Shown here piece by piece: positions 1 to 64,000 of a stretch of DNA of 64,000 nt. The DNA is taken from positions 62,001 through 126,000 of the forward strand of contig RYFE02000014.1 of the NCBI GenBank assembly GCA_004138175.2. Reading direction: 5' to 3'. A program made the position numbers and the translations under genes. The notes under the pieces were generated by a model, which did no database searches, was not told where the DNA came from, and was given only the letters and a program-made list of their open reading frames with translations. Each line of letters begins with the position of its first letter. The first letter of the stretch is position 1. The DNA comes from Chloroflexales bacterium ZM16-3. GTDB lineage: Bacteria > Chloroflexota > Chloroflexia > Chloroflexales > Chloroflexaceae.

Positions 1-2
1 TC

Positions 3-320
3 GGTATGCTGCCGCCAGCGGATCGGCGCTCGCTCAACTGGCTCTACAACAAGGCAGTGCGCTGGACGCTCGTCGAGTATGCGACAAAGGCGACCTTCGA
101 GGAGAACAACCTACAACTTGGCTGGTCGTATTTTTGGATGGCGTTTCGCATCCGGCCATGGCCGACTCTCGCGCAGAATATGCTGATCACCCTCTTGCTC
201 TGCACGCTTCTCGGGGTTCGGGGCTATAAGTCGCTGGAGCAACTGAAGGCGCGGGTGAATCCGCAGACGCGTTCGCGTCTACGAAATGAGACCCATCATC
301 TACCAGTGGAGACACGATAA
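3..320 (+). CDS. C-terminal part of a probable glycosyltransferase (cut by window edge)
   Basis: The frame is open at the window start and ends at a TAA at 318-320, so only the last roughly 105 codons are present. No catalytic motif is left. The tail has the W/Y/R-rich amphipathic pattern (YFWMAFRIRPWP, then a hydrophobic stretch) that also closes the GT2 protein at 3500-4414 (CYWLSVRISPLHI), which suggests a family 2 glycosyltransferase. It ends 1 bp before the polysaccharide deacetylase start, so the two are probably co-transcribed. The family is an inference from resemblance and context. Confidence 0.5.
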   Translation, partial: GMLPPADRRSLNWLYNKAVRWTLVEYATKATFEENNLQLGWSYFWMAFRIRPWPTLAQNMLITLLLCTLLGVRGYKSLEQLKARVNPQTRSRLRNETHHLPVETR

Positions 321-321
321 T

Positions 322-1050
322 ATGGCACTGCGAAGCACTAAACAGGCCGCGACAAAGATCATCGACACCACAGGGAATCTGGTACTCAGCCCGCCCTACG
401 GCGGCTTCGGCTTCTATCACAACCACGGCCCACGCACCGAGCGCAAGGTGGCACTCACATTCGATGACGGTCCGAATAAGCCGAGTACTGAGATGCTCCT
501 CGATACACTTGGGGAGCTCGGGGTGCCTGCCACCTTCTTCTGTCTCGGTATCCAGGCCCAGTTTCACCCGGATCTGATCACACGCATTGATACCGAGGGG
601 CATGTGATTGGCAATCACTCAATGCGTCACGCCCGTAAAGACACCCTGATGCTTCGCGGTGGACAGCACATTGATGAGTGTGCCGACGTGCTGGCCCAGT
701 TGCTTGGGCGGCGCCCACGGCTCTACCGTCCGCCGTGGGGTTGGCTGACCCCTTGGGAGGGCAGTCGGCTGATCCAGCGCGGCTACGCAATCATCGGTTG
801 GGATGTTTACACGCTCGACTGGAAGCTACCCGAGGTTGATGGGCGCGTACTTGCCGATGGTATGTACCGCGATACAAAGCCAGGTTCAATCATCTTGCTC
901 CACGACTCAAACGGCATCAGGCCCGAGAGCCAGAAAGTCCAGATGACTCACGCAGTACGACACCTTGTGCCTCGCCTTCAGGCGGAAGGCTATACCTTCG
1001 TCACTGTCCCTGAGTTACTCAATATGCCTGCCTATATCCCGCTGCTATAG
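322..1050 (+). CDS. Polysaccharide deacetylase (NodB-type, CE4)
   Basis: Metal-dependent N- or O-deacetylase expected to act on an extracellular or cell-wall glycan. NodB motifs are visible in order: TFDDGP (metal-binding Asp48/Asp49), the zinc-binding pair His99 and His103 in GNHSMRH, RPPWG, GWDVYTLDW and a closing ILLHDSN. The 242 residues are close to a bare NodB domain; there is no clear signal peptide, so export is uncertain. I chose the ATG at 322, 1 bp after the upstream stop; an in-frame ATG at 286 would overlap the upstream gene by 35 bp. It sits at the head of a run of glycosyltransferases and acyltransferases, consistent with modification of a secreted polysaccharide. Confidence 0.88.
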   Translation: MALRSTKQAATKIIDTTGNLVLSPPYGGFGFYHNHGPRTERKVALTFDDGPNKPSTEMLLDTLGELGVPATFFCLGIQAQFHPDLITRIDTEGHVIGNHSMRHARKDTLMLRGGQHIDECADVLAQLLGRRPRLYRPPWGWLTPWEGSRLIQRGYAIIGWDVYTLDWKLPEVDGRVLADGMYRDTKPGSIILLHDSNGIRPESQKVQMTHAVRHLVPRLQAEGYTFVTVPELLNMPAYIPLL

Positions 1051-1221
1051 TGCTTCGTTCGGCCCTGTCCGATGGGGCGGGAGAGAATTCTTCGCTGGGA
1101 GGGATGAGCCCTCCCAGCGCCTCTCCCAACGCGGCAATTGAGGCAGCCCTCAATGGCATCTTTCCTCCCCTCTTACGTTCAGTACAACGAGAGCTTCTGA
1201 GGGATATCAGGAAGAGGATCC

Positions 1222-2391
1222 ATGAAAATCGTTCATTTTCTTAATAGCAGTGGTCACGCGGGCGATGCTCAGGTTGCGCTGCTTGTGGCAAAACAGCAAC
1301 GTATTATTGGGCATGACGCACGAATTATTATTGAGCAAAGCCGTAATTCGGCATTGTTCCTTGCGCGAGCTAGGTCTGAGGGAGTTCCTGCGCTAGAGGC
1401 CTCGGCCTTAAGCTACGATGTTGACTCTCCCACGCCCAAACGCGCGCTGGAGTTTTGGAAGGTGCTCATAAAATACCCGAATGTAATCTTACATATGCAC
1501 ACTGGAAGGCCGCTCGTGCGGACGGCTGACGTGCTGGCTGCGCGTATGCTGCCGCTAAAGGCGCGTGTGGCAACCGTCCACGCGCCGTCTGACTGGTCAA
1601 CCTATGATGACCCTGAGGGCCGAAAAAAGACTTGGCGGCGCGCCTCAGTCGGGCTAGATCTTGTGCTTTGCCCAAGTTCCTATTCCCGGAAGTTGCAACT
1701 GGAGGCGGGGTTGCCGCCTGCAAAAGTTCGTGTACAGCCCAACCCGGTCGATATAGAGCAGATCAAAAAGGGAGATCGAGGCGCGACACGTCAGCAACTC
1801 GGGCTCTCTGAGAGCGATCTTCTTGTCCTCTTTCTGGCTCGGCTTGATGATGACAAGAACCCTGTCGACGCGATACACGGCTTTAGCGCAATTACTAGTA
1901 AGTTCCCCAATGCGATCCTGGCCCTAGCTGGCTCGGGGAACCAGGAGAGCGCATGCCTACGCGCTGTCGAAGAGTTACACCTAACGCAAAAGGTTCGCTT
2001 ACTTGGCTATCGGACTGATACGGCTAACCTGTTGCAAGCGGCGGATATCTATCTCTTACCCACAAAGTGGGAAAACCTGAGCATGTCGCTGTTAGAGGCG
2101 ATGGCGGCAAGCCTACCTATTATCACAACACCCGTTGGCGGAAATCTAGAACTTGTTCAGGCAGAGGAAACGGCGCTATTTACCAGGGTTGGTGATACCG
2201 CTAGTATATCTGGTGCCCTAGATCGTCTTCTTGGCGACAAAGATCTGCGACATAGTTTGGGTAAGCGAGCCTATGAGGCTGCTCAGCGCTTTAGCTTGCC
2301 GACCATTGCCCATCAGCATATTGCACTTTACCAGAGCATTATACCCACATCGCCGATTAAGCCAGGAATGCAGAAAACGGACTATAATTAA
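1222..2391 (+). CDS. Glycosyltransferase family 4 (GT-B fold)
   Basis: Retaining nucleotide-sugar glycosyltransferase, 389 residues, cytosolic. The N-terminal half begins MKIVHFLNSSGHAG, a glycine-rich acceptor-side loop; the C-terminal half carries LVLFLARLDDDKNP and the donor-binding segment SMSLLEAMAASLPIITTPVGG-like, with the Glu of the EX7E pattern. An AGGAAGAGG ribosome binding site lies just upstream of the ATG at 1222. The 170 bp gap before it (1051-1221) holds a weak small ORF that I do not call. Sugar donor and acceptor cannot be told from the sequence; the locus context suggests exopolysaccharide or capsule. Confidence 0.85.
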   Translation: MKIVHFLNSSGHAGDAQVALLVAKQQRIIGHDARIIIEQSRNSALFLARARSEGVPALEASALSYDVDSPTPKRALEFWKVLIKYPNVILHMHTGRPLVRTADVLAARMLPLKARVATVHAPSDWSTYDDPEGRKKTWRRASVGLDLVLCPSSYSRKLQLEAGLPPAKVRVQPNPVDIEQIKKGDRGATRQQLGLSESDLLVLFLARLDDDKNPVDAIHGFSAITSKFPNAILALAGSGNQESACLRAVEELHLTQKVRLLGYRTDTANLLQAADIYLLPTKWENLSMSLLEAMAASLPIITTPVGGNLELVQAEETALFTRVGDTASISGALDRLLGDKDLRHSLGKRAYEAAQRFSLPTIAHQHIALYQSIIPTSPIKPGMQKTDYN

Positions 2392-2505
2392 TATTAAATA
2401 AAATATAATCGCTTTCGGTGTTTACTATTGCGTCACACACAACCATCATGTAAGCATATTGGCTATCACCACATTAGCCTGAACGAGTTATCCAGGGGAA
2501 GAACT

Positions 2506-3447
2506 ATGGCTTCGCATCCCAATATCTCGGCTATCGTTTGCACACGAAACCGTGGCGCAAGTGCTGTAATGGCGGTTGAGACTATTCTGGCCAACACGTA
2601 TCCGAGCTTTGAGCTCATCTTAATTGATCAGAGCACAAACTGCGACACAGAGCAGTCCGTCGCTGGGTTTCGCAGCGATCCGCGGTTTCAGTATGTGCGG
2701 ACGACGACGAACGGCCTCGGGCGGGCAAGAAATATTGGGCTGCGCATGGCGCGGGCACCACTGGTCGCCTTCACCGACGATGACTGTACTGTGCCGACCG
2801 ACTGGCTGCAGATCACAGCCGATATCCTTGAACGTGAAACACGGGTGACCGTGCTCTTCTGCAATGTGCTGCCTGGTGAGCACGATGCGGATGCTGGCTT
2901 CATCCCGTACTATCTGCGTGCTGACCGCAAGCTGGTGCAGAGCTTTTGGGATAAGTGTCAGGCCCGCGGGATTGGCGCGGGGATTGCGGTGCGCCGCGAT
3001 CCCATCTTGAAAATTGGCGGCTTTGACGAGGAGCTCGGCGCGGGTGGTTTCTTCCCATCGGCCGAGGATGCGGATATTGCCGTGCGTGCGATCGCCCATG
3101 GGCAGTGGGTCTATGAGACTGACGAGGTGGCGGTTGTTCACTATGGCTTCCGCACCTGGCGCGAGGGGCGTGAATTAGCAAAGCGTGACTGGCTTGGCCT
3201 CGGGGCGGCCTATGTTAAGCCGCTTAAGGCTGGCAAGTGGGGCGCGCTGATCATTGTGCTCTACGAGTTGCTGGTGCCCTGCCTGATTGAGCCGCTCTCG
3301 CCGTTGCTGCGGTTCCGTCGTCCGCGTGGGCTGGGGAGAATGGTCGCCTTCGTTCGTGGTCTTGTCGCAGGCATGCGTCAGCCCATCGACCACGAACAGA
3401 TAGTCTACCGCATTGAGCGAGAGTCGCCGGTGCCGGCGAAAGCCTGA
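2506..3447 (+). CDS. Glycosyltransferase family 2
   Basis: Inverting GT-A glycosyltransferase of about 313 residues. The start is set at ATG 2506, which follows an AGGGGAAG ribosome binding site and begins the fold at MASHPNISAIVCTRNRG; a longer frame from 2428 has no good site. The nucleotide-binding strand ISAIVCTRNR, the DxD-type segment FTDDDCTVPTDW and a later GAGGFFPSAEDADI, the usual acceptor-side acidic ED motif, are all visible. The C-terminal part has hydrophobic helices that could lie on the membrane. Substrate unknown; a surface-glycan role is inferred from the neighbours. Confidence 0.85.
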   Translation: MASHPNISAIVCTRNRGASAVMAVETILANTYPSFELILIDQSTNCDTEQSVAGFRSDPRFQYVRTTTNGLGRARNIGLRMARAPLVAFTDDDCTVPTDWLQITADILERETRVTVLFCNVLPGEHDADAGFIPYYLRADRKLVQSFWDKCQARGIGAGIAVRRDPILKIGGFDEELGAGGFFPSAEDADIAVRAIAHGQWVYETDEVAVVHYGFRTWREGRELAKRDWLGLGAAYVKPLKAGKWGALIIVLYELLVPCLIEPLSPLLRFRRPRGLGRMVAFVRGLVAGMRQPIDHEQIVYRIERESPVPAKA

Positions 3448-3499
3448 TTGTAGGCTCAGCGAGGCAGAAGATCTTCATCACGTGTGCGAGACATAGTCT

Positions 3500-4414
3500 A
3501 TGCCGCTTGTCTCTGTCATTATCCCCACCTATAACCGCCCTGTTCTTGTGCTACAGGCGATTAAGAGCGTCCTGGCAAGTTGTAGCGACGTTCTTCAGGC
3601 TGAAATTATTGTTGTTGACGATGACTCGACCGATCAGACTGCCTCTGTCGTCCAGTCATACCCGATCAAGTATGTGCGCGGCCCGGCGAGCGGCGTCTCA
3701 TCTGCACGAAATACCGGCATCAGAGAGGCTACAGGGGCATACATCACCTTCCTCGATGATGATGACACATGGCCAGTAAACAACCTTGTGCGCCAGATTC
3801 GACTCTTGGAGGAGAACCCCCAGTTTGGCGCAGTATGCTCACAGGTGGTGCTGACCGACGAGAAAGGGACGATCACCTCGCCGCCCTACCCTAACCCGCC
3901 CTTTACCTCCGGCTGGATGTTCAGCGACTTCCTGCGCTATATTCCGCAGGTAGGGTCGCTCCTGGTTCGTCACGAGGTTGCAGTAGCCGTAGGCGACTTC
4001 GATCCCAAGCTTCAGGGGGGTGAGGATTGGGACTGGGCGCTACGCCTCGCACGGATCTGCCAGATTGGCTTTATCCCTGAAGTGGTGCTGCTCTGGCGTA
4101 TGCACAATACAGCGCGGGTCGATGGTGTAGGAAATCGGCGGGTTGAGGACATCACATGGCGTCGTTACACCGATGTCATGGATGTCGCACGTCGCCACAG
4201 TACGGTCGGCCCATCGCTGAGTTGGCTGGCGAAACAGCGTATTTTACTCAAGCAAAAAGGCCATTATATTCCGCTCTTTACGCAGTATGCGCTTGAGTAT
4301 GCGCGTAAGGGCAAGATCAAACAGGCGGCGTACTGCTACTGGCTGTCCGTCAGGATCTCTCCGCTGCATATCGTAAGCCACGCGGCGAAAACACTTGTGC
4401 GGCGGATACGATAG
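3500..4414 (+). CDS. Glycosyltransferase family 2
   Basis: 304-residue GT-A glycosyltransferase. It starts with the classical VSVIIPTYNRP strand-loop, then VVDDDSTDQT, SARNTGIREA, the DxD-type metal site FLDDDDTWP and the downstream GGEDWDW acceptor motif. The C-terminal 60 residues form an amphipathic tail (YWLSVRISPLHI) resembling the fragment at the left edge of the window. A 265 bp gap (4415-4679) follows, in which I see neither a gene nor a strong hairpin. Sugar specificity cannot be assigned. Confidence 0.88.
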   Translation: MPLVSVIIPTYNRPVLVLQAIKSVLASCSDVLQAEIIVVDDDSTDQTASVVQSYPIKYVRGPASGVSSARNTGIREATGAYITFLDDDDTWPVNNLVRQIRLLEENPQFGAVCSQVVLTDEKGTITSPPYPNPPFTSGWMFSDFLRYIPQVGSLLVRHEVAVAVGDFDPKLQGGEDWDWALRLARICQIGFIPEVVLLWRMHNTARVDGVGNRRVEDITWRRYTDVMDVARRHSTVGPSLSWLAKQRILLKQKGHYIPLFTQYALEYARKGKIKQAAYCYWLSVRISPLHIVSHAAKTLVRRIR

Positions 4415-4679
4415 CCCTTTCTAGCGTTCGCATTGTAGTGCATCCTCTAGGCATCCCAACACACATCCCTGTTGTCTGGCCAAAGGGTAACGGCATCCCT
4501 GTGACTTGGCAAGGGGGATTTGCTGTATCTATAGCGTCGGGCGGTGATTTTGAGTCACCTAGATTGCGGTAAAGATGTGATCATGGCTCAACACGTCCTT
4601 TTTTCGCAAAGGGTAGCTTCTGGTTCGCACTGCGGAGTACTATAGGGGCATCAATTGCACACAAGATGGAGTCGGAGAC

Positions 4680-5288
4680 ATGAGCAAAGTACTAGGGCAG
4701 AGCGTACAGGAGCTGGAAAGGTCTGCACAGCAGCCGCAATCGAGCCAGCACCGCTCACTTAGTGGGCTCTGGAACGACGGATGGGCTGTTCTGCGGGCAC
4801 GCTGGTACTTTCGCAAAGCCACCCACGTGGGCGTGCGAGCTCGGCTCTGGGGACGCGCATCGGTACAAAACTACGGGAAGATGATCATTGGGAACCGGGC
4901 GCGTCTGGTCGCGACGATCGCCCCGATAGAGATGTTTGCTGGGGGAGATGGCACGCTTGAGATTGGCGAGGGCAGCTTTATTAACTACGGATGCTCAATC
5001 GCGGCTAGCCAGCTCGTGCGGATCGGCCCACGCTGCAACATCGGCACCTATGTGATTATGATGGATAACGATTTCCACCGGATTGAGCCTGAGCGCCGCA
5101 ATGAGATGCCACCTTCAGCGCCGATCATCCTGGAGGAGAATGTCTGGCTAGGGGCCAGAGTGACTGTGCTGCGCGGGGTGACGATTGGAGCTGGTAGCGT
5201 GATCGGGGCCGGCAGTGTTGTCACCAAAGATATTCCCCCACGCTCGCTAGCAGTCGGGCTTCCCGCTAAGGTGATTCGACAGCTGTGA
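4680..5288 (+). CDS. Hexapeptide-repeat acyltransferase (LbH, Maa/WcaF-like)
   Basis: 202-residue left-handed beta-helix protein, probably an O-acetyltransferase using acetyl-CoA on a sugar or lipid-linked glycan. Imperfect hexapeptides run from about residue 60 (IGNRARLVA, IGEGSFINYG, IGPRCNIGTYV) to a strong C-terminal set (LEENVWLGARVTVLRGVTIGAG, given here in part), ending GLPAKVIRQL. The catalytic-type His lies in NDFHRIE at about residue 130. Helical residues 1-50 are unlike the repeats. Context with glycosyltransferases on both sides supports decoration of the polysaccharide. Confidence 0.8.
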   Translation: MSKVLGQSVQELERSAQQPQSSQHRSLSGLWNDGWAVLRARWYFRKATHVGVRARLWGRASVQNYGKMIIGNRARLVATIAPIEMFAGGDGTLEIGEGSFINYGCSIAASQLVRIGPRCNIGTYVIMMDNDFHRIEPERRNEMPPSAPIILEENVWLGARVTVLRGVTIGAGSVIGAGSVVTKDIPPRSLAVGLPAKVIRQL

Positions 5289-5333
5289 CCGCACACCAAA
5301 AAAAATCGTCGATTTCTAGTTCGCGAGGTTCCA

Positions 5334-6338
5334 ATGACCAGGGTCAGCATCGTCATCCCAACCTACAACCGCCTCACTCGTCTCAAGCAGGTGATCGCTG
5401 CGGTAGAGCGACAGACCTACCCGCTAGAGGACATTGAGGTGATCGTCGTCTCAGACGGCTCGACCGACGGGACAAATGAGTATCTCGCGACGATCCAGAC
5501 GTCGCTGAACCTACGGTTTGTGCCGCAGGAAAATGCCGGGCCAGCCGCCGCGCGCAACAACGGTTTTCGGAACGCAGGCAGCGAGTATGTCCTCTTCATC
5601 GACGACGATGTTGTCCCCAGCCCGCAACTTGTCGCTGAGCATATGAGGCAGCATGTTGCACGTCCCAACCTGGTTGTGCTGGGGCCAATGCTCAATCCGC
5701 CTGACTTTACACACGAACCGTGGGTCGCATGGGAGCAGGCGATGTTGGGAAAGCAGTACACTGCCATGTCTCACGGTAACTGGACGGCGACCGCGCGGCA
5801 GTTTTACACTGGGAACACCTCGCTGCCACGCCAGGTGCTGATTAGCTCAGGCGGCTTTGACGAGCGCTTCCGGCGGGCCGAGGATATTGAGCTTGCATAC
5901 CGAATCGAGAAGCTGGGCGTGGAGTTCTGCTTTACGATGGATGCAGTAGGCTATCATTATGCGGAGCGCAGCTTTGTCTCGTGGCTCCAGATCCCCTACA
6001 CCTACGGCAGATATGAGATCGTCTTCAGCCGTGAGGTGCAGCATCAGCTGCTCGACTTCGTCCAGGAGCAGTTCGAGACACGTAACTGGCTCACTCGGAT
6101 GGTCGTCGGTGTATGCCTTGACAGGCCAAAGATCAGCGGCGCGGTGCAGGCCATTGCGAAACGGATCGCCGACATAAGCTACAGAGGCGGCGCACGTGGT
6201 CGGCAGATCGCCCAGGCTGCCTACAGCGCGATCTTCAACTTGCGCTACTACCAGGGTGTCTCCGATGAGCTTGGTGGTCGTAAAGCCTTTTTCGGCAGCA
6301 CGAAGGTTCGTACGCTCAGCAAGCCTGCTTCGTCATAG
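5334..6338 (+). CDS. Glycosyltransferase family 2
   Basis: 334-residue GT-A enzyme starting at ATG 5334 after a GAGGTTCCA site. Motifs in order: VSIVIPTYNRLTRL, VVSDGSTDGT, AARNNGFRNAG, the DxD-type FIDDDVVPSPQ, and GGFDERFRRAEDIELAYR with the acidic acceptor-side residues. The C-terminal third contains a WLQIPYTYGR segment and basic helices. It lies between two acyltransferase genes with short gaps, as expected for a co-transcribed glycan locus. The donor sugar is not assignable. Confidence 0.87.
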   Translation: MTRVSIVIPTYNRLTRLKQVIAAVERQTYPLEDIEVIVVSDGSTDGTNEYLATIQTSLNLRFVPQENAGPAAARNNGFRNAGSEYVLFIDDDVVPSPQLVAEHMRQHVARPNLVVLGPMLNPPDFTHEPWVAWEQAMLGKQYTAMSHGNWTATARQFYTGNTSLPRQVLISSGGFDERFRRAEDIELAYRIEKLGVEFCFTMDAVGYHYAERSFVSWLQIPYTYGRYEIVFSREVQHQLLDFVQEQFETRNWLTRMVVGVCLDRPKISGAVQAIAKRIADISYRGGARGRQIAQAAYSAIFNLRYYQGVSDELGGRKAFFGSTKVRTLSKPASS

Positions 6339-6359
6339 GCGCGGATACCGGGAGGAGCT

Positions 6360-6911
6360 ATGTTTGAGCTGTTTAAGCAGGACGTCCGCCGCTGGATCGT
6401 GCCAAGCCAGATCAACGACGATGCCCCGGTGAGCCTGGGGCTTATTGTTAAGCTGCTCTTCCGCCATATGCCGCTGCGCGCGATGGCCTGGTTTCGCTTT
6501 GGGTGCTGGTGTAAGCAGCAGCGCATCCCCTACTTCCCCGGATTCGCGCAGCGCCAGATCTATAGCCGCTACGGGCTAGAGATTCTGGTGGGGGCAGATA
6601 TCGGCGGCGGGCTGTATGTCGCCCACCCGGTGGGCGTGGTCATCTCGCCCGAGCGCATTGGTCGTAACTGTAGTATTATCGCGGCGGTGACGATCGGGAT
6701 GCGCAACACCTGGGATTTTCCCGATATCGGCGATAATGTTTTTATTGGCGCGGGCGCACGGGTGCTTGGTGAGATTAAGATCGGCGACGGGGCGGTGATC
6801 GGCGCAAACGCGGTGGTGATCAGCGATGTGCCCAGCGGAGCAACCGCTGTGGGTGTCCCGGCGCGGATTACGCGGATTAAGGGTGTTCCCGTAGAGCCGA
6901 TCAGTGCCTGA
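6360..6911 (+). CDS. Serine acetyltransferase-like hexapeptide acyltransferase
   Basis: 183 residues, CysE-related left-handed beta-helix. The N-terminal helical part (about 1-70) is short compared with CysE. The repeat coil includes GADIGGGLYVAHPVGVVI, containing the active-site-type His, then GRNCSIIAAVTIG, IGDNVFIGAGARVLG and IGDGAVIGANAVVI. Such short CysE-like proteins in glycan loci usually acetylate sugars rather than serine, so I do not assign cysE. An AGGAGC ribosome binding site precedes the ATG; the next gene starts 15 bp after the stop. Confidence 0.8.
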   Translation: MFELFKQDVRRWIVPSQINDDAPVSLGLIVKLLFRHMPLRAMAWFRFGCWCKQQRIPYFPGFAQRQIYSRYGLEILVGADIGGGLYVAHPVGVVISPERIGRNCSIIAAVTIGMRNTWDFPDIGDNVFIGAGARVLGEIKIGDGAVIGANAVVISDVPSGATAVGVPARITRIKGVPVEPISA

Positions 6912-6926
6912 TGCTAGAGGAAGCAT

Positions 6927-8003
6927 ATGCTGCGCGCATTATTTTTGATGGAGCAGCATATTGGACACCAGACTTATTATGAGAATCTGCGCCGCTTTAC
7001 TGTGCAGGAGCCGGATCTACACTGTATCTGGGTTCCTATCACGTATAAGCACGGCAGTCGGTTGCTTGATCTCGCTCCCGGCCTCTCAAGCCACATGCGC
7101 GGCACACTCCAGGGAGCGATCCAGGTGCGCCATGCCCTCTCTAGCGAAGACTACGACGTCGCCTTCTTTAACACGCAGGTTCCGGCGGCGCTGGCTGACA
7201 GTCGGCTGTGGCAGCGGCCCTTTGTGATCGCCACCGATATTACGCCGATTCAGTATGACGTAATGGCGTCTAAATATGGGCATGTTCCAGATCAGATTGG
7301 GCCAGTGGCCAATTACAAGCACCGTGTGAATGTGGCGGCGCTGCGTGGTGCCGCCCGCGTGCTGCCCTGGTCGAAGTGGGCGCGAGACTCGCTTGTTAGC
7401 GACTATGGGGTGGCAGCGGATCGGGTCGACATTGTGCCGCCGGGTGTTGATCTTGGCCTGTGGCGAGCAGTGCGGCGCAGACCTGAGGGGCCTCTACGCA
7501 TTCTTTTTGTGGGCGGAGACTTTGAGCGGAAGGGCGGGGCTACGCTTCTCGCTGCTTTCCGCTCGCTGCCTTCTGGCATGGCTGAGTTGCACCTCGTGAC
7601 GCGTGCGACGATCTCATCTGAGGAAGGCGTGTACTTGTACAACGCAATGCGCCCAAACAGCCCGGAGCTGATCGCGCTCTACCATGCATCGCATGTGTTT
7701 GTGCTGCCGACTGATGCTGAGGCGTTTGGGATAGCGGCGATTGAGGCGAGCGCGGCGGGGCTCGCCCTGATCACAACCGCCGTCGGTGGGCTACGTGATG
7801 TTGTTAGCGATGGGCGAACTGGCTTCTTCATTCCCCCGCGAGACCCGGAGACGCTTGGCGAGCGGCTGCGCACGCTTGCGGGCAACCCTTCGCTGCGCGA
7901 AATGATGGGGCGGGCGGCGAGGGCGAGGGCGGAGCAACTCTTCAGCGCTCAGCGTAACGCTGCCCGTGTGATTGCGCATCTGCGGGATGTTGCTCGAATA
8001 TAG
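6927..8003 (+). CDS. Glycosyltransferase family 4 (GT-B fold)
   Basis: 358-residue retaining glycosyltransferase and the last gene of the plus-strand glycan locus. The C-terminal donor domain shows ILFVGGDFERKGG (phosphate-binding loop), HVFVLPTDAEAFGIAAIEA with the EX7E glutamates, and GLALITTAVGG. The N-terminal domain has the HQTYYENL and ATDITPIQYD segments seen in some GT4 enzymes that act on membrane-linked acceptors. It is followed by a palindrome-rich gap holding possible terminators. Confidence 0.85.
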   Translation: MLRALFLMEQHIGHQTYYENLRRFTVQEPDLHCIWVPITYKHGSRLLDLAPGLSSHMRGTLQGAIQVRHALSSEDYDVAFFNTQVPAALADSRLWQRPFVIATDITPIQYDVMASKYGHVPDQIGPVANYKHRVNVAALRGAARVLPWSKWARDSLVSDYGVAADRVDIVPPGVDLGLWRAVRRRPEGPLRILFVGGDFERKGGATLLAAFRSLPSGMAELHLVTRATISSEEGVYLYNAMRPNSPELIALYHASHVFVLPTDAEAFGIAAIEASAAGLALITTAVGGLRDVVSDGRTGFFIPPRDPETLGERLRTLAGNPSLREMMGRAARARAEQLFSAQRNAARVIAHLRDVARI

Positions 8004-8032
8004 GGTGTGGGGCGATCTAGGTGCAGTTTTTT

Positions 8033-8175
8033 GAGGGGGGGGCGCGATGATCGCGCCCCCCCTCTTTAGCGCATTCTAGTGAGCAAAAACCTGAATCAAC
8101 CCCTCGCCGAAGCGTGGTTTTGAGGTTATCATAACCTCCATGGGGCGCGATCATCGCGCCCCCCCTGTTTAGCCC
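8033..8175 (+). repeat. Pair of near-identical GC-rich palindromes, possible terminators
   Basis: Two copies of the same hairpin, about 105 bp apart, lie between the glycan locus and parA. Copy 1 (about 8034-8062) and copy 2 (8142-8166) both have the core GGGGCGCGAT/ATCGCGCCCC and are both followed by CCCCCTNTTTAGC. Between them 8122-8138 is a third perfect small palindrome (arms GAGGTTAT/ATAACCTC). They could end transcription of the glycan genes or be repeat elements. The stretch 8176-8283 holds AT-rich sequence with a TACAAT-like box near 8257 that may be the parA promoter. Confidence 0.6.
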
Positions 8176-8283
8176 TTCAGAATGCCGAGAATCGCAGATC
8201 AAGCTCGAGCTAGGCGGCGATATGGGGTTTATTATGGTATTATTATGGTGCGAACAATACAATCTTAGCTGAAGGACTCCTTC

Positions 8284-9096
8284 ATGCATGTCTACGCCGT
8301 AGCGCTGGAGAAGGGCGGCTGTGGCAAGACTGCCCTGGCGGTCAATCTCTCCGCCGCTTTCCGCAGCCTCGGCCTTGATGTGTTGCTGGTCGATCTCGAC
8401 TCGCAGGCGAGCGCTTCACACTGGCTCGGCATCGATACGGAGCAGGTTTCTGCTACCGACAGCGTGCTCGGTGTGATCAGCGATGGCATCAAAGACCGGG
8501 CGAATCCCGATTCGGTCTTGAGCCGGGTGATTGCTACCGAAGAGGGCATCCACCTGTTACCGGCCCACGACCTCATGGCGGGCCTGCCCGCACAGCTCGC
8601 GGCCGCGCCGATGAGCGGGCTCTTCTTGCTCCAGCAGATCTTCGCCGATCTCGGGCGATCTTCGTCCTCCTTCGATGTGGTGGTGCTCGATCTTCCCCCG
8701 GCGCGCGGCCCAGTGCTAGCGATGGCCCTCGCCGCTGCGACGCGCTGTCTGGTGCCGGTGCAGCCCGAGGATCTAGTGGTGCGCGCGGTGCATGCGCTTA
8801 TGACCTCGGTGCAGCAGATCCGCTCGCGTGGCGTGAATGCCGATCTGCAAGTGAGCATGGTGCGCAACCGCTACGCCCCGCGCAGCAATGCCGATAAGAT
8901 CCTCGACCAGATGCTGCGCGATGACTATGGTGAGCTGCTGCTGCGGACGATTGTTCCGATCCGCGCGCCGCTGCGTGACTCCGCGCTGCTTCAGCAGAGT
9001 GTGTTTCGCTACAGCGGGCCGGACGTCTCTGAGGTGCGGTCGCTGTTTACTCAGCTCGTCGATGAGCTCGCTACGCTGGATGGGGCGCGGCCATGA
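8284..9096 (+). CDS. ParA/MinD-type deviant Walker ATPase
   Basis: 270-residue P-loop ATPase of the ParA/Soj family, which forms nucleotide-dependent dimers on DNA to move cargo. The deviant Walker A is EKGGCGKTALAVNL with signature Lys10 and P-loop Lys15; Walker A' is LLVDLDSQASAS and Walker B is VVLDLPPARG. It overlaps the ParB-like gene by 4 bp (ATGA), so the two are translationally coupled. Length suits a chromosomal Soj-like or orphan ParA without an N-terminal helix-turn-helix. Whether it moves chromosome, plasmid-derived DNA or another cargo is unknown. Confidence 0.85.
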   Translation: MHVYAVALEKGGCGKTALAVNLSAAFRSLGLDVLLVDLDSQASASHWLGIDTEQVSATDSVLGVISDGIKDRANPDSVLSRVIATEEGIHLLPAHDLMAGLPAQLAAAPMSGLFLLQQIFADLGRSSSSFDVVVLDLPPARGPVLAMALAAATRCLVPVQPEDLVVRAVHALMTSVQQIRSRGVNADLQVSMVRNRYAPRSNADKILDQMLRDDYGELLLRTIVPIRAPLRDSALLQQSVFRYSGPDVSEVRSLFTQLVDELATLDGARP

Positions 9097-10220
9097 CGAG
9101 TAAACCCTCTGATCGGATGCGTGAGATGCGCGAGCGGGCCGCCGCCCTTAAGAAGCGACCGCCCGCTCATTCGCCCAGCGAAGCTGCGCCCGCGCCCTCG
9201 TCGGCTGTCGCAGACTCGTCGCCTGCCGATCTTCTGCTCGAGTCGCACTTCGGGATCGCCGCCCTTGATGCGGTGGCGGTCGGCCGGGGCGTGCAGCGTA
9301 TTCCCATTGGCCACCTGGCCCCAGAGACCCGTCCGGGACTGCGGCAGCCCCGGCTCCTGCCGCGCCCCGAGGATCTGCTGGTGGACGGCCAGCCCGCGCC
9401 GCTCTATGCCGACATTGTGGCAGCCCTGCTCGACCTCGGCCGCTCGCTTCAGCGGCGTCAGATCCAGCCGGTTGTGGCCTACCCCGGTGTGAGCGATGCC
9501 TACCCGGCGGCGCGCTATCTGATCCTGGTCGGCCATCGTCGCTGGACGGCGGCGCAGCTGGTGGGGGTTGGCGAGCTCGATACGATTGTGATCGACCCGC
9601 CTTCGCCTGCGGATCGTGTCCTTCTCCAGTATGCAGAGAATGAGGATCGGGCCGACTTCACCGATATGGAGCGGGCCTGGGCGCTCGACCAGATGAAGCG
9701 CGCCCTTGATGATGCGCCCTGGGAGGCGGTCGAGGAGCGCTTTCAGATGAGCCGCACCCGCCGCCAGGAGCTGCTGCGCCTGCTTGCTTTCTCCGACGAG
9801 CAGCAGACATACGTGGCGCGGCTGCGTCTCCGTGAGACGCAGGTGCGCCCTCTGCATCAGGCATTGCGTGATGCGGCGCTGCCTGCGGCGCAGGTTGACG
9901 CTATCCTTGCGCGTATGGCGGCCCTCGCCTCGCCCATGGCCCCCGACGCCGGGCCGTCTCCGCAGTCGGCGGTTGATGGCCCCACAATTGCGCGGCTGGT
10001 TGCCAAGGCTAAGCGTGAGCACGCGCTTGGCGCTGCGCCGGAGACCGCGCAGTGGGCGCAGTCCCTGCTCGATCAGTTTGGCCGCATGCGGCGCAGCCTC
10101 AAGTCGGCGCGACGACGTTTCCCTCTGGCGAGTGGGGCCGAGGCGGCCCAGCTGCGCTCAGCGATCCATGAATTGTCGTTGCTGCTCGATGAGGTTCAGG
10201 GCGATCTCGGCGAGGACTGA
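9093..10220 (+). CDS. ParB/Spo0J-like DNA-binding partner of ParA
   Basis: 375 residues. The ParB nuclease-like domain is recognisable at about 60-190: a PIGHLAP start, the GHRRWTAAQLVGV segment corresponding to the GEHRR box, and the AENEDRADFTDMERAWAL segment corresponding to the ENLQR box followed by the helix-turn-helix. The rest is arginine- and alanine-rich with no recognised domain. It is more divergent than canonical chromosomal ParB; the usual GERR and ENLQR motifs are altered. I see no cluster of parS-like palindromes nearby. No lysis, replication or conjugation genes adjoin it. Confidence 0.75.
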   Translation: MTSKPSDRMREMRERAAALKKRPPAHSPSEAAPAPSSAVADSSPADLLLESHFGIAALDAVAVGRGVQRIPIGHLAPETRPGLRQPRLLPRPEDLLVDGQPAPLYADIVAALLDLGRSLQRRQIQPVVAYPGVSDAYPAARYLILVGHRRWTAAQLVGVGELDTIVIDPPSPADRVLLQYAENEDRADFTDMERAWALDQMKRALDDAPWEAVEERFQMSRTRRQELLRLLAFSDEQQTYVARLRLRETQVRPLHQALRDAALPAAQVDAILARMAALASPMAPDAGPSPQSAVDGPTIARLVAKAKREHALGAAPETAQWAQSLLDQFGRMRRSLKSARRRFPLASGAEAAQLRSAIHELSLLLDEVQGDLGED

Positions 10221-10369
10221 GCGCGGTATAGTATCCTTGGGCGTTGCCTTTTGGGCTTGGCCGAGTCTGTAACGTATGAGTCCTCGCACGCATCAGAGAG
10301 TTATCGCCATCCCTCTCCAGCTTGCGCATGTTTTATGTTGCATGTTGTATCGACACAAGGAGGTGTCCC

Positions 10370-11803
10370 ATGGCCCGAGTCGTCATCATTGGCGCCGGGT
10401 TTGCCGGCCACACCGCCGCCCTCTACCTGGGCTCCAAGATCGGACGGGAGCACCAGGTCACGGTCGTTAACCGCTACGACTACTTTGGCTTTGTGCCGTC
10501 GTGGGTCTGGGTTGGCGTCGGGCATATGGCCCCCAAGCAGACCACCATCCCGCTCAAGCCGGTCTATGATCGTATGCACGTTGGCTTTGTCCACGGCTCC
10601 GTCACCGAGGTATACCCGGACGACCGCTATGTGATGGTGAGCCGCCAGAACAGCGGTGGCACCGAGCGGCTCGACTACGACTACCTGCTGATCGCCACTG
10701 GCCCGAAGCTGAACTTTGCCGCCACGCCGGGGCTTGGCCCTCCCGCGAACTACACCACCTCTATCTGCACCCTCGACCACGCCATTGAGGCCCGCGACCG
10801 CTATCTCGAACACATCAAGCGGCTGGAGAAGGGCGAGCGCCAGCGCTTTGTGATCGGCACCGGCCACCCCGGCGCAACATGCCAGGGTGCCGCCCTGGAG
10901 TATATCGCCAACATCCATAAGGATCTGGTCAAGCGTCGTCTGCGCGACCGGGTTGATCTGATCTATCTTTCGAACGAGGCTGCCGTTGGCGACTTCGGCG
11001 TGGGCGGGCTGCGCGCCCGCTTCAAGGGCAAGCTCACTACCAGTGAGGAGTTTATCGGCGCGGTCTATAAGGAGTACGGCATCACTTCAATGGTGCAGCG
11101 CGGCGTGCATAAGGTCGATGACAAGACGATCTTCTGGGAGGACTACGCCGGCAACTACGGTGAGACCGCTTACGACTTCGCGATGCTCATCCCGCAGTTC
11201 CTCGGCCAGTCGATCAAGTACATTGGCAAGGGCGGCGAGGATGTCTCCGACAAGGTTGTCACCCCGAACGGGATGGTGAAGGTCGATGCGACCTACGGGC
11301 TTGATTACCCGACCCTACGCATGACGCCGGAGGCATGGCCGGCCACCTACCAGAACCCGAGCTACCCGAATATCTTTGCGGCCGGCATCGCCTTCGCGCC
11401 GCCCGGGCCGATCTCGGCACCGCACGTCACTAAAAATGGCACCTCGATCAGCGCCGCACCGCCGCGCACCGGCATGATCGCCAGCGTGACCGGTCGCATT
11501 ACTGCTTTCAACATTGCCGATCTGGTGACGAGCGGCGAGATGCATCACCGCGAGCGCATGACCGAGATGTTCGCCGCCTGCGTGGCCTCAATGGGCGGCT
11601 CGCTCTGGGACGGCGAGGCCGCGACGATCTTCATGTACCCGGTGGTGCCGGACTACAAGCACTTCCCCCGCAGCGATGGCCGCGACCCTTCCGTCACCCA
11701 TATGGAGATGGGCACGGGCGGCGCGTGGATGAAGCGCTTGGTTCACGAGACGTTCATGCATAAGTTCAAGGGCCGCATCGGCTGGCAGATCATCCCTGAG
11801 TAG
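10370..11803 (+). CDS. sqr: Sulfide:quinone oxidoreductase
   Basis: Peripheral membrane flavoprotein that oxidises sulfide to sulfur or polysulfide and passes electrons to the quinone pool. The start is ATG 10370 after AAGGAGG. The protein has 477 residues. It opens with the FAD Rossmann motif GAGFAG, then a second FAD segment LLIATGPKL. Three cysteines sit where SQR enzymes have them: Cys133 (TSICTLDHA), Cys171 (GATCQGAALEY, usually C.GPAYE) and Cys404 (AACVASMGG), the last two being the redox pair. The quinone/FAD segment IFAAGIAFAPPGP is present. It supports photo- or chemotrophic growth on sulfide. The wording of the Cys171 box differs from well-known types, so the exact SQR class is open. 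Confidence 0.9.
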   Translation: MARVVIIGAGFAGHTAALYLGSKIGREHQVTVVNRYDYFGFVPSWVWVGVGHMAPKQTTIPLKPVYDRMHVGFVHGSVTEVYPDDRYVMVSRQNSGGTERLDYDYLLIATGPKLNFAATPGLGPPANYTTSICTLDHAIEARDRYLEHIKRLEKGERQRFVIGTGHPGATCQGAALEYIANIHKDLVKRRLRDRVDLIYLSNEAAVGDFGVGGLRARFKGKLTTSEEFIGAVYKEYGITSMVQRGVHKVDDKTIFWEDYAGNYGETAYDFAMLIPQFLGQSIKYIGKGGEDVSDKVVTPNGMVKVDATYGLDYPTLRMTPEAWPATYQNPSYPNIFAAGIAFAPPGPISAPHVTKNGTSISAAPPRTGMIASVTGRITAFNIADLVTSGEMHHRERMTEMFAACVASMGGSLWDGEAATIFMYPVVPDYKHFPRSDGRDPSVTHMEMGTGGAWMKRLVHETFMHKFKGRIGWQIIPE

Positions 11804-11817
11804 AAAGAGGCTCACTC

Positions 11818-11934
11818 ATGCAGATCACAGAGAGAGATCGTTTCTGGATGGAATTCAAGCCCTACCAGTTGTGGCGGTTCATTGTGCTGAACCTGAAGAT
11901 CCTCAAGGCGGTGAACCACAGCAAGCGGGCGTAG
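11818..11934 (+). CDS. 38-residue basic amphipathic ORF just after sqr
   Basis: A short ORF starts 14 bp after the sqr stop with an AAAGAGG ribosome binding site at correct spacing. The product has an acidic/aromatic start (RDRFWMEFKPYQ), a hydrophobic stretch (LWRFIVLNLKIL) and a basic end (NHSKRA). Composition and position suggest a small membrane-associated partner or anchor for the SQR, which itself has no transmembrane helix. I do not recognise a family. Too short for certainty; conservation next to other sqr genes would decide. Confidence 0.55.
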   Translation: MQITERDRFWMEFKPYQLWRFIVLNLKILKAVNHSKRA

Positions 11935-12039
11935 GTTGGGGGTTGGGGGTTCCCAGTAAGGAACGAGAAATGGCGAAGGGGCGGCAGCGCCGCCCCTTCG
12001 CCATTTTATCTCGTTATCTATGATAGGCAACTCGCCCTG

Positions 12040-12110
12040 TCACGCTGAGCGAAGCGAAGCGTCCCGGTGGGGGATAGGGCCACCGGGACGCTTCGCTTCG
12101 CTCAGCGTGA
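12040..12110. repeat. Perfect 31-bp inverted repeat (CTGAGCGAAGCGAAG family)
   Basis: Two perfectly complementary 31-base arms (12040-12070 and 12080-12110) around a 9-base loop. The core CTGAGCGAAGCGAAG recurs at 35131-35145 and in mirrored form at 35162-35175. It lies between the convergent sqr unit and the TlpA gene, so it could act as a two-way terminator, but its recurrence elsewhere shows it is a dispersed palindromic element. Confidence 0.85.
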
Positions 12111-12203
12111 CTGTGTGACAGGGTGACGTTTGCGGTATGCCTCTCTCTATTGCTTGCTGGCGCTGCTGCACCGACTCCCGACTCCCGACCCCCGACTCCC
12201 GGC

Positions 12204-12845
12204 CTACTCGGATAGCAGTCGCTCGACCTCGCTGGTGATCACGGCGTCGGACATGGCCCCCCGGTAGACGGCGCGCACCACGCCTTGGCGGTCGATGAAG
12301 AAGCTGGAGGGCAGCCCGCTCGCCCGGTAGGCCGCGTGGACACGCCCGTCGTCGAGCAGCGCTGGGAAGCTCAGGCCGCGCGAATTGAAGAAGTCGGTCA
12401 CGTCGGCGGGCTGCTCGTTCGCCGTCACCGCAACCACCGCGAAGCCTTGGCCTCCGTAGCGCTCGTAGGCCGCCTCGATGGCGGGCATCTCGGCGCGGCA
12501 TGGCGGGCACCAGGTGGCCCAGAAGTTTACGAGCACCACCTGGCCGCGCAGGCTGGCCAGGCTCACTGGTGCGCCCTCGGGCGTGGCGAGGCTGAAGGTT
12601 GGGGCAAGCTTGCCCACCTCCGGTGCCATATCCGTGCTTTCGGCAGCGACAGAGGGGCTGACCTTGGGCCGGGCGCCCATTGTCCCGATCAGGGCGACCA
12701 CACCGATCAGGATGGCGATGACGGCAATCCCCCAGCGCGGGCGCGAGAACAGCCGCTGGGCCAGCCCTTGCCGCCCTACTGCGCGCCCGCGCTTGGCGCC
12801 CGCAGGGCGTTTGCCTGGTATATTGTCGCCAATCTGTTGCTGCAT
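12204..12845 (-). CDS. TlpA/ResA-like membrane-anchored thioredoxin
   Basis: 213 residues. A basic N-terminus is followed by one membrane helix (about residues 38-56, [19 protein letters not shown]) and an extracytoplasmic thioredoxin fold. The redoxin entry [15 protein letters not shown], active-site [14 protein letters not shown] and cis-Pro-type GLPSSFFID are all clear. Expected role: reduction of disulfides outside the membrane, for example in cytochrome c maturation. The RBS AGGAAAC precedes the ATG. It is divergent from the XRE-cupin regulator, which is next to a second disulfide enzyme, so the block may be a thiol-redox unit. Confidence 0.88.
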
Positions 12846-13051
12846 GTGAGTTTCCTAAGAGCCAGAGTAAACATCAGTGAGCCGCTGACTCTTCGATGCA
12901 GCGCTCCTGCCGCTGGTTACGGGCCGGGCTCGGGCCGTTGTCTCGTGGCAACCGCTCCAGAAGAGACGTTAACTCATTTTTTGGCCGCCATCGCCTAAAA
13001 TATTAGGTGCTATAGACCATATCTCAACTGGTGCTTCGTGAGGAGCCATCA

Positions 13052-13666
13052 ATGCAAAAGACTACCATCTCATCATCCAGTGCGCGCGATCTGCATATGC
13101 CCGAGGCCCGTGACTCAGCGCCCTCGGGTAAGGTTGACGTGGGCAGGCGGCTGCGGGCGCTGCGCGAGGAGCGTCAGTTCTCGATCCGGGCGCTGGCCGA
13201 GGCCAGCGGCCTCGCCGTCAACACGCTCAGTTTGATCGAGAATGGTAAGACCTCGCCTAGTGTTAGTACGCTCCAGCAGATCGCGATGGCTTTGGATGTT
13301 CCGATTACCAGCTTCTTTGAGGCTGAGGAGCCGCGGAGCAGGCTTATCTTCCTCAAGGCTGATTGTCAGCAGACGACGGCGCTCATCCACGGCACCCTGG
13401 CGGATCTTGGCGCGGGCATGGCTCAGCGCAAGATCGAGCCGATGCTGATCACTCTCGATGTTGGCGCGGGGAGCGGGCCGCAGCTCATCGCCCACCCCGG
13501 CCAGGAGTTCATCTTCTGCCTGGAGGGCCGCATTGGCTATACTGTTGATGGTCAGTGCTACGAGCTCGATCCCGGCGACAGCCTGCTCTTTGACGCGCTG
13601 ATGCCGCACAGCTGGGAGAATGTCGGCCTGGCTCTGGCGCGCGCATTGCTGGTACTATGTCCGTAG
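13052..13666 (+). CDS. XRE-family regulator with C-terminal cupin
   Basis: 204 residues from ATG 13052, chosen for the AGGAG site six bases upstream; a GTG at 13031 in frame is weaker. Residues about 30-90 are a helix-turn-helix (RRLRALREERQFSIRALAE, SGLAVNTLSLIENGKTSPS). The rest is a cupin-2 barrel: HPGQEFIFCLEGRIGY and LDPGDSLLFDALMPHSWEN. Such proteins sense a small ligand or redox state and repress neighbouring genes. Its only close downstream partner is the thioredoxin-VKOR gene 33 bp away; the ligand is unknown. Confidence 0.88.
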   Translation: MQKTTISSSSARDLHMPEARDSAPSGKVDVGRRLRALREERQFSIRALAEASGLAVNTLSLIENGKTSPSVSTLQQIAMALDVPITSFFEAEEPRSRLIFLKADCQQTTALIHGTLADLGAGMAQRKIEPMLITLDVGAGSGPQLIAHPGQEFIFCLEGRIGYTVDGQCYELDPGDSLLFDALMPHSWENVGLALARALLVLCP

Positions 13667-13699
13667 TGTTACGTGTTGCGTGTTGAGCCAGGAGACCCT

Positions 13700-14821
13700 A
13701 TGCTTCCCTCTCTTATATGTCCCCCACATGGTGAACGGCGAACGTCGCCGCATAACCATGGCCGAAGGCGTCCGGCCATCGGCTATGCAGTTGCGCGGCT
13801 CGTCGGCCTCATGACCATCATGCTCGCCCTGTTTGGCGCAGGTACAGCTAGTGCCGCTGGCCCAACCGCGCACGCCGTGCTGTTCTTCTCGCCCACCTGC
13901 CCCCACTGCCATACGGTGATGGCGCAGGTGTTGCCGCCGCTCCAGGCGCGCTATGGTGACCAGCTCCAGATCCTCACCATCGATGTCACTCAGCCCGACG
14001 GACAGGCGCTCTACCAGACGGCGATCACAACCTTTGCTATCACCGAGGATCGGCTCGGTGTGCCGACTCTGGTGATCGGCAAGGATGTGATGGTGGGCAG
14101 TGAGGAGATCCCCGCTCGGTTCCCCGCCCTAATTGTGGCGACTCTGTCTGCTGGCGGCAATGACTGGCCGGCGATCCCTGGGCTCGATGCCCGGGTTGGC
14201 CCGGATACGACGCAGGCTGAGCTGGTGTCGCCCGCCGCCCCTGAGCTGAGTCCCTTCCAGCGCGACCCGCTGGCCAACGGGGTGGCCCTCGTCCTGCTGC
14301 TGCTGATGGTTGGCTCGGTGCTGCTGATTGCCGTCACGGCGCGCCCGCCCTTTACGCTGCCCCGGCCGCCCTGGCAAGAGTGGGCTATTCCCGCCCTATC
14401 TGTCGCTGGTATGGCGGTGGCGCTCTACCTGGCCTTTGTGGAGATGAGTGGCTCGCAGGCGGTGTGTGGGCCGGTGGGCGACTGCAACACGGTTCAGCAG
14501 AGCGACTACGCCCGCCTGTTCGGCGTGCTGCCGATAGGCGTGCTGGGTGTTGTGGGCTATGTTGCCATCCTGGCGGCATGGGCGTTGCGCCGGACTGACG
14601 GAAGCACTGCGGACCTTGCGGCGAAGGCGATCCCGGCCATGGCCTTCCTCGGAACGCTCTTCTCGATCTACCTGACCTATCTGGAGCCCTTTGTGATCGG
14701 GGCGACCTGCATGTGGTGCCTTACCTCGGCGGCCCTGATGCTGGCGCTGCTCTGGATCACCGCGCCGAAGCATATGCCCGAGGTGCAGCGGGGCAAGGGG
14801 CGGCGGGCGGGCGCGCATTAG
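13700..14821 (+). CDS. Thioredoxin-like domain fused to vitamin K epoxide reductase (VKOR)
   Basis: 373 residues from ATG 13700 with CAGGAG upstream. After a signal-like hydrophobic segment (about 32-54) comes a thioredoxin-like domain with Cys67-Pro-His-Cys70 (SPTCPHCH). A VKOR domain follows with four to five membrane helices, loop cysteines Cys256 and Cys262 (CGPVGDC) and the quinone-facing Cys337-Met-Trp-Cys340. In bacteria such fusions oxidise cysteines of secreted proteins and pass electrons to quinone, replacing DsbB/DsbA. The domain order thioredoxin-VKOR is reversed from the common VKOR-thioredoxin order. Confidence 0.88.
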   Translation: MLPSLICPPHGERRTSPHNHGRRRPAIGYAVARLVGLMTIMLALFGAGTASAAGPTAHAVLFFSPTCPHCHTVMAQVLPPLQARYGDQLQILTIDVTQPDGQALYQTAITTFAITEDRLGVPTLVIGKDVMVGSEEIPARFPALIVATLSAGGNDWPAIPGLDARVGPDTTQAELVSPAAPELSPFQRDPLANGVALVLLLLMVGSVLLIAVTARPPFTLPRPPWQEWAIPALSVAGMAVALYLAFVEMSGSQAVCGPVGDCNTVQQSDYARLFGVLPIGVLGVVGYVAILAAWALRRTDGSTADLAAKAIPAMAFLGTLFSIYLTYLEPFVIGATCMWCLTSAALMLALLWITAPKHMPEVQRGKGRRAGAH

Positions 14822-14836
14822 GCTGCGCATCTCACG

Positions 14837-14882
14837 GACGACGAACACCCGGCGCTTGATCAAGCGCCGGGTGTTCGTCGTC
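14837..14882 (+). terminator. Perfect 46-bp palindrome after the VKOR gene
   Basis: The two 23-base halves are perfectly complementary with the centre TTGATCAA, 15 bp after the stop codon. The run after it is T-rich only from about 14889, so it is not a textbook intrinsic terminator, but the hairpin would be very stable. Confidence 0.7.
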
Positions 14883-15013
14883 TAGCCTCTTATTCTGGTT
14901 TCTTTTTTATCTTTCGGCAGATTTTAACCAAAATACTGTGTAACTCTTGGCCAATGCGGTGCATCTGATGTGCGAAGGGTTAAAGTAACCGTTGCACAGA
15001 GGAGAGCTTCCGT

Positions 15014-16291
15014 ATGTTTGGCTTCGCGACACGCTTGTTTGGACTTCGCCAGAATCTGGGGATGCGCTATAGCCCATTCTACTTCCTCGCCGCCCTCGGC
15101 AACGGCGGTATGGCTGTCGCCTTTTTCATTTGGCTCAACTTCCTCATTCCACACCCGAAGACGCCGATCGTCACCTTTGATGTGATCGCCGCTTTTATGA
15201 GCGGTGCCTCAGCCGTCTCACAGGCGTTCACCATCATTGCGATGGCGATGATCATTTTCTTCGCCGTGAACCATCTTCGGCTCATGATCTGGAATGCACG
15301 CGAGTACGGCCAATACAAAAAAACATCTGCCTACCTCTCTCTGCGTGAGACAAACGGCTCTATCGCCCTGATGGGCATACCGCTGACCTTGGGTATGACG
15401 GTCAATGTGATCTTCGTTCTAGGGGCCGTCTTCGTGCCTGGCCTGTGGAACATTGTCGAGTACCTCTTCCCGATCTCGCTCACGGCACTCTTCGCTGTTG
15501 GTGTGCTCGCGCTGCGAATCTTTCTTAGCACCTTCGGGCGCGCCCTGGCCACTGGCCACTTCGACTGCACGCGCAACAACAACCTGACTCAGCTTCAGTC
15601 GGTGATGGCATTCACCATGATTGCGGTGGGACTTGCCGCGCCTGCGGCGATGAGCACGGTGCGGGCCACCATCGCGGTGAGTATTCTTGGCGCGATGTTC
15701 TTCTTGGCGGCGGCGGCGCTGATGGGCGTGGTGCTGCTGGTGCTTGGCTTCCGGGGTATGCTTGAGCACGGCCTGGCTGTTGAGGCTGGCCCAAGTCTCT
15801 GGATGCTGATCCCGATCCTGACGCTGGCTGGCATTGCCATTGTGCGGATCACCCACGGGCTGCACAGCGGTTTCGAGGCGCACACCGAGCCGTACAGCAT
15901 GTTTCTCCTCACTGGCGGCATCGTCGGCCTCCAGCTGCTGGTCGGCCTCATTGGTTACTCGGTGATGAATCAGGTGGGCTACCTGCGCACCTATCTCTGG
16001 GGCAAGGCGAACAGCCCTGGTAGCTTCGCGCTGATCTGCCCGGCGGTGGCCCTGTTCGTCTTCGGGATGTTCTTCATCCACATGGGCCTGGTGCAGACAG
16101 GGCTGATCGCCAAGTACTCGCTCCCGTACTTCCTGGCAATCGCGCCCTTTGCCGTTGTGCAGATGATCGGTATCGTGTCGATGGTTCGCCTGGAGGACAA
16201 GCTGCTCCGCCCGGTGCATCCCGATGCCGCGCACGAGGAAGAGCACGCCCACGAGGAAGCCATTGTGAGCACGGATATCGCCACGGCGTAG
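15014..16291 (+). CDS. Multi-pass membrane protein, possibly SLAC1/TDT-like
   Basis: 425 residues with about ten hydrophobic helices spread evenly (for example LGMTVNVIFVLGAVFVPG, ILTLAGIAIVRI, FALICPAVALFVFGMFFI) and a His/Glu-rich cytosolic tail (HPDAAHEEEHAHEE) that could bind metal. GAGGAGAGCTTCC precedes the ATG. The helix count and Phe/Gly-rich character loosely resemble the tellurite-resistance/dicarboxylate (TDT/SLAC1) anion channel fold, but I could not match a signature, so the function stays open. Its place three genes after sqr suggests a link with sulfur compounds, as inference only. Confidence 0.5.
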   Translation: MFGFATRLFGLRQNLGMRYSPFYFLAALGNGGMAVAFFIWLNFLIPHPKTPIVTFDVIAAFMSGASAVSQAFTIIAMAMIIFFAVNHLRLMIWNAREYGQYKKTSAYLSLRETNGSIALMGIPLTLGMTVNVIFVLGAVFVPGLWNIVEYLFPISLTALFAVGVLALRIFLSTFGRALATGHFDCTRNNNLTQLQSVMAFTMIAVGLAAPAAMSTVRATIAVSILGAMFFLAAAALMGVVLLVLGFRGMLEHGLAVEAGPSLWMLIPILTLAGIAIVRITHGLHSGFEAHTEPYSMFLLTGGIVGLQLLVGLIGYSVMNQVGYLRTYLWGKANSPGSFALICPAVALFVFGMFFIHMGLVQTGLIAKYSLPYFLAIAPFAVVQMIGIVSMVRLEDKLLRPVHPDAAHEEEHAHEEAIVSTDIATA

Positions 16292-16340
16292 CGTTGCTAT
16301 AGCGTGCGGGGGAGGCTTTGTCTTCCCCGCGCTTGTTATA

Positions 16341-16377
16341 CGCGAAGGGTGTGCGGCGAAGCCGCACACCCTTCGCG
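16341..16377. terminator. Two-way hairpin terminator between convergent genes
   Basis: Perfect 17-base arms (16341-16357 and 16361-16377) with a 3-base GAA loop, in the 91 bp between the convergent stops at 16291 and 16383. No clear U-tract on the plus side. Position and symmetry suggest termination for both genes. Confidence 0.7.
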
Positions 16378-16382
16378 CATCT

Positions 16383-17231
16383 CTACGGCACGATGGGCAG
16401 TGGCAGGTAGCCGCCCAGCTCTAGCCAGAGCCGGTAGCGGGCCAGGGCGATCAGGAAGGTGATCGCGAGGATGAGGCCGAGCGTCGCCGGGTGGGCCAGC
16501 TGGCTCATGCGGGTGATCCGCCCGCCCAGGCCGAGGGCCAGGCTTGGGATGAGCATCATCACGGCGGCGAGGTTGCCGACCACGCCGACTGTCACGAGCA
16601 GCGCCAGGGGTGCGCCTAGCAGTGGCGTGTTGAGGGTTATGGCTCCCACGATCAGCGCGTCGACGGCCAGCACAAGCCCGAGATCGCGCCAGCCGCCCAG
16701 CGCTCGCGTGTTATCCTCCACATTGCGGCGCATGGCTGTGTTCAGCACCAGCAGCACCACCATAGCCAGCCCCACGCCCGCGCCCATCCCAGTGAGCAGC
16801 CGCAGGTCGTTGCGCGGCTCGTAGGCGTGGGATATCCCCATCTCGGCCAGGGTCGAGTTCAGCCCATCGGCGGCCATCAGCAGGAACATGCCCAGCACGG
16901 CCAGACTGACCGGGAGGGGCGGCAGGCGGCCCGCCCGCCAGCGCCCGCGCGCCAGCATGACCCCCATTGTCGCCAGGTAGCTCAGGTACATGCCGCTGTC
17001 GCGGGCGCAGAGCGGCATCTGGAAGCCGCCCACGATCAGGTTGTGGGTCTGCGCGCAGATGCCGTGCAGGGCCAGGTAGAGCGCGCGCTCAAGCGAGACG
17101 CCTGGCATCAGGATGAGGCCGAGGAGCAGGCCACCTGCCAGGCCGATCAGCGCCGCCGACCAGCGCTGCTCGGCGGGGGTGGCCACGTCGTCTAGGCTGC
17201 TTATGTGTGGCGCACGAGAGAGCTGTTCCAT
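16383..17231 (-). CDS. DUF2085-family membrane protein
   Basis: 282 residues with about seven membrane helices. The DUF2085 signatures are visible: LHGICAQTHN near residue 55 and PLCARDSGMYLSYLA near 75, where the family normally has a CARCxG-type motif; here the second Cys is replaced by Asp. The ATG is preceded by GGGAGGAACTG. Function of the family is unknown. It stands alone, convergent with the 15014 membrane protein. Confidence 0.78.
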   Translation of the reverse strand: MEQLSRAPHISSLDDVATPAEQRWSAALIGLAGGLLLGLILMPGVSLERALYLALHGICAQTHNLIVGGFQMPLCARDSGMYLSYLATMGVMLARGRWRAGRLPPLPVSLAVLGMFLLMAADGLNSTLAEMGISHAYEPRNDLRLLTGMGAGVGLAMVVLLVLNTAMRRNVEDNTRALGGWRDLGLVLAVDALIVGAITLNTPLLGAPLALLVTVGVVGNLAAVMMLIPSLALGLGGRITRMSQLAHPATLGLILAITFLIALARYRLWLELGGYLPLPIVP

Positions 17232-17734
17232 CAGCAGTTCCTCCCGCGTGGGAGCTGCGTGTTTTGAAGCTTGTCAGAGGAGGCGCATGTCGGCATGTGC
17301 GTCGCCAGCATCTGGCCTATTTTTGCAGGATAGTTCATAGTGTGGTGTCATCCTCTCTGCGGAAGCATCCTGAGGATAGGATACCAGAAACTTCGCTGGC
17401 GCTCAGGACGATTGCGTTAGGGCTGTTGCATTGTCGCTGGCGGCTGAAGCCGCGTCAGGGGGCCTGCGGCCAGCCGCCCGCCTGCGCGGGCGGTTCCGGC
17501 GTCGGCGCAGGCCGACGCCCGGCGCATCGCGCCCCGCCGGCGCGACTTCCAGTCGCTAGCCGGGGGTGCTGAGGATTTTGCACACGCGCCGACATAGCGA
17601 AGCGCTCCGCCGCCGGAGCGCTTCGCTATTGCGACAACGTGGCATAGTGACGCCCGCTTATCGCAAGCGAGCCACCAGGTTCAGTGACTCAGTGGCTCTA
17701 GCAAGCGGCTCAGTGCTCCAGTGTGGGGCAGGCG
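17232..17734. repeat. 503-bp gap with nested GC-rich palindromes, no gene seen
   Basis: A perfect 16-base stem with a 4-base loop lies at 17594-17629 (arms ATAGCGAAGCGCTCCG). From about 17440 to 17560 there are several overlapping short palindromes of the type GGCGGCTGAAGCCG and GCCGCCCGCCTGCGCGGGCGG, reminiscent of the structured element at 29346-29488. No ORF with a plausible start or codon pattern was found. The gap would carry the 3' end of the redox gene string and the promoter region of the DUF2085 gene. Confidence 0.6.
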
Positions 17735-18277
17735 CTATGGCTGGGTGGCCTGGCCCATGCCTGCGGCGATCCCGGCCTCTAGCGCGCTCCGGTTCAGCTC
17801 CTTAAAGCGGGCCGGCACGCTCGCCAGGGTCGCCGCCATGATCGCCTCCTGCGAGACGGCCCCGGTCAGGGCGGTCAGCGCGCCGAGCATCACGATGTTG
17901 GCGGCCACCGCGTTCCCCAGATCCTCGGCGATCTTGGTTGCGCGCACCGGGTAGATCGTCTGCGGGACATCATGGCTGAAGACGATGTCGGGGTCGATGA
18001 TGATCACACAGTCTGGCTTGACCTCGTGCCCGTAGCGGGTGAATGCCTCCTGCGACATGGCCACGAGGATGTCGGCGGTGGAGACGCCGGGGTAGCCGAT
18101 TGGCCCGTCGGCGATGATCACCTCGGCGCGGGCGGCCCCGCCACGGGCCTCGGGGCCGTATGACTGAACCTGACAGGCGATCAGCCCATCGTAGACCGCC
18201 GCCGCCTTGCCTAAGATCACCGCTGCGGTGATCACCCCCTGCCCGCCGAAGCCGCAGATGCGGATCTCTTGCCTCAT
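17735..18277 (-). CDS. korC: 2-oxoacid:ferredoxin oxidoreductase, gamma subunit
   Basis: 180 residues, the gamma-type subunit of a four-subunit 2-oxoglutarate/2-oxoacid:ferredoxin oxidoreductase. It opens with EIRICGFGGQGVITAAVILG, a glycine-rich family hallmark, then SYGPEARGGAARAEVI and DILVAMSQEAF. It overlaps the beta subunit by 4 bp. It is the last gene of the minus-strand redox string. Specificity for 2-oxoglutarate rather than pyruvate or branched-chain acids is inferred from the alpha, beta, gamma, delta gene set and the fumarate-reductase neighbours. Confidence 0.88.
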   Translation of the reverse strand: MRQEIRICGFGGQGVITAAVILGKAAAVYDGLIACQVQSYGPEARGGAARAEVIIADGPIGYPGVSTADILVAMSQEAFTRYGHEVKPDCVIIIDPDIVFSHDVPQTIYPVRATKIAEDLGNAVAANIVMLGALTALTGAVSQEAIMAATLASVPARFKELNRSALEAGIAAGMGQATQP

Positions 18278-19134
18278 AGCTTCACCCGATCAACCAGGGC
18301 GGCCCAGCGGTCGCCGAAGCTCTCACGCTCGATATCCTGGAAGACTCCGATCTTCATCTTGTCGCGCAGGGCCGCCCGCTCCTCCGGCGAGCCGAACTGC
18401 TCGACCCGCTCGTACTCATCGACCAGCACGGTATGGTCGCGGTACCACTGCCAGTTCGGCTCAATCCCGCGCAGCCCGTTGCGCCGACCGTAGGCGGTGG
18501 GGCAGGGGGCCATCATCTCGATCAGGGAGAAGCCGCGCTTGCTGATCCCCTGGGCGATTGATTTGATCGGCTGGGATGGCACGCTGACTGGCCAGCGGGC
18601 CACGTAGGGCGCGCCGAGCGCCTGGGCCAGCTCGCAGATGTCCAGCGGGTGCTCGACATTGCCGTAGGGCGTGGTCGGGCTGAAGCTGCCGGTCGGTGAG
18701 GTCGGCGCGGACTGCCCGCCCGTCATCCCGTAGGTGAAGTTGTTCACCAGAATAACCGTCAGATCCATGTTGCGGCGGATGGTGTGCAGCAGGTGGTTCC
18801 CGCCGATCCCCGAGCCGTCGCCGTCGCCGGTGAAGACGATCACGTTCAGGTCGGGGTTGGCCGCCTTGATCCCGGTGGCGAAGGACAGCGCCCGCCCGTG
18901 CGTGGTGTGCATGCCGTCGGCGTTGACATAGCCGGTCAGGCGCGACGAGCAGCCGATCCCCGAGACGAAGACCGTGCGGTCGAGGTCGAGTCCCACCTGC
19001 TCAACCGCCCAGAGCGTATAGTTCAGCACATTCCCCAGGCCGCAGCCATCGCAGAAGATGGTCGGGAACATCTCCTGGCGCAGGTGGGTCGTCCGCAGCT
19101 CGGCGGCCGTCTTCAGGGTCAGCGTGGTTGACAT
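18274..19134 (-). CDS. korB: 2-oxoacid:ferredoxin oxidoreductase, beta (TPP) subunit
   Basis: 286 residues. Binds thiamine diphosphate and one FeS cluster. FCDGCGLGN near residue 28 carries two of the cluster cysteines, SGIGCSSRL another. The TPP/Mg motif is GDGDGSGIGGNH followed by VNNFTYGMTGGQ. This subunit performs the decarboxylation, or the reverse carboxylation of an acyl-CoA, with ferredoxin as electron carrier. The start ATG lies inside the end of the alpha gene (16-bp overlap), so production is coupled. Confidence 0.92.
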   Translation of the reverse strand: MSTTLTLKTAAELRTTHLRQEMFPTIFCDGCGLGNVLNYTLWAVEQVGLDLDRTVFVSGIGCSSRLTGYVNADGMHTTHGRALSFATGIKAANPDLNVIVFTGDGDGSGIGGNHLLHTIRRNMDLTVILVNNFTYGMTGGQSAPTSPTGSFSPTTPYGNVEHPLDICELAQALGAPYVARWPVSVPSQPIKSIAQGISKRGFSLIEMMAPCPTAYGRRNGLRGIEPNWQWYRDHTVLVDEYERVEQFGSPEERAALRDKMKIGVFQDIERESFGDRWAALVDRVKL

Positions 19135-20297
19135 GACAGCTCCTCCAGGGCATCCAGCAGCTCGGTGGGCGTGTGCAGCTCGCCGCCGATCTTCGCCAGC
19201 AGCCTGACCGCGCAGCGCCCCTCGACGGCCTCGCGGATCGGGTGGTATATCTGGCCCATGTTCATCTCGGGGACGAGGATGGCCCTCACGCGCTCCGCCC
19301 AGCGGGCCACCAGCGCCTCGGGGAAGGGCCAGATGGTGATCAGGCGCAGCAGCCCGGCCTTGATCCCTCTGCCACGGGCCTCCTCGACCACATCGCGGCA
19401 GGTGCGCGCGGTGATGCCGTAGGCGACAATCGCCACATCGCAGTCGTCGGCGTAGAACTCCTCGTAGCGCACAATGTCGTCGGTATGGTCATTAATCTTC
19501 GCGGCCAGGCGGCGCACCAGCTTGTCGTGGATGGCAGGGCTAGAGGTGCGCGGCAGCCCCTGCTCGTTGTGGGTCAGCCCGGTGACGTAGGTGCGGTAGC
19601 CGCTGCCGAAGGGCGCGAAGGCTGGCACGAGGCTCTCGCCGACCTGAAATGGCTTGTAGCCTTCCATGCTCTCGGCGCGGACGCGATCAAACAGCGTGAT
19701 CTCGCTATCGTCGGGGATGACCAGCCGCTCGCGCATGTGGCCCAGCTCGCCGTCGATAAAGAGCAGCACCGGGGTGCGGTACTGCTCGGCCATGTTGAAG
19801 GCGACAATCGTCAGCTCCATCGCCTCCTGCACGCTCGACGGGCAGAGCAGAATGATCTCGTGGTCGCCGTGGGTGCCCCAGCGAGCCTGCATCATATCGC
19901 CATAGGCCCCCATAGTCGGCTGCCCAGTCGAGGGGCCAGAGCGCTGCACATTAATGATCACGCAGGGCGTCTCGGTGATAATCCCGTAGCCCAGGTTCTC
20001 CTGCATCAGCGAGAAGCCCGGGCCAGAGGTGGCAGTCATCACCTTCACGCCAGTCCAGCTCGCGCCGATGATCGCCCCGATGCTAGCGATCTCGTCCTCC
20101 ATCTGGATGTAGCAGCCGCCGAGCTTCGGCAGGATCTCGGACATGCGCTCGGCGACCTCAGTCGCCGGGGTGATCGGGTAGCCTGCGAAGAAGGTGCAGC
20201 CTGCCAGGATGGCTCCGTAGGCGCACGCGTCATCGCCCTGCACAAACTGGACTTTCGCGCCCAGCGCTTGGCGGATACGTTCTCTATACGTGGACAC
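19119..20297 (-). CDS. korA: 2-oxoacid:ferredoxin oxidoreductase, alpha subunit
   Basis: 392 residues. The family pyrimidine-domain motif FFAGYPITPATEVAERM and the strand ATSGPGFSLMQENLG are intact, with QRSGPSTGQPT where the CoA/substrate-facing loop lies. It starts with GTG at 20297, inside the end of the small ferredoxin gene. There is no N-terminal gamma fusion, so the enzyme is of the separate-subunit type. With succinyl-CoA it would make 2-oxoglutarate in the reductive direction. Confidence 0.92.
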   Translation of the reverse strand: MSTYRERIRQALGAKVQFVQGDDACAYGAILAGCTFFAGYPITPATEVAERMSEILPKLGGCYIQMEDEIASIGAIIGASWTGVKVMTATSGPGFSLMQENLGYGIITETPCVIINVQRSGPSTGQPTMGAYGDMMQARWGTHGDHEIILLCPSSVQEAMELTIVAFNMAEQYRTPVLLFIDGELGHMRERLVIPDDSEITLFDRVRAESMEGYKPFQVGESLVPAFAPFGSGYRTYVTGLTHNEQGLPRTSSPAIHDKLVRRLAAKINDHTDDIVRYEEFYADDCDVAIVAYGITARTCRDVVEEARGRGIKAGLLRLITIWPFPEALVARWAERVRAILVPEMNMGQIYHPIREAVEGRCAVRLLAKIGGELHTPTELLDALEELSCQPR

Positions 20298-20505
20298 CGG
20301 CCTCCTCCATCACCGTGATCGCGAAATCGGGGCAGATCAGCTCGCACAGCCGACAGCCGTTGCAGCGCTCGGTCAGGGCCAGCTCAGGCGGGTGGATGCC
20401 CCGCTGCGTGAAGCGCTCGGTGATGTGCAGCGCCTGCGTGGGGCAGTAGATGATGCAGAGCTTGCAGCCCTTGCACCAGCGCTCGTCGATCTGGATCGTG
20501 TGCAT
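20284..20505 (-). CDS. korD: Two-cluster ferredoxin, delta subunit of the 2-oxoacid oxidoreductase
   Basis: 73 residues with two [4Fe-4S] motifs, WCKGCKLCIIYCP and CNGCRLCELICPD, typical of the delta subunit that links the TPP enzyme with free ferredoxin. The second motif ends CPD rather than CP. It precedes and overlaps the alpha gene by 14 bp. It is separated from the fumarate-reductase-like gene upstream by a repeat element of about 110 bp. Confidence 0.9.
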   Translation of the reverse strand: MHTIQIDERWCKGCKLCIIYCPTQALHITERFTQRGIHPPELALTERCNGCRLCELICPDFAITVMEEAGVHV

Positions 20506-20520
20506 AGCTCTTCCCTGGCC

Positions 20521-20632
20521 CTCACCCCCTGCCCCTCTCCCTCAAGGGGAGAGGGGAGATCCCGCGCTAGGACACTTCCTGCCCCCCCCTCTCCCGTTCA
20601 GGGAGAGGGGGCTGGGGGGTGAGGGTCTACAG
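20521..20632. repeat. Dispersed palindromic element (CCCTCACCCC...GGGGTGAGGG type)
   Basis: Two nested copies of the motif CCTCTCCC...GGGAGAGGGG, bounded by CCCTCACCCC and GGGGTGAGGG. The same unit occurs at 24107-24243, 31395-31440, 35276-35382 and 57805-57846. Here it lies between the TfrA-like gene and korD and may act as a processing site or weak terminator inside the redox string. Confidence 0.85.
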
Positions 20633-20637
20633 TTGTC

Positions 20638-22296
20638 CTACAGCGGAATATCCAGGTACCGCTCAAGCGCCTCCTTGCCCCGGTAGTCGGGCAGGATGCG
20701 CGGGGCGGTGCGCGTCGTCTCGATATTGGCCTCGCGCAACATGCCCTCGTAGGCGTCCACGTGGGCCAGGCTGAGCTTGCCGGGCGCGTGCCCGGCCTTG
20801 GCGTAGGCTGCGGCGGCGATGCCGGCCCGCCGCCCGAAGACGTTGAAGTCCAGCAGCGAGTTGCCCATCAGGCGGTTCTTCCCATGCACCCCACCCATCA
20901 CCTCACCGGCGGCGTAGAGCCCCGGCACGCTCGTCGCCCCGTGCTCGTCGGTGGCCACGCCGCCGTTCTGGTAGTGCAGCGTCGGGTAGACCAGGATGGG
21001 GTCGCGGGTCATATCGATCCCGAAGCGGGTGTACATGCGGAACATCGCGGGCAGCGCGGCCCTGATCGTCCCCGGCCCGTGGATGAGATCGACCATGGGC
21101 GAGTCGAGCCAGACCCCGTTGATGCCGTGGTCCGTACCCACGCCCAGCCCGCGCTCGCTGCACTCGCGGATGAAGGCCGATGCCTCCACGTCGCGCGGCT
21201 CCAGCGGGTAGACAAACTGCTCGCCGTTGCGGTTCACCGGCTGCGCCCCCAGGCCGCGCACCTTCTCGGTGATCAGCAGGCCCGCCATCTGCGCCGGGAA
21301 GGCCGCGCCGGTCGGGTGGTACTGCACCGCGTCGAGGTCAACCAGCTCGGCGCCGACCCGGTAGGCCAGCACGAGGCCGTCGCCCGTCGCGCCATAGTGG
21401 TTTGTGGTCGGGTACTGCTGCATGTGCAGTCGGCCCAGCCCGCCGGTGGTGATGATCGTCGCCTTCGCCCGCACAATGTGGTAGCGCTTCGTCTCCAGGT
21501 TGATCAGCACCGCGCCGGCCACCCGCCCATGCTCATCGCAGAGCAGCTCAATCGCCGGGGCAAACTCGACCACCGGGATGCCCAAGTTGCGGGACTCATC
21601 GCGCAGGACGCGCATAATCTCCAGGCCGGTGTAGTCGCGCGCCGAGTGCATGCGGTTGCGCGAGGTGCCGCCGCCGGGGTTCTCCACAAAATGGCCCTGG
21701 GCGTCCTTGTCGTACATCACGCCCAGGTGCTCGTGCCACTGGATGATCTGCGGCGCGTCCTCAACCAGCGCCCGCACCAGCTCGGGCCGGTTGGTGAAGT
21801 GGCCGCCGCCCATCACGTCGAGGAAGTGGTGAGTCGGCGAGTCCTGCGGTCGGTCGGCGGCCTGGATGCCGCCCTGGGCCATCGTCGAGTTTGAGTCGCC
21901 GTGGCGCAGCTTGGTGGCGATCATCACCCGGCTGGGGTCGAGCCCCTCCTTCACCGCCCAGATCGCGGCCACCGTGCCCGCGCCGCCGCCGCCGATCACC
22001 AGCAGGTCAACATCGGAGTCGATCTGGCTCTGGCTCAGGTTGAGGTTCGCCCGCACCAGCGGGCGCGCCTCGAACAGGTCAGCCAGCTCGTGGTTGAGCA
22101 GCAAGCCCTTGCTCGGCCCAAACAGCAGCGGGCGCTTCGCGTCGGCCTTATAGTCGGGGTGAAACTGCGTGAGCAGGGTCTTGCGCTCGTCCAGGCTCAT
22201 GGCCGGGAAGGTGACTCCCAGCCGGGCGGGGCGGGTGCGCTCCACCAGCGCGATGCTCTCGCGCATCGATTCGGGGTAGCCGTCGCTTAGCTCCAT
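20638..22296 (-). CDS. Fumarate reductase/succinate dehydrogenase-type flavoprotein (TfrA-like)
   Basis: 552 residues. A helical leader of about 95 residues (with FHPDYKADAKRPLLFGPSKG) precedes the FAD Rossmann loop VIGGGGAGTVAA. Active-site landmarks of the family follow: MGGGHFTNRPELV, GGGTSRNRMHSARDYTG, YHPTGAAFP and a C-terminal GEVMGGVHGKNRLMGNSLLD. It should convert fumarate and succinate in the cytosol. It starts 2 bp after the FeS subunit stop. The leader resembles soluble thiol:fumarate or rTCA-type reductases more than the membrane SdhA. Substrate and direction are inferred. Confidence 0.82.
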   Translation of the reverse strand: MELSDGYPESMRESIALVERTRPARLGVTFPAMSLDERKTLLTQFHPDYKADAKRPLLFGPSKGLLLNHELADLFEARPLVRANLNLSQSQIDSDVDLLVIGGGGAGTVAAIWAVKEGLDPSRVMIATKLRHGDSNSTMAQGGIQAADRPQDSPTHHFLDVMGGGHFTNRPELVRALVEDAPQIIQWHEHLGVMYDKDAQGHFVENPGGGTSRNRMHSARDYTGLEIMRVLRDESRNLGIPVVEFAPAIELLCDEHGRVAGAVLINLETKRYHIVRAKATIITTGGLGRLHMQQYPTTNHYGATGDGLVLAYRVGAELVDLDAVQYHPTGAAFPAQMAGLLITEKVRGLGAQPVNRNGEQFVYPLEPRDVEASAFIRECSERGLGVGTDHGINGVWLDSPMVDLIHGPGTIRAALPAMFRMYTRFGIDMTRDPILVYPTLHYQNGGVATDEHGATSVPGLYAAGEVMGGVHGKNRLMGNSLLDFNVFGRRAGIAAAAYAKAGHAPGKLSLAHVDAYEGMLREANIETTRTAPRILPDYRGKEALERYLDIPL

Positions 22297-22297
22297 G

Positions 22298-23074
22298 TTA
22301 TACCTCGATCTCGTCCTGGAAGTCTACCGGGTCAACCGGCGAGTTGTAGCTCTTGGTCGCGCTATGGGTCTCGCCGCCGTCGGCGACGGCCTCGAAGCTG
22401 CGCTGCTCATAGCGCGCGCGCAGCTCGGCGGGCGACATGGCCACCAGCTCGTCGAGCGCGCCCTGGTAGTGGCCCGCCACCAGCTCGGCCACCCGCGCGG
22501 ACAGATCGGGCGCGAGGGGGGTGCCGAACTTGCCATAGATGCGCCGGGCCAGCAGGCCCACCGCGTAGTGCTTAATGTCGGCGGGGCAGCGGCTGGAGCA
22601 GATCCCGCACGAGATGCAGTCGAACGAGAGCATAGCTGCGCGCTCGACATCGCCGCGCAGGGCGGCCTGGATGTAGTCCATCACGTGCAGGCCCTGTGGG
22701 CAGGATCGCGTGCATGTATTGCAGGCGACGCAGCCAGCGATCTCGGGGAAGTGCTGGAGCAGCGTGTTCGGCTGCGGCGTGATCGTTTGAAGCTCATAGG
22801 GCTTGGTCATCAGCGGCACAAAGGGCATCTGGACAAGGCACATCCCATCTTCGACCAGCGTCTGGCATGCCAGGGCGGTGAAGATCCGGTGGCTGTCATC
22901 GCGGCGGTAGAGCGTCGGGCATGCGCCGCAGAAGCCGCCACGGCAGCCGGCGCCGCGCACCAGCTTGTAGCCAGCGTACTCGATCGCCGCCATAATCGTC
23001 AGCCCGCTGGGCACACTATAGTGCTTCCCCATCAGCTCCATGCTGATCATCGGAGCCTGCTCGGTCATAGTCAT
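22298..23074 (-). CDS. Fumarate reductase-type iron-sulfur subunit (TfrB/SdhB-like)
   Basis: 258 residues from ATG 23074, chosen because AAAGGAG sits seven bases upstream; a longer frame to 23170 has no such site. Residues 44, 49, 52 and 70 (CRGGFCGACP ... CQ) are a plant-type [2Fe-2S] set. Two more motifs follow: Cys115-118-121-125 (CVACNTCTRSC) and Cys153-156-159-163 (CISCGICSSRC). SdhB-type proteins carry 2Fe-2S, 4Fe-4S and 3Fe-4S clusters; both motifs here keep all four cysteines. Methanogen TfrB has a C-terminal CCG domain, which is missing here and supplied by the separate HdrB next door. Confidence 0.85.
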   Translation of the reverse strand: MTMTEQAPMISMELMGKHYSVPSGLTIMAAIEYAGYKLVRGAGCRGGFCGACPTLYRRDDSHRIFTALACQTLVEDGMCLVQMPFVPLMTKPYELQTITPQPNTLLQHFPEIAGCVACNTCTRSCPQGLHVMDYIQAALRGDVERAAMLSFDCISCGICSSRCPADIKHYAVGLLARRIYGKFGTPLAPDLSARVAELVAGHYQGALDELVAMSPAELRARYEQRSFEAVADGGETHSATKSYNSPVDPVDFQDEIEV

Positions 23075-23185
23075 GCCTGAACTCCTTTCGCGAGGGGCTG
23101 ATGCGTTGCCGTGAGGCTCAAGCCCTCGGCTCTCGGACGCGAATGCCGCGTAGGTGGCCTTCGCAAACAAATAGCCCGCGACTTC

Positions 23186-24064
23186 TTAGTCGCCGGGCGT
23201 CGGGGCGTGGACGAGGTTGTGGCGCTCTAGCAGCGGCAGCAGGGCGATCTGCTGCTCTTCCAGCCCAAGCTGATCTGGGTCAAGCCCGAAGGCGATGCCC
23301 ATAAGCTGGGTGTAGTAGAAGATCGGCATCTGCGCGCCGGATTGTGGCTGGAGCGCGTCGAAGTTGTAGTGGCAGAGCGGGCACGAGAGCACGATCGCCT
23401 CGGCCCCGCCCGCGCGGGCCTGCTCCGTCGTTGCCGACACCCGCTGCGTCACAACCTCATCGCGGTTAACGACGTGGTACGCCCCGCAGCACTGGGTCTG
23501 GAGCGAGCCCTCGACCACCGTGGCACCCAGGGCCAGCATCAGGTCGCGCAGCACCGCCGGTGTCTCAGGGTCATCAATGCCAACCTCTGCTGGGCGCAGC
23601 AGCTTGCACCCGTAGTAGGGGTAGACGCTCAGGCCGCGCAGCGGTCGGCGCACCCGCGCCCGGATCTTCGCGAAGCCCACCCGGTCGCGCAGCACCTGGA
23701 GCAGATGCAACACATCGGCGCCGCCATCATAGCTCAGATCATCCCCGCTGGTGGCGCTGATCGCCGCGATCTGCTCGGGGTGCCGCTGGGCCAGCAGGTT
23801 GGCCCGCCCCAGCGTGTTAAAGCACATATCGCACAGCGTCGCCACCTCGTCCGCGCCCTGCTCGCGCAGCCTGGCGAAGACACGCACCGGGGCCATGTGG
23901 CGGATCAGGTTGTCGCTGGTGAGCGAGTGGACGACGCCGCAGCAGTTCCACTCATCCATCTCGCGCAGCTCGACGCCCAGCGCGCCCAGCACGGCCAGCG
24001 CCGCGTCCTCGTGCTGGCGCGCCGACGCCTTCATCGTACAACCGGGATAGTAGGCTATCTGCAT
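23186..24064 (-). CDS. Heterodisulfide reductase B-like protein with two CCG domains
   Basis: About 292 residues from ATG 24064, beginning in the family style (MQIAYYPGCT); a GTG at 24085 is an alternative. Both CCG cluster motifs are complete: Cys9, Cys41-Cys42, Cys78-X2-Cys81, and Cys153, Cys192-Cys193, Cys228-X2-Cys231. In HdrB each motif holds a non-cubane [4Fe-4S] centre and the pair reduces a heterodisulfide. Related CCG proteins also replace membrane anchors in SdhE-type succinate dehydrogenases. It is placed between HdrC and the TfrB-like gene, so either role is possible. Confidence 0.88.
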   Translation of the reverse strand: MQIAYYPGCTMKASARQHEDAALAVLGALGVELREMDEWNCCGVVHSLTSDNLIRHMAPVRVFARLREQGADEVATLCDMCFNTLGRANLLAQRHPEQIAAISATSGDDLSYDGGADVLHLLQVLRDRVGFAKIRARVRRPLRGLSVYPYYGCKLLRPAEVGIDDPETPAVLRDLMLALGATVVEGSLQTQCCGAYHVVNRDEVVTQRVSATTEQARAGGAEAIVLSCPLCHYNFDALQPQSGAQMPIFYYTQLMGIAFGLDPDQLGLEEQQIALLPLLERHNLVHAPTPGD

Positions 24065-24106
24065 GCTAGATCCAACACCTTTCACATAAGGGATCTACCG
24101 TCGCCC

Positions 24107-24243
24107 AGCCCTCACCCCCCCTGCCCCCTCTCCCGCATGCGGGAGAGGGGGAGCGTACACAACCAGCGTGTTCGGCTGGCACGGGCATGGCTTGGGGTGC
24201 CCCCTCTCCCGCCGCAGCGGGAGAGGGGGACAGGGGGTGAGGG
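24107..24243. repeat. Two copies of the CCCTCACCCC palindromic element inside the hdr genes
   Basis: Copy 1 at about 24107-24153 (TCTCCCGCATGCGGGAGA centre) and copy 2 at about 24200-24243 (TCTCCCGCCGCAGCGGGAGA centre) fill the 214 bp between hdrC and hdrB on the minus strand. The second has the same core as 31398-31420. Likely mobile or processing elements. No separate gene is seen in this gap. Confidence 0.85.
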
Positions 24244-24278
24244 CCTTTCATGCAGTATTGCCCATTTTGCACTTTGCA

Positions 24279-24683
24279 TTACCCTGTATTCCGTCGCATA
24301 CTCGCCACCAGCGCGATCGGCGGCAGCTTGCGCAGGGCCGCCGCAGGCAGCTGCGCCACCACCAGATGGTCGCCGTTCTCCTGGATGCTGATCTGGCGCA
24401 GCGCCCCCATGATCCTGGCTATGTCGATATCTCGCGGGCAGCGCTCGACGCAGCCATCGCAGCCCACGCAGACCCAGAAGCTCTGCCGGTCGAGCACGTC
24501 CGGCAGGCCGAAGCGCAGGTGGCGGATGATCGCGTCCGGCCCAAGGTCCATCGACCCGCGCAGCGGGCAGCTCGCCGCGCAGGTGCCGCACTGGTAGCAG
24601 CCGGCCAGGTTCTGTCCGCTCAGGGTCTCAACCTTGCGCAGCAGCTCGTCGGCCTCGCCGCCCGCGCGCATCGTGATCGTCAT
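24279..24683 (-). CDS. Heterodisulfide reductase C-like [4Fe-4S] protein
   Basis: 134 residues, slightly shorter than methanogen HdrC. Two clusters: Cys29-32-35-39 (CYQCGTCAASCP) and Cys72-75-78-82 (CVGCDGCVERCP), the first in the form usual for HdrC. It would carry electrons from the HdrA flavoprotein to HdrB. It overlaps the upstream ferredoxin-type gene by 4 bp. Confidence 0.88.
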   Translation of the reverse strand: MTITMRAGGEADELLRKVETLSGQNLAGCYQCGTCAASCPLRGSMDLGPDAIIRHLRFGLPDVLDRQSFWVCVGCDGCVERCPRDIDIARIMGALRQISIQENGDHLVVAQLPAAALRKLPPIALVASMRRNTG

Positions 24684-25564
24684 TGCGCCCTCCCATCCTG
24701 CTCAATCTTCCGGCAGATCAGGCTGAGCGGGATATCCTCCGGGCAGACTCGCTCGCACTCATCGCAGCCGGTGCAGCGCCCGGCCAGGTGGTAGGCCCGC
24801 ATCATGTGGAAGGAGAATACGCTCGCTGGCTCGCGGGTCTGCCGTCGCGGGTCGTCGCGCGGCAGGGTCAGCGAGCACTCTTTGCAGAAGCAGAGCGGGC
24901 AGACGGTCTGGCAGGCGTAGCAGAGCGTACACTTGCTCAGCTGCTCGCTCCAGAAGGCCAGCCGGCCGGGCGCGTCGAGCGCCTCTAGCGCGCGCACCCC
25001 GGCGAGGCGGTCTCCGACGGGCGCTGCCGCTGCGGCGGGCGTCACCTCGCCTATCAGCTCGTCGTACAGCTCGGGGATATGGCTCGTGCAGGTTTCGCAC
25101 TTCGCCAGCAGCATCCCGTCCTGCGGGTGGCGGCTAATCTCCTCGCCCACGCTCAACAGCAGCTCGTTGCCATCCTCAGCCAGCTCATCCACCGGCCCCG
25201 AGACGGCGGCCGCCAGCTGCTCGGGGTCGGCCATGCCCTCGCAGACCACGCCGATAATATGTAGGCGCTCGCGATCAAGCTGGCGCTGTGACAGCAGCTG
25301 CGCCACTGAGCGCGCGTCGCAGCCCTTGAGGGCGACGCCCACCCGCCGCCCGGCGTGCTTCAGCAGGGCGCCCGCCAGATTCGGCACGCAGACCGCGTTC
25401 CAGACGAGTCGCTCGGCCTCGGCGGGGGTGCGGGCGGCGAAGGGGGCCACCCGCAGCGGGTTCGAGCCCTGGCGGTAGCCCAGGAATACCTCGACCGTGC
25501 CATCGGATAGTAGGGCGCTGGCCCGCGCGCGCAGCTGATCTTCAATCAGGGCTGTTACTGTCAT
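24680..25564 (-). CDS. FeS electron-transfer protein of the Hdr complex (FrhB/FdhB-like)
   Basis: 294 residues. The N-terminal part (about 30-115) contains RVGVALKGCDARSVAQLL and IIGVVCEG, a pattern seen in F420-hydrogenase beta-type and related hydrogenase or formate dehydrogenase subunits. Cysteines at 212, 215, 218, 222 and 225, 227, 230 form one cysteine-dense site, and 264, 267, 270, 274 a second ferredoxin motif ending CP. Such proteins join HdrA/MvhD to an outside donor or acceptor. The partner (NAD(P)H, F420, ferredoxin) cannot be read from the sequence. It overlaps both neighbours by 4 bp. Confidence 0.7.
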   Translation of the reverse strand: MTVTALIEDQLRARASALLSDGTVEVFLGYRQGSNPLRVAPFAARTPAEAERLVWNAVCVPNLAGALLKHAGRRVGVALKGCDARSVAQLLSQRQLDRERLHIIGVVCEGMADPEQLAAAVSGPVDELAEDGNELLLSVGEEISRHPQDGMLLAKCETCTSHIPELYDELIGEVTPAAAAAPVGDRLAGVRALEALDAPGRLAFWSEQLSKCTLCYACQTVCPLCFCKECSLTLPRDDPRRQTREPASVFSFHMMRAYHLAGRCTGCDECERVCPEDIPLSLICRKIEQDGRAQ

Positions 25565-25980
25565 CGCTGCACCTTCAGCCCGAGCGGCCCGAGCGCCCGC
25601 AGCTCCTCGGTCATCTCGGTCACTACGGAGGCGAAGCGCGTCCCCTCCGACGCCGAGACCCAGGCCAGCTTCAGGCGGCGCTGGTCGATGCCGAAGAAGT
25701 TCAGCAGGTTAGCGAACAGCTCGATCCGATCCTGTGCGTAGTTATTCCCCGAGATATAGTGACAGTCGCCCTGGTGGCAGCCCGCCACCAGCACCCCGTC
25801 GGCCCCGTTCTCGAAGGCGCGGGCGATAAAGAGCGGGTCGATCCTGCCGCTGCACATCACGCGCACGATGCGGATGTTTGGCGGGTACTGCGCGCGGCTT
25901 ACCCCGGCCGTGTCGGCGCCCGCGTAGGCGCACCAGCTACAGAGCATGCCCAGAATCTTTGGCTCGAAGGTCTCTTCCAT
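25561..25980 (-). CDS. MvhD/HdrA-linked [2Fe-2S] protein
   Basis: 139 residues of the MvhD family. The five-cysteine pattern Cys14-X2-Cys17, Cys43, Cys68 and Cys73 (SWCAYAGADTAG, VMCSGRIDP, GCHQGDCHY) is the family signature. In methanogens MvhD connects hydrogenase to HdrA; here no hydrogenase gene is present in the window, so the donor must be another module, possibly the FrhB-like protein directly downstream. It follows hdrA by about 72 bp. Confidence 0.9.
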   Translation of the reverse strand: MEETFEPKILGMLCSWCAYAGADTAGVSRAQYPPNIRIVRVMCSGRIDPLFIARAFENGADGVLVAGCHQGDCHYISGNNYAQDRIELFANLLNFFGIDQRRLKLAWVSASEGTRFASVVTEMTEELRALGPLGLKVQR

Positions 25981-26052
25981 TCCATCTCCTGCCAGGAGGC
26001 GTGAAGGGCGCGGCCCTAACCCCCAACTCCTAACCCCTGCGCTGAAAGCGCA

Positions 26053-29000
26053 TTAGATCGTCCACGCCGCCTCGATCATCGCCAGCACCTGCCCGTCGCT
26101 GAAGCCGCGCTGCTGGAGCGCGCCCGAGGGGCAGGCCGCGATGCAGGTCCCGCAGCCCTTGCACAGCACCTCGGCGATATTGAGCACCTTGCGCGTCTCA
26201 TCCAGGGTCATCGCCCCATACGGGCAGTGCGGTATGCAGTCGCCGCAGCCTGAGCAGGCCGCCTCGTCAACCTCGGCGACGATCGGCTCGACGGTGACTC
26301 GCCCGCGCAGCAGCGGGATTGCCGCGCGCGAGGCCGCGCCCGCCGCCTGGGCGATCGTGTCCGGGATCGTGCGCGGGTAGTGGTCGGCTCCGCACAAGTA
26401 GACCCCGTTGGTGGTGAAGTCGAGCGGGCGGATCTTGGCGTGGGCCTCGCTGTAGAAGTTCAGCTCGTCGGTGGAGACCTTGAGCATCTGCTTGAGCCGT
26501 GGCGTCTGCGCGTCGCCTTGTAGCGCCGCCGTTAGCACCACCAGATCTGCCTCAATCGCCAGATCCTCGCGCAGCAGCGTATCGTAGACCTTCACCGTCA
26601 GCCCTCTGCCGCGCGCCCGCACCTCGGGCGGCCGCCCTCCGTCGTAGCGGATGCGGAACGGCTGCACCTCCGCGACCATCTTGGTGAAGTACTCTTCCTG
26701 GCCCTTGCCGTACACGCGCATGTCCTGGTAGAGCATATAGATGCTGGCCCCGGGCGCGGCCCGCTGGAGCATGCGCGCGTTCTTCACCGAGATCGTGCAG
26801 CCGATCCGGCAGCAGGCCGGGTTCTCCTCGTTCATCGAGCCGGCGCAGTTGACCATGACGATCGAGCGGGGCGTGCCGAGCGTGCCGTCGCGCAGGCGGC
26901 GCTCAAGCTCTAGCTGCGTGATCACCCGTGGGTCGTCGCCATAGCCGTAGCGCCCGCGCAGATCCGCCTCGCGGTAGCCGGTCGCCACGATCATCGCGCC
27001 CACCTGGATCTGCGTGACTGCGCCGCCCACACCCTCGTCGAGCGTGACTCGGAAGTTGCCCACGTAGCCGTCGATCTCGCGCACCTCGGCGCTGAGGAAG
27101 ACTTTGATCCGGGGGCGCTGCTGCACCGCGCGCACCAGCTGCTCGCGCACCTCGCTGGCCGGGGTGTCGCTCGGGGCCAGCGTCGCCAGCGTGTTGAGCT
27201 TGCCTCCCAGCACGCTCTCGCGCTCGACGAGGAATGTCTCAATGCCCATGTCGGCCATGGTGACGGCCGCTGTCATCCCGGCCACTCCGCCGCCGATCAC
27301 CAGGCAGATGGGCGTGACCTCGACGGTCTGGGCGGGCAGTGCCTGTAGCTTGTCGGCGCGGGCCACCGCCATGCGCACCAGATCCTCGGCCTTGGCCGTG
27401 GCCGGGGCGTTGCCGGTCGAGTGAACCCACGAGCACTGGTTGCGGATGTTGGCCATCTCGAAGAGGCCGGGGTTTAGCCCGACCTCGGCGATGGTCTGCT
27501 GAAAGACTGGCCCGTGGGTGATCGGCGAGCAGGCGGCCACCACCACCCGGTTGAGGCCATGCTCCTCGACCGATGCCCTGATCCGGCGCTGGGTGTCCTC
27601 CGAGCATGCGAAGGTGCATGTCTCCGACAAGACGACGTTGGGTAGCCCGCGGGCGTAGTCGGCGACGGCGGGCACATCGAGGTAGCCTGCGATATTCTTG
27701 CCACAGCCGCAGACGAAGACCCCGGCCCGCGACTCGTCCTCAGACACATCGCGCTCGGCCAGCGGCGCGGCCTCGGCGGCGCGCTTGCGCATGCTGATCG
27801 GGATGGCGGCCATGCCGGCTGCGCCAGATGCCTGGGCCACGCTGTCGGGGATGTCGTTCGGCCCCTGGCTGCCGCCCGCCAGAAAGATGCCCTCGCGGGT
27901 GGACTGAAGCGGGGCGAGCAGATCATTGTGCGAGACAAAGAAGCCGTACTCGTCCACCTCGACGCCGAGCGCCTTGGCCAGCCGCCGGTTGTCGGGCGCG
28001 GGCACCACCGCCGTCGAGAGCACCAGCATATCGAACTGCTCGTGCTGAACCTCGCCGCTCAGCGTATCCTCATACGTGATCGTCAGGCTCTTATCGGAGT
28101 TCTCTTCGACCGAGGCGGGGCGGCCGCGCACATAGCGCACCCCGTGGTCGGCGGCCCGGCGGTAGTACTGCTGAAAATCTTTGCCGTAGGCCCGCAGATC
28201 CATATAGAAGATCGTCGCCTGTGCGCCGGGGGCGTGCTCAAGCGTGATCATCGCCTCCTTGGTCGCGTACATGCAGCAGATCTTCGAGCAGTAGGGGTAG
28301 CCGCCCTTCAGGCTGCGCGATCCGACACACTGAACCCACGCCACCCGCGCGGGCGTCTCGCCGTCGGAGGGCCGGGCGATCTTGCCGTCGGTGGGGCCGG
28401 AAGCCGCGATGACCCGCTCGTACTGGAGCGCGGTGAGCACATTCGCGAAGCGGCCGTAGCCATACTCCTTGCGCAGCTCGGTCGGCTCAAGCACCTCAAA
28501 GCCGGTGGCCACGATGATGCTGCCCACATTCACCATGAGCGCCTGCGAGCGCTTGAGGAACGAGACCGCGCCCACATCGCAGATCCGGTCGCATGCGCCG
28601 CAGCCAACGCAGTTCGCATAGTCGATCGTGTAGATCGCTGGCACCGCCTGGGGAAACTGTAGGTAGACCGCCTTGCGCTTCGAGAGCCCAGCGTTAAACT
28701 CGTCGTCAACCTCAACCGGGCAGACCCGCGCGCAGTCGCCGCAGCCCTTGCACTTCTCAGGATCGATATAGGTTGTCTGACGCCAGATCGCCACCTCGAA
28801 GCTGCCGACTGAGCCAGTCACCCGCTCGACCCGTGCGCTGGTGAGCAGCGTGATATTCGGGTGCCGGGCCAGCTCGACCATCTTGGGGGCGGCGATGCAG
28901 ATTGCGCAGTCGTTAGTGGGGAAGGTCTTGTCGAGCTTGACCATGGTGCCGCCAACGCTGGCTTGTCGCTCGACCACAAGCACCCGGTAGCCTTTATCGG

Positions 29001-29079
29001 CAAGATCGAGGGCAGCTTGCATACCGCTGATGCCAGCGCCAATAACCAGCGAATCATAGGCACGCGTTTCCATGGACAT
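26053..29079 (-). CDS. hdrA: Double HdrA: two fused HdrA flavoprotein modules with ferredoxin domains
   Basis: 1,008 residues. Module 1 (about 1-430) has an FAD loop GAGISG at 14-19 and an inserted ferredoxin pair, Cys110-113-116-120 and Cys157-160-163-167. Module 2 (about 452-1008) starts with the HdrA N-terminal domain (FVCGCGKNIAG), a second FAD loop GGGVAG at 596-601, and a C-terminal ferredoxin pair (CSGCGDCIPHCP and CKGCGTCIAACP). Both modules have the cysteine-rich segment near the flavin (YCSKICC; ACCRIGC). HdrA is the bifurcating flavoprotein of Hdr complexes. It is the first gene of the redox string; AAAGGGG precedes the ATG. Confidence 0.9.
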   Translation of the reverse strand: MSMETRAYDSLVIGAGISGMQAALDLADKGYRVLVVERQASVGGTMVKLDKTFPTNDCAICIAAPKMVELARHPNITLLTSARVERVTGSVGSFEVAIWRQTTYIDPEKCKGCGDCARVCPVEVDDEFNAGLSKRKAVYLQFPQAVPAIYTIDYANCVGCGACDRICDVGAVSFLKRSQALMVNVGSIIVATGFEVLEPTELRKEYGYGRFANVLTALQYERVIAASGPTDGKIARPSDGETPARVAWVQCVGSRSLKGGYPYCSKICCMYATKEAMITLEHAPGAQATIFYMDLRAYGKDFQQYYRRAADHGVRYVRGRPASVEENSDKSLTITYEDTLSGEVQHEQFDMLVLSTAVVPAPDNRRLAKALGVEVDEYGFFVSHNDLLAPLQSTREGIFLAGGSQGPNDIPDSVAQASGAAGMAAIPISMRKRAAEAAPLAERDVSEDESRAGVFVCGCGKNIAGYLDVPAVADYARGLPNVVLSETCTFACSEDTQRRIRASVEEHGLNRVVVAACSPITHGPVFQQTIAEVGLNPGLFEMANIRNQCSWVHSTGNAPATAKAEDLVRMAVARADKLQALPAQTVEVTPICLVIGGGVAGMTAAVTMADMGIETFLVERESVLGGKLNTLATLAPSDTPASEVREQLVRAVQQRPRIKVFLSAEVREIDGYVGNFRVTLDEGVGGAVTQIQVGAMIVATGYREADLRGRYGYGDDPRVITQLELERRLRDGTLGTPRSIVMVNCAGSMNEENPACCRIGCTISVKNARMLQRAAPGASIYMLYQDMRVYGKGQEEYFTKMVAEVQPFRIRYDGGRPPEVRARGRGLTVKVYDTLLREDLAIEADLVVLTAALQGDAQTPRLKQMLKVSTDELNFYSEAHAKIRPLDFTTNGVYLCGADHYPRTIPDTIAQAAGAASRAAIPLLRGRVTVEPIVAEVDEAACSGCGDCIPHCPYGAMTLDETRKVLNIAEVLCKGCGTCIAACPSGALQQRGFSDGQVLAMIEAAWTI

Positions 29080-29345
29080 GCGGCCCCTTTATGGTCAGCA
29101 TCGGGGAACGACACAAACAGAGGCGGGGATGTGCACGAGCATGACGCAAAAAAAACAGGAATCACAAGGGTCTTGTTCTCTTGTGGCCCTGCATCATTGC
29201 AAGCTGTGCGGTTGATTTAGTTCTTTGTGTGATTACTAGCATTTTACTCTATGCTTGAGCTTGCTGTGAGTAACAAAACCGCCATCTTTGTTTAGGGAAC
29301 ATCACATATCGCTGTACTGAAGCAATGCGTCCTGATGGGTGAGCG

Positions 29346-29488
29346 GCAATACCGCGTGCGTCGACGCTCGCCGGGGGCTGAAGCCCCCGGCTGAGTCTAC
29401 GAAGGCCGCTTCAGCGGCCTTCGTAGACTCAGCCCGGCCGTTTACGGCCGGGCGATTCAGGGTGACAGCGTGCCTTTTGCGGTATTGC
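29346..29488. repeat. 143-bp structured element with 10-bp terminal inverted repeats
   Basis: Ends are GCAATACCGC and GCGGTATTGC, perfectly complementary. Inside are nested hairpins: GGGGGCTGAAGCCCCC, a long stem (CTGAGTCTACGAAGGCCGCT with its complement) and CGGCCGTTTACGGCCG. A shorter relative with the same left end and a similar right end lies at 35091-35204. It sits in the divergent space between hdrA and atpC (29080-29664), which shows no gene and no strong consensus promoter that I can defend. Confidence 0.75.
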
Positions 29489-29601
29489 GTTGATCGGTTT
29501 CCTACTGCCCAAATGCGAATCCAAATGGGCGCTCGCTCCGCTGCTCGCTGTGTATGTTGGCACGAGTAATGCGATACATCGCATGAGACATGGTTCAAAA
29601 G

Positions 29602-29630
29602 GTAGAGACGCCCCGCCGGGGCGTCTCTAC
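29602..29630. repeat. 29-bp palindrome upstream of atpC
   Basis: Perfect 13-base arms (GTAGAGACGCCCC and complement) with a 3-base loop, 34 bp before the atpC start. It belongs to the GTAGGGGCG...CGCCCCTAC style of palindromes found at 44993, 46026 and 49261. Confidence 0.8.
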
Positions 29631-29664
29631 TCACCTGTTCAGCACCGTGCAATAGGTTTCAAAC

Positions 29665-30069
29665 ATGCCCCCAGCATCCATGAACCTGAAGCTGCTCCTC
29701 CCGTTCCGCGTCTTCGCCGAGAAGACCGGCGTCTCGCGCATCGTCGCCGAGAGCCGCGCGGGCTCGTTCGGGCTCCTGCCGCACCGGCTCGACTGCGTCG
29801 CCGCGCTTGCGCCAGGGATCTTGATCTACGAGAGCGAGGCCGAGGGCGAGGTGTATGTGGCCGTCGATGAAGGGGTGCTCGTCAAGACCGGCCAGGACGT
29901 GCTGATCTCTGTGCGCAACGCCATCGCAGGGACGGATCTCGGCCAGCTGCACGCGGCGGTCGAGCGCGAGTTTCTCAGCCTGAACGAGCGCGAGATGAAT
30001 GTCCGCTCGGTGATGGCTAAGATGGAGAGCAGCTTCATCCGCCGCTTTGTGGAGTTCCACCGTGAGTGA
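29665..30069 (+). CDS. atpC: N-type ATPase epsilon subunit (AtpC)
   Basis: 134 residues with the F1 epsilon barrel: MNLKLLLPFRVFAE, SRAGSFGLLPHRLDCVAALAPG and EVYVAVDEGVLVKTGQDVL; the C-terminal helical part is short. In N-ATPase operons the order is atpD-C-Q-R-B-E-F-A-G; here this gene is first and atpD is missing. The ATG at 29665 has no strong ribosome binding site; MNLKLL at 29680 is an alternative start. It couples rotation of gamma to catalysis in an alternate F-type pump. Confidence 0.88.
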   Translation: MPPASMNLKLLLPFRVFAEKTGVSRIVAESRAGSFGLLPHRLDCVAALAPGILIYESEAEGEVYVAVDEGVLVKTGQDVLISVRNAIAGTDLGQLHAAVEREFLSLNEREMNVRSVMAKMESSFIRRFVEFHRE

Positions 30070-30400
30070 ATCACCAGAGAGTAAGCGCGCCAAGGAGCAG
30101 ATTGCGTTCAGCCGCGAGGTTTCCGCGAAGGCGGCCCGCAAGCTCAAGGCCCAGCGCAGCGGAGTGCCGGGCGTCTGGTTTGGCCTGGGTATGACCGGGC
30201 TGATCGGCTGGTCGGTGGTCGTCCCCACCCTGCTCGGCGTGGCCGCCGGTATCTGGATAGACAGCCACTACCCCGGTAGCTATTCCTGGACGCTGATGCT
30301 ACTGGTGATCGGCCTGCTTATCGGCTGCCTGAATGCCTGGCATTGGGTTGACAAGGAAGACAGGGAGATGCGCAAAGAGCAAGGGGACGATTATGAGTGA
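30062..30400 (+). CDS. atpQ: AtpQ, AtpI-like membrane protein of N-type ATPase
   Basis: About 112 residues from GTG 30062, which overlaps the atpC stop by 8 bp and has GGAG upstream. A basic N-terminal half is followed by two membrane helices (GLIGWSVVVPTLLGVAAGIWID and LMLLVIGLLIGCLNAW, quoted in part). The glycine-rich first helix ending in GIWID is characteristic of AtpI/AtpQ. Family role: assembly of the c ring or Mg/Ca handling. The following atpR overlaps it by 8 bp. Confidence 0.82.
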   Translation: MSESPESKRAKEQIAFSREVSAKAARKLKAQRSGVPGVWFGLGMTGLIGWSVVVPTLLGVAAGIWIDSHYPGSYSWTLMLLVIGLLIGCLNAWHWVDKEDREMRKEQGDDYE

Positions 30401-30713
30401 GACCTGGGGCCTCGTGCTGGCCTGGGTGACGGGCGTTGTGCTCGGCGCGCTGTTCTTCGGCGGCCTGTGGGTGACGGTGCGCAGGGGCGCTTCGTCCAAA
30501 CAGACGGTGCTCTGGTTCTTCGGCAGCCTGCTGCTGCGCACGGGGATCGCTCTGGCCGGGTTCTACATTGTTTCCGCCGGTCGCTGGGATCGGATGTTAG
30601 TCTGCCTCTTCGGCTTCGTTATCGCGCGCCTGATCGTGACCCGGCTCATCCAAGCGGCGGAGCGCCCAGCCCCCATAGTCCAGGAGGCCGACCATGCGCC
30701 TCACCCCCGATGA
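30393..30713 (+). CDS. atpR: AtpR, N-type ATPase small membrane subunit
   Basis: 106 residues from ATG 30393, preceded by CAAGGGGACG. Three membrane helices (LVLAWVTGVVLGALFFGGLW, VLWFFGSLLLRTGIALAGFY, MLVCLFGFVIARLIV in part) and the conserved LLRTGIALAGFY arginine fit the AtpR family, found only in N-ATPase operons and thought to help the a/c interface. It overlaps both neighbours, atpQ by 8 bp and atpB by 20 bp. Confidence 0.82.
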   Translation: MSETWGLVLAWVTGVVLGALFFGGLWVTVRRGASSKQTVLWFFGSLLLRTGIALAGFYIVSAGRWDRMLVCLFGFVIARLIVTRLIQAAERPAPIVQEADHAPHPR

Positions 30714-31389
30714 GATCATCTTCTGGCAGTACGGCTTCCTCAAGCTCAACGCCACTATTGTGTTCACCTGGGCGATCATGATCGCGCTGTCCGTCGGCGC
30801 AATGCTGATCACGCGCACGCTCTCCACGGAGCTGCAGCGCTCGCGCTGGCAGAACCTGCTAGAAATTGTCGTCACCAGCATCGTGAAGCAGATCGAAGAT
30901 GTTGGCCTGAGCCAGCCGCAGAAGTACCTTGGCTTTCTAGGCACGCTCTTCCTCTTCGTCGCCGCGGCCAGCCTCTGCACGATCATCCCCGGCTACGAGC
31001 CGCCGACCGGCTCGCTCTCGACCACCACCGCGCTCGCGCTATGTGTGTTTGTCGCCGTCCCGTTCTTCGGCATCGCCGAGCAGGGGCTACGCGCCTACCT
31101 GAAGTCCTACCTAGAGCCGACCTTCATCATGCTGCCGTTCAACATCATCAGCGAGATCTCGCGCACCCTGGCCCTGGCCGTGCGCCTGTTCGGCAACATG
31201 ATGAGCGGGGCGATGATCATCGCCATCCTGCTCACGATCACGCCCCTGGTCTTCCCGATCATCATGACCTCGCTCGGCCTGCTCACCGGCATGGTGCAGG
31301 CATACATCTTCAGCATCCTCGCGGGGGTCTACATCGCCGCCGCCACGCGCGTCAACAAGCCCAAGCGTGAGGAAGAGACCCAGGCGTAA
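30694..31389 (+). CDS. atpB: N-type ATPase subunit a (AtpB)
   Basis: 231 residues, five to six membrane helices. The functional helix SRTLALAVRLFGNMMSG contains the essential Arg164, with the preceding PFNIISEI and a final Gln/Tyr helix GMVQAYIFSILAGVYI. Subunit a forms the ion half-channels. Followed by a 103 bp gap filled mostly by a dispersed palindrome before the c-subunit gene. Confidence 0.92.
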   Translation: MRLTPDEIIFWQYGFLKLNATIVFTWAIMIALSVGAMLITRTLSTELQRSRWQNLLEIVVTSIVKQIEDVGLSQPQKYLGFLGTLFLFVAAASLCTIIPGYEPPTGSLSTTTALALCVFVAVPFFGIAEQGLRAYLKSYLEPTFIMLPFNIISEISRTLALAVRLFGNMMSGAMIIAILLTITPLVFPIIMTSLGLLTGMVQAYIFSILAGVYIAAATRVNKPKREEETQA

Positions 31390-31394
31390 GATCG

Positions 31395-31486
31395 CCCCCC
31401 CTCTCCCGCCGCAGCGGGAGAGGGGGCTGGGGGGTGAGGGCCATCCGGCGGCAAAGGGTCAAGCTACAAACCTTGTCTGAGAGGAA
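31395..31486. repeat. Dispersed palindromic element inside the atp operon
   Basis: A CCCCTCTCCCGCCGCAGCGG-type hairpin, then GGGGGGTGAGGG and a tail CGGCGGCAAAGGGTCAAGCTACAA...CTTGTCTGA. The same tail follows the copies at 35382-35425 and 57849-57880, so the element is a defined unit of about 90-100 bp. It separates atpB from atpE and could alter the ratio of c-subunit mRNA. Confidence 0.8.
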
Positions 31487-31492
31487 CTCCTG

Positions 31493-31774
31493 ATGGACAG
31501 CACAACTTCTATCGCGGTGGCATCAATCGTTATCGCAGGCATCACCACCAGCTTCGGCTGCCTGGGGCCTGCGCTTGCCGAGGGTCGGGCGGTCGCGACG
31601 GCGCTCACCTCGCTGGCTCAGCAGCCGGACGCCTCCTCCACGATCACTCGCACCCTGTTCGTCGGCCTGGCCATGATTGAGTCCACGGCCATCTACTGCT
31701 TCGTGGTCTCGATGATCCTGATCTTCGCCAACCCGTTCTGGAACTACATCATCGCCCAAGCCGCAGGGAAGTAG
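31493..31774 (+). CDS. atpE: N-type ATPase c subunit, Na+-binding type (AtpE)
   Basis: 93 residues, two membrane helices joined by the polar loop SLAQQPDAS. The C-terminal helix reads LAMIESTAIYCF: Glu63, Ser64, Thr65 and Tyr68 match the sodium ligand set ES(T)..Y, and helix 1 has a second acidic residue, Glu30, in PALAEG, in the place of the Gln/Glu ligand of sodium-binding rings. This predicts a Na+-translocating ring. AGAGGAACTCCTG precedes the ATG. The ring size cannot be deduced. Confidence 0.92.
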   Translation: MDSTTSIAVASIVIAGITTSFGCLGPALAEGRAVATALTSLAQQPDASSTITRTLFVGLAMIESTAIYCFVVSMILIFANPFWNYIIAQAAGK

Positions 31775-31776
31775 CC

Positions 31777-32571
31777 ATGCTTATCGACTGGTTCACCGTC
31801 GGCGCGCAGGTGATCAACTTCCTTATCTTGGTCTGGCTGATGAAGCGCTTTCTGTACCAGCCTATTCTCCACGCCATTGATGTGCGCGAGAAGTTGATCG
31901 CCACCGAGCTTGCCGACGCCGATGCGCAAAAGGCTGAGGCCCGCCAGGAGCGCGACGAGTTTCAGCACAAGAACGAGGTGTTCGACCAGCAGCGCGCTGC
32001 GTTGCTGAGTAAGGCAACGGACGATGCTGCCGCTGAGCGCCAGCGGCTTCTCGCCGAGGCCCGCCAGGCCGCCGATGCTCTGCGGGCTAGGCGGCAGGAG
32101 GCGCTGCGCAGCGAGGAGCAGACCTTGCATCAGGCGCTGAGCCATCAGGTTCAGCAGGAGGTCTTCGCCATCGCCCGCAAGACGCTGAGCGATCTCGCCG
32201 GGGTTAGCCTGGAGGAGCGCATGGGCGAGGTGTTCACGCGCCGCTTACGTGCGCTTAACGGCCCGGCAAAAGCGGGCCTCGCCGATGCCCTAGCGACCGC
32301 GTCGCAGCCCGCGCTCGTGCGCAGCGCCTTCGACCTGCCCGCCGACCAGCGCGCCGCGATCCAGCAGGCGCTCAACGAGACCTTCTCGGCGGAGATCGCT
32401 GTCCGCTTCGCCACCGCGCCCGATCTGGTCGGCGGTATTGAGCTGTCCGCGAACGGGCAGAAGCTGGCCTGGAGTATCGCGGACTATCTTGTGTCGCTGG
32501 AGGCGGGGGTGGATGAGCTGCTGAGACAGGGGACAGGGGACGGGAATGAGGCAACCCCAAATGGAACCTGA
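31777..32571 (+). CDS. atpF: N-type ATPase extended b subunit (AtpF)
   Basis: 264 residues, much longer than a usual b subunit (about 160), as in N-ATPases that lack a separate delta gene. Residues about 5-30 form the single membrane helix; about 35-150 are a charged coiled coil rich in Ala, Arg, Glu and Gln; the C-terminal 110 residues (ending with [19 protein letters not shown]) resemble the delta C-terminal fold, so a b-delta fusion is likely. It overlaps atpA by 26 bp. The stator must bind the F1 head, including beta, which is not encoded here. Confidence 0.88.
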
Positions 32572-34102
32572 TCACCTCCAGACGGTCTTCGACCGCGCGT
32601 TTGCGGGCATGCGCCAGGCGCGCGAGGCATTTGCGCCGCAGCTGACGCCGCACGAGGTTGGCACGATCACGAGCGTTGGCACCGGCATCGCTACGGTGGC
32701 TGGCCTGCCCGGCGTCGGCTTCGATGAGCTGGTCATATTCCCTGGCAATGTGCTTGGCATCGCCTTCAACGTAGATGCGGGCGAGGTTGGCATCGTGCTG
32801 CTCGGCGACTACTGGCACCTCCGTGCGGGCGATGAGGTCCGCCGTACCGGGCGGGTGATGGATGTCGTTGTGGGCGATGGGCTGCTCGGGCGGGTGATCG
32901 ATCCGCTCGGCAGGCCGCTCGATGGCGGCGGCCCGCTCCCCTCCCGCAAGCGCCTGCCTGTTGAGCGCCCCGCCGCGCCCATTATGGAGCGCGCGCCGGT
33001 CACGGTGCCGCTCCAGACCGGCCTCAAGGTGATCGATGCGCTTATCCCGGTCGGGCGCGGCCAGCGCGAGCTGATCCTCGGCGACCGCCAGACCGGCAAG
33101 ACCGCGATTGCGATTGATACCATCCTCAACCAGCGCGGCCAGAATGTCCTCTGCGTCTACTGCGCCATTGGTCAGCGGGCCTCCGCTGTGGCCAAGGCCG
33201 TGGCCAGCCTGCGCGAGAAGAGCGCCATGGAGTACACGGTCGTTGTCGTCACCGAGGGCAATGACCCGCCGGGGCTCACGTATATTGCGCCCTATGCCGC
33301 CACCAGCATCGCGGAGGGGTTTATGGAGGCGGGCCGCGATGTGCTGATCGTCTATGACGATCTCACCCACCACGCGCGCTCCTACCGCGAGCTGTCGCTC
33401 CTGCTGCGCCGCCCGCCCGGCCGCGAGGCATTCCCCGGCGACATCTTCTATATCCACTCGCGGCTGCTTGAGCGCGCGACGCACCTGCGCGCGGATCTCG
33501 GCGGCGGCTCGCTCACCGCGCTGCCGATCATCGAGACCGAGGCCCAGGACATCTCGGCCTATATCCCGACCAACCTGATCTCGATCACCGACGGGCAGAT
33601 CTACCTCTCGCCGTCGCTCTTCGATCTGGGCGTGCTGCCCGCCGTGGATGTCGGCAAGTCCGTCTCGCGGGTCGGCGGCAAGGCCCAGCTGGCGGCCTAC
33701 CGCGCGGTCGCGGGCGACCTCAAGCTCGCCTACGCCCAGTTCGAGGAGCTCGAAACCTTCTCCCGCTTCGGTGCCCGCCTGGATGAAGACACCCGCACGA
33801 TCATCGCCCACGGGCAGCGCATCCGCAGCTGCCTCAAGCAGTCCGAGTTTGCCCCGGTGTCCATGCCCGTGCAGATCGCCGTGCTGCTCGCGCTGAGCGC
33901 AAAGCTCTTCGACCACATACGGCTTGAGCAGATGGCGGAGGCCGAGCACGCCCTCCACCTCGCTGCGGCAGATATCCCGGCGGCGCTGCGCGAGCGACTG
34001 GAGACCGCCGAGACCTTCGCTGCCGAGGATCGTGAGGCGATGACGAGCATCGCCCGCAATGCGCTCGCCCGCTTCCAGCCCAGCCCCGCGCCCGAGGAAT
34101 AA
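32546..34102 (+). CDS. atpA: N-type ATPase alpha subunit (AtpA)
   Basis: 518 residues, full length. Walker A GDRQTGKT at 179-186, the family segment [29 protein letters not shown] (part of Walker B), and the SISDGQ-type [10 protein letters not shown] with RVGGKAQ are in place. Alpha binds nucleotide non-catalytically, so hydrolysis or synthesis needs a beta partner. ATG 32546 overlaps atpF by 26 bp; ATG 32561 is a possible shorter start. The C-terminus is complete, and atpG starts 2 bp after the stop. Confidence 0.93.
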
Positions 34103-34104
34103 TC

Positions 34105-34992
34105 ATGAGCGACACCACGGCGAGTCTGCGCCGAACAATCAGCGGCGCCAGGGATCTCCAATCTGTCGTGCGCACCATGAAGGCGATGGCCGCAGCGAGC
34201 ATCGGCCAGTACGAGCAGTCGGTGCGCGCGCTGGCCGACTACTACCGCACGGTCGAGCTAGGGCTGGGCACCTGCTTTCGCGAGAGCGGGCCGGGTCTGC
34301 CGATGACAGAAGGGAAGAGCCAATCCGCTACGGGCGTGATCCGCGCAGTCGTCTTCGGCTCCGACCAGGGGCTGGTCGGCCAGTTTAATGATCTCGTGGC
34401 CGAGTACGCGCTTCAGCAGCTGGCAGAACTGCCAGCCAAGCCCGAGGTCTGGGCCGTCGGCGAGCGCGTCTACGCCCGCCTGGCAGACGAGGGCCTGCCC
34501 CTGGCGGGCCGCTTCAGCGTGCCAAGCTCCGTCAGAGAGATCACCCCGTTCATCGGGCAGATCCTGGTGGAGATCTCAAAATACCATGGCGATAGCGAGG
34601 CCACCGAGCTCTACCTCTTCCACAACCGCCCCACATCGGGCGCGTTATACACGCCAGTCAGCCAGCGCCTGCTCCCGCTGGACGAGATCTGGCGGCGCGA
34701 TCTGGCCGAGCGCCCCTGGCCAACCAGAAATCTGCCCGAGGTGATGGGCGGTGGCATCACAACCCTGCGGGCGCTCATCCGCGAATACCTCTTCGTCTCG
34801 CTCTTTCGGGCCTGCGCCGAGTCCCTGGCGAGCGAGAACGCCAGTCGCCTAGCGGCCATGCAGCGCGCCGACAAAAACATCGACGATCTGCTAGAGGATC
34901 TAAACCGGACATTCCATCGCCTTCGCCAGAGCGGTATCGACGAGGAACTGTTCGATGTCATCTCTGGCTTCGAGGCGCTGCGCGCGGAGTAG
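34105..34992 (+). CDS. atpG: N-type ATPase gamma subunit (AtpG)
   Basis: 295 residues. The N-terminal helix (LRRTISGARDLQSVVRTMKAMAA) and C-terminal helix (SENASRLAAMQRADKNIDDLL) of the central stalk are both clear, with the Rossmann-like middle. The segment VFGSDQGLVGQFND replaces the usual SDRGLCG. It is the last gene of the operon. Confidence 0.92.
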   Translation: MSDTTASLRRTISGARDLQSVVRTMKAMAAASIGQYEQSVRALADYYRTVELGLGTCFRESGPGLPMTEGKSQSATGVIRAVVFGSDQGLVGQFNDLVAEYALQQLAELPAKPEVWAVGERVYARLADEGLPLAGRFSVPSSVREITPFIGQILVEISKYHGDSEATELYLFHNRPTSGALYTPVSQRLLPLDEIWRRDLAERPWPTRNLPEVMGGGITTLRALIREYLFVSLFRACAESLASENASRLAAMQRADKNIDDLLEDLNRTFHRLRQSGIDEELFDVISGFEALRAE

Positions 34993-35090
34993 CATTCGCT
35001 CGATGCCTCGAAACATTAGTCACAAGATCAGTTATTGCCTTGACAAATGAATTCGCCGTAGCTATAGTAAACACAACTATCCGTTATTTG

Positions 35091-35204
35091 GCAATACCGC
35101 AGAAGTAACGCTGTGAGGCGTCCTGTCATTCTGAGCGAAGCGAAGAATCCCGGCCGGGACCCTTCGCTTCGCTCAGGGTGACAGCGTTACTTATGCTCTA
35201 TTGC
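35091..35204. repeat. 114-bp palindromic element related to 29346-29488
   Basis: Left end GCAATACCGCAGAAGTAACG, right end CGTTACTTATGCTCTATTGC, largely complementary; the core is the GAGCGAAGCGAAG hairpin (35131-35175), also used by the element at 12040-12110. The gap 34993-35438 after atpG thus holds two unlike repeat elements and no gene. Confidence 0.75.
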
Positions 35205-35275
35205 GTTATTTGCCTCCAAATTTGCAGCACTGCAAGGCTTCAGACGGGCCGATTTTACGTGACCGTCTCGTCTGA

Positions 35276-35425
35276 CCCTCACCCCCAGCCCCCTCTCCCT
35301 GAGCGGGAGAGGGGGTATTCCTCACTAGGAAGGGATATATACCCCTCTCCCCTTGAGGGAGAGGGGCTGGGGGTGAGGGGTGCCCGGCGGCAAACGGTCA
35401 AGCTGCTACGAACCTTGTCTAACTG
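35276..35425. repeat. Dispersed palindromic element with conserved tail, double copy
   Basis: Two inverted hairpins (CCTCTCCCTGAGCGGGAGAGG and CCTCTCCCCTTGAGGGAGAGG, each about 21 bp, the second quoted in part) followed by the tail GCGGCAAACGGTCAAGC...ACCTTGTCT shared with 31395-31486 and 57805-57880. It ends about 14 bp before the histidine-kinase start. Confidence 0.8.
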
Positions 35426-35438
35426 AATTAGCAACGCT

Positions 35439-37994
35439 ATGCACCTCCTCACCGCAGAGGAAGAGATGGGACGTCTCCAGGCACTCTATCGGTGCGCGAT
35501 CATCGATACGGTTTCGGAAGCGCCCTTCAATGATCTCGCCTCTCTGGCAGCCTCCAGCTGCCAGGCTCCCATTGCCTTGATCGGCTTTATCGACGATCAC
35601 CGTGAGTGGTTTAAGGCGCAGGTTGGCTTTGACCTTTCTGAGCTGCCGATCAACCAGAGCCTCGATGTATCGCTGCTCACGCTACCGGAGCCTCTGATCC
35701 TCTCAGACGCTCTTAGCGACCCGCGCTTCTCAACCCATCCCCTCGTGCTGAGCGAATCCCCTATTCGCTTCTATGCCAGCGCCCCGATCCGCTCGTCCGA
35801 TGGGTTTGTCATCGGTGCCATTGCCGTAGCCGACTACACCCCGCGCGAACTGTCCCCTCAACAGCAGCAGACTCTCAGCACCCTGGCCAATCAGGTCGGC
35901 GCGCTGCTTGAGCTGCGCGCCCTCCACCAGATCGCAGGCGAGCGACGTCAGCAGGCGCTGCTGATCGATCTGGGCCGCCGCGCCCTTGGCGGCGAGCCGA
36001 TCAATAGCTTGGTATCCTGGATGGTGGATCAAGTCGCACATGTGCTAGAGGTTGACCGCTGCTACGTCCTTGAGCTGCTCCCAAATAACAAGGCATTGCC
36101 ACGCGCCAGCTTTGGCTGGGGCACGGCCTATTCGCCCAACAACGCAATGCCGTTAAGCGACTACCTGCTCGCCGCAGCCACGTTGCAGTCCGGTCAGCCG
36201 ATTGTGATCAATAGCCTGTCTCATGAGACTTGCTTTGGCGGGCCGGAGATCCTACAGCTCAATGGGGTCGAGAGCGGTGTAAGCCTGATCATTCGGGGGG
36301 ATCCGCGCCCCTATGGTATGCTCGGCATCTATAGCGTGCAGCAGCGAAACTTCACCCGCGCTGATGTCGCGTTCCTCCAGGCTCTGGCCGACGTACTCGC
36401 CGAGGCGATCTCACAGCAACAGCGCAGACAGAGCCTTGATGAGGTCGTCAACCTCTCCCGCATCCTGCGGCAAGCTGCCACGCGCAGCGAGATGATGCGG
36501 GTGATCCTCTCCCGTATCCATGCGGTGTGCCACAGCGTGGGCTCTGCGATCATCCTCTCTGACGCCGATGGCCGCGCGTCTGTCGCCCAAGGACGCGGAA
36601 TCTGGGAAGGCGCAACCGGCAAGCCCATCCCCCCTGGCGACAGCCCAAGCTGGCATGTGCTGTTGAGCGGTCAGCCCTTCCTCGGCAACACGCCTGACTT
36701 TCAACTTGATGACACAGCGCCGCAGGATCGTGCCCTCGCCTGCGTTGCCCTGAAATACAATGACCAGCCTATCGGCGTGCTCTGGGTCGCCTATGCGAGC
36801 GTGATCTCCTACTATGACCAGAACTTGCTGGTTGCGCTCGCCGATACGGTCGCCAGCGCGATCAACCGATCTAATCTGCACGATCAGACCATCAGGCTCT
36901 ATCAGGAGCGCCAACAGCTCACGAAGGAAGTGCGGCGCATCGAACGTCACCTGGCGAGCACTGTCGAGTCAGCCATCGATCTGGTTGTCTCGACCGACAC
37001 TGAAGGCCGGATTATGACGTGGAACCGTGCCGCCGAGCGGATCTCTGGCTTCACCAGAGAGCAGATGGTCGGCCAGCACCTGTATAACCTCTGCGCCCCA
37101 GCTCACCGGGCGATGATGGAAGAGATGATCAAGATCCTCATGGAGGGCGCATCCTTCGGCCAGATTGAGCTGCCACTGATCGGCACCACCCACCAGGATG
37201 TGCCGATCTCCTGGCGTCTTTCAGCCATCCAGAGCGACACGGGCGGAACCGTTGGCATTGTCGCCGTCGGGCGCGATCTGGCCGAGCAGCGCCACCTGGA
37301 GTCGCAGCTCTTCCAGGCCGCGAAGATGGCCTCAATGGGAGTCATGGCAAGCGGGATCGGCCACGAGCTGCGCAACCCGCTCGGTGTCATCTCGGCCAAT
37401 GCCCAGCTCGCCCTAGAGCGCCTCTCCGACCCCGAGATTATCCGCACGTGCCTTCAGCAGATCCATGTGGCCACCAAACGCTCCTCGCTGATTATTGATA
37501 ACCTGCTGACCTTTGCCCGTCCGCGCAACGAGGGCAGCCAGATTGTAGACATTAACGAGGTGCTTGCATCTACCTTTATGCTCCTCGACTACCAGATCCA
37601 GCAGCACCGTACCAAGCTGAACGCAACACTGTCCCATTCCATCCCCAAGGTGGCGGGGAATGCCGCCCTGCTTCAGCAGGTGTTCACCAATGTCATCCTC
37701 AATGCGTTGCAGGCGATGGAGGGCGGCGGGATGCTCAACGTGACCACGCAGGCGAGCGATGAGTTGGGCGTTGAGATTGTATTCAGCGACACCGGCTGCG
37801 GCATCTCGCCTGAGGTACTGCCCCAGATCTTCGACCCCTTCTTCACCACCCGACCGCTCGGCCAGGGGACTGGCCTGGGCCTTGCTATAAGCTACAGCAT
37901 TATCCAGCAACATGGCGGCACCATCGAAACATCTAGCCCTTCTGGCGAGGGCTGTACATTCTATATATGTCTGCCCGCCGCACCGGTATCGTAA
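35439..37994 (+). CDS. Multi-GAF, PAS histidine kinase
   Basis: 851 residues, no membrane helix, so a cytosolic sensor. Domains in order: GAF at about 15-165, GAF at about 175-330, a third GAF-like domain at about 345-490, a coiled-coil linker, PAS at about 515-635 (DLVVSTDTEGRIMTWNRAAE), then HisKA with phospho-acceptor His642 (GIGHELRNPLG) and an HATPase with N box NVILNALQAME, G1 DTGCGI and G2 GQGTGLGL. Residue 10 is also an ATG (35466) with AGAGG before it and may be the true start. The response regulator gene begins 21 bp later. No photosensor Cys for bilin is evident; the signal is unknown. Confidence 0.9.
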   Translation: MHLLTAEEEMGRLQALYRCAIIDTVSEAPFNDLASLAASSCQAPIALIGFIDDHREWFKAQVGFDLSELPINQSLDVSLLTLPEPLILSDALSDPRFSTHPLVLSESPIRFYASAPIRSSDGFVIGAIAVADYTPRELSPQQQQTLSTLANQVGALLELRALHQIAGERRQQALLIDLGRRALGGEPINSLVSWMVDQVAHVLEVDRCYVLELLPNNKALPRASFGWGTAYSPNNAMPLSDYLLAAATLQSGQPIVINSLSHETCFGGPEILQLNGVESGVSLIIRGDPRPYGMLGIYSVQQRNFTRADVAFLQALADVLAEAISQQQRRQSLDEVVNLSRILRQAATRSEMMRVILSRIHAVCHSVGSAIILSDADGRASVAQGRGIWEGATGKPIPPGDSPSWHVLLSGQPFLGNTPDFQLDDTAPQDRALACVALKYNDQPIGVLWVAYASVISYYDQNLLVALADTVASAINRSNLHDQTIRLYQERQQLTKEVRRIERHLASTVESAIDLVVSTDTEGRIMTWNRAAERISGFTREQMVGQHLYNLCAPAHRAMMEEMIKILMEGASFGQIELPLIGTTHQDVPISWRLSAIQSDTGGTVGIVAVGRDLAEQRHLESQLFQAAKMASMGVMASGIGHELRNPLGVISANAQLALERLSDPEIIRTCLQQIHVATKRSSLIIDNLLTFARPRNEGSQIVDINEVLASTFMLLDYQIQQHRTKLNATLSHSIPKVAGNAALLQQVFTNVILNALQAMEGGGMLNVTTQASDELGVEIVFSDTGCGISPEVLPQIFDPFFTTRPLGQGTGLGLAISYSIIQQHGGTIETSSPSGEGCTFYICLPAAPVS

Positions 37995-38015
37995 CGATAC
38001 AGGTATGGAGTACGC

Positions 38016-38789
38016 ATGGCGCTCGCGAAAATTCTTATTGCCGATGATGAGCAGGACCTGGTCTGGGCTGTTCGCCACACGCTCCTCGCTGAGGGCTATG
38101 AAGTACTTTCGGCGAATGATGGGCTTGAGGCGATCACAATCGCGCAAAACTCCCAGCCTGATCTGCTCATCTTAGATATTATGATGCCGCATGTCGATGG
38201 CATTCAGGTCTGCCATATTCTGCGGCGCGATCAGCATCTGGCCTCGATCCCGATCCTGTTTCTCTCAAAGTATTCATCCATCACTGATCGGATTGCTGGC
38301 CTTGATGATGGTGCAGATGACTACCTGGGCAAGCCCTTCGATTTTGGCGAGCTGAAGGCGCGCATCCGCGCGCTGCTGCGTCGCGCTGGGCACCCCTCTG
38401 CCATGCACGAAACCCCATCATCTATCTTAAGCTACACCGATCTGCACCTTGATCTGCGCACCCATCATGTGACGATCAATGATACAACGGTGCTCCTCAC
38501 GCCAGCCGAGTTTGATCTGCTCCGCCACTTTCTCAGCCATCAGGGCGAGCTCTTCTCTAGCCAGCAACTGCTCCAGCAAGTCTGGCGCTATGAGCCCGAT
38601 TCGTGTGAGCACGGCCTGGTGCGCTGGCATATCATGAACCTGCGCGCAAAGATCGAGCCGGACACGAGCGCACCTATCTATGTGCGTACGATCCCTCGCC
38701 ACGGGTATATTATGGGCGACCCAGAGAATACGCTGCCGCGTCTCGCGCCGCAGCTACATGCTATTGGTAAGACCCTTACGCAAACCTAA
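38016..38789 (+). CDS. OmpR/PhoB-type response regulator
   Basis: 257 residues. Receiver: acidic Asp10/Asp11, phosphorylation Asp54 (LLILDIMMPHVDG), Ser84 and Lys106 (YLGKPFD). C-terminal winged helix: TPAEFDLLRHFLSHQGELFSSQQLLQQVW and IYVRTIPRHGYIM, with a VRWHIMNLRAKIE recognition-helix region. It is the partner of the kinase and lies 92 bp before the first gvpA, on the same strand, so it may control the gas-vesicle genes. Confidence 0.92.
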   Translation: MALAKILIADDEQDLVWAVRHTLLAEGYEVLSANDGLEAITIAQNSQPDLLILDIMMPHVDGIQVCHILRRDQHLASIPILFLSKYSSITDRIAGLDDGADDYLGKPFDFGELKARIRALLRRAGHPSAMHETPSSILSYTDLHLDLRTHHVTINDTTVLLTPAEFDLLRHFLSHQGELFSSQQLLQQVWRYEPDSCEHGLVRWHIMNLRAKIEPDTSAPIYVRTIPRHGYIMGDPENTLPRLAPQLHAIGKTLTQT

Positions 38790-38811
38790 CAGATACCTGC
38801 CATAGAGCTAA

Positions 38812-38840
38812 CTGACAGGTCAGGATCAAAGTACTACAAT
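38812..38840 (+). promoter_or_regulatory. Sigma-70-type promoter for gvpA
   Basis: CTGACA (38812-38817) and TACAAT (38835-38840) are separated by 17 bp. The region also contains the inverted arms GACAGG (38814-38819) and CCTGTC (38845-38850), spanning the promoter and possibly an operator. It is followed by an AAAGGAGGTGA ribosome binding site at 38868-38878, near-perfect to the 16S tail and seven or more bases before ATG 38882. Confidence 0.7.
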
Positions 38841-38881
38841 GAGCCTGTCCGCAATCCCAAACCGAAAGGAGGTGAAACAAT

Positions 38882-39091
38882 ATGGCAATCGAGAAGGTAA
38901 ATGCTTCCAGCAGTCTGGCCGAAGTGGTCGACCGCATCCTGGATAAGGGTATCGTCATTGACGCGTGGGTTCGCGTGTCGCTCGTCGGTATCGAGCTGCT
39001 CGCAATCGAGGCCCGCGTGGTTGTTGCCGGCGTTGATACGTACCTCAAGTACGCCGAGGCCGTTGGTCTGACCGCCGCCGCCACCGCCTAG
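38882..39091 (+). CDS. gvpA: Gas vesicle structural protein GvpA, copy 1
   Basis: 69 residues, the small hydrophobic protein that forms the ribbed gas-vesicle wall. It has the family core [20 protein letters not shown], followed by [21 protein letters not shown] and [10 protein letters not shown] (shown in part). N-terminal [11 protein letters not shown] is typical of bacterial GvpA. The ribosome binding site is exceptionally strong, as expected for a protein made in large amounts. Confidence 0.97.
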
Positions 39092-39159
39092 CCCTGTCCC
39101 CTGCTCACGATTCTCATCCTTGTACTACAGCACACAACAGCTTGAAGGAGCAACCTACC

Positions 39160-39369
39160 ATGGCTATCGAGAAGGTAAACGCATCCAGCAGCCTGGCCGA
39201 AGTGGTCGATCGCATCCTGGATAAGGGTATTGTCATTGACGCGTGGGTTCGTGTGTCGCTTGTCGGCATTGAGCTGCTCGCAATTGAGGCCCGCGTGGTT
39301 GTTGCCGGCGTCGATACGTACCTCAAGTACGCTGAGGCTGTCGGTCTGACCGCCGCCGCCACTGCCTAA
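39160..39369 (+). CDS. gvpA: Gas vesicle structural protein GvpA, copy 2 (identical protein)
   Basis: 69 residues identical to copy 1, while the DNA differs at several synonymous positions. Start is ATG 39160 after GAAGGAGCAACC; the upstream in-frame ATG at 39142 is not preferred. The identical protein with drifted codons suggests purifying selection or an old duplication, raising GvpA dosage. Confidence 0.97.
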
Positions 39370-39380
39370 CCTGTTCCTCT

Positions 39381-39468
39381 CAACTGGTGGGAACTCCCCA
39401 GTTGATCCGGCCGCTGGCATGGGGGGTTGGGCGAGCTTGATAGAAGGCCCCAGCCCCCGCACCAGCGG
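39381..39468 (+). terminator. Two hairpins between gvpA2 and gvpC, probable attenuator
   Basis: First hairpin: arms CAACTGG (39381-39387) and CCAGTTG (39398-39404). Second: arms CCGCTGG (39411-39417) and CCAGCGG (39462-39468) with inner GGGGGGTTGGG/CCCCAGCCCCC pairing. They lie between the wall-protein genes and the accessory genes, where cyanobacterial gvp operons also stop most transcripts, keeping GvpA far in excess. Confidence 0.65.
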
Positions 39469-39515
39469 CTTTGACACGTCCCACCAGTATGCAGAGGCGC
39501 ACACAGGGGGTTTTC

Positions 39516-40124
39516 ATGTCACTATCTGAGGATACGCTCCGTATTACCAAGGAGATGCGCGACGCATACGACAGCCGCGTGGCGGCGGTCGGTGCGATGC
39601 GCGAGGCAGCCACCCAACAGCTCGCGGAGCTACATGTTGAGCACCGTGAGATGGCAGCCGCGCAGCGCGCGGAGCTACAGCAGTTTGCTGAGACCTTACG
39701 GCAAACTGTGGCTACCCTGATTCACGATCTGGATGTCGAGCGGGCGACACTCAACGCCGAACAGCAGCGCCGTCTAGACGCATTCACGCATGCTATGCGA
39801 CAAGATATGGCCACATTCCTCGACGAGCGGGCCACCGAGCGCCGCGCCGCTAACGCAAGTCAGCGCCAGAGCCTCGATAGCTTTATGAGTGCGCTTAGGA
39901 AGCGAACCAGTAGCTTCCTGGCTGATGTTCACGCAGCTCGGATGGCGGTTCACGCCGATCAGAGCAGCGCTCAGCAGGCGTGGCAGCAGTTCACTACCGA
40001 GATGCAATCCCGTCGCGTCGGCCATCCGCGGCCGGCGGCACTCACTGAGCAGCGTGGCAACCAAACCACCAAGCTGCGAACACCTCGCGGGGGCAAGCGT
40101 CAGCCAAAGCCGTCTGAGGAGTAA
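39516..40124 (+). CDS. gvpC: GvpC-like outer gas vesicle protein with 33-residue repeats
   Basis: 202 residues from ATG 39516 with ACAGGGGG upstream. Hydrophilic and helical. Three consecutive repeats are exactly 33 residues long: 39-71, 72-104 and 105-137, each ending in a pattern such as MRQDMATFL, LRQTVATLI or LRKRTSSFL and containing an A(x)QxxxLxxF centre; a fourth, decayed repeat spans about 138-168 and a weak one precedes residue 39. This is the periodicity of cyanobacterial GvpC, which winds around and stiffens the GvpA ribs. The C-terminus is basic and disordered. Confidence 0.88.
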   Translation: MSLSEDTLRITKEMRDAYDSRVAAVGAMREAATQQLAELHVEHREMAAAQRAELQQFAETLRQTVATLIHDLDVERATLNAEQQRRLDAFTHAMRQDMATFLDERATERRAANASQRQSLDSFMSALRKRTSSFLADVHAARMAVHADQSSAQQAWQQFTTEMQSRRVGHPRPAALTEQRGNQTTKLRTPRGGKRQPKPSEE

Positions 40125-40436
40125 GGATGATCGGTCTGTTCGCCACAGCGCCGCACCCCTTAACTATGGCCTGGTGGGTGATCGCACGGCAAGCCGCTAA
40201 TTGATTGATTGGCGGCTTGCCGTACGACCCTGCAGCAGCCTGGCTGTGGGCAACTCGAACTGGTAGGCGAGTTGTGCTGCGGTGATGAGGTGAGCAGGCC
40301 GGCGGGCGGTGGCTTCGGCCACTGTGGCAGTGAGGGGTTCTCAGGACAGCACTGGGGCCTCTCACGCCACACCTTTTTTTGATGAGTGCTTCTGCTAGAT
40401 GACCTGTAAGGGAGACTAGCGCGAGGAACAGGGATT
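40125..40436. other. 312-bp gap with a hairpin and a possible coding remnant
   Basis: The palindrome ACGGCAAGCCGC...GCGGCTTGCCGT (about 40187-40226) may terminate gvpC transcription. On the minus strand, from about 40341 down to 40201, a run of roughly 46 codons without start has coding-like composition (HLITAAQLAYQFELPTARLL) and is cut off by a TGA upstream; it could be a decayed gene end of unknown origin. I see no promoter with confidence. Confidence 0.45.
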
Positions 40437-41144
40437 ATGTACTTTGGAAGTCGCCGCATCCGCTCCGCCGGTCGCGCCAGCGGGAGTGTTGAGGTAACAC
40501 TCCCGCCGCAATTGCACGGCCTGCAGGAGATCAAGTGTCGCCTCATGCTCCGCGACGGCACCCACCCCGAGATTGTGCTCCAGCCCGATCTCTCTACCGC
40601 TCACACGTTGCTGCTCCAGCTCTGGCAGAAGCTGCGGATGGGCATGGCGGGCATTGGCGAGATCGGCGACTTTGATCCGAGCAACTTTGCCCTTGCGCTC
40701 TTTCCCCCACGCCACTGGCAGCAGCGGCCACCGCTCGCCTATGCCGATGCCCTTACGGTGCTGCGTAAAGTCACCGATGATGAGTCTCACGAGGCGCTGG
40801 CCCGCCTAACAGGCTATATGGCTATCGCTGCCGGCCAGCGCCTCGGCCTGAGCGAGACGCTGGCGCTTGCCTTCGGTGACACCCTCGCCTATTTGCTGAC
40901 TGGTATCTCTGTTCTGGCGGGCACCGAGTTTGAGCGCGGGCTCGCAATGCGTCTCTTCTGGGAGCAGCAGACGCCTGCCCCGCATGCCAGCTCGCTCCTC
41001 GATGATCAGGTCTGGCAGCAGGCTGGCCCTGGGCTGAGCCGTGTTTGGGAGCAGTTCGATGTCTGGCAGAATATGCCAGAGCGTCACACCATAGCTCGCC
41101 AGAATTGGTATCGTGCGCTGACGGTCGAGATGGGTAGCGTGTAG
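40437..41144 (+). CDS. Unrecognised 235-residue protein in the gas-vesicle cluster
   Basis: I do not recognise a family. The first 60 residues look like a small beta-rich domain (SRRIRSAGRASGSVEVTLPP, then IKCRLMLRDGTHPEIVLQPD), somewhat like AbrB-type or double-psi barrels. The rest is helical and Leu/Trp-rich, with LFPPRHWQQRPPLAY in the middle and VWEQFDVWQNMPERHT near the end. There is no membrane helix. It lies between gvpC and gvpN on the same strand, so a role in gas-vesicle formation or control is likely by context only. A GAGGAACAGGG site precedes the ATG. Confidence 0.6.
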   Translation: MYFGSRRIRSAGRASGSVEVTLPPQLHGLQEIKCRLMLRDGTHPEIVLQPDLSTAHTLLLQLWQKLRMGMAGIGEIGDFDPSNFALALFPPRHWQQRPPLAYADALTVLRKVTDDESHEALARLTGYMAIAAGQRLGLSETLALAFGDTLAYLLTGISVLAGTEFERGLAMRLFWEQQTPAPHASSLLDDQVWQQAGPGLSRVWEQFDVWQNMPERHTIARQNWYRALTVEMGSV

Positions 41145-41261
41145 CGCACAACTTCGTCCGACGACATCTGATGGGTTGGGCATAGGGTTTCGCGCAGGGT
41201 ACGCCCTTCCCGAGCCCGCCCAATTCGGCAATGCTGAAGACTGACAAGGAGAATATGATCG

Positions 41262-42221
41262 ATGACTGTCGTAACTAAGCCAAAAGCCCAGCCGCGAGCA
41301 TTTATCTCGCTGCGATCAAGCGTCGATTTTGTTGTCACGAGCACCACCAGCGAGATTATTGATCGTGCGCTGGGATACCTCCGCGCGGGATTCCCGGTGC
41401 ATTTCCGTGGCCCTGCTGGTACTGGCAAGACCACCCTGGCCCTGCATATTGCGGCGCAGCTGGATCGCCCGGTTATGCTAATGGTCGGCGATGAGCAGCT
41501 CACCTCCTCTGATCTCGTCGGCGAGCAGAATGGCTATCGCTACCGGCGGGTCGTCGACCGCTATATTCACTCGGTGGTGAAGTATGAGGAAGATGCCGTC
41601 CAGAACTGGGTCGATAATCGCCTGACGACCGCTTGCCGCGAGGGCTTTACCCTGGTGTACGATGAGTTCACCCGCTCGCGGCCTGAGGCGAATAATGTGC
41701 TGCTCGCGGCTCTTGAGGAGCGGGTGCTGGTGCTGCCAACTTCCAATGGGGCGAATGCCTATGTGAAGGTGCATCCCGATTTTCGGGCGATCTTTACCAG
41801 CAACCCGCAGGAGTACGCTGGCGTTCACGATGCGCCGGACGCCCTGAGCGACCGCCTGGTGACGATGGATCTGGATTACTACGACCGACCTACCGAAATC
41901 TCAATCACTGCCTCCAATTCCGGACTCGATCTTGCTGAGGTAGAGCGTGTGGTCGATATTGTGCGCGAGTTCCGCGACTCCGGCGAGTATGACCAGGCAC
42001 CGACCCTGCGTGCATGTATCATGATTGCGCGGGTCTCTGCCCTCCAGGGGATTCGCCCTTCGTTAGGCGATAAGCGCTTTGTGCAGATCTGCCTTGATGT
42101 GCTCGAATCGAAGACCGCCTACACCAGCAAGAACCGAGACCGACGCACGGCGCAGCGGAAGATGCTCGTCCAGATGATCGACCACCATATGGCGCATCCG
42201 TTGGATGCGGAGAGGGTCTAG
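41262..42221 (+). CDS. gvpN: GvpN, MoxR-like AAA+ ATPase of gas vesicles
   Basis: 319 residues. Walker A GPAGTGKT at 50-57, Walker B-type TLVYDEFTRSRPEANNVLLAALEE (part), sensor 1 AIFTSNPQEYAGVH and the SDRLV arginine region are clear; the N-terminal FVVTSTTSEIIDRALGYL and TASNSGL segments fit GvpN. GvpN is an ATPase needed for vesicle growth in width or maturation. The next gene begins 2 bp after its stop. Confidence 0.93.
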   Translation: MTVVTKPKAQPRAFISLRSSVDFVVTSTTSEIIDRALGYLRAGFPVHFRGPAGTGKTTLALHIAAQLDRPVMLMVGDEQLTSSDLVGEQNGYRYRRVVDRYIHSVVKYEEDAVQNWVDNRLTTACREGFTLVYDEFTRSRPEANNVLLAALEERVLVLPTSNGANAYVKVHPDFRAIFTSNPQEYAGVHDAPDALSDRLVTMDLDYYDRPTEISITASNSGLDLAEVERVVDIVREFRDSGEYDQAPTLRACIMIARVSALQGIRPSLGDKRFVQICLDVLESKTAYTSKNRDRRTAQRKMLVQMIDHHMAHPLDAERV

Positions 42222-42223
42222 CC

Positions 42224-42547
42224 ATGAAGCCAGTACGACCACGCGGAATGCGCGATCTGATGACAATCCAGGGGATCTCCGGCCGCTCGGTGCCCGATAC
42301 CCGTGAGCAGATTGTGGCCGAGCAGGCCCGCCTGGAGCACGAGCGGACGCGTCTGCGCCGCGAGCTGGCGATGTGGGAGGATAATGGGCGCAAGACGGCC
42401 ACCCGTCTACAGGCGGTCGAGGATCGTATGACCCTCCTACGCCGCACCATCGAGCCGCTGATCGAGCCTGAGCCTGCACGCCCAGCGGCGCGAAGTACCG
42501 AGCCAGAGCCATCAACGACCTGGCATGAGGTTGTGCTTGAATACTAG
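42224..42547 (+). CDS. Coiled-coil protein of unknown function in the gvp cluster
   Basis: 107 residues, starting 2 bp after gvpN. A strongly charged helix (about 25-80, EQARLEHERTRLRRELAMW and RLQAVEDRMTLLRR) predicts a coiled coil; the tail is Pro/Glu-rich (IEPEPARPAARS). No known Gvp family is obvious. Tight coupling to gvpN suggests a partner or adaptor of GvpN. Its size and helical nature fit an adaptor but do not prove it. Confidence 0.65.
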   Translation: MKPVRPRGMRDLMTIQGISGRSVPDTREQIVAEQARLEHERTRLRRELAMWEDNGRKTATRLQAVEDRMTLLRRTIEPLIEPEPARPAARSTEPEPSTTWHEVVLEY

Positions 42548-42618
42548 AAACGGCGATGCGCGATACGTGAGTCGTCTCACGACCTAATCACGCATCACGC
42601 ATCACGGAGGTGCCAGCT

Positions 42619-43149
42619 ATGACCGATAAGAAGCGACAGCCCGCGAAGGCGAGCGTCAATCTTGATCTCGGCTTCGGCGGCCTGTTCAAGAACATCGGTG
42701 ATCTGATCGATCAAATCTCGGATATGGCCGCTACGGCTGAGTCGTCTGAGGGTGGGGTCAGCCAGAGCGGTGAGTTTGATGTCAAGGGGCTCGGCGAGAA
42801 GGCTCGCGGCGTGTATGGTTTTAGCATCCGCAGCGGCCTTGGCGGGGCTCCTCATGTCGAGCGCTTCGGCAATATTCGCAAGACCGAAGAGGGTCCGGTT
42901 GTCGCCGATGTGCGCGAGCCCCTCGTCGATACCTTTGATGAGGGTACCGAGATCGTGATCGTCGCCGAGCTGCCGGGCGTGAGCGAGGCCCAGGTTCAGG
43001 TTGAGCTGAAGGACGACATCCTCACCATCGCAACCAGCGGCGACCGGCTCTACGCTAAAGAGATCCTGCTCGCGGCAGCTGTTGAGCCGGGCTCGCTGCG
43101 TCAGACCTACACCAACGGCATCCTTGAGATTCGTCTGAAGAAAGCGTGA
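42619..43149 (+). CDS. gvpH: GvpH-like Hsp20-type protein
   Basis: About 176 residues from ATG 42619 with ACGGAGG upstream. The N-terminal 75 residues (LDLGFGGLFKNIGDLIDQI) are GvpH-like. The C-terminal 90 residues form an alpha-crystallin/Hsp20 domain: EPLVDTFDEGTEIVIVAELPG, VQVELKDDILTIATS and the final NGILEIRLKK. GvpH of halophilic archaea acts as a small chaperone of gas-vesicle proteins. The next gene overlaps its stop by 4 bp. Confidence 0.85.
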   Translation: MTDKKRQPAKASVNLDLGFGGLFKNIGDLIDQISDMAATAESSEGGVSQSGEFDVKGLGEKARGVYGFSIRSGLGGAPHVERFGNIRKTEEGPVVADVREPLVDTFDEGTEIVIVAELPGVSEAQVQVELKDDILTIATSGDRLYAKEILLAAAVEPGSLRQTYTNGILEIRLKKA

Positions 43150-44186
43150 CTGGTATGAGGCGCGCGGTTAAGCATGTCGAGCTGCATCGGATCGGCACAA
43201 CCGAGCTTCGGGTTGTCTCCGATGTCGACATGGGAGAAACGGCGATTGTTCAGGCGGAAGAGGCGGTTATCCGCGAGTATATGCGGCGCAACATCTGGCC
43301 GCACCGCCAGGTAAGCCTCTTCATCCTCAATGATCTGCAGCCCCTGATCCGTCAGGTGGCGAGCAGCGCGTTGCCTTCCGGCGGGTCGGCCGCCCTGGAG
43401 ACGCGCACCGTGATCAACCTCTATGACCTGGCGAACCCGCGCGCCTGTCACGTCTTTGTCAATCAGCAGATGATGCTCAAAGAGGGCTACTGGGACGATA
43501 TGCTGGCTGTCCGTGGACTGCTGGCTCACGAGCACGCGCACCCGCTGTCCGAGAACGCTAGCACACAGGCATCGCGCGGTCTGTCTGTCGATCTGGCGCT
43601 CGATGAGAAGCCGACCGAGCAGCATGTGCGTATGGAAGGGATTCTGGCCGGCTTGGCCGAGCAGCTCTGCATCACTGCGCCGCGTGAGATCTTTACCAAC
43701 CTGCTGGCAATCACCAGCGGATTCGACCAGGCCATGCTGCACCTCAACCAGCGCAATGTCGCCAATGCCTGTAAAAGCCTGGCGGGCCGCATAAAGCTCC
43801 GCGAGCTGCTGGCGCAAGAAGTTGCCCAGGGCAACCGCTCTGCCGACACGGTTGGTCAGCTGATGCTTGTCGGCGACCTGGAGGGCTACGCTGGCCTGGC
43901 GATGGAGTTGGCACCGTTTGATCGCTCCGGGCACGCCGACGCCGCTAGTGCGCTGGCAGATGTGCTGGAGCGAGAGCTATTTCCGTATCTGGAGCCGCAG
44001 TTCGCGCCGCTATTCACCGCCATCCGCCAGCGTTACGCTGAGCTGTCTGCCAATCTGTCGCTGGCCGATCTCGGAGCCTGGAGCCAGCAGATGGCCGATA
44101 GCATTGTCGCTGCGGTGCGCGATCAGGGCATGGTAGTTCGCTGTGTGGTGCGTTCGGAGGGCCAAGAGAGGAAAACCCTCCCTTGA
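43146..44186 (+). CDS. Unrecognised protein with HExxH metalloprotease-like motif in the gvp cluster
   Basis: 346 residues from GTG 43146 (GTGA overlap with gvpH) or ATG 43155. Residues 122-135 read VRGLLAHEHAHPLSE, giving His128-Glu129-His130-Ala131-His132, a zinc-peptidase-type HExxH. Downstream a helix RMEGILAGLAEQLC could provide a third ligand, Glu164. The N-terminal 100 residues form mixed alpha/beta with repeats of basic residues; the C-terminal half is helical. No membrane helix or signal peptide, so any protease would be cytosolic. The family is unknown to me; a single HExxH can occur by chance. Confidence 0.6.
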   Translation: MTGMRRAVKHVELHRIGTTELRVVSDVDMGETAIVQAEEAVIREYMRRNIWPHRQVSLFILNDLQPLIRQVASSALPSGGSAALETRTVINLYDLANPRACHVFVNQQMMLKEGYWDDMLAVRGLLAHEHAHPLSENASTQASRGLSVDLALDEKPTEQHVRMEGILAGLAEQLCITAPREIFTNLLAITSGFDQAMLHLNQRNVANACKSLAGRIKLRELLAQEVAQGNRSADTVGQLMLVGDLEGYAGLAMELAPFDRSGHADAASALADVLERELFPYLEPQFAPLFTAIRQRYAELSANLSLADLGAWSQQMADSIVAAVRDQGMVVRCVVRSEGQERKTLP

Positions 44187-44222
44187 AACCCCCGCTCTTC
44201 GCTGGCATTGTTGGAGGAAAAG

Positions 44223-44996
44223 ATGCCGCCTGTGCAAGAGACCATTCCTGGTAAGTACTTCTACTGCATCATTCGCTGTCCCGAGCCGCACGAGTTCAAG
44301 ACCCGTGGGATCGGCGAGCAGGGCGCGATAGTCAATACTATCAACTACAAAGATCTGGCCGCCGTGGTCAGCGACTCGCCGGTGGTCGAGTACGACAACA
44401 GCCGGCGCAATATGATGGCCCATAGCGCTGTGCTTGATGAGGTGATGCAGGAGTTCAACATCCTCCCAGTGCGCTTTGGCATTGTCGCGCCAGACTCGAA
44501 GTCGATCATGGAACAGATGCTCCAGCGTCGCTACGCTGAGTTCGACAAGCTCCTGCGCAAGATGGACGGGAAGGCCGAGCTGGGCCTGAAGGCGTTCTGG
44601 TACGAGGATGTCGTCTATCGCGAGATCGTCGAATCGAACTCGGCGATCAGCCATCTGCGCAATTCACTGGTGGGCCGCTCGCCTGAGGAGACCTACTACG
44701 AGCGGATCAAGCTCGGCGAGCTGGTTGAGATGGCGATGAACAAGCTGCGCGAGGACGATGTCGAGCACATCACCCGCGCGCTGAAGCCCCTGGCCCATGA
44801 GACCCGCTTCAACGCCGTGATCACCGAGCGCATGGTGTTGAATGCCGCCTTCCTGGTCGATCGTACGCGTGAGCCCGAGTTCGACCAGGCGATCCAACAG
44901 CTCGACGCCGAGATGGGCAAGCGGCTGATCTTCAAGTACGTGGGCAGCGCGCCGCCCTACAACTTCGTGAATATTATCGTCCGCTGGGACAAGTAG
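44223..44996 (+). CDS. gvpF: GvpF/GvpL-family gas vesicle protein
   Basis: 257 residues from ATG 44223 with GGAGGA upstream. GvpF/L hallmarks: KYFYCIIRCPEPHEF start, the LDEVMQEFNILPVRFGIVAP segment with the family PVRFG, and the final YVGSAPPYNFVNIIV (GPWPPYSF-type). GvpF is an accessory protein that binds GvpA and helps start vesicles. This copy is the most canonical of the four family members in the cluster. Confidence 0.92.
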   Translation: MPPVQETIPGKYFYCIIRCPEPHEFKTRGIGEQGAIVNTINYKDLAAVVSDSPVVEYDNSRRNMMAHSAVLDEVMQEFNILPVRFGIVAPDSKSIMEQMLQRRYAEFDKLLRKMDGKAELGLKAFWYEDVVYREIVESNSAISHLRNSLVGRSPEETYYERIKLGELVEMAMNKLREDDVEHITRALKPLAHETRFNAVITERMVLNAAFLVDRTREPEFDQAIQQLDAEMGKRLIFKYVGSAPPYNFVNIIVRWDK

Positions 44997-45013
44997 GGGC
45001 GCTGCGCCCCTAC
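44993..45013. repeat. GTAGGGGCGC...GCGCCCCTAC palindrome
   Basis: A 21-bp palindrome overlapping the gvpF stop codon. Relatives at 46026-46053 and 49261-49292 also sit at gene ends in this cluster. Confidence 0.8.
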
Positions 45014-45032
45014 GGATACGGGGAGGGCTGCG

Positions 45033-45296
45033 ATGGGTATCCTCCTAGATATACTGGCCCTGCCCCTGACTGGGCCGATCAACGGCACCATGTGGATCGC
45101 CGAGAAGCTGCTCGAACAGGCCGAGAACGAGATGTACGACGAGGGCAAGGTACGCGCCAAGCTGATGGAGATGGAGATGCTGCTAGATCTTGGTGATATC
45201 AGCGAGGAGGCGTACATGGCCGCTGAGGAAGAGTTGTTGGAGCGCATGAGGGAAATCCGCGCACATAATGCTGCGCGCGCGGCTGAGTCTCAATAA
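45033..45296 (+). CDS. gvpG: GvpG gas vesicle protein
   Basis: 87 residues. The GvpG pattern is plain: LDILALPLTGPINGTMWIAEKLL (part) at the start, then a charged helix EQAENEMYDEGKVRAKL and ISEEAYMAAEEELLERM. Small accessory protein usually beside gvpF. A GGGGAGGG site precedes the ATG. Confidence 0.93.
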   Translation: MGILLDILALPLTGPINGTMWIAEKLLEQAENEMYDEGKVRAKLMEMEMLLDLGDISEEAYMAAEEELLERMREIRAHNAARAAESQ

Positions 45297-45321
45297 CCTA
45301 GAAGCACAAAGGAGCCCCATC

Positions 45322-45615
45322 ATGGAAATGATCGAAACTGAGGCTAGGTTCGCAATGATGCCAATGAGCCCCGCTGAGATCGCCACCCGCGCCAAAGAGC
45401 AACTGACGGCACTGACGGGACTGAAGGCCAGCACGATATCTGGCCTGAGCCACGACGAGGATGGCTGGCATATTGTGGCCGACCTGATCGAGCTAAAGCG
45501 CATCCCCGAGTCCTCCGATGTGTTGGCTACCTATAGTGTCCAGCTCGATGACAGGGGCAACCTGATCAGCTATGAGCGCACGCGGCGCTATACGCGCGGC
45601 CAGATCGACGAATAG
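45322..45615 (+). CDS. gvpO: GvpO gas vesicle protein
   Basis: 97 residues from ATG 45322, after AAAGGAGCC; a longer frame from 45268 overlaps gvpG and is not favoured. GvpO motifs: KEQLTALTGLKASTISGLSHDEDGWHIVADLIELKRIP (key parts GW.I and E..R.P), then VLATYSVQLDDRGNL and YERTRRYTRGQ. Required in small amounts for gas-vesicle assembly. Confidence 0.92.
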   Translation: MEMIETEARFAMMPMSPAEIATRAKEQLTALTGLKASTISGLSHDEDGWHIVADLIELKRIPESSDVLATYSVQLDDRGNLISYERTRRYTRGQIDE

Positions 45616-45692
45616 CAGCCTGGGCTGGACCCCTCCGTGAGCGACCTGTCGCTCGCCTGGATCGCCACCCGCGCAGTCAGGAATATACGCGA

Positions 45693-46010
45693 ATGCCTTC
45701 AACCCAACTTCAGCACTCAGTTCAGTCGACGAACCTCGCCGACATTCTTGAGCGCGTCCTCGACAAGGGAATTGTTATCGCCGGCGATATTAGTATCTCG
45801 CTCGTCGGCGTCGAGCTCCTCTCGATTAAGATTCGTCTGCTGGTCGCCTCGGTCGATAAGGCCATGCAGATGGGCATCAACTGGTGGGAGAACGACCCCT
45901 ACCTGACCACCCGCGCCCGCGAGCTTACCGAGGAGAACCGGGAGCTGCACGAGCGGATCGAGCGGATCGAGGCGAAGCTGCTATCGAACACGCCGCCCGC
46001 ACAAAGCTGA
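45693..46010 (+). CDS. gvpJ: GvpJ-type GvpA-like minor gas vesicle protein
   Basis: 105 residues. The first 70 resemble GvpA (NLADILERVLDKGIVIAGD, ISISLVGVELLSIKIRLLVASVDKA in part), then a coiled-coil tail (LTEENRELHERIERIEAKLL) typical of GvpJ. GvpJ is a minor wall or tip protein, probably at the conical ends. It lies before the CDC48-type ATPase gene. Confidence 0.92.
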   Translation: MPSTQLQHSVQSTNLADILERVLDKGIVIAGDISISLVGVELLSIKIRLLVASVDKAMQMGINWWENDPYLTTRARELTEENRELHERIERIEAKLLSNTPPAQS

Positions 46011-49260
<3,250 letters not shown>

Positions 49261-49266
<6 letters not shown>

Positions 49267-49292
49267 GGGCGGCTCGCGAGCCGCCCCTATAG
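49261..49292. repeat. 32-bp perfect palindrome at the end of the GvpF/L-DnaJ gene
   Basis: Halves CTATAGGGGCGGCTCG and CGAGCCGCCCCTATAG are perfectly complementary without loop. It includes the TAG stop of the upstream gene and ends 14 bp before the next start. Sister of the 46026 and 44993 palindromes. Confidence 0.85.
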
Positions 49293-49306
49293 AACCGGAG
49301 ATGCTC

Positions 49307-50185
49307 ATGACCCCGATCATTGACGAGCCTGTGGAGCTGAACGCCGAAGCGCTCCAGGCGGCGCTCGAACAGGTGGCCTACTATACCTACGCTATCGCAC
49401 GGCGCAAGCCGGGAGCAAGCCCAGATGCAAAGCAGATCGTCGGCGTCGACCCGCACCACTCGGTGCAAGAGATCGCCCAGGGCGACCTGCTCGCCTTGGT
49501 GAGCGCGGTCTCGCTCGCCGAGTATGATCTGTCTGTCCTTGAGTCCCGCCTGCAAGACCGCAACTGGCTTGAAGTGCTGGCCATGGCGCACCAGCGGGTG
49601 ATGACGGAGCTGCTTGATTCCTATACGCTGCTGCCGCTCAAGCTCTGTACGCTCTACACCGACAAGGAGCGCGCGCGTGCGGCCCTAGCGGATAACGCCG
49701 AGCAGTTTCGTGCGGCCCTCGACCGGATCGAGGGCGCTGTCGAGTGGGGCGTCAAGGCATACTGCGACAAGGCGGCCCTGGCGGCGTGGGCCGCGCACTC
49801 GGCCCCAGAGCTGAGTCAGCTTGCCAGCTCGGTTGCGGCGGCCTCGCCCGGCGCCCGCTATATGCTAGAGAAGCGGCTTCAGCGTGCGGCCCAGCAGGCA
49901 TCCGACGACCTACGGCGCAACTATGCGCAGGCGAGCCACAGCTTGCTGTTGGCCCAGGCGCGGGCGGCCGAGCAGAGCCCGCTTCAGCCAGCCCAGATCC
50001 ACGGGCGCAGCGACGATATGGTGCTGAATGGGGCCTACTTGGTCGATACGGCGGGTGAGGCCGGCTTTGCAGCGGCCCTCGATGAGCTACGCACCCAGTA
50101 CGAGCCATGCGGATTCAGCTTTGTGTTGACTGGCCCGTGGCCCGCATATAGCTTCAGCACCGGCGGTGGCGCGGGAGACGCATAA
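49307..50185 (+). CDS. gvpL: GvpF/GvpL-family gas vesicle protein
   Basis: 292 residues from ATG 49307, with GGAG six bases upstream; a frame reaching back to 49121 overlaps the DnaJ domain and is rejected. GvpF/L motifs: YTYAIARRKPG, HQRVMTELLDSYTLLPLKLCTLY and the final CGFSFVLTGPWPAYSF. An Ala/Gln-rich helix (about 185-240) is an expansion compared with gvpF at 44223. The GPWPAYSF end marks GvpL more than GvpF. Confidence 0.88.
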   Translation: MTPIIDEPVELNAEALQAALEQVAYYTYAIARRKPGASPDAKQIVGVDPHHSVQEIAQGDLLALVSAVSLAEYDLSVLESRLQDRNWLEVLAMAHQRVMTELLDSYTLLPLKLCTLYTDKERARAALADNAEQFRAALDRIEGAVEWGVKAYCDKAALAAWAAHSAPELSQLASSVAAASPGARYMLEKRLQRAAQQASDDLRRNYAQASHSLLLAQARAAEQSPLQPAQIHGRSDDMVLNGAYLVDTAGEAGFAAALDELRTQYEPCGFSFVLTGPWPAYSFSTGGGAGDA

Positions 50186-50186
50186 C

Positions 50187-50405
50187 ATGGAATCCAGCGA
50201 ATGGGACGCAACCGATGTGACGATTCTTGACCTGCTCGACCGCGCCCTCGACAAAGGCGTGCTACTCTGGGGCGAGCTGGTTCTCTCGATCGCCGATGTG
50301 GATCTGGTGTATGTGGGTGTCAAGGCGCTGCTCTGCTCGGTAGATACCGCCGACCGAATGCGTGAGGCGGCCTGGAAGGATCTGATCGCTGCGCAGAGTC
50401 GGTGA
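50187..50405 (+). CDS. Short GvpA-like protein (GvpM/S/J type)
   Basis: 72 residues from ATG 50187, 1 bp after the previous stop. GvpA-like core LDLLDRALDKGVLLWGELVL and VDLVYVGVKALLCSVDTADRM, without the long J tail. Such proteins (GvpM or GvpS) are minor components in initiation. The track gap to the next gene is negative: the following GTG at 50402 overlaps by 4 bp. Confidence 0.82.
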   Translation: MESSEWDATDVTILDLLDRALDKGVLLWGELVLSIADVDLVYVGVKALLCSVDTADRMREAAWKDLIAAQSR

Positions 50406-51112
50406 TAATAGCCATGGGATCGCTCTACGTCTACGCAATTGTCGACCAGCCGGATCTCGATCTTCCTGAGATCAGGGGAATCGGCGATGCGGAGATCAGT
50501 GGCCTGCGCACCGACGACCTGATGGCGGTCGTCAGTATGTTCGATGGTGAGACGGTGCCGCTGAGCCGCAACAACCTGCTCTGTCACGAGCGGGTGATCG
50601 AGGCGCTGATGCGTGAGCGTTCGGTGCTGCCAACGCGCTTTGGCACAACAACGGATCGGGCCGAGCGCATCCAGCAGACCCTGGAAGCGAACAGGGATAG
50701 TTATCGAGCGAACCTTGATCGCGTGCGTGGGCGGGTCGAAATTGCGCTGCGGGTGGGCTGGGAGCCTGAGGAGGACGCGCCCGTAGCCCGGCCGCGCGCC
50801 GCCGATATCGCCGATGGGCGCAGCTACATGCAGGCACTTCTAGAGCGTTCCCAGGGCAGCCGACGCCGACGCGATACGGCCGAGGATCTGGCCGCCAAGC
50901 TGACGGCTGGGATAACAGAGCTGTCCGATGCCGTTGTAGAGAAGGTGATGCCCACCCCTCAACTGCTGCTCAAGGCAGCCTACTTGGTGCGCTACGAGAA
51001 CGTGCCAGAGGTGCGGCGGCGGATCGAGACGCTTCGCACAGAGTACCCGGCCCTGTCCATCCTGGCGACCGGCCCATGGCCAGCCTATAGCTTTGTTGAA
51101 GAAGGGAATTAA
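50402..51112 (+). CDS. GvpF/GvpL-family gas vesicle protein
   Basis: 236 residues from GTG 50402, or 232 from ATG 50414 (MGSLYVYAIVDQ). Motifs: SLYVYAIVDQPDL, NNLLCHERVIEALMRERSVLPTRFGTT (key PTRFG), and the closing LATGPWPAYSFVEE. Fourth member of this family in the cluster and about as short as classical GvpL. No other domain. Confidence 0.9.
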   Translation: MIIAMGSLYVYAIVDQPDLDLPEIRGIGDAEISGLRTDDLMAVVSMFDGETVPLSRNNLLCHERVIEALMRERSVLPTRFGTTTDRAERIQQTLEANRDSYRANLDRVRGRVEIALRVGWEPEEDAPVARPRAADIADGRSYMQALLERSQGSRRRRDTAEDLAAKLTAGITELSDAVVEKVMPTPQLLLKAAYLVRYENVPEVRRRIETLRTEYPALSILATGPWPAYSFVEEGN

Positions 51113-51113
51113 T

Positions 51114-51506
51114 ATGAGCTTTCAAATATCAGAGACAGAGCTTAGGGGTAGCGCCGGGGATGATGCGGACAGCAAGCTGATCTGTGCGTCAAACGATATT
51201 GCTGCTCTCACTGAGGAGCTGCTGACCGTGCGTGCGGCCTCCCCTAATCGGGTTGTTCTCGATCCGGACAAGGTTGAGCAGGGGCTAGCCCAGCTAGTGC
51301 TGACGGTGATCGAGCTGCTGCGCCAGCTGATGGAGCGCCAGGCTCTGCACCGGGTTGAGCACGGGACGATTGATGACGCGGCGATCGAGCGCCTGGGGCT
51401 GGCTTTTATGCGCCTGGATGAGCGCATGATCGAGCTGAAGGAAACCTTCGGCCTGCGCGACGAGGATCTCAATATTGACCTCGGGCCGCTCGGGAAGCTG
51501 ATGTAG
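51114..51506 (+). CDS. gvpK: GvpK gas vesicle protein
   Basis: 130 residues from ATG 51114. GvpK core: NRVVLDPDKVEQGLAQLVLTVIELLRQLMERQALHRVE (key motifs LDPDKVEQGL and LRQLMERQA), and ERLGLAFMRLDERM, matching GvpK's AL..L.E.M. It is the last gvp gene. The end of the cluster at 51506 is followed within 83 bp by a transposase remnant. Confidence 0.92.
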   Translation: MSFQISETELRGSAGDDADSKLICASNDIAALTEELLTVRAASPNRVVLDPDKVEQGLAQLVLTVIELLRQLMERQALHRVEHGTIDDAAIERLGLAFMRLDERMIELKETFGLRDEDLNIDLGPLGKLM

Positions 51507-51588
51507 CGTTTCTGGCGTGATATGTGGCGAATGCGGCATCGCAGAGGATGCGTTTTACCGTGTTGGCGCTGACCAGCGGCACCTAAAC

Positions 51589-51759
51589 CTAACCATTCGC
51601 CTTAGCCAACTCCGCCGCCATGCGCTCCTTGCCCCAGATGGGATGGGCCTGGCGCAGCGCAATCACGCGTTGCGCGACCTCCACCGCCTGCCCTATAGCC
51701 CTCAGCTGCGCCTTGAGGCGGCGGATCTCCCCGCGTGCCTCGCGGATGCCGTGGCTCAT
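51589..51759 (-). pseudogene. N-terminal remnant of an integrase-type transposase
   Basis: Minus-strand frame with TAG at 51589-51591 and a possible ATG at 51759; the reading continues upstream as coding-like sequence. The product contains EARGEIRRLKAQLRAIGQAV and VIALRQAHPIWGKERMAAEL, the zipper and helix-turn-helix style of IS3/IS481-like transposases with a DDE core, but the core is missing and the frame ends at AKANG. Read as a decayed insertion sequence at the edge of the gas-vesicle cluster. Confidence 0.6.
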
Positions 51760-51861
51760 CTCGGGGCGGGCGTAGGCGCAGCTGGTGATCGCCAGATGCC
51801 CAGGTAGTGGGCCTGGGTGGCGCTACGCGCGAGGGCACCGCGATCGTCTGCGGAGGCCGTG

Positions 51862-52260
51862 CTACCCGTGGACATCGATATGCTTGGGGCTGACCACGTA
51901 GCGCACGCGCACTTGGCCTGGGACGAGGGCGTAGTCCTTGCCCTCGTAACGGTGCGACAGAGCATTGATGTGCGCGTCGCCGCCCTCCTCTGTGATCTGC
52001 ACCACCGGGCCGCGCACCTGGATGTAGCGGTAGGGGTTCTGTGGGTCGATGACCATCAGTGCAACATAGGGGTTGGCGCGGATGGCCCGATCTTTCAGGC
52101 GGCCGGCGGCCGAGTTGATGTGAACCTGGCCATCCGACAGCTCGAACCAGACGGCGGTGACCTGGGGCGTCCCGTCGGGCAGGGTGGTCGCGAGGGCCGC
52201 AACGATCGGGCGCTCTAGCAGGTCGATGTGGCTCGGCGGGATAGGGGTGGAGGTGGTCAT
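51862..52260 (-). CDS. PPOX-class flavin/F420-binding split-barrel protein
   Basis: 132 residues. Begins IPPSHIDLLERPIVAALATTLPDGTPQV, then AVWFELSDGQVHINSAAGRLKDRAIRANPYVALMV (key motifs in part) and YIQVRGPVVQI, the typical PPOX or deazaflavin-dependent split-barrel fold. Probably a small oxidoreductase using FMN or F420; substrate unknown. A CGTTGCAGGTAAGG-like site precedes the ATG, and its gene ends 102 bp from the transposase remnant. Confidence 0.82.
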   Translation of the reverse strand: MTTSTPIPPSHIDLLERPIVAALATTLPDGTPQVTAVWFELSDGQVHINSAAGRLKDRAIRANPYVALMVIDPQNPYRYIQVRGPVVQITEEGGDAHINALSHRYEGKDYALVPGQVRVRYVVSPKHIDVHG

Positions 52261-52335
52261 CGTGCATCCTTACCTATAGGTGCGGGCGGTAGAGCGGGCG
52301 GACTGAGCCCCTGACCGCTGTTCAGCCCGCCCGCG

Positions 52336-52488
52336 TTAGCGGCTGATCAGCGGTAGCATAACATAATAGTAGTAGTTGCTCAGTACCGCTCTTGTTGGGC
52401 CGCTGATCAGCGCAATCGTGAGTAGCACCCCAAGCAGCAGCGCGGAGAACCACCAGCGGCGAAGGAATGACGTAATCGAATATCGCAT
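52336..52488 (-). CDS. 50-residue putative small membrane protein
   Basis: A short frame from ATG 52488 to TAA 52336 with GGGAG seven or so bases upstream. It encodes a basic start (TSFLRRWW), a hydrophobic stretch (FSALLLGVLLTIALISG) and a Tyr-rich tail (NYYYYVMLP). One membrane helix is predicted. It is divergent from the gene at 52602, and its start overlaps the upstream region of that gene. No family recognised. Confidence 0.45.
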   Translation of the reverse strand: MRYSITSFLRRWWFSALLLGVLLTIALISGPTRAVLSNYYYYVMLPLISR

Positions 52489-52601
52489 TGATGTGCTCCC
52501 GTGTTCATCTCAGCCTAGAGGCTTGCAAAAGCCTGTGTTCACAGCGTACAATAGCATATCTTCCGCTGATTAGTATACCGCGTTATTGCCTGCGGATTGT
52601 G

Positions 52602-55600
52602 ATGACACGTTCACGCCTCTTCGATCTGTGGAGCCGCTGGTATCTGCTGATCGCCCTCCTTCTCCTCACACGGCTGCTGTGGCTGGATGCCTCGGGACTC
52701 TGGCTCGATGAGCTTGGCAGCTGGTCGGCGGCTACCACGACCCCATGGGCAGACCTGCTCCGGCTGCTTGCTGACCCGCACGCGGGCTACCCGCTCTACC
52801 ATGTGCTACTGCGGCTGTGGGTGAGCATCGTAGGCGACTCGGCATGGGCTATGCGCCTGCCCTCGGCCCTAGCCGGGGTTGCTGCCGCGCTGGTGCTAGC
52901 AGACGCCGCCCGGCAACTGGGTCGCTCGGCCACCGCATGCCTGTTGCTCTTCATCGCAGCCCCGCTTCCGCTCTGGTATGCCGATGAGGTTACGTCCTAC
53001 AGCGTTGTCTTGCTTTGGGGCGCGATCTGGGTGTGGGCGCTCCTGCGCTTCCTCGCCGACGATGGGCGCGCGGGGCGTGTGCTCCTCATCGCCGCGCCGC
53101 TCGGCCTGCTTCTGCACCGGCTGACGGTGCTGGTCGTCATCGGTGGTATTGTCGCTATCCTCTGCTGCGCGCCGCGCCTCTCACGACAGGCGCGCGGGGT
53201 GCTGGCTGTCGCGCTCGTCGGGCTCCTGGCGGGACTGACCTTCATCCTTCACGGCGGATATCTCCCCGCGTCGGCCCTCGCTGCGGCCAGCGTGAGCGCC
53301 CCGCAGACACTCTGGCTCACCCTCTGGTCGTTCAGCCTGAACCGTGGCCCGGATGAGTCGCTGCTGGCGCTGCTGATCCCGCTTAACCTCCTGGCGCTGT
53401 GGGGCGGGGCCTCCCTGATCAGCGCGGCGCGGGCTGACAGACCGGCGCGCGGCATGCTGATCGCTGCCGCCATCACAGGCGGCCTGCTCCTGGCGCAGCT
53501 GACTTGGGCCGGGCGTTACGAGCCGCGCTACTTGATCGTGCTCTACCCAACCTGGGCGCTGATCGCGCTCCCCCCGGCCCGTCTTCCCCAGTATGACCGC
53601 CCCGCCGCTATGCTGTTGGCCCTCGCTGTGGCCGCCCAGCTTAGCGCCAACCTGCTGCCCGGCGGACTCTGGGGGGCGCTGCCCGTGCGCGAGCAGGATC
53701 GCGAGGCGATGACCGCTCTGCTCCACACCATCCACCCTGACGACCGCCTGCTCTTCTACCCGCCCTACCTTGATCTGGCCTGGCGCTACTACGCGCCCCG
53801 GATCGACCCGCGCACGCCACACCTGCCCGTCGCTGCCGTCGATGGCCTGCCGCCGGCATGGCCGGGGCAGCGCGAGTTTGTGATGGTCGCCCCGTTTCAC
53901 GCTAGTGTCGCCGCAGCGCACGACCCGCACCCGCCCGATCTGACCGACCCGCCGGGCACCATCCCCTGCGGCCTCCAGGCGTTCCAGGGCGTCCAGATCC
54001 GCTGTCGGGTGGCGGCCATGCCGCGCGACCTGCCCGTCCGCCCGCTGGTCGCTATCTTTGGCGATTGGCTGGCCCTGCGCAGCGCCGATCTGCTTGTGCC
54101 GCCGGACGGCCTGCGCCCCGGCGACACGCTCCCCGTCCGGCTCGACTGGGAGACCCTGCGCAGCGCGCGCGGCGAGGGCCAGTTTGTGCTGCGCCTCTCC
54201 CGGATCGGCGCGGATGCGCCGCTGCTTGTTGATGCGGCCTCAGCGCTGGGCGGCTCTGCACCTAGCCAGACGTGGGCACCTAGCTGGCGCTTCACTGACC
54301 GCCGCGCGATTACTCTGGCCACCCCGTCGGGCCAGCCGCTGCCCGTCGGCACCTACCGCGTCACGCTCGCCGTCAGCGAGGGCGGGCAGGCGCTGGATTC
54401 GCACGGGCCGGATAGCGGCCAGGGTGCCGAGCTCACCCTCGGTGAGATCAGCATCGGGCCGGGCGGGTTTGCGCCCTGCCTCGCCGGTCGGCCCGACGGC
54501 TGCGGGCAGATCCGCATCGCTGGCGCGCAGCTCTTCGACCGCCGTGGCCCCTGGGTCGCCCACGGCGTACAGTTCTTCCTGCCGCAGGATGGCATCAACG
54601 AGCACAGCTTCTGGGACGACCGCTACGCCGCCGCGCTCGCCGACGGATCGCTCGACCTTTGGCTTGATCGCGCGGCGCTGCGGCTACACACCAACCTGCT
54701 GCGGATCTTTGTCGAGCTGCCCTCGCGGGTCGATGGGCAGACGATTACGCCCACCTCCTACGCAACGATCACCGACTTCGCCGAGCGGGCGGCCGCTCGC
54801 GGGATGCGGCTGGGTCTGGTGCTGCATAACAGCGCCGACTGGCGCATGACCCCGAAGCGCCAGGCGTGGATCGAGGGGCTGATCAGCTCCTTCTTGGAGC
54901 GCGGCACGCTGGAGCGCATCGCCTATATCAGCACCGATAACGAGATCAATAACCACTGCCTGCCTGCGCGTCAGTACGATTGCTTCGCCATCGACCCGGC
55001 GTACCGGGATCAGGCTATCGGGTGGGCCACCAACTTCTATCGGATCATCAAGGCGCGCAGCCCGCAGCTGCTCGTCACCGTCGGCATGGCTACGGAGCTT
55101 GACGCCGTCGGCCAGGGCGGCGGGGCGGCGAACTACTGGCTCCGGGATCGCCGTGGGCGCACTCTGGCTGACGTGACGGATTTCCTCGCCCCACATAACT
55201 ATGCCGGGCGAGCGGACGCGGTCTTGGCGGATATCCGCGCCGCTGGATCGTCAGCCCCGGTGGTGCTCGAAGAGTACGGATTCCCGACCGACCCGGCGCC
55301 GCGCAACGCTGCCTACACCGAGGGGCCGCCGACCTGCCGCCAAGATCCCATGCGCCCCGAGTGCCTACAGACCGCACCCTACTACGTGGAGCTGAACCTG
55401 CGCGCGCTCGGCGCGGGCGGCTACGCTGGCGGTGTCGCCTGGATGCTCGCCGACACGCAGGAGAAGGATCTGCCTGGGGCATGCGAGAACCCGGCTTTCA
55501 CGTTCGATCCGTGGACCGGCCTGCTCGCCGCTGGCCATGTGTACTGTGACGGCGGCACGCGCACGCGCGCCGAAGGCGCGCCCAAGGCGACCGCCCTGCG

Positions 55601-55670
55601 CGTGTGCGCCTACCACACCGGCAGCATCGACCTCTGCATTGCCGACTCACTCTTCGCCAGGGTACCGTAG
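52602..55670 (+). CDS. Membrane GT-C-like protein fused to a glycoside hydrolase-like domain
   Basis: 1,022 residues from ATG 52602. Residues about 1-390 have some ten membrane helices and the GT39-like WLDELGSWSA loop with the acidic DE near the outer face. Residues about 390-640 include an outer-face segment and a beta-sandwich-like part (LPVRLDWETLRSARG). Residues about 640-1000 look like a TIM-barrel glycosidase of the GH-A kind: a probable acid/base Glu in ISTDNEIN and nucleophile Glu in VVLEEYGFP, with GGYAGGVAWMLAD following. Fusion of transferase and hydrolase domains is unusual. Substrate unknown; RBS not strong. Confidence 0.65.
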   Translation: MTRSRLFDLWSRWYLLIALLLLTRLLWLDASGLWLDELGSWSAATTTPWADLLRLLADPHAGYPLYHVLLRLWVSIVGDSAWAMRLPSALAGVAAALVLADAARQLGRSATACLLLFIAAPLPLWYADEVTSYSVVLLWGAIWVWALLRFLADDGRAGRVLLIAAPLGLLLHRLTVLVVIGGIVAILCCAPRLSRQARGVLAVALVGLLAGLTFILHGGYLPASALAAASVSAPQTLWLTLWSFSLNRGPDESLLALLIPLNLLALWGGASLISAARADRPARGMLIAAAITGGLLLAQLTWAGRYEPRYLIVLYPTWALIALPPARLPQYDRPAAMLLALAVAAQLSANLLPGGLWGALPVREQDREAMTALLHTIHPDDRLLFYPPYLDLAWRYYAPRIDPRTPHLPVAAVDGLPPAWPGQREFVMVAPFHASVAAAHDPHPPDLTDPPGTIPCGLQAFQGVQIRCRVAAMPRDLPVRPLVAIFGDWLALRSADLLVPPDGLRPGDTLPVRLDWETLRSARGEGQFVLRLSRIGADAPLLVDAASALGGSAPSQTWAPSWRFTDRRAITLATPSGQPLPVGTYRVTLAVSEGGQALDSHGPDSGQGAELTLGEISIGPGGFAPCLAGRPDGCGQIRIAGAQLFDRRGPWVAHGVQFFLPQDGINEHSFWDDRYAAALADGSLDLWLDRAALRLHTNLLRIFVELPSRVDGQTITPTSYATITDFAERAAARGMRLGLVLHNSADWRMTPKRQAWIEGLISSFLERGTLERIAYISTDNEINNHCLPARQYDCFAIDPAYRDQAIGWATNFYRIIKARSPQLLVTVGMATELDAVGQGGGAANYWLRDRRGRTLADVTDFLAPHNYAGRADAVLADIRAAGSSAPVVLEEYGFPTDPAPRNAAYTEGPPTCRQDPMRPECLQTAPYYVELNLRALGAGGYAGGVAWMLADTQEKDLPGACENPAFTFDPWTGLLAAGHVYCDGGTRTRAEGAPKATALRVCAYHTGSIDLCIADSLFARVP

Positions 55671-55686
55671 TAGATCAGTAGCTAGA

Positions 55687-57573
55687 TCAACCGGCCCAGC
55701 CGGGGAGCAGCGTGCCGGTTAGCGCGGCCAGGGCGAAGATCGCCAGAAATACCCCAACGGCAACCAGCCCTTGGACGCGCAGGGCGGGCGGCAGCAGCGC
55801 GTGCAGGCCCGACCCGAGCACGATCAGGGCGGGGAGCGCCGCCGCATAGGTGTAGCGACCAAAGCTCCAGATTAGCACCCCCGGCACTGGCTGGAGGTGG
55901 ACGCGCAGGGTGGCTATTGCCCAGACGAGCAGGGTCATGCCGAGGCTGAGCCACCAGGTGTCGGTGCTCGCCAGCGGAGTCGCCGCGCCGTCCAAGGCGA
56001 CGCGGACGCTCAGGCGCGCCGCGCCGATCATGCCCGCCGCAACCACGAGGCCAATCGAGAGAAGCCAGCCCGATTGCACGCGCAGCTCGCCCCAGCTGAA
56101 GATACCCCAGAACCCCTGGAAGAGCTCGTTCAGCTGGCGGGGGTAGGCCGCCGCCATCCAGTCTGGGGAGAGGGCGGTGCTCAGCGCGCGGGCCACCGTC
56201 GGACGCCCGAGGAGATCACGCAGCGGCGCGGGCGCAAGGGCGGCGAGGTCGGGCAAGGCGCGCTCGGCGCCGGGGTTGCGCAGCAGGTTGTGGGACTCTG
56301 CGGCGTCAAGCAGATCTGCGGTCAGCAGGCCATCGGCGGCCGGCCCAGATGGCGCGCTATCAATCACTAGGGCCAGATCATCGAAGAAGACGGTGCCCGG
56401 CGCAAACGGCCCGTATAGGCGCACGGCCAGATAGCGCGTGTCGGGCGGCACATAGGCCGAGACGCTCACCGGCGCCCAGCGGTCGCCGACCATCACGCTG
56501 TCGGCGACCACCTGCTGATCAACCTGAATGGCCGGGGCGAGCGCGATAACCGCCGGGCCGTCTGCGCGCGCCTGGGCGGAGATGGTCACCATATGACCGG
56601 CGGCCCGACCGAGTAGGGCCAGGTCGATCTCCTGCACGGCCATCGGCCCCGGCCCGTCGGCGGGCCTGCTGAGCGCGAAGGCCGACCCGCCGGCGAAGGA
56701 TCGCAGGGGATCGCGCAGCACAACCGAAGCCGCCAGCGGGACGGGTTCCCAGTCTGCGAGGCGATGCGGCAGCAGCGCGAGGGATAGCACGGCCAGCGCC
56801 GTGAGCAGCGTGAGGGCCAGCGCGACTCGCCGCCAGCTGATGTGGAGCGCGGTGATCGCCAGCCACACCAGAAGCAGCCCCGCCGGTGCCGCCAGCGCCC
56901 GCTTGACGGCGAAGGCCAAGGTGGCAGCGACAAGCAGCGCAATCTGGATGCGCCGCCGCCCCGGCTGCAAGAGCAGTTCTGCCGTCGCCCAGATCATGGC
57001 GATAGCCACCGTGTTCGCCAGCACATCGCTATTCACCGCGCTCATAATGTCGGCGAATGGCGGCAGGCAGGCGAGCGCCGCCAGCACGAAGATCTGGACG
57101 CCCGGATCGTCGAGCAGCAGACGAGTGGCGCGCACCGCCATATAGAAGCAGAGCGCGGCGAGGACGACGCTGGTCAGGCGGGCGACCCGTAATTGCAGTT
57201 CAATCGGTAGTTCGCGTGTCGGAAGGGAGGCAAAGGCGATGAGCGCATAGTAGGTCGGCGGGTGGACGCGCTGATTAAATCCGAGCGTGACATCAGCTGC
57301 CTCGGGTACGATGGCCGGCTGGATCTGGGCGAAGAGCGGCGTGGCTACCATCGAGCGGGCGATCACCGAGCGCAGCGCAGGGTTCTGCTCATCGTAGCCG
57401 GGCAGGCGACCAAGGTCGCGGATCAGCAGGGCGTACTCCAGGCTGGTCGGCTCATCGTAGTGACTCCAGGGCGGGGCGAGCAGCGCGAAGGCCAGCGTAT
57501 GAGCGACAAAGAGCACCAGGAGCGCGGCCTCCCAGCGTCTCACCGTGACAGAGTCGTTGTTTGGCAACGCCAT
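55687..57573 (-). CDS. DUF2142-like membrane glycosyltransferase-type protein
   Basis: 628 residues with about ten membrane helices. PPWSHYDEPTSLEYALL near residue 35 and RVHPPTYYALIAF near 105 match the first-loop acidic motif and the HPP(L/T)YY motif of DUF2142; AVNSDVLANT gives the third motif. A soluble outer-face domain (about 280-430) is beta-rich, like a carbohydrate-binding domain (PPDTRYLAVRLYGPF). It converges with the GT-C/hydrolase gene, 16 bp apart, suggesting one functional unit in surface-glycan work. Confidence 0.72.
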   Translation of the reverse strand: MALPNNDSVTVRRWEAALLVLFVAHTLAFALLAPPWSHYDEPTSLEYALLIRDLGRLPGYDEQNPALRSVIARSMVATPLFAQIQPAIVPEAADVTLGFNQRVHPPTYYALIAFASLPTRELPIELQLRVARLTSVVLAALCFYMAVRATRLLLDDPGVQIFVLAALACLPPFADIMSAVNSDVLANTVAIAMIWATAELLLQPGRRRIQIALLVAATLAFAVKRALAAPAGLLLVWLAITALHISWRRVALALTLLTALAVLSLALLPHRLADWEPVPLAASVVLRDPLRSFAGGSAFALSRPADGPGPMAVQEIDLALLGRAAGHMVTISAQARADGPAVIALAPAIQVDQQVVADSVMVGDRWAPVSVSAYVPPDTRYLAVRLYGPFAPGTVFFDDLALVIDSAPSGPAADGLLTADLLDAAESHNLLRNPGAERALPDLAALAPAPLRDLLGRPTVARALSTALSPDWMAAAYPRQLNELFQGFWGIFSWGELRVQSGWLLSIGLVVAAGMIGAARLSVRVALDGAATPLASTDTWWLSLGMTLLVWAIATLRVHLQPVPGVLIWSFGRYTYAAALPALIVLGSGLHALLPPALRVQGLVAVGVFLAIFALAALTGTLLPGWAG

Positions 57574-57886
57574 TGGACAATCTCAACTATCAGCCCTATG
57601 CGGCGTGACGGATCGTGTAGGCACGACCATGCAGCGAACCTCATCCCAGCCGGGGCGCTCCAGGGACTCGATGAGGGATAGAGACTGGGCTCCTCGTGGG
57701 GCACTGGTGCGCCCGCATGATAGCACGCTGGGGCCGCTCCGTCCCGGCTCAGGCGGCGGCTTCGGCGATGTCAGCCGCGCCCGGAGGATGCGCGTTGGCG
57801 GAATCCCTCCTCACCCCCTTGTGAGAGAGAGGTCGGGGGTGAGGGGTGTCCGGCGATAAACTGTCAAGCTGCTACGAACTTTATAG
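57574..57886. repeat. 313-bp gap with a dispersed palindromic element
   Basis: The element at 57805-57880 (CCTCACCCCCTTGTGAGAGA, GGTCGGGGGTGAGG and the tail CGGCGATAAACTGTCAAGC...GAACTTTATAG) is the third copy of the tail also seen at 31440-31486 and 35382-35425. No gene or clear promoter is seen in the rest of the gap. Confidence 0.65.
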
Positions 57887-59881
57887 CTACCACGCGGGTT
57901 CAGATGGTGCCACATACGCCGGTGGGCTGAGCAGCTCCATAAAGGCTGCCCGCTGCGTCGCCGTGCCGAATACCGCCAGCTGATCTCCTGCCAGCAAGCG
58001 CATATCCGGGTCGAGGTTATGGATCACTGCCTCGCCACGCAGCAGAGCCACAATCGACACCCCCGTCCGCTGACGCACCGCACCCGTGCGGATCGTCTGC
58101 CCCGCCAAGGGGCTCGCTGTGTCCAGGGTGTGCCAGCTCAGGTCATAGAAGACGTGGCGCAGCTGCCGCAGCCGTTGGAGCGTCGCCGTAGGCAGCCCCG
58201 GTAGTTCGATCGGACGGTAGTGTTCGGCGCGCACCTCATCACTCAGACGCTCGATCTCCCCCGCCGTCACGTTCACGTGTAGCAGCGCCTGGCGAACCAT
58301 CTCTAGCCCAGCCTCGAACTCTGGCTGGATCACCTCGTGGATGCCCAGCTCGCGCAGCACCTCGAGCTGGCCCAACTGGGTCGCCCGCGCCACGATGTGC
58401 AGCGTCGGGTTGAGCCGGTGGGCCTGCCGCACCACCGTCTCCACGTCAATCGCCGACGAGACCGCCACGAGCAGCAGCCGGGCGTGTTGGAGCCCCGCCG
58501 CCTCCAGCACCACCGGGCTACTGGCGTCGCCGTAGATCACCGGCACCTTCGCCGCCTTGAGCGCGTCGAGGCGGCCCTGGTCGCGCTCAAGGACTATGAA
58601 AGCCAGGTTCAGACGCGCCAGCAGGTCGGCGATATAGCGCCCTACGCGTCCGTAACCGGCAATGATGACGTGGCCCTGGAGCACCTGCTCGGTCAGCGGA
58701 ACAACCGGGGCGGGTGGTTGCGCCCGCCAGCGCTGGACAGATGCGTAGACCGGCGTGGTCAGGGTACTCACAAAGGGTGTCAGCAGCATCGTCAGGAGCG
58801 TGGTGGCCAACACGAGGCTATACTGATCGGCGCTCAGGGCTCCCTCAGCGAGCGCCACGCGGCCCAGCACGAAGGCGAACTCGCCTACCTGGAACAGTCC
58901 CAGGCCGACGGCCAGCGGCACCGCGCCCCGATAGCCAAAGGCGTGGACTACCCCGGTGAAGATCAGCGCCTTGCCCAGGCTGATAACCACGACGAGCACC
59001 AGGATGGTGCCCAGATTGGCGAGCAAGAAGCGCGGATCGAGCAGCATGCCCACCGAGACGAAGAAGAGCATGCCGAACACGTCACGCAGCGGCACGATGT
59101 CGCTCAGCGCCTGGTGGCTGTAGTCCGACTCGCTCAGAACCATTCCGGCAACGAAGGCCCCAAAGGCGAACGAGAGCCCGGCCAGATAGGTGGCGTACCC
59201 AATGCCGAGCCCCAAAGCCATCACCGCGATGAGGAATAGCTCACGCGAGTTCCAGGTCGCAATACGCTTGAGCAAGAACGGGATCACTCGCGTCCCCACA
59301 AGAACCATCGCTGCCAGGAAGAATCCGGCCCGCACCACCGCCCAACCAAGGGTGGGCAGCCCATCGCGCAGGTTGGCCAGCTCGGGTAGGATGATCATCA
59401 GCGGCACCACCGCCAGATCCTGGACGATGAGCATGCCGATCATCACCCGACTCGCCAGGGTGCCCAGAGTGCCCTGAGCGCTCAGAGTCTTGAGGGTGAC
59501 CATCGTCGAGGAGAGGGCCAGCATGGTGCCGAGCCAGAGGGCGCTGTAGCTCGACCAGCCGAGGAGCCGACCAAGGCTCCAGCCAAGCAGCATAGTCAGG
59601 GCGAGCTGGACAGGCGTGCCGAGGAAGGTGACCCACTTCACGCGAGCGAGCCGGGACAGGTTGAACTCAAGACCGAGGGCGAAGAGCAGGAGCGCGACGC
59701 CGATCTCGGCGAGCAGCTCGATGTCGTGGATTGCGATCACGGTGGGGCCACCGGTGTAGGGGCCGACCAGCACCCCAGCCACGATATAGCCGAGGAGGAG
59801 CGGCTGGCCGATGCGTTGGGCGACGAAGCCACCCAGCAGTGCGGCGACCAGGATGATGGCGATGTCGGCGGCGATGCCCAT
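57887..59881 (-). CDS. Kef-type monovalent cation:proton antiporter (CPA2) with TrkA domains
   Basis: 664 residues. The N-terminal part (about 1-380) has the CPA2 helices: [39 protein letters not shown], with the paired half-helix region [17 protein letters not shown]. Residues about 410-530 are a TrkA-N (RCK) domain with [13 protein letters not shown], binding NAD(H) or ATP, then a TrkA-C domain ([22 protein letters not shown]). It moves K+ or Na+ against H+ at the inner membrane. RBS AAAGGAGCC precedes the ATG. Confidence 0.9.
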
Positions 59882-60757
59882 TGGTGGCTCCTTTGCCCGT
59901 GGAGAGCACTAAAAAGTCGGGAGGACGGGTGTGAGTCGGTGTGAATATGATTCTGATGATCTTTTTGTATTAGCAAGCGGATTACGACTAGCTTCTGCTC
60001 ACCCGCTTCTTCTGATCGACGCCTTTCGGATGGCCACCATGCCTGCCTCTAGCTCGTGCCGCCGCCAACCCTGCGTTGGTTTGCTCCCGGATCGGTGTAC
60101 ACGCATGATAACCGCCACCACTGGATCTGCACGCTCGTGCATGGTCGCCTGGCGCTCCGCCTCCCTACTGCGGATCTCGCGGCAATGGCTGGACGCTCAC
60201 CAGCGTGGCTCCGATGTCGCGCAGCCGATCTCGTAGGCTGTAGAGTGCGGCCTAGTTGGTAACGGCCCGATCAGACAGGTGACCGGGCGCTGGTCGCTTC
60301 ACCACGACAAAAGCCACGCGTAGGCGTGGCTCGTGTGTAACAAATAGCGACTGGTCTACGACAAGTGACGGTGGGATCACTCGCGCTGCAGATCGCTGAT
60401 GCCGGTACGCAACGCATACAAGGTGGCCTGCGTGCGGTTGGCCAGATGCAGCTTATCGAGGATCGTGCTGACGTGCGTGCAGACGGTGCGCTCGCTGAGG
60501 GTCAGGTGATCATCGGGGCGGCACCATCGCCCATACCGCGCCGCAGCGGGTCATATCTTCCAGCGTAAAGTTGGTGATATCAAACACATGGGCTCCGCGT
60601 GGTCTATCGGCGTCTGACGCGGTAACACCGCGCTCATGCATAAGCGTACCGAAAATTGCGCGAGCGCGCAAGGATCGCCAGATGGCTCAGGCCAGGTGAC
60701 GCCGCTCCCCGTGGTTGAGCCGCACCAAAGGCTTGTCAGGTGACGTATGATGAGACT
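59882..60757. other. 876-bp gap with decayed regulator fragments
   Basis: No intact gene. On the minus strand, 60161-60241 encodes ALYSLRDRLRDIGATLVSVQP then a stop, loosely like the end of a NarL-type histidine kinase. A clearer LuxR-HTH remnant lies at 60377-60523, listed separately. The rest has no long frame, promoter or hairpin I would defend. Confidence 0.4.
60377..60523 (-). pseudogene. Truncated LuxR-type helix-turn-helix remnant
   Basis: Minus-strand frame ending TGA at 60377-60379. It reads LTLSERTVCTHVSTILDKL and NRTQATLYALRTGIS, the last half of a NarL/LuxR response-regulator helix-turn-helix. The first half of the domain and the receiver are missing; the upstream reading (RYGRWCRPDDH) is unrelated. 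A pseudogene next to the intact LAL regulator. Confidence 0.65.
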
Positions 60758-63397
60758 ATGCCGACACCTGTGATTGCGACAAAGCTGCTGATCCCGCCAC
60801 TGCGCCCGCAGGTGCTGCTGCGCTCACGCCTCATCGCGCGTCTGGCTGCGGGCCTACAGCGCAAGCTCACCCTGATCTCGGCACCGGCCGGCTTCGGCAA
60901 GACCACTCTGGCCAGCACATGGCTCGCCGACTGCGGGCGACCGGTCGCATGGCTCTCGCTCGACAGCGAGGAGAGTGATCCGGCGCGCTTCCTGACCTAC
61001 CTGGTGGCGGCGCTGCAAAGAGTCGCGCCAGGTGTGGGCACTGGGGTGTTGCGCCTGCTCCAATCCCCGCAGCCGCCGCCGGTCGAGGCGCTGTTGCCGA
61101 CCCTGCTCAATGAGCTCGCCGCGCTCCCTCATGCGGCGGTGCTCGTGCTCGATGACTACCACACCCTCGACTCTCGGCCAGTTAACCAGGCCCTCACCGC
61201 GCTGGTTGAACACCTGCCGCCCCAGCTGCACCTCGTCATGCTGACGCGCGAGGATCCGCCGCTCCCACTCGCGCGCCTGCGCGTCCGCAGCCAACTCACT
61301 GAGCTACGAGCGGCGGATCTGCGCTTCACCGCGAGCGAGGCGGCGGACTTTCTGCGTGAGGTCATGGGCCTGAGCCTTGCGGAGGACAACATTGCCGCGC
61401 TAGAGGCGCGCACCGAGGGCTGGATCGCCGGGCTGCAGCTGGCGGCGCTGTCGCTCCAGGGGCGGGATGATGCCGGGAGCGCAATCGCCGCGTTCAGCGG
61501 CAGCCACCGCTTTGTGCTGGACTACCTACTGGAGGAGGTGCTGCACCGCCAGCCCGCGCCCATCCAGCAGTTCTTGCTGCGCACCGCGATCCTCGATCGT
61601 CTCTGCGGCCCGCTCTGCGATGCCGTCATGGGCGACGCCACTCTGTCGGGGCAGGCCACTCTGGATGCGTGCGAGCGCGCTAATCTCTTCCTCGTTCCGC
61701 TAGATCAGGAGCGGCGCTGGTATCGCTACCACCACCTCTTCGCCGATCTGCTGCGCCAGCGGCTGCAGCAGCGCCCCACGGCTGTGGGCGCAGAAGGGCC
61801 AGAGATCGTGGATCTCCACCGGCGGGCCAGCGCCTGGTACGAGGACAACGGCCACCAGATCGAGGCGTTCCAGCACGCCGCCACCGCCGGTGATGTCGAC
61901 GGTGCCGCGCGCCTGATCGCGGGGAAGGGGATGCCCTTGCACTTCCGGGGCCTGATACACCCGGTGCTGCGCTGGCTGGAGGGGCTCCCGACCACAGCCC
62001 TGAACACGCGTCCCGCACTGTGGGTGACCTACGCCTCAGCGGCGGCGATGCTCGGCCAGCCAGCTGATACCGTCGAGGCAAAGCTCCAGGCGGCAGAGGT
62101 GGCCCTGCGCAGCGCGGTGGCGGATGACACCACCCGCGACATCCACGGCCAGATTGCCGCCATCCGCGCCATGCTGGCAATCCCGCTGGGCCACACCGAG
62201 ACGATCATCGCCCAGTCGCGCAGCGCCCTGGAGCTGCTGAGCCCGCAGAACCTGTCGCTGCGCACGACGACGAGCTGGACGCTGGGCCTAGCCTACCAGC
62301 TCCGGAGCGAGCGGGCCGCGGCCGTGCGAGCCTTTACCGACGCCATCGCGAGCAGCCGGGCCTCGAACAATACGATGATCACTATCGCGGCGACAACCTG
62401 CATGGGCCAGCTCCAGGAAGCGGACAACCAGCTCGATCTGGCCCTGGCGACCTACCGGCGCGTCCTGGCGGCGGTAGGCGATCCGCCGCTGCCATTCGCC
62501 TGTGAGGCGTACCTTGGCCTGGCCAGGCTTGCCTACGCGTGGAATGACCTGGACGCCGCCGAGCAGTATGGGCAGCAGAGCCTCGGGTTGGCGCAACAGC
62601 TCGCCAGCGTGGACACGCCTGCCGGCTGTCTGGTTGTGCTTGCTTACGTGCGCCTTGCCCGGGGCGACCTGGCCGGCGCAGCCGAGATCCTGGCTCAGGC
62701 TGAGCAGTTCGTACGCCAGCAGCAGATGATGCATCGGATGCCTGATGTCGCAGCGGCGCAGGTGCGCATGCTGCTGCGCCAGGGGAGCCTGGGGGTGGCC
62801 GCGCAGCTGGCGCAGACCTATGATCTCCCGGTTGGCCAGGCCCGGGTGCGCCTTGCCCGGGGCGAGCCATCCGCCGCGCTGGCGCTGCTGGAGCCGGTAC
62901 ACCGACAGGCCGAGGCGAAGGGCTGGCAGGACGAGCGGCTCAGGGTACTGGTGCTGCAGGCCATCGCGCACGCGGCGCAGGGCACAACCGATCAGGCGCT
63001 GCAGCATCTCGACGCAGCGCTGACCCTGGCGGCTCCGGGCCGACTCGTGCGGCTCTTCATCGACGAAGGGCAGCCGATGGCGCACCTGCTGACAAGGATG
63101 CAGGGTGAAGGCGGCAGGATGAAGGAATACCGCAGCACATTACTTGCTGCGTTTGAAGCGCCGCAGGAGCTTCATCCTTCATCCTTCACCCCTCACCCTT
63201 TGATCGAGCCATTGAGCCCACGCGAGCACGAGATCCTCCGCCTCATCGCCCTGGGGCTCTCGAACCAGGAGATCGGTGCGCGGCTGGCCCTCGCAGAAAG
63301 CACGGTCAAAGGGTACAACCGCAACCTCTTCGGCAAGCTCCAGGTTCAGCGGCGCACCGAGGCGGTCGCGCGCGCCCGCGAGTTGGGGCTGGTATAG
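60758..63397 (+). CDS. MalT/LAL-type LuxR-family transcriptional regulator
   Basis: 879 residues from ATG 60758. N-terminal ATPase: Walker A APAGFGKT at 42-49, VAWLSLDSEESDP and Walker B VLVLDDYHTLDS. Middle: helical repeats of TPR type (about 350-780) for ligand sensing. C-terminal LuxR helix-turn-helix: LSPREHEILRLIALGLSNQEIG and AESTVKGYNRNLFGKLQV. Between the TPR region and the HTH is a linker (nt about 63100-63195) encoded by an inverted repeat, GGATGAAG...CTTCATCC. Inducer unknown; probably a large signal-dependent activator. Possible target: the neighbouring genes. Confidence 0.9.
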   Translation: MPTPVIATKLLIPPLRPQVLLRSRLIARLAAGLQRKLTLISAPAGFGKTTLASTWLADCGRPVAWLSLDSEESDPARFLTYLVAALQRVAPGVGTGVLRLLQSPQPPPVEALLPTLLNELAALPHAAVLVLDDYHTLDSRPVNQALTALVEHLPPQLHLVMLTREDPPLPLARLRVRSQLTELRAADLRFTASEAADFLREVMGLSLAEDNIAALEARTEGWIAGLQLAALSLQGRDDAGSAIAAFSGSHRFVLDYLLEEVLHRQPAPIQQFLLRTAILDRLCGPLCDAVMGDATLSGQATLDACERANLFLVPLDQERRWYRYHHLFADLLRQRLQQRPTAVGAEGPEIVDLHRRASAWYEDNGHQIEAFQHAATAGDVDGAARLIAGKGMPLHFRGLIHPVLRWLEGLPTTALNTRPALWVTYASAAAMLGQPADTVEAKLQAAEVALRSAVADDTTRDIHGQIAAIRAMLAIPLGHTETIIAQSRSALELLSPQNLSLRTTTSWTLGLAYQLRSERAAAVRAFTDAIASSRASNNTMITIAATTCMGQLQEADNQLDLALATYRRVLAAVGDPPLPFACEAYLGLARLAYAWNDLDAAEQYGQQSLGLAQQLASVDTPAGCLVVLAYVRLARGDLAGAAEILAQAEQFVRQQQMMHRMPDVAAAQVRMLLRQGSLGVAAQLAQTYDLPVGQARVRLARGEPSAALALLEPVHRQAEAKGWQDERLRVLVLQAIAHAAQGTTDQALQHLDAALTLAAPGRLVRLFIDEGQPMAHLLTRMQGEGGRMKEYRSTLLAAFEAPQELHPSSFTPHPLIEPLSPREHEILRLIALGLSNQEIGARLALAESTVKGYNRNLFGKLQVQRRTEAVARARELGLV

Positions 63398-63424
63398 GGG
63401 GGGATGGGCGTGGTAAATGCTTAT

Positions 63425-63504
63425 GAGAATGATGATTCTCACACGCACCTTGCTCAACATCGGATAATCGTATCGGTATATGATATAATTCACATATCCG
63501 ATAC
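63425..63504 (+). promoter_or_regulatory. Inverted repeats with -10 box upstream of the Fic gene
   Basis: Repeat 1: GAGAAT/ATTCTC at 63425-63440. Repeat 2: GTATCGG...CCGATAC, arms 63470-63476 and 63498-63504, with ATATG/CATAT inside. TATAAT lies at 63484-63489 inside repeat 2, so a bound repressor would cover the -10. No -35 at the right distance is clear. Confidence 0.5.
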
Positions 63505-63524
63505 TATTTTTACGAGCGTACCTG

Positions 63525-64000
63525 ATGGACACAGCGAAGCCCCACATGGACCCGCGACTGGCCCGCCGGATCGCCGAAAAACACGCCGCACTCAGCGCCC
63601 TTCGCCCGCTCTCGCCCGCGACCCTACGGCGCATCCATGAGGATCTCCAGGTGCGGCTGACCTTCCACTCTAATGCGATTGAGGGCAACACCCTAAGCTT
63701 GCGCGAGACCCAGCTGGTGATCGAGCACGGCATGACCATCGGCGGGCACACGCTGGCCGAGCATCTGGAGGCCACAAACCACGCGTCCGCTGTGCGCGCC
63801 CTGCTCACGATGGCCGACGGCAACACGCCCCTGAGCAGCGAGATCATCCGGGATTTGCACCGCCTGGTTACTGATCGTCTGCTGGATGAGGCCGGAGCCT
63901 GGCGGACTGGAGCAGTGTCGATCCGCGGCTCAGCTCTCCAGCCGCCTCCCGCATCCCGGGTTCCCGCTCTGATGGATGAGTGGCTGGCCTGGGTCGAAGG
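63525..64000 (+). CDS. Fic-family protein, N-terminal part (runs past the window)
   Basis: 158 codons visible from ATG 63525, open at the window end. The segment LTFHSNAIEGNTLSLRETQLVIEHG (the Fic N-terminal SNAIEGN, an inhibitory-helix type motif) marks a Fic protein of the SxxxE(G/N) class, where the Glu blocks the active site until displaced. The HPFxxGNGR active site would lie beyond 64000. Function: AMP or other nucleotide transfer onto target proteins. Confidence 0.85.
   Translation, partial: MDTAKPHMDPRLARRIAEKHAALSALRPLSPATLRRIHEDLQVRLTFHSNAIEGNTLSLRETQLVIEHGMTIGGHTLAEHLEATNHASAVRALLTMADGNTPLSSEIIRDLHRLVTDRLLDEAGAWRTGAVSIRGSALQPPPASRVPALMDEWLAWVE

What the first reader, a model, noticed from the sequence alone, without database searches (positions are those of the whole stretch)
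17735..29079. Long redox gene string joining HdrA-HdrA, MvhD, FrhB-like, HdrBC, TfrAB-like and 2-oxoglutarate-type oxidoreductase
Eleven co-directional genes with mostly 4-16 bp overlaps encode a complete Hdr core, a soluble fumarate-reductase-type pair and all four subunits of a ferredoxin-dependent 2-oxoacid oxidoreductase. Fumarate reduction (about +30 mV) is exergonic relative to NADH or thiols, while 2-oxoglutarate synthase needs low-potential ferredoxin. I suggest that fumarate reduction could be bifurcated by the double HdrA to make this ferredoxin, which Kor uses at once for the next carboxylation step of a reductive TCA branch. The reverse, succinate oxidation with confurcation, is also possible.
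Basis: partly seen in the sequence, partly recalled or inferred. Interest (0 to 1): 0.85.

Follow-up and report, generated by a model that had tools for sequence, protein, structure and literature searches.

The report
Hdr-linked soluble fumarate reductase with Kor
Eleven neighbouring genes of a green filamentous phototroph probably build a soluble enzyme that reduces fumarate and may use the energy set free to charge ferredoxin for the neighbouring 2-oxoglutarate enzyme; similar ideas were already proposed for a clostridium and for tubeworm symbionts, but this lineage lacks the usual NADH-input subunits.

Summary
The string is real: eleven minus-strand genes, HdrA-HdrA', MvhD, FrhB/FdhB-like, HdrC, HdrB, a small Fe-S subunit, an FrdA-like flavoprotein and KorDABC, in an Oscillochloris-like genome (Chloroflexota). 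Order is kept in 11 distinct loci of the family, while window flank genes are not (one weak match). The flavoprotein keeps the catalytic residues of fumarate reductases, has Asn where succinate dehydrogenases carry the FAD-linking His, and forms a clade apart from the genome's SdhA and NadB. In Bacillota the same pair ends an operon fumarase-HdrBC-HdrA-MvhD-FlxCBA-FrdBA (18 of 20 loci fetched). This supports a soluble, Hdr-linked fumarate reductase; bifurcation to ferredoxin and supply of Kor are inferred. The idea is in print for Pseudoclostridium (bifurcating fumarate reductase) and for tubeworm symbionts and Thioflavicoccus (Hdr-Tfr-Kor clusters). New here: the phototroph lineage, the fused double HdrA, and the absence of the NADH-input subunits FlxAB, which a sister locus still has. 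The donor is therefore open; the genome encodes CofC and CofD of F420 synthesis. Verdict: a new variant of a known kind.

The parts
26053..29079 (-). HdrA-HdrA' fusion, 1008 aa. First half: FAD domain with inserted 2x[4Fe-4S]. Second half: HdrA N-terminal domain, second FAD domain without the insert, C-terminal 2x[4Fe-4S]
   Evidence: PDB HdrA matches at 10-381, 443-620, 861-1005; Cys motifs invariant in 8 sequences
25561..25980 (-). MvhD/FlxD (FlpD family) connector subunit
   Evidence: PF02662 E=4.7e-54
24680..25564 (-). FrhB/FdhB-like (FlxC-like) electron-input subunit, C-terminal 2x[4Fe-4S]
   Evidence: 7bkb_E, 8rvu_E; TM-score by query 0.70 and 0.67, rmsd 7.6 and 9.8; FdhB/ElpB chains, E<=1e-42
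24279..24683 (-). HdrC
   Evidence: TIGR03290 E=4.4e-20, below the curated cut-off
23186..24085 (-). HdrB/SdhE-type protein with two CCG domains; real start probably 24064
   Evidence: CCG; HdrB 146.5 bits, MFR SdhE 140.3 bits, both below cut-off
22298..23170 (-). FrdB-like small subunit: 2Fe-2S domain plus 2x[4Fe-4S]; real start probably 23074 or 23068
   Evidence: Fer4_9 over, Fer2_4 just under cut-off; 12 Cys invariant in 14 sequences
20638..22296 (-). FrdA-like flavoprotein (short C-terminus, about 90-aa N-terminal extension, Asn136 at the FAD-linking site)
20284..20505 (-). KorD (2x[4Fe-4S])
   Evidence: best hit OGOR_delta 62 bits, cut-off 125
19119..20297 (-). KorA
   Evidence: NF006412 572 bits (cut-off 411)
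18274..19134 (-). KorB
   Evidence: best hit OGOR beta 245 bits (cut-off 364), best PDB hit 8ys5_C, 2-oxoglutarate ferredoxin oxidoreductase beta
17735..18277 (-). KorC (gamma)
   Evidence: NF006323 205 bits (cut-off 235)

Best explanation
The cluster encodes a soluble Hdr-linked fumarate reductase that works together with KorABCD. Electrons from a mid-potential two-electron donor enter through the FdhB/FlxC-like subunit and MvhD to a flavin of HdrA-HdrA'. One branch runs through HdrC, HdrB and the FrdB-like subunit to the FrdA-like flavoprotein, where fumarate becomes succinate; the other leaves at low potential to ferredoxin. The neighbouring Kor can use that ferredoxin to carboxylate succinyl-CoA to 2-oxoglutarate, so one fumarate would pay for one 2-oxoglutarate. 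Shown: gene content, conserved order, kept catalytic residues and cluster ligands. Inferred: the complex, bifurcation, direction, donor and the Kor coupling. The usual NADH subunits FlxAB are absent, so NADH does not enter by the known route; F420H2 is the candidate I rank first.
For: Order of the eleven genes kept in 11 distinct loci, window flank genes not found in their flanks except weak matches of one ORF. FrdBA sits with Hdr in Bacillota (18 of 20 loci fetched), by annotation in Ilyobacter polytropus and in 6 of 11 loci of other Chloroflexota families. Fumarase is encoded beside it in 19 of 20 Bacillota loci, an aspartate ammonia-lyase in Ilyobacter. Catalytic residues kept, FAD-linking His is Asn. 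The FrhB-like subunit is closest to FdhB/ElpB, the input arm of methanogen Hdr complexes. Two NADH or F420H2 to fumarate plus ferredoxin is about -33 to -57 kJ/mol. CofD and CofC present.
Against: No expression, complex or activity data. FlxAB absent and no close FlxA in the genome, so the donor is unknown; the FrhB-like protein lacks stretches of FdhB and its flavin site was not tested. A gap of 13-1255 nt precedes KorD in 12 loci. Kor was seen beside FrdBA only in this family: not in 13 other Chloroflexota loci (one weak KorC-like match 8 kb away) nor in 20 Bacillota loci. The genome also has a dimeric Kor and SucA. The catalytic residues are shared with NadB, so they alone do not prove fumarate reduction.
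Confidence: 0.45

Rival explanations
1. Non-bifurcating ferredoxin:fumarate reductase. Kor oxidises 2-oxoglutarate, its ferredoxin feeds HdrA-HdrA', and the electrons drain into fumarate: a soluble, redox-balanced dark fermentation branch.
For: FlxAB is missing in this lineage but present in a sister locus, while Kor is conserved beside FrdA; ferredoxin to fumarate is strongly downhill (potentials as); the inserted ferredoxin domain of HdrA is kept.
Against: The FdhB-like and MvhD input arm is kept in all 11 complete loci and would be superfluous.
Confidence: 0.2
2. Hdr-Frd and Kor are two independent units that merely stay adjacent; Kor is a general 2-oxoglutarate synthase.
For: A gap precedes KorD in all 12 loci measured, 1255 nt in one.
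Against: KorD is the next gene found by my queries in 14 of 14 loci of the family whose contig reaches that far; no terminator-like site in the string; Kor lies with Hdr and Tfr in gammaproteobacteria as well (passages of PMC6315080 and PMC11636981).
Confidence: 0.18
3. Fumarate reduction through a thiol/disulfide pair: HdrB handles an unknown disulfide and FrdBA works separately, as methanogen Tfr and Hdr do.
For: HdrB keeps two CCG domains and scores like HdrB.
Against: The small subunit shows no HdrB-like domain as TfrB has; some FrdA genes are followed by a NuoF-like gene instead; CoM/CoB-type thiols are poor donors for bifurcation.
Confidence: 0.1
4. Reverse mode: succinate and ferredoxin oxidation are confurcated to a mid-potential carrier during photoheterotrophic growth.
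For: Kor and Frd are neighbours in the oxidative cycle too; reversibility of HdrA complexes is recalled, not tested.
Against: Uphill by the same 33-57 kJ/mol under standard conditions; Asn instead of the FAD-linking His in 47 of 47 family members aligned, while another SDH-type flavoprotein of the genome has the His.
Confidence: 0.07

Closest known systems
Flx-Hdr-linked fumarate reductase of Pseudoclostridium thermosuccinogenes ('succinate operon')
   Same: Flx-Hdr complex and fumarate reductase in one operon with fumarase and a possible transporter; coupling to ferredoxin proposed (passages of PMC7282089; the 2019 preprint itself was not held)
   Different: There the NADH dehydrogenase part is present, and the passages name no Kor in the operon. 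I did not compare its sequences.
rTCA clusters of tubeworm symbionts and Thioflavicoccus mobilis
   Same: korABCD and tfrAB interspersed with flxABCD-hdrABC; a complex serving OGOR and fumarate reductase suggested (passages of PMC6315080, and PMC11636981)
   Different: They have flxABCD and ATP citrate lyase in the cluster; here FlxAB is absent and HdrA is doubled and fused. Sequences not compared.
Methanogen Fdh-Hdr and Elp-Hdr complexes (7bkb, 8rvu)
   Same: FdhB/ElpB-MvhD input arm on HdrABC
   Different: Heterodisulfide as acceptor, no FrdBA, HdrA not a fused pair
Methanogen thiol:fumarate reductase TfrAB
   Same: Flavoprotein best matches TfrA
   Different: Small subunit does not match TfrB; the CCG protein is a separate gene
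FrdA followed by a NuoF-like gene (Pseudoroseomonas L128, Cupriavidus L127, second copy in Chloroploca L072)
   Same: Same flavoprotein family
   Different: NuoF-like neighbour (below NuoF cut-offs) instead of Hdr

Membership tests
HdrABC-MvhD electron-bifurcating complex | HdrA with FAD domain, inserted and C-terminal ferredoxin domains, cluster ligands | tested here: met
   the pieces are spread over two fused halves
HdrABC-MvhD electron-bifurcating complex | HdrB with two CCG domains, HdrC, MvhD | tested here: met
   HdrB and HdrC score below the equivalog cut-offs
HdrABC-MvhD electron-bifurcating complex | Coupled ferredoxin reduction | not testable with these tools
   needs an enzyme assay
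[quoted passage not shown]
   absent between FrhB and HdrC in 13 loci; best FlxA-like place in the genome 27% identity (FlxB was not searched genome-wide); present in sister locus L131
Soluble fumarate reductase (FrdA type) | Catalytic residues of the SdhA/FrdA family (roles recalled) | tested here: met
   H327, T343, E344, R347, H441, R475; in 47 family rows the T site is T in 43, S in 3, A in 1. NadB L011 has the same set, so this does not tell FrdA from NadB
Succinate:quinone oxidoreductase | FAD-linking His, SdhB-type small subunit, membrane anchor | tested here: not met
   Asn136; small subunit with two 4Fe-4S motifs and no SdhB match; none of the eleven matched an anchor family. L013 elsewhere in the genome has the His
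Methanogen TfrAB | TfrB = SdhB-type part fused to an HdrB-like part | tested here: not met
L-aspartate oxidase NadB | equivalog score | tested here: not met
   275 bits, cut-off 452.75; L011 elsewhere scores 533; separate in the tree, with long outgroup branches
Four-subunit 2-oxoglutarate:ferredoxin oxidoreductase | alpha, beta, gamma, delta subunits | tested here: met
Four-subunit 2-oxoglutarate:ferredoxin oxidoreductase | substrate 2-oxoglutarate | tested here: inconclusive
   OGOR models and structure 8ys5 rank first for D and B, but D, B and C are below curated cut-offs, and A's best structure is a 2-keto acid enzyme (1yd7)

The most novel reading that the evidence does not exclude
In Oscillochloridaceae, phototrophs whose type II reaction centre cannot reduce ferredoxin (recalled), the ancestral NADH-input subunits of a bifurcating fumarate reductase were lost and another donor, perhaps F420H2 at the FdhB-like subunit, took over. 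Its low-potential branch goes straight to the neighbouring Kor, so that reducing fumarate pays exactly for making 2-oxoglutarate from the succinate formed, and may also feed nitrogenase.
Probability: 0.2. Interest if true: 0.8.

Novelty: new variant of a known kind. Interest (0 to 1): 0.55.

Why it matters
How phototrophs with type II reaction centres obtain low-potential ferredoxin is an open question (my framing, from general knowledge). This cluster offers one testable route and names organisms that carry it (Ca. Chloroploca, Ca. Viridilinea, uncultured Oscillochloris). The comparison also shows one fumarate reductase pair next to three different electron inputs (Flx-Hdr, Hdr without FlxAB, NuoF-like), a natural experiment in how such complexes are rewired.

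Tried and rejected
Considered and set aside: L-aspartate oxidase; quinone-linked SDH; the small subunit as SdhB/TfrB. Its predicted model has mean pLDDT 68.5 and only low TM-scores (0.19-0.32 by query in the rows shown) to Rnf, FrdB, HdrC and others: inconclusive. Nitrogenase and RuBisCO as correlates: among the 41 genomes of the family the FrdA family goes with nifH over cut-off in 13 of 17 against 9 of 24 without it (Fisher p=0.025), and with RuBisCO in 8 of 17 against 3 of 24 (p=0.029; one weak hit, G126, dropped); neither is corrected for kinship, so I give them no weight. Promoter and terminator scan of 17600-29400: no terminator-like site; 2 promoter-like sites (one on the minus strand upstream of HdrA, one on the plus strand at 22968), 1.5 expected by chance. 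Literature on the cluster in Oscillochloris, Chloroploca or Viridilinea: one search listed 2 papers (not opened), one search listed 5 (one opened, passages only), searches showed only the top 20 of 1,355 and top 12 of 693; none of the titles or passages seen describes it, which is a weak test.
Full report
OBSERVATION. Family scans give HdrA (fused pair), MvhD/FlpD, an FrhB/FdhB-like Fe-S protein, HdrC, HdrB, a 2Fe-2S plus 2x[4Fe-4S] protein, an FrdA/TfrA-like flavoprotein and KorD, A, B, C. Five of ten junctions overlap; five are gaps of 1 to 193 nt.

WHERE IT IS. The nearest relatives of the flavoprotein lie in uncultured Oscillochloris, Ca. Chloroploca, Ca. Viridilinea and one unnamed Chloroflexi MAG, 83-92% identical over the best segment. 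The window's genome (6.27 Mb, 127 contigs) also encodes an SDH-type flavoprotein (L013, 1198 bits, cut-off 866) and NadB (L011), SucA, NifH over cut-off, RuBisCO, further POR/Kor-type alpha chains including a dimeric KorAB, and CofD and CofC over their cut-offs.

CONSERVATION. The flavoprotein family was found in 17 of 41 genomes of the family (E<=1e-120) and in 20 of 400 genomes drawn from the phylum (E<=1e-150). I looked at the neighbourhood in all 17. Five are cut by contig ends and hold, in order, what fits (L001, L004, L007, L130, L132). One, L131, differs (below). KorD is the next gene found by my queries after the flavoprotein in 14 of 14 loci whose contig reaches that far (in L004 after 1255 nt). 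As a control, 14 window flank ORFs were sought in 14 locus records (10 distinct loci besides the window; visible flanks up to 7 kb, some nearly none): the only matches were 25.6% and 29.2% identities to one 851-aa flank ORF, in L060 and L003. The string therefore moves as a unit.

THE FLAVOPROTEIN. Against E. coli SdhA and others and a family alignment, H327, T343, E344, R347, H441 and R475 match the catalytic set (roles recalled). NadB L011 has the same set, so this does not tell the two apart. The FAD-linking His is Asn136 in 47 of 47 rows of the family clade; SDH-type L013 has His, NadB L011 Asn. From work on E. coli FrdA (recalled), a non-covalent FAD keeps fumarate reduction but impairs succinate oxidation. 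The family has about 90 residues before the FAD domain (88-133, partly set by ORF starts) and 38-69 residues from the end of the FAD domain on, against 133 in L011 and 175 in L013. In a tree of 50 rows the 47 form one clade (100/100), with this family's 13 rows (100/100) and the Bacillota 21 rows (100/100) as separate groups; the outgroup branches are long and treekit warns about them.

THE SMALL SUBUNIT. It has invariant ligands for one 2Fe-2S and two 4Fe-4S clusters in 14 sequences, no SdhB or TfrB match and HdrC-like and ferredoxin-like stretches. Its structure model was too poor to decide; weak hits include E. coli FrdB and HdrC.

THE INPUT ARM. The FrhB-like protein, predicted at pLDDT 81, matches FdhB of the Methanospirillum Fdh-Hdr complex and ElpB of the Methanothermobacter Elp-Hdr complex best, though with large rmsd; profile searches agree. 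In Elp-Hdr, by the passages of PMC12350162 that I saw, ElpB takes hydride from F420H2 and electrons pass by the MvhD-type ElpC to HdrA. Here the protein is shorter than FdhB; the flavin site is untested.

THE SAME PAIR ELSEWHERE. In the order of the Ruminococcus locus L010, 52 of 295 genomes have the flavoprotein. I fetched 20 of the 52 (the 19 best scores after L010's own genome, and G706 from lower down). In 18 the order is HdrB-HdrC-HdrA-MvhD-FlxC-FlxB-FlxA-FrdB-FrdA; L106 is cut by its contig end and shows the last six; L114 has FrdBA without Hdr. L010 itself, cut at its start, shows HdrA to FrdA. A fumarase gene lies beside the unit in 19 of 20 (L106 is cut), in L114 directly before FrdB; three of three tested pass the fumC cut-off. 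An AspT-type transporter gene follows in 11 of 20; no Kor was found in these 20. In Ilyobacter polytropus the annotation shows nine genes in the same order after an aspartate ammonia-lyase (of these I scanned the lyase, which passes one of two aspartase cut-offs, and FrdA). Fumarase and aspartase both make fumarate, so fumarate is the likely substrate. In Pseudoroseomonas, Cupriavidus and a second copy in Chloroploca, a NuoF-like gene follows FrdA instead (below NuoF cut-offs). Of 11 loci in other Chloroflexota families, 6 have Hdr genes beside FrdBA (L062, L065, L067, L068, L069, L074) and 5 show none by my queries (L063, L064, L066, L070, L071); none has Kor beside it, apart from a weak KorC-like match about 8 kb away in L063.

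THE NADH SUBUNITS. FlxA and FlxB lie between FrhB and HdrC in L131 of the same family. The flavoprotein of L131 is sister to the 14 others in the tree (98/97). In the 13 other loci that cover this junction FlxAB is absent, and the closest FlxA-like places in the window's genome are 27% identical. The simplest history is one loss, though a gain in L131 is not excluded. L131 ends about 300 bases after the flavoprotein, so its Kor is not visible. The donor of the window's complex is therefore unknown. F420H2 is possible because FdhB-type subunits use it and CofC and CofD are present; this is an inference.

MECHANISM AND ENERGETICS. With +33 mV for fumarate, -320 mV for NADH and -70 mV for menaquinone (PMC5861303 passages) and recalled values for F420, sulfide, thiols and ferredoxin (-420 to -500 mV), splitting two donor pairs between fumarate and ferredoxin gives -33 to -49 kJ/mol for NADH, -41 to -57 for F420H2, -14 to -30 for a sulfide-like donor, and positive values for menaquinol and CoM/CoB-type thiols. 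One ferredoxin pair per fumarate equals the need of Kor for the succinate made. All of this is inference from gene content.

PRIOR ART. PMC7282089 (passages) describes the 'succinate operon' of Pseudoclostridium and cites a 2019 preprint by Koendjbiharie and van Kranenburg on a fumarate reductase potentially involved in bifurcation (not held). PMC6315080 (passages) reports korABCD and tfrAB interspersed with flxABCD-hdrABC in tubeworm symbionts and Thioflavicoccus and suggests a complex. PMC11636981 (passages) reports that in Endoriftia this cluster behaves as an operon, tfrAB excepted, with KorABCD between HdrA and HdrBC. My searches (partly capped lists) showed no paper on this cluster in Oscillochloridaceae.

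VERDICT. A real, well conserved, probably functional unit; most likely a soluble Hdr-linked fumarate reductase beside Kor. New variant of a known kind: new lineage, fused double HdrA, no FlxAB.

Noticed in passing
window 20506-20637, 24086-24278, 31397-31426, 35303: REP-like GC-rich palindromes sit in the two largest gaps of the string and elsewhere; 8 matches of a 13-mer (up to 1 mismatch) against 0.4 expected; strong predicted hairpins in the two gaps. They could affect transcript levels.
   Followed up: partly
L116 3701-5370 (window's genome): CofC and CofD genes side by side, both over curated cut-offs: the phototroph may make F420.
   Followed up: partly
L072, L127, L128: FrdA followed by a NuoF-like gene: a possible soluble NADH:fumarate reductase in a Chloroploca second copy, Cupriavidus and Pseudoroseomonas.
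   Followed up: partly
L131 7200-7976: A Uma2-type gene between MvhD and FlxC of the sister cluster.
   Followed up: no
window 15014-16291: TsoY family protein, 472 bits (cut-off 150), near the string.
   Followed up: no
window 16383-17231: DUF2085 membrane protein downstream on the same strand.
   Followed up: no
window 30047-30400: Divergent ATPase_gene1-type protein upstream of HdrA; the ORFs behind it read like ATP synthase subunits (recalled, not scanned).
   Followed up: no
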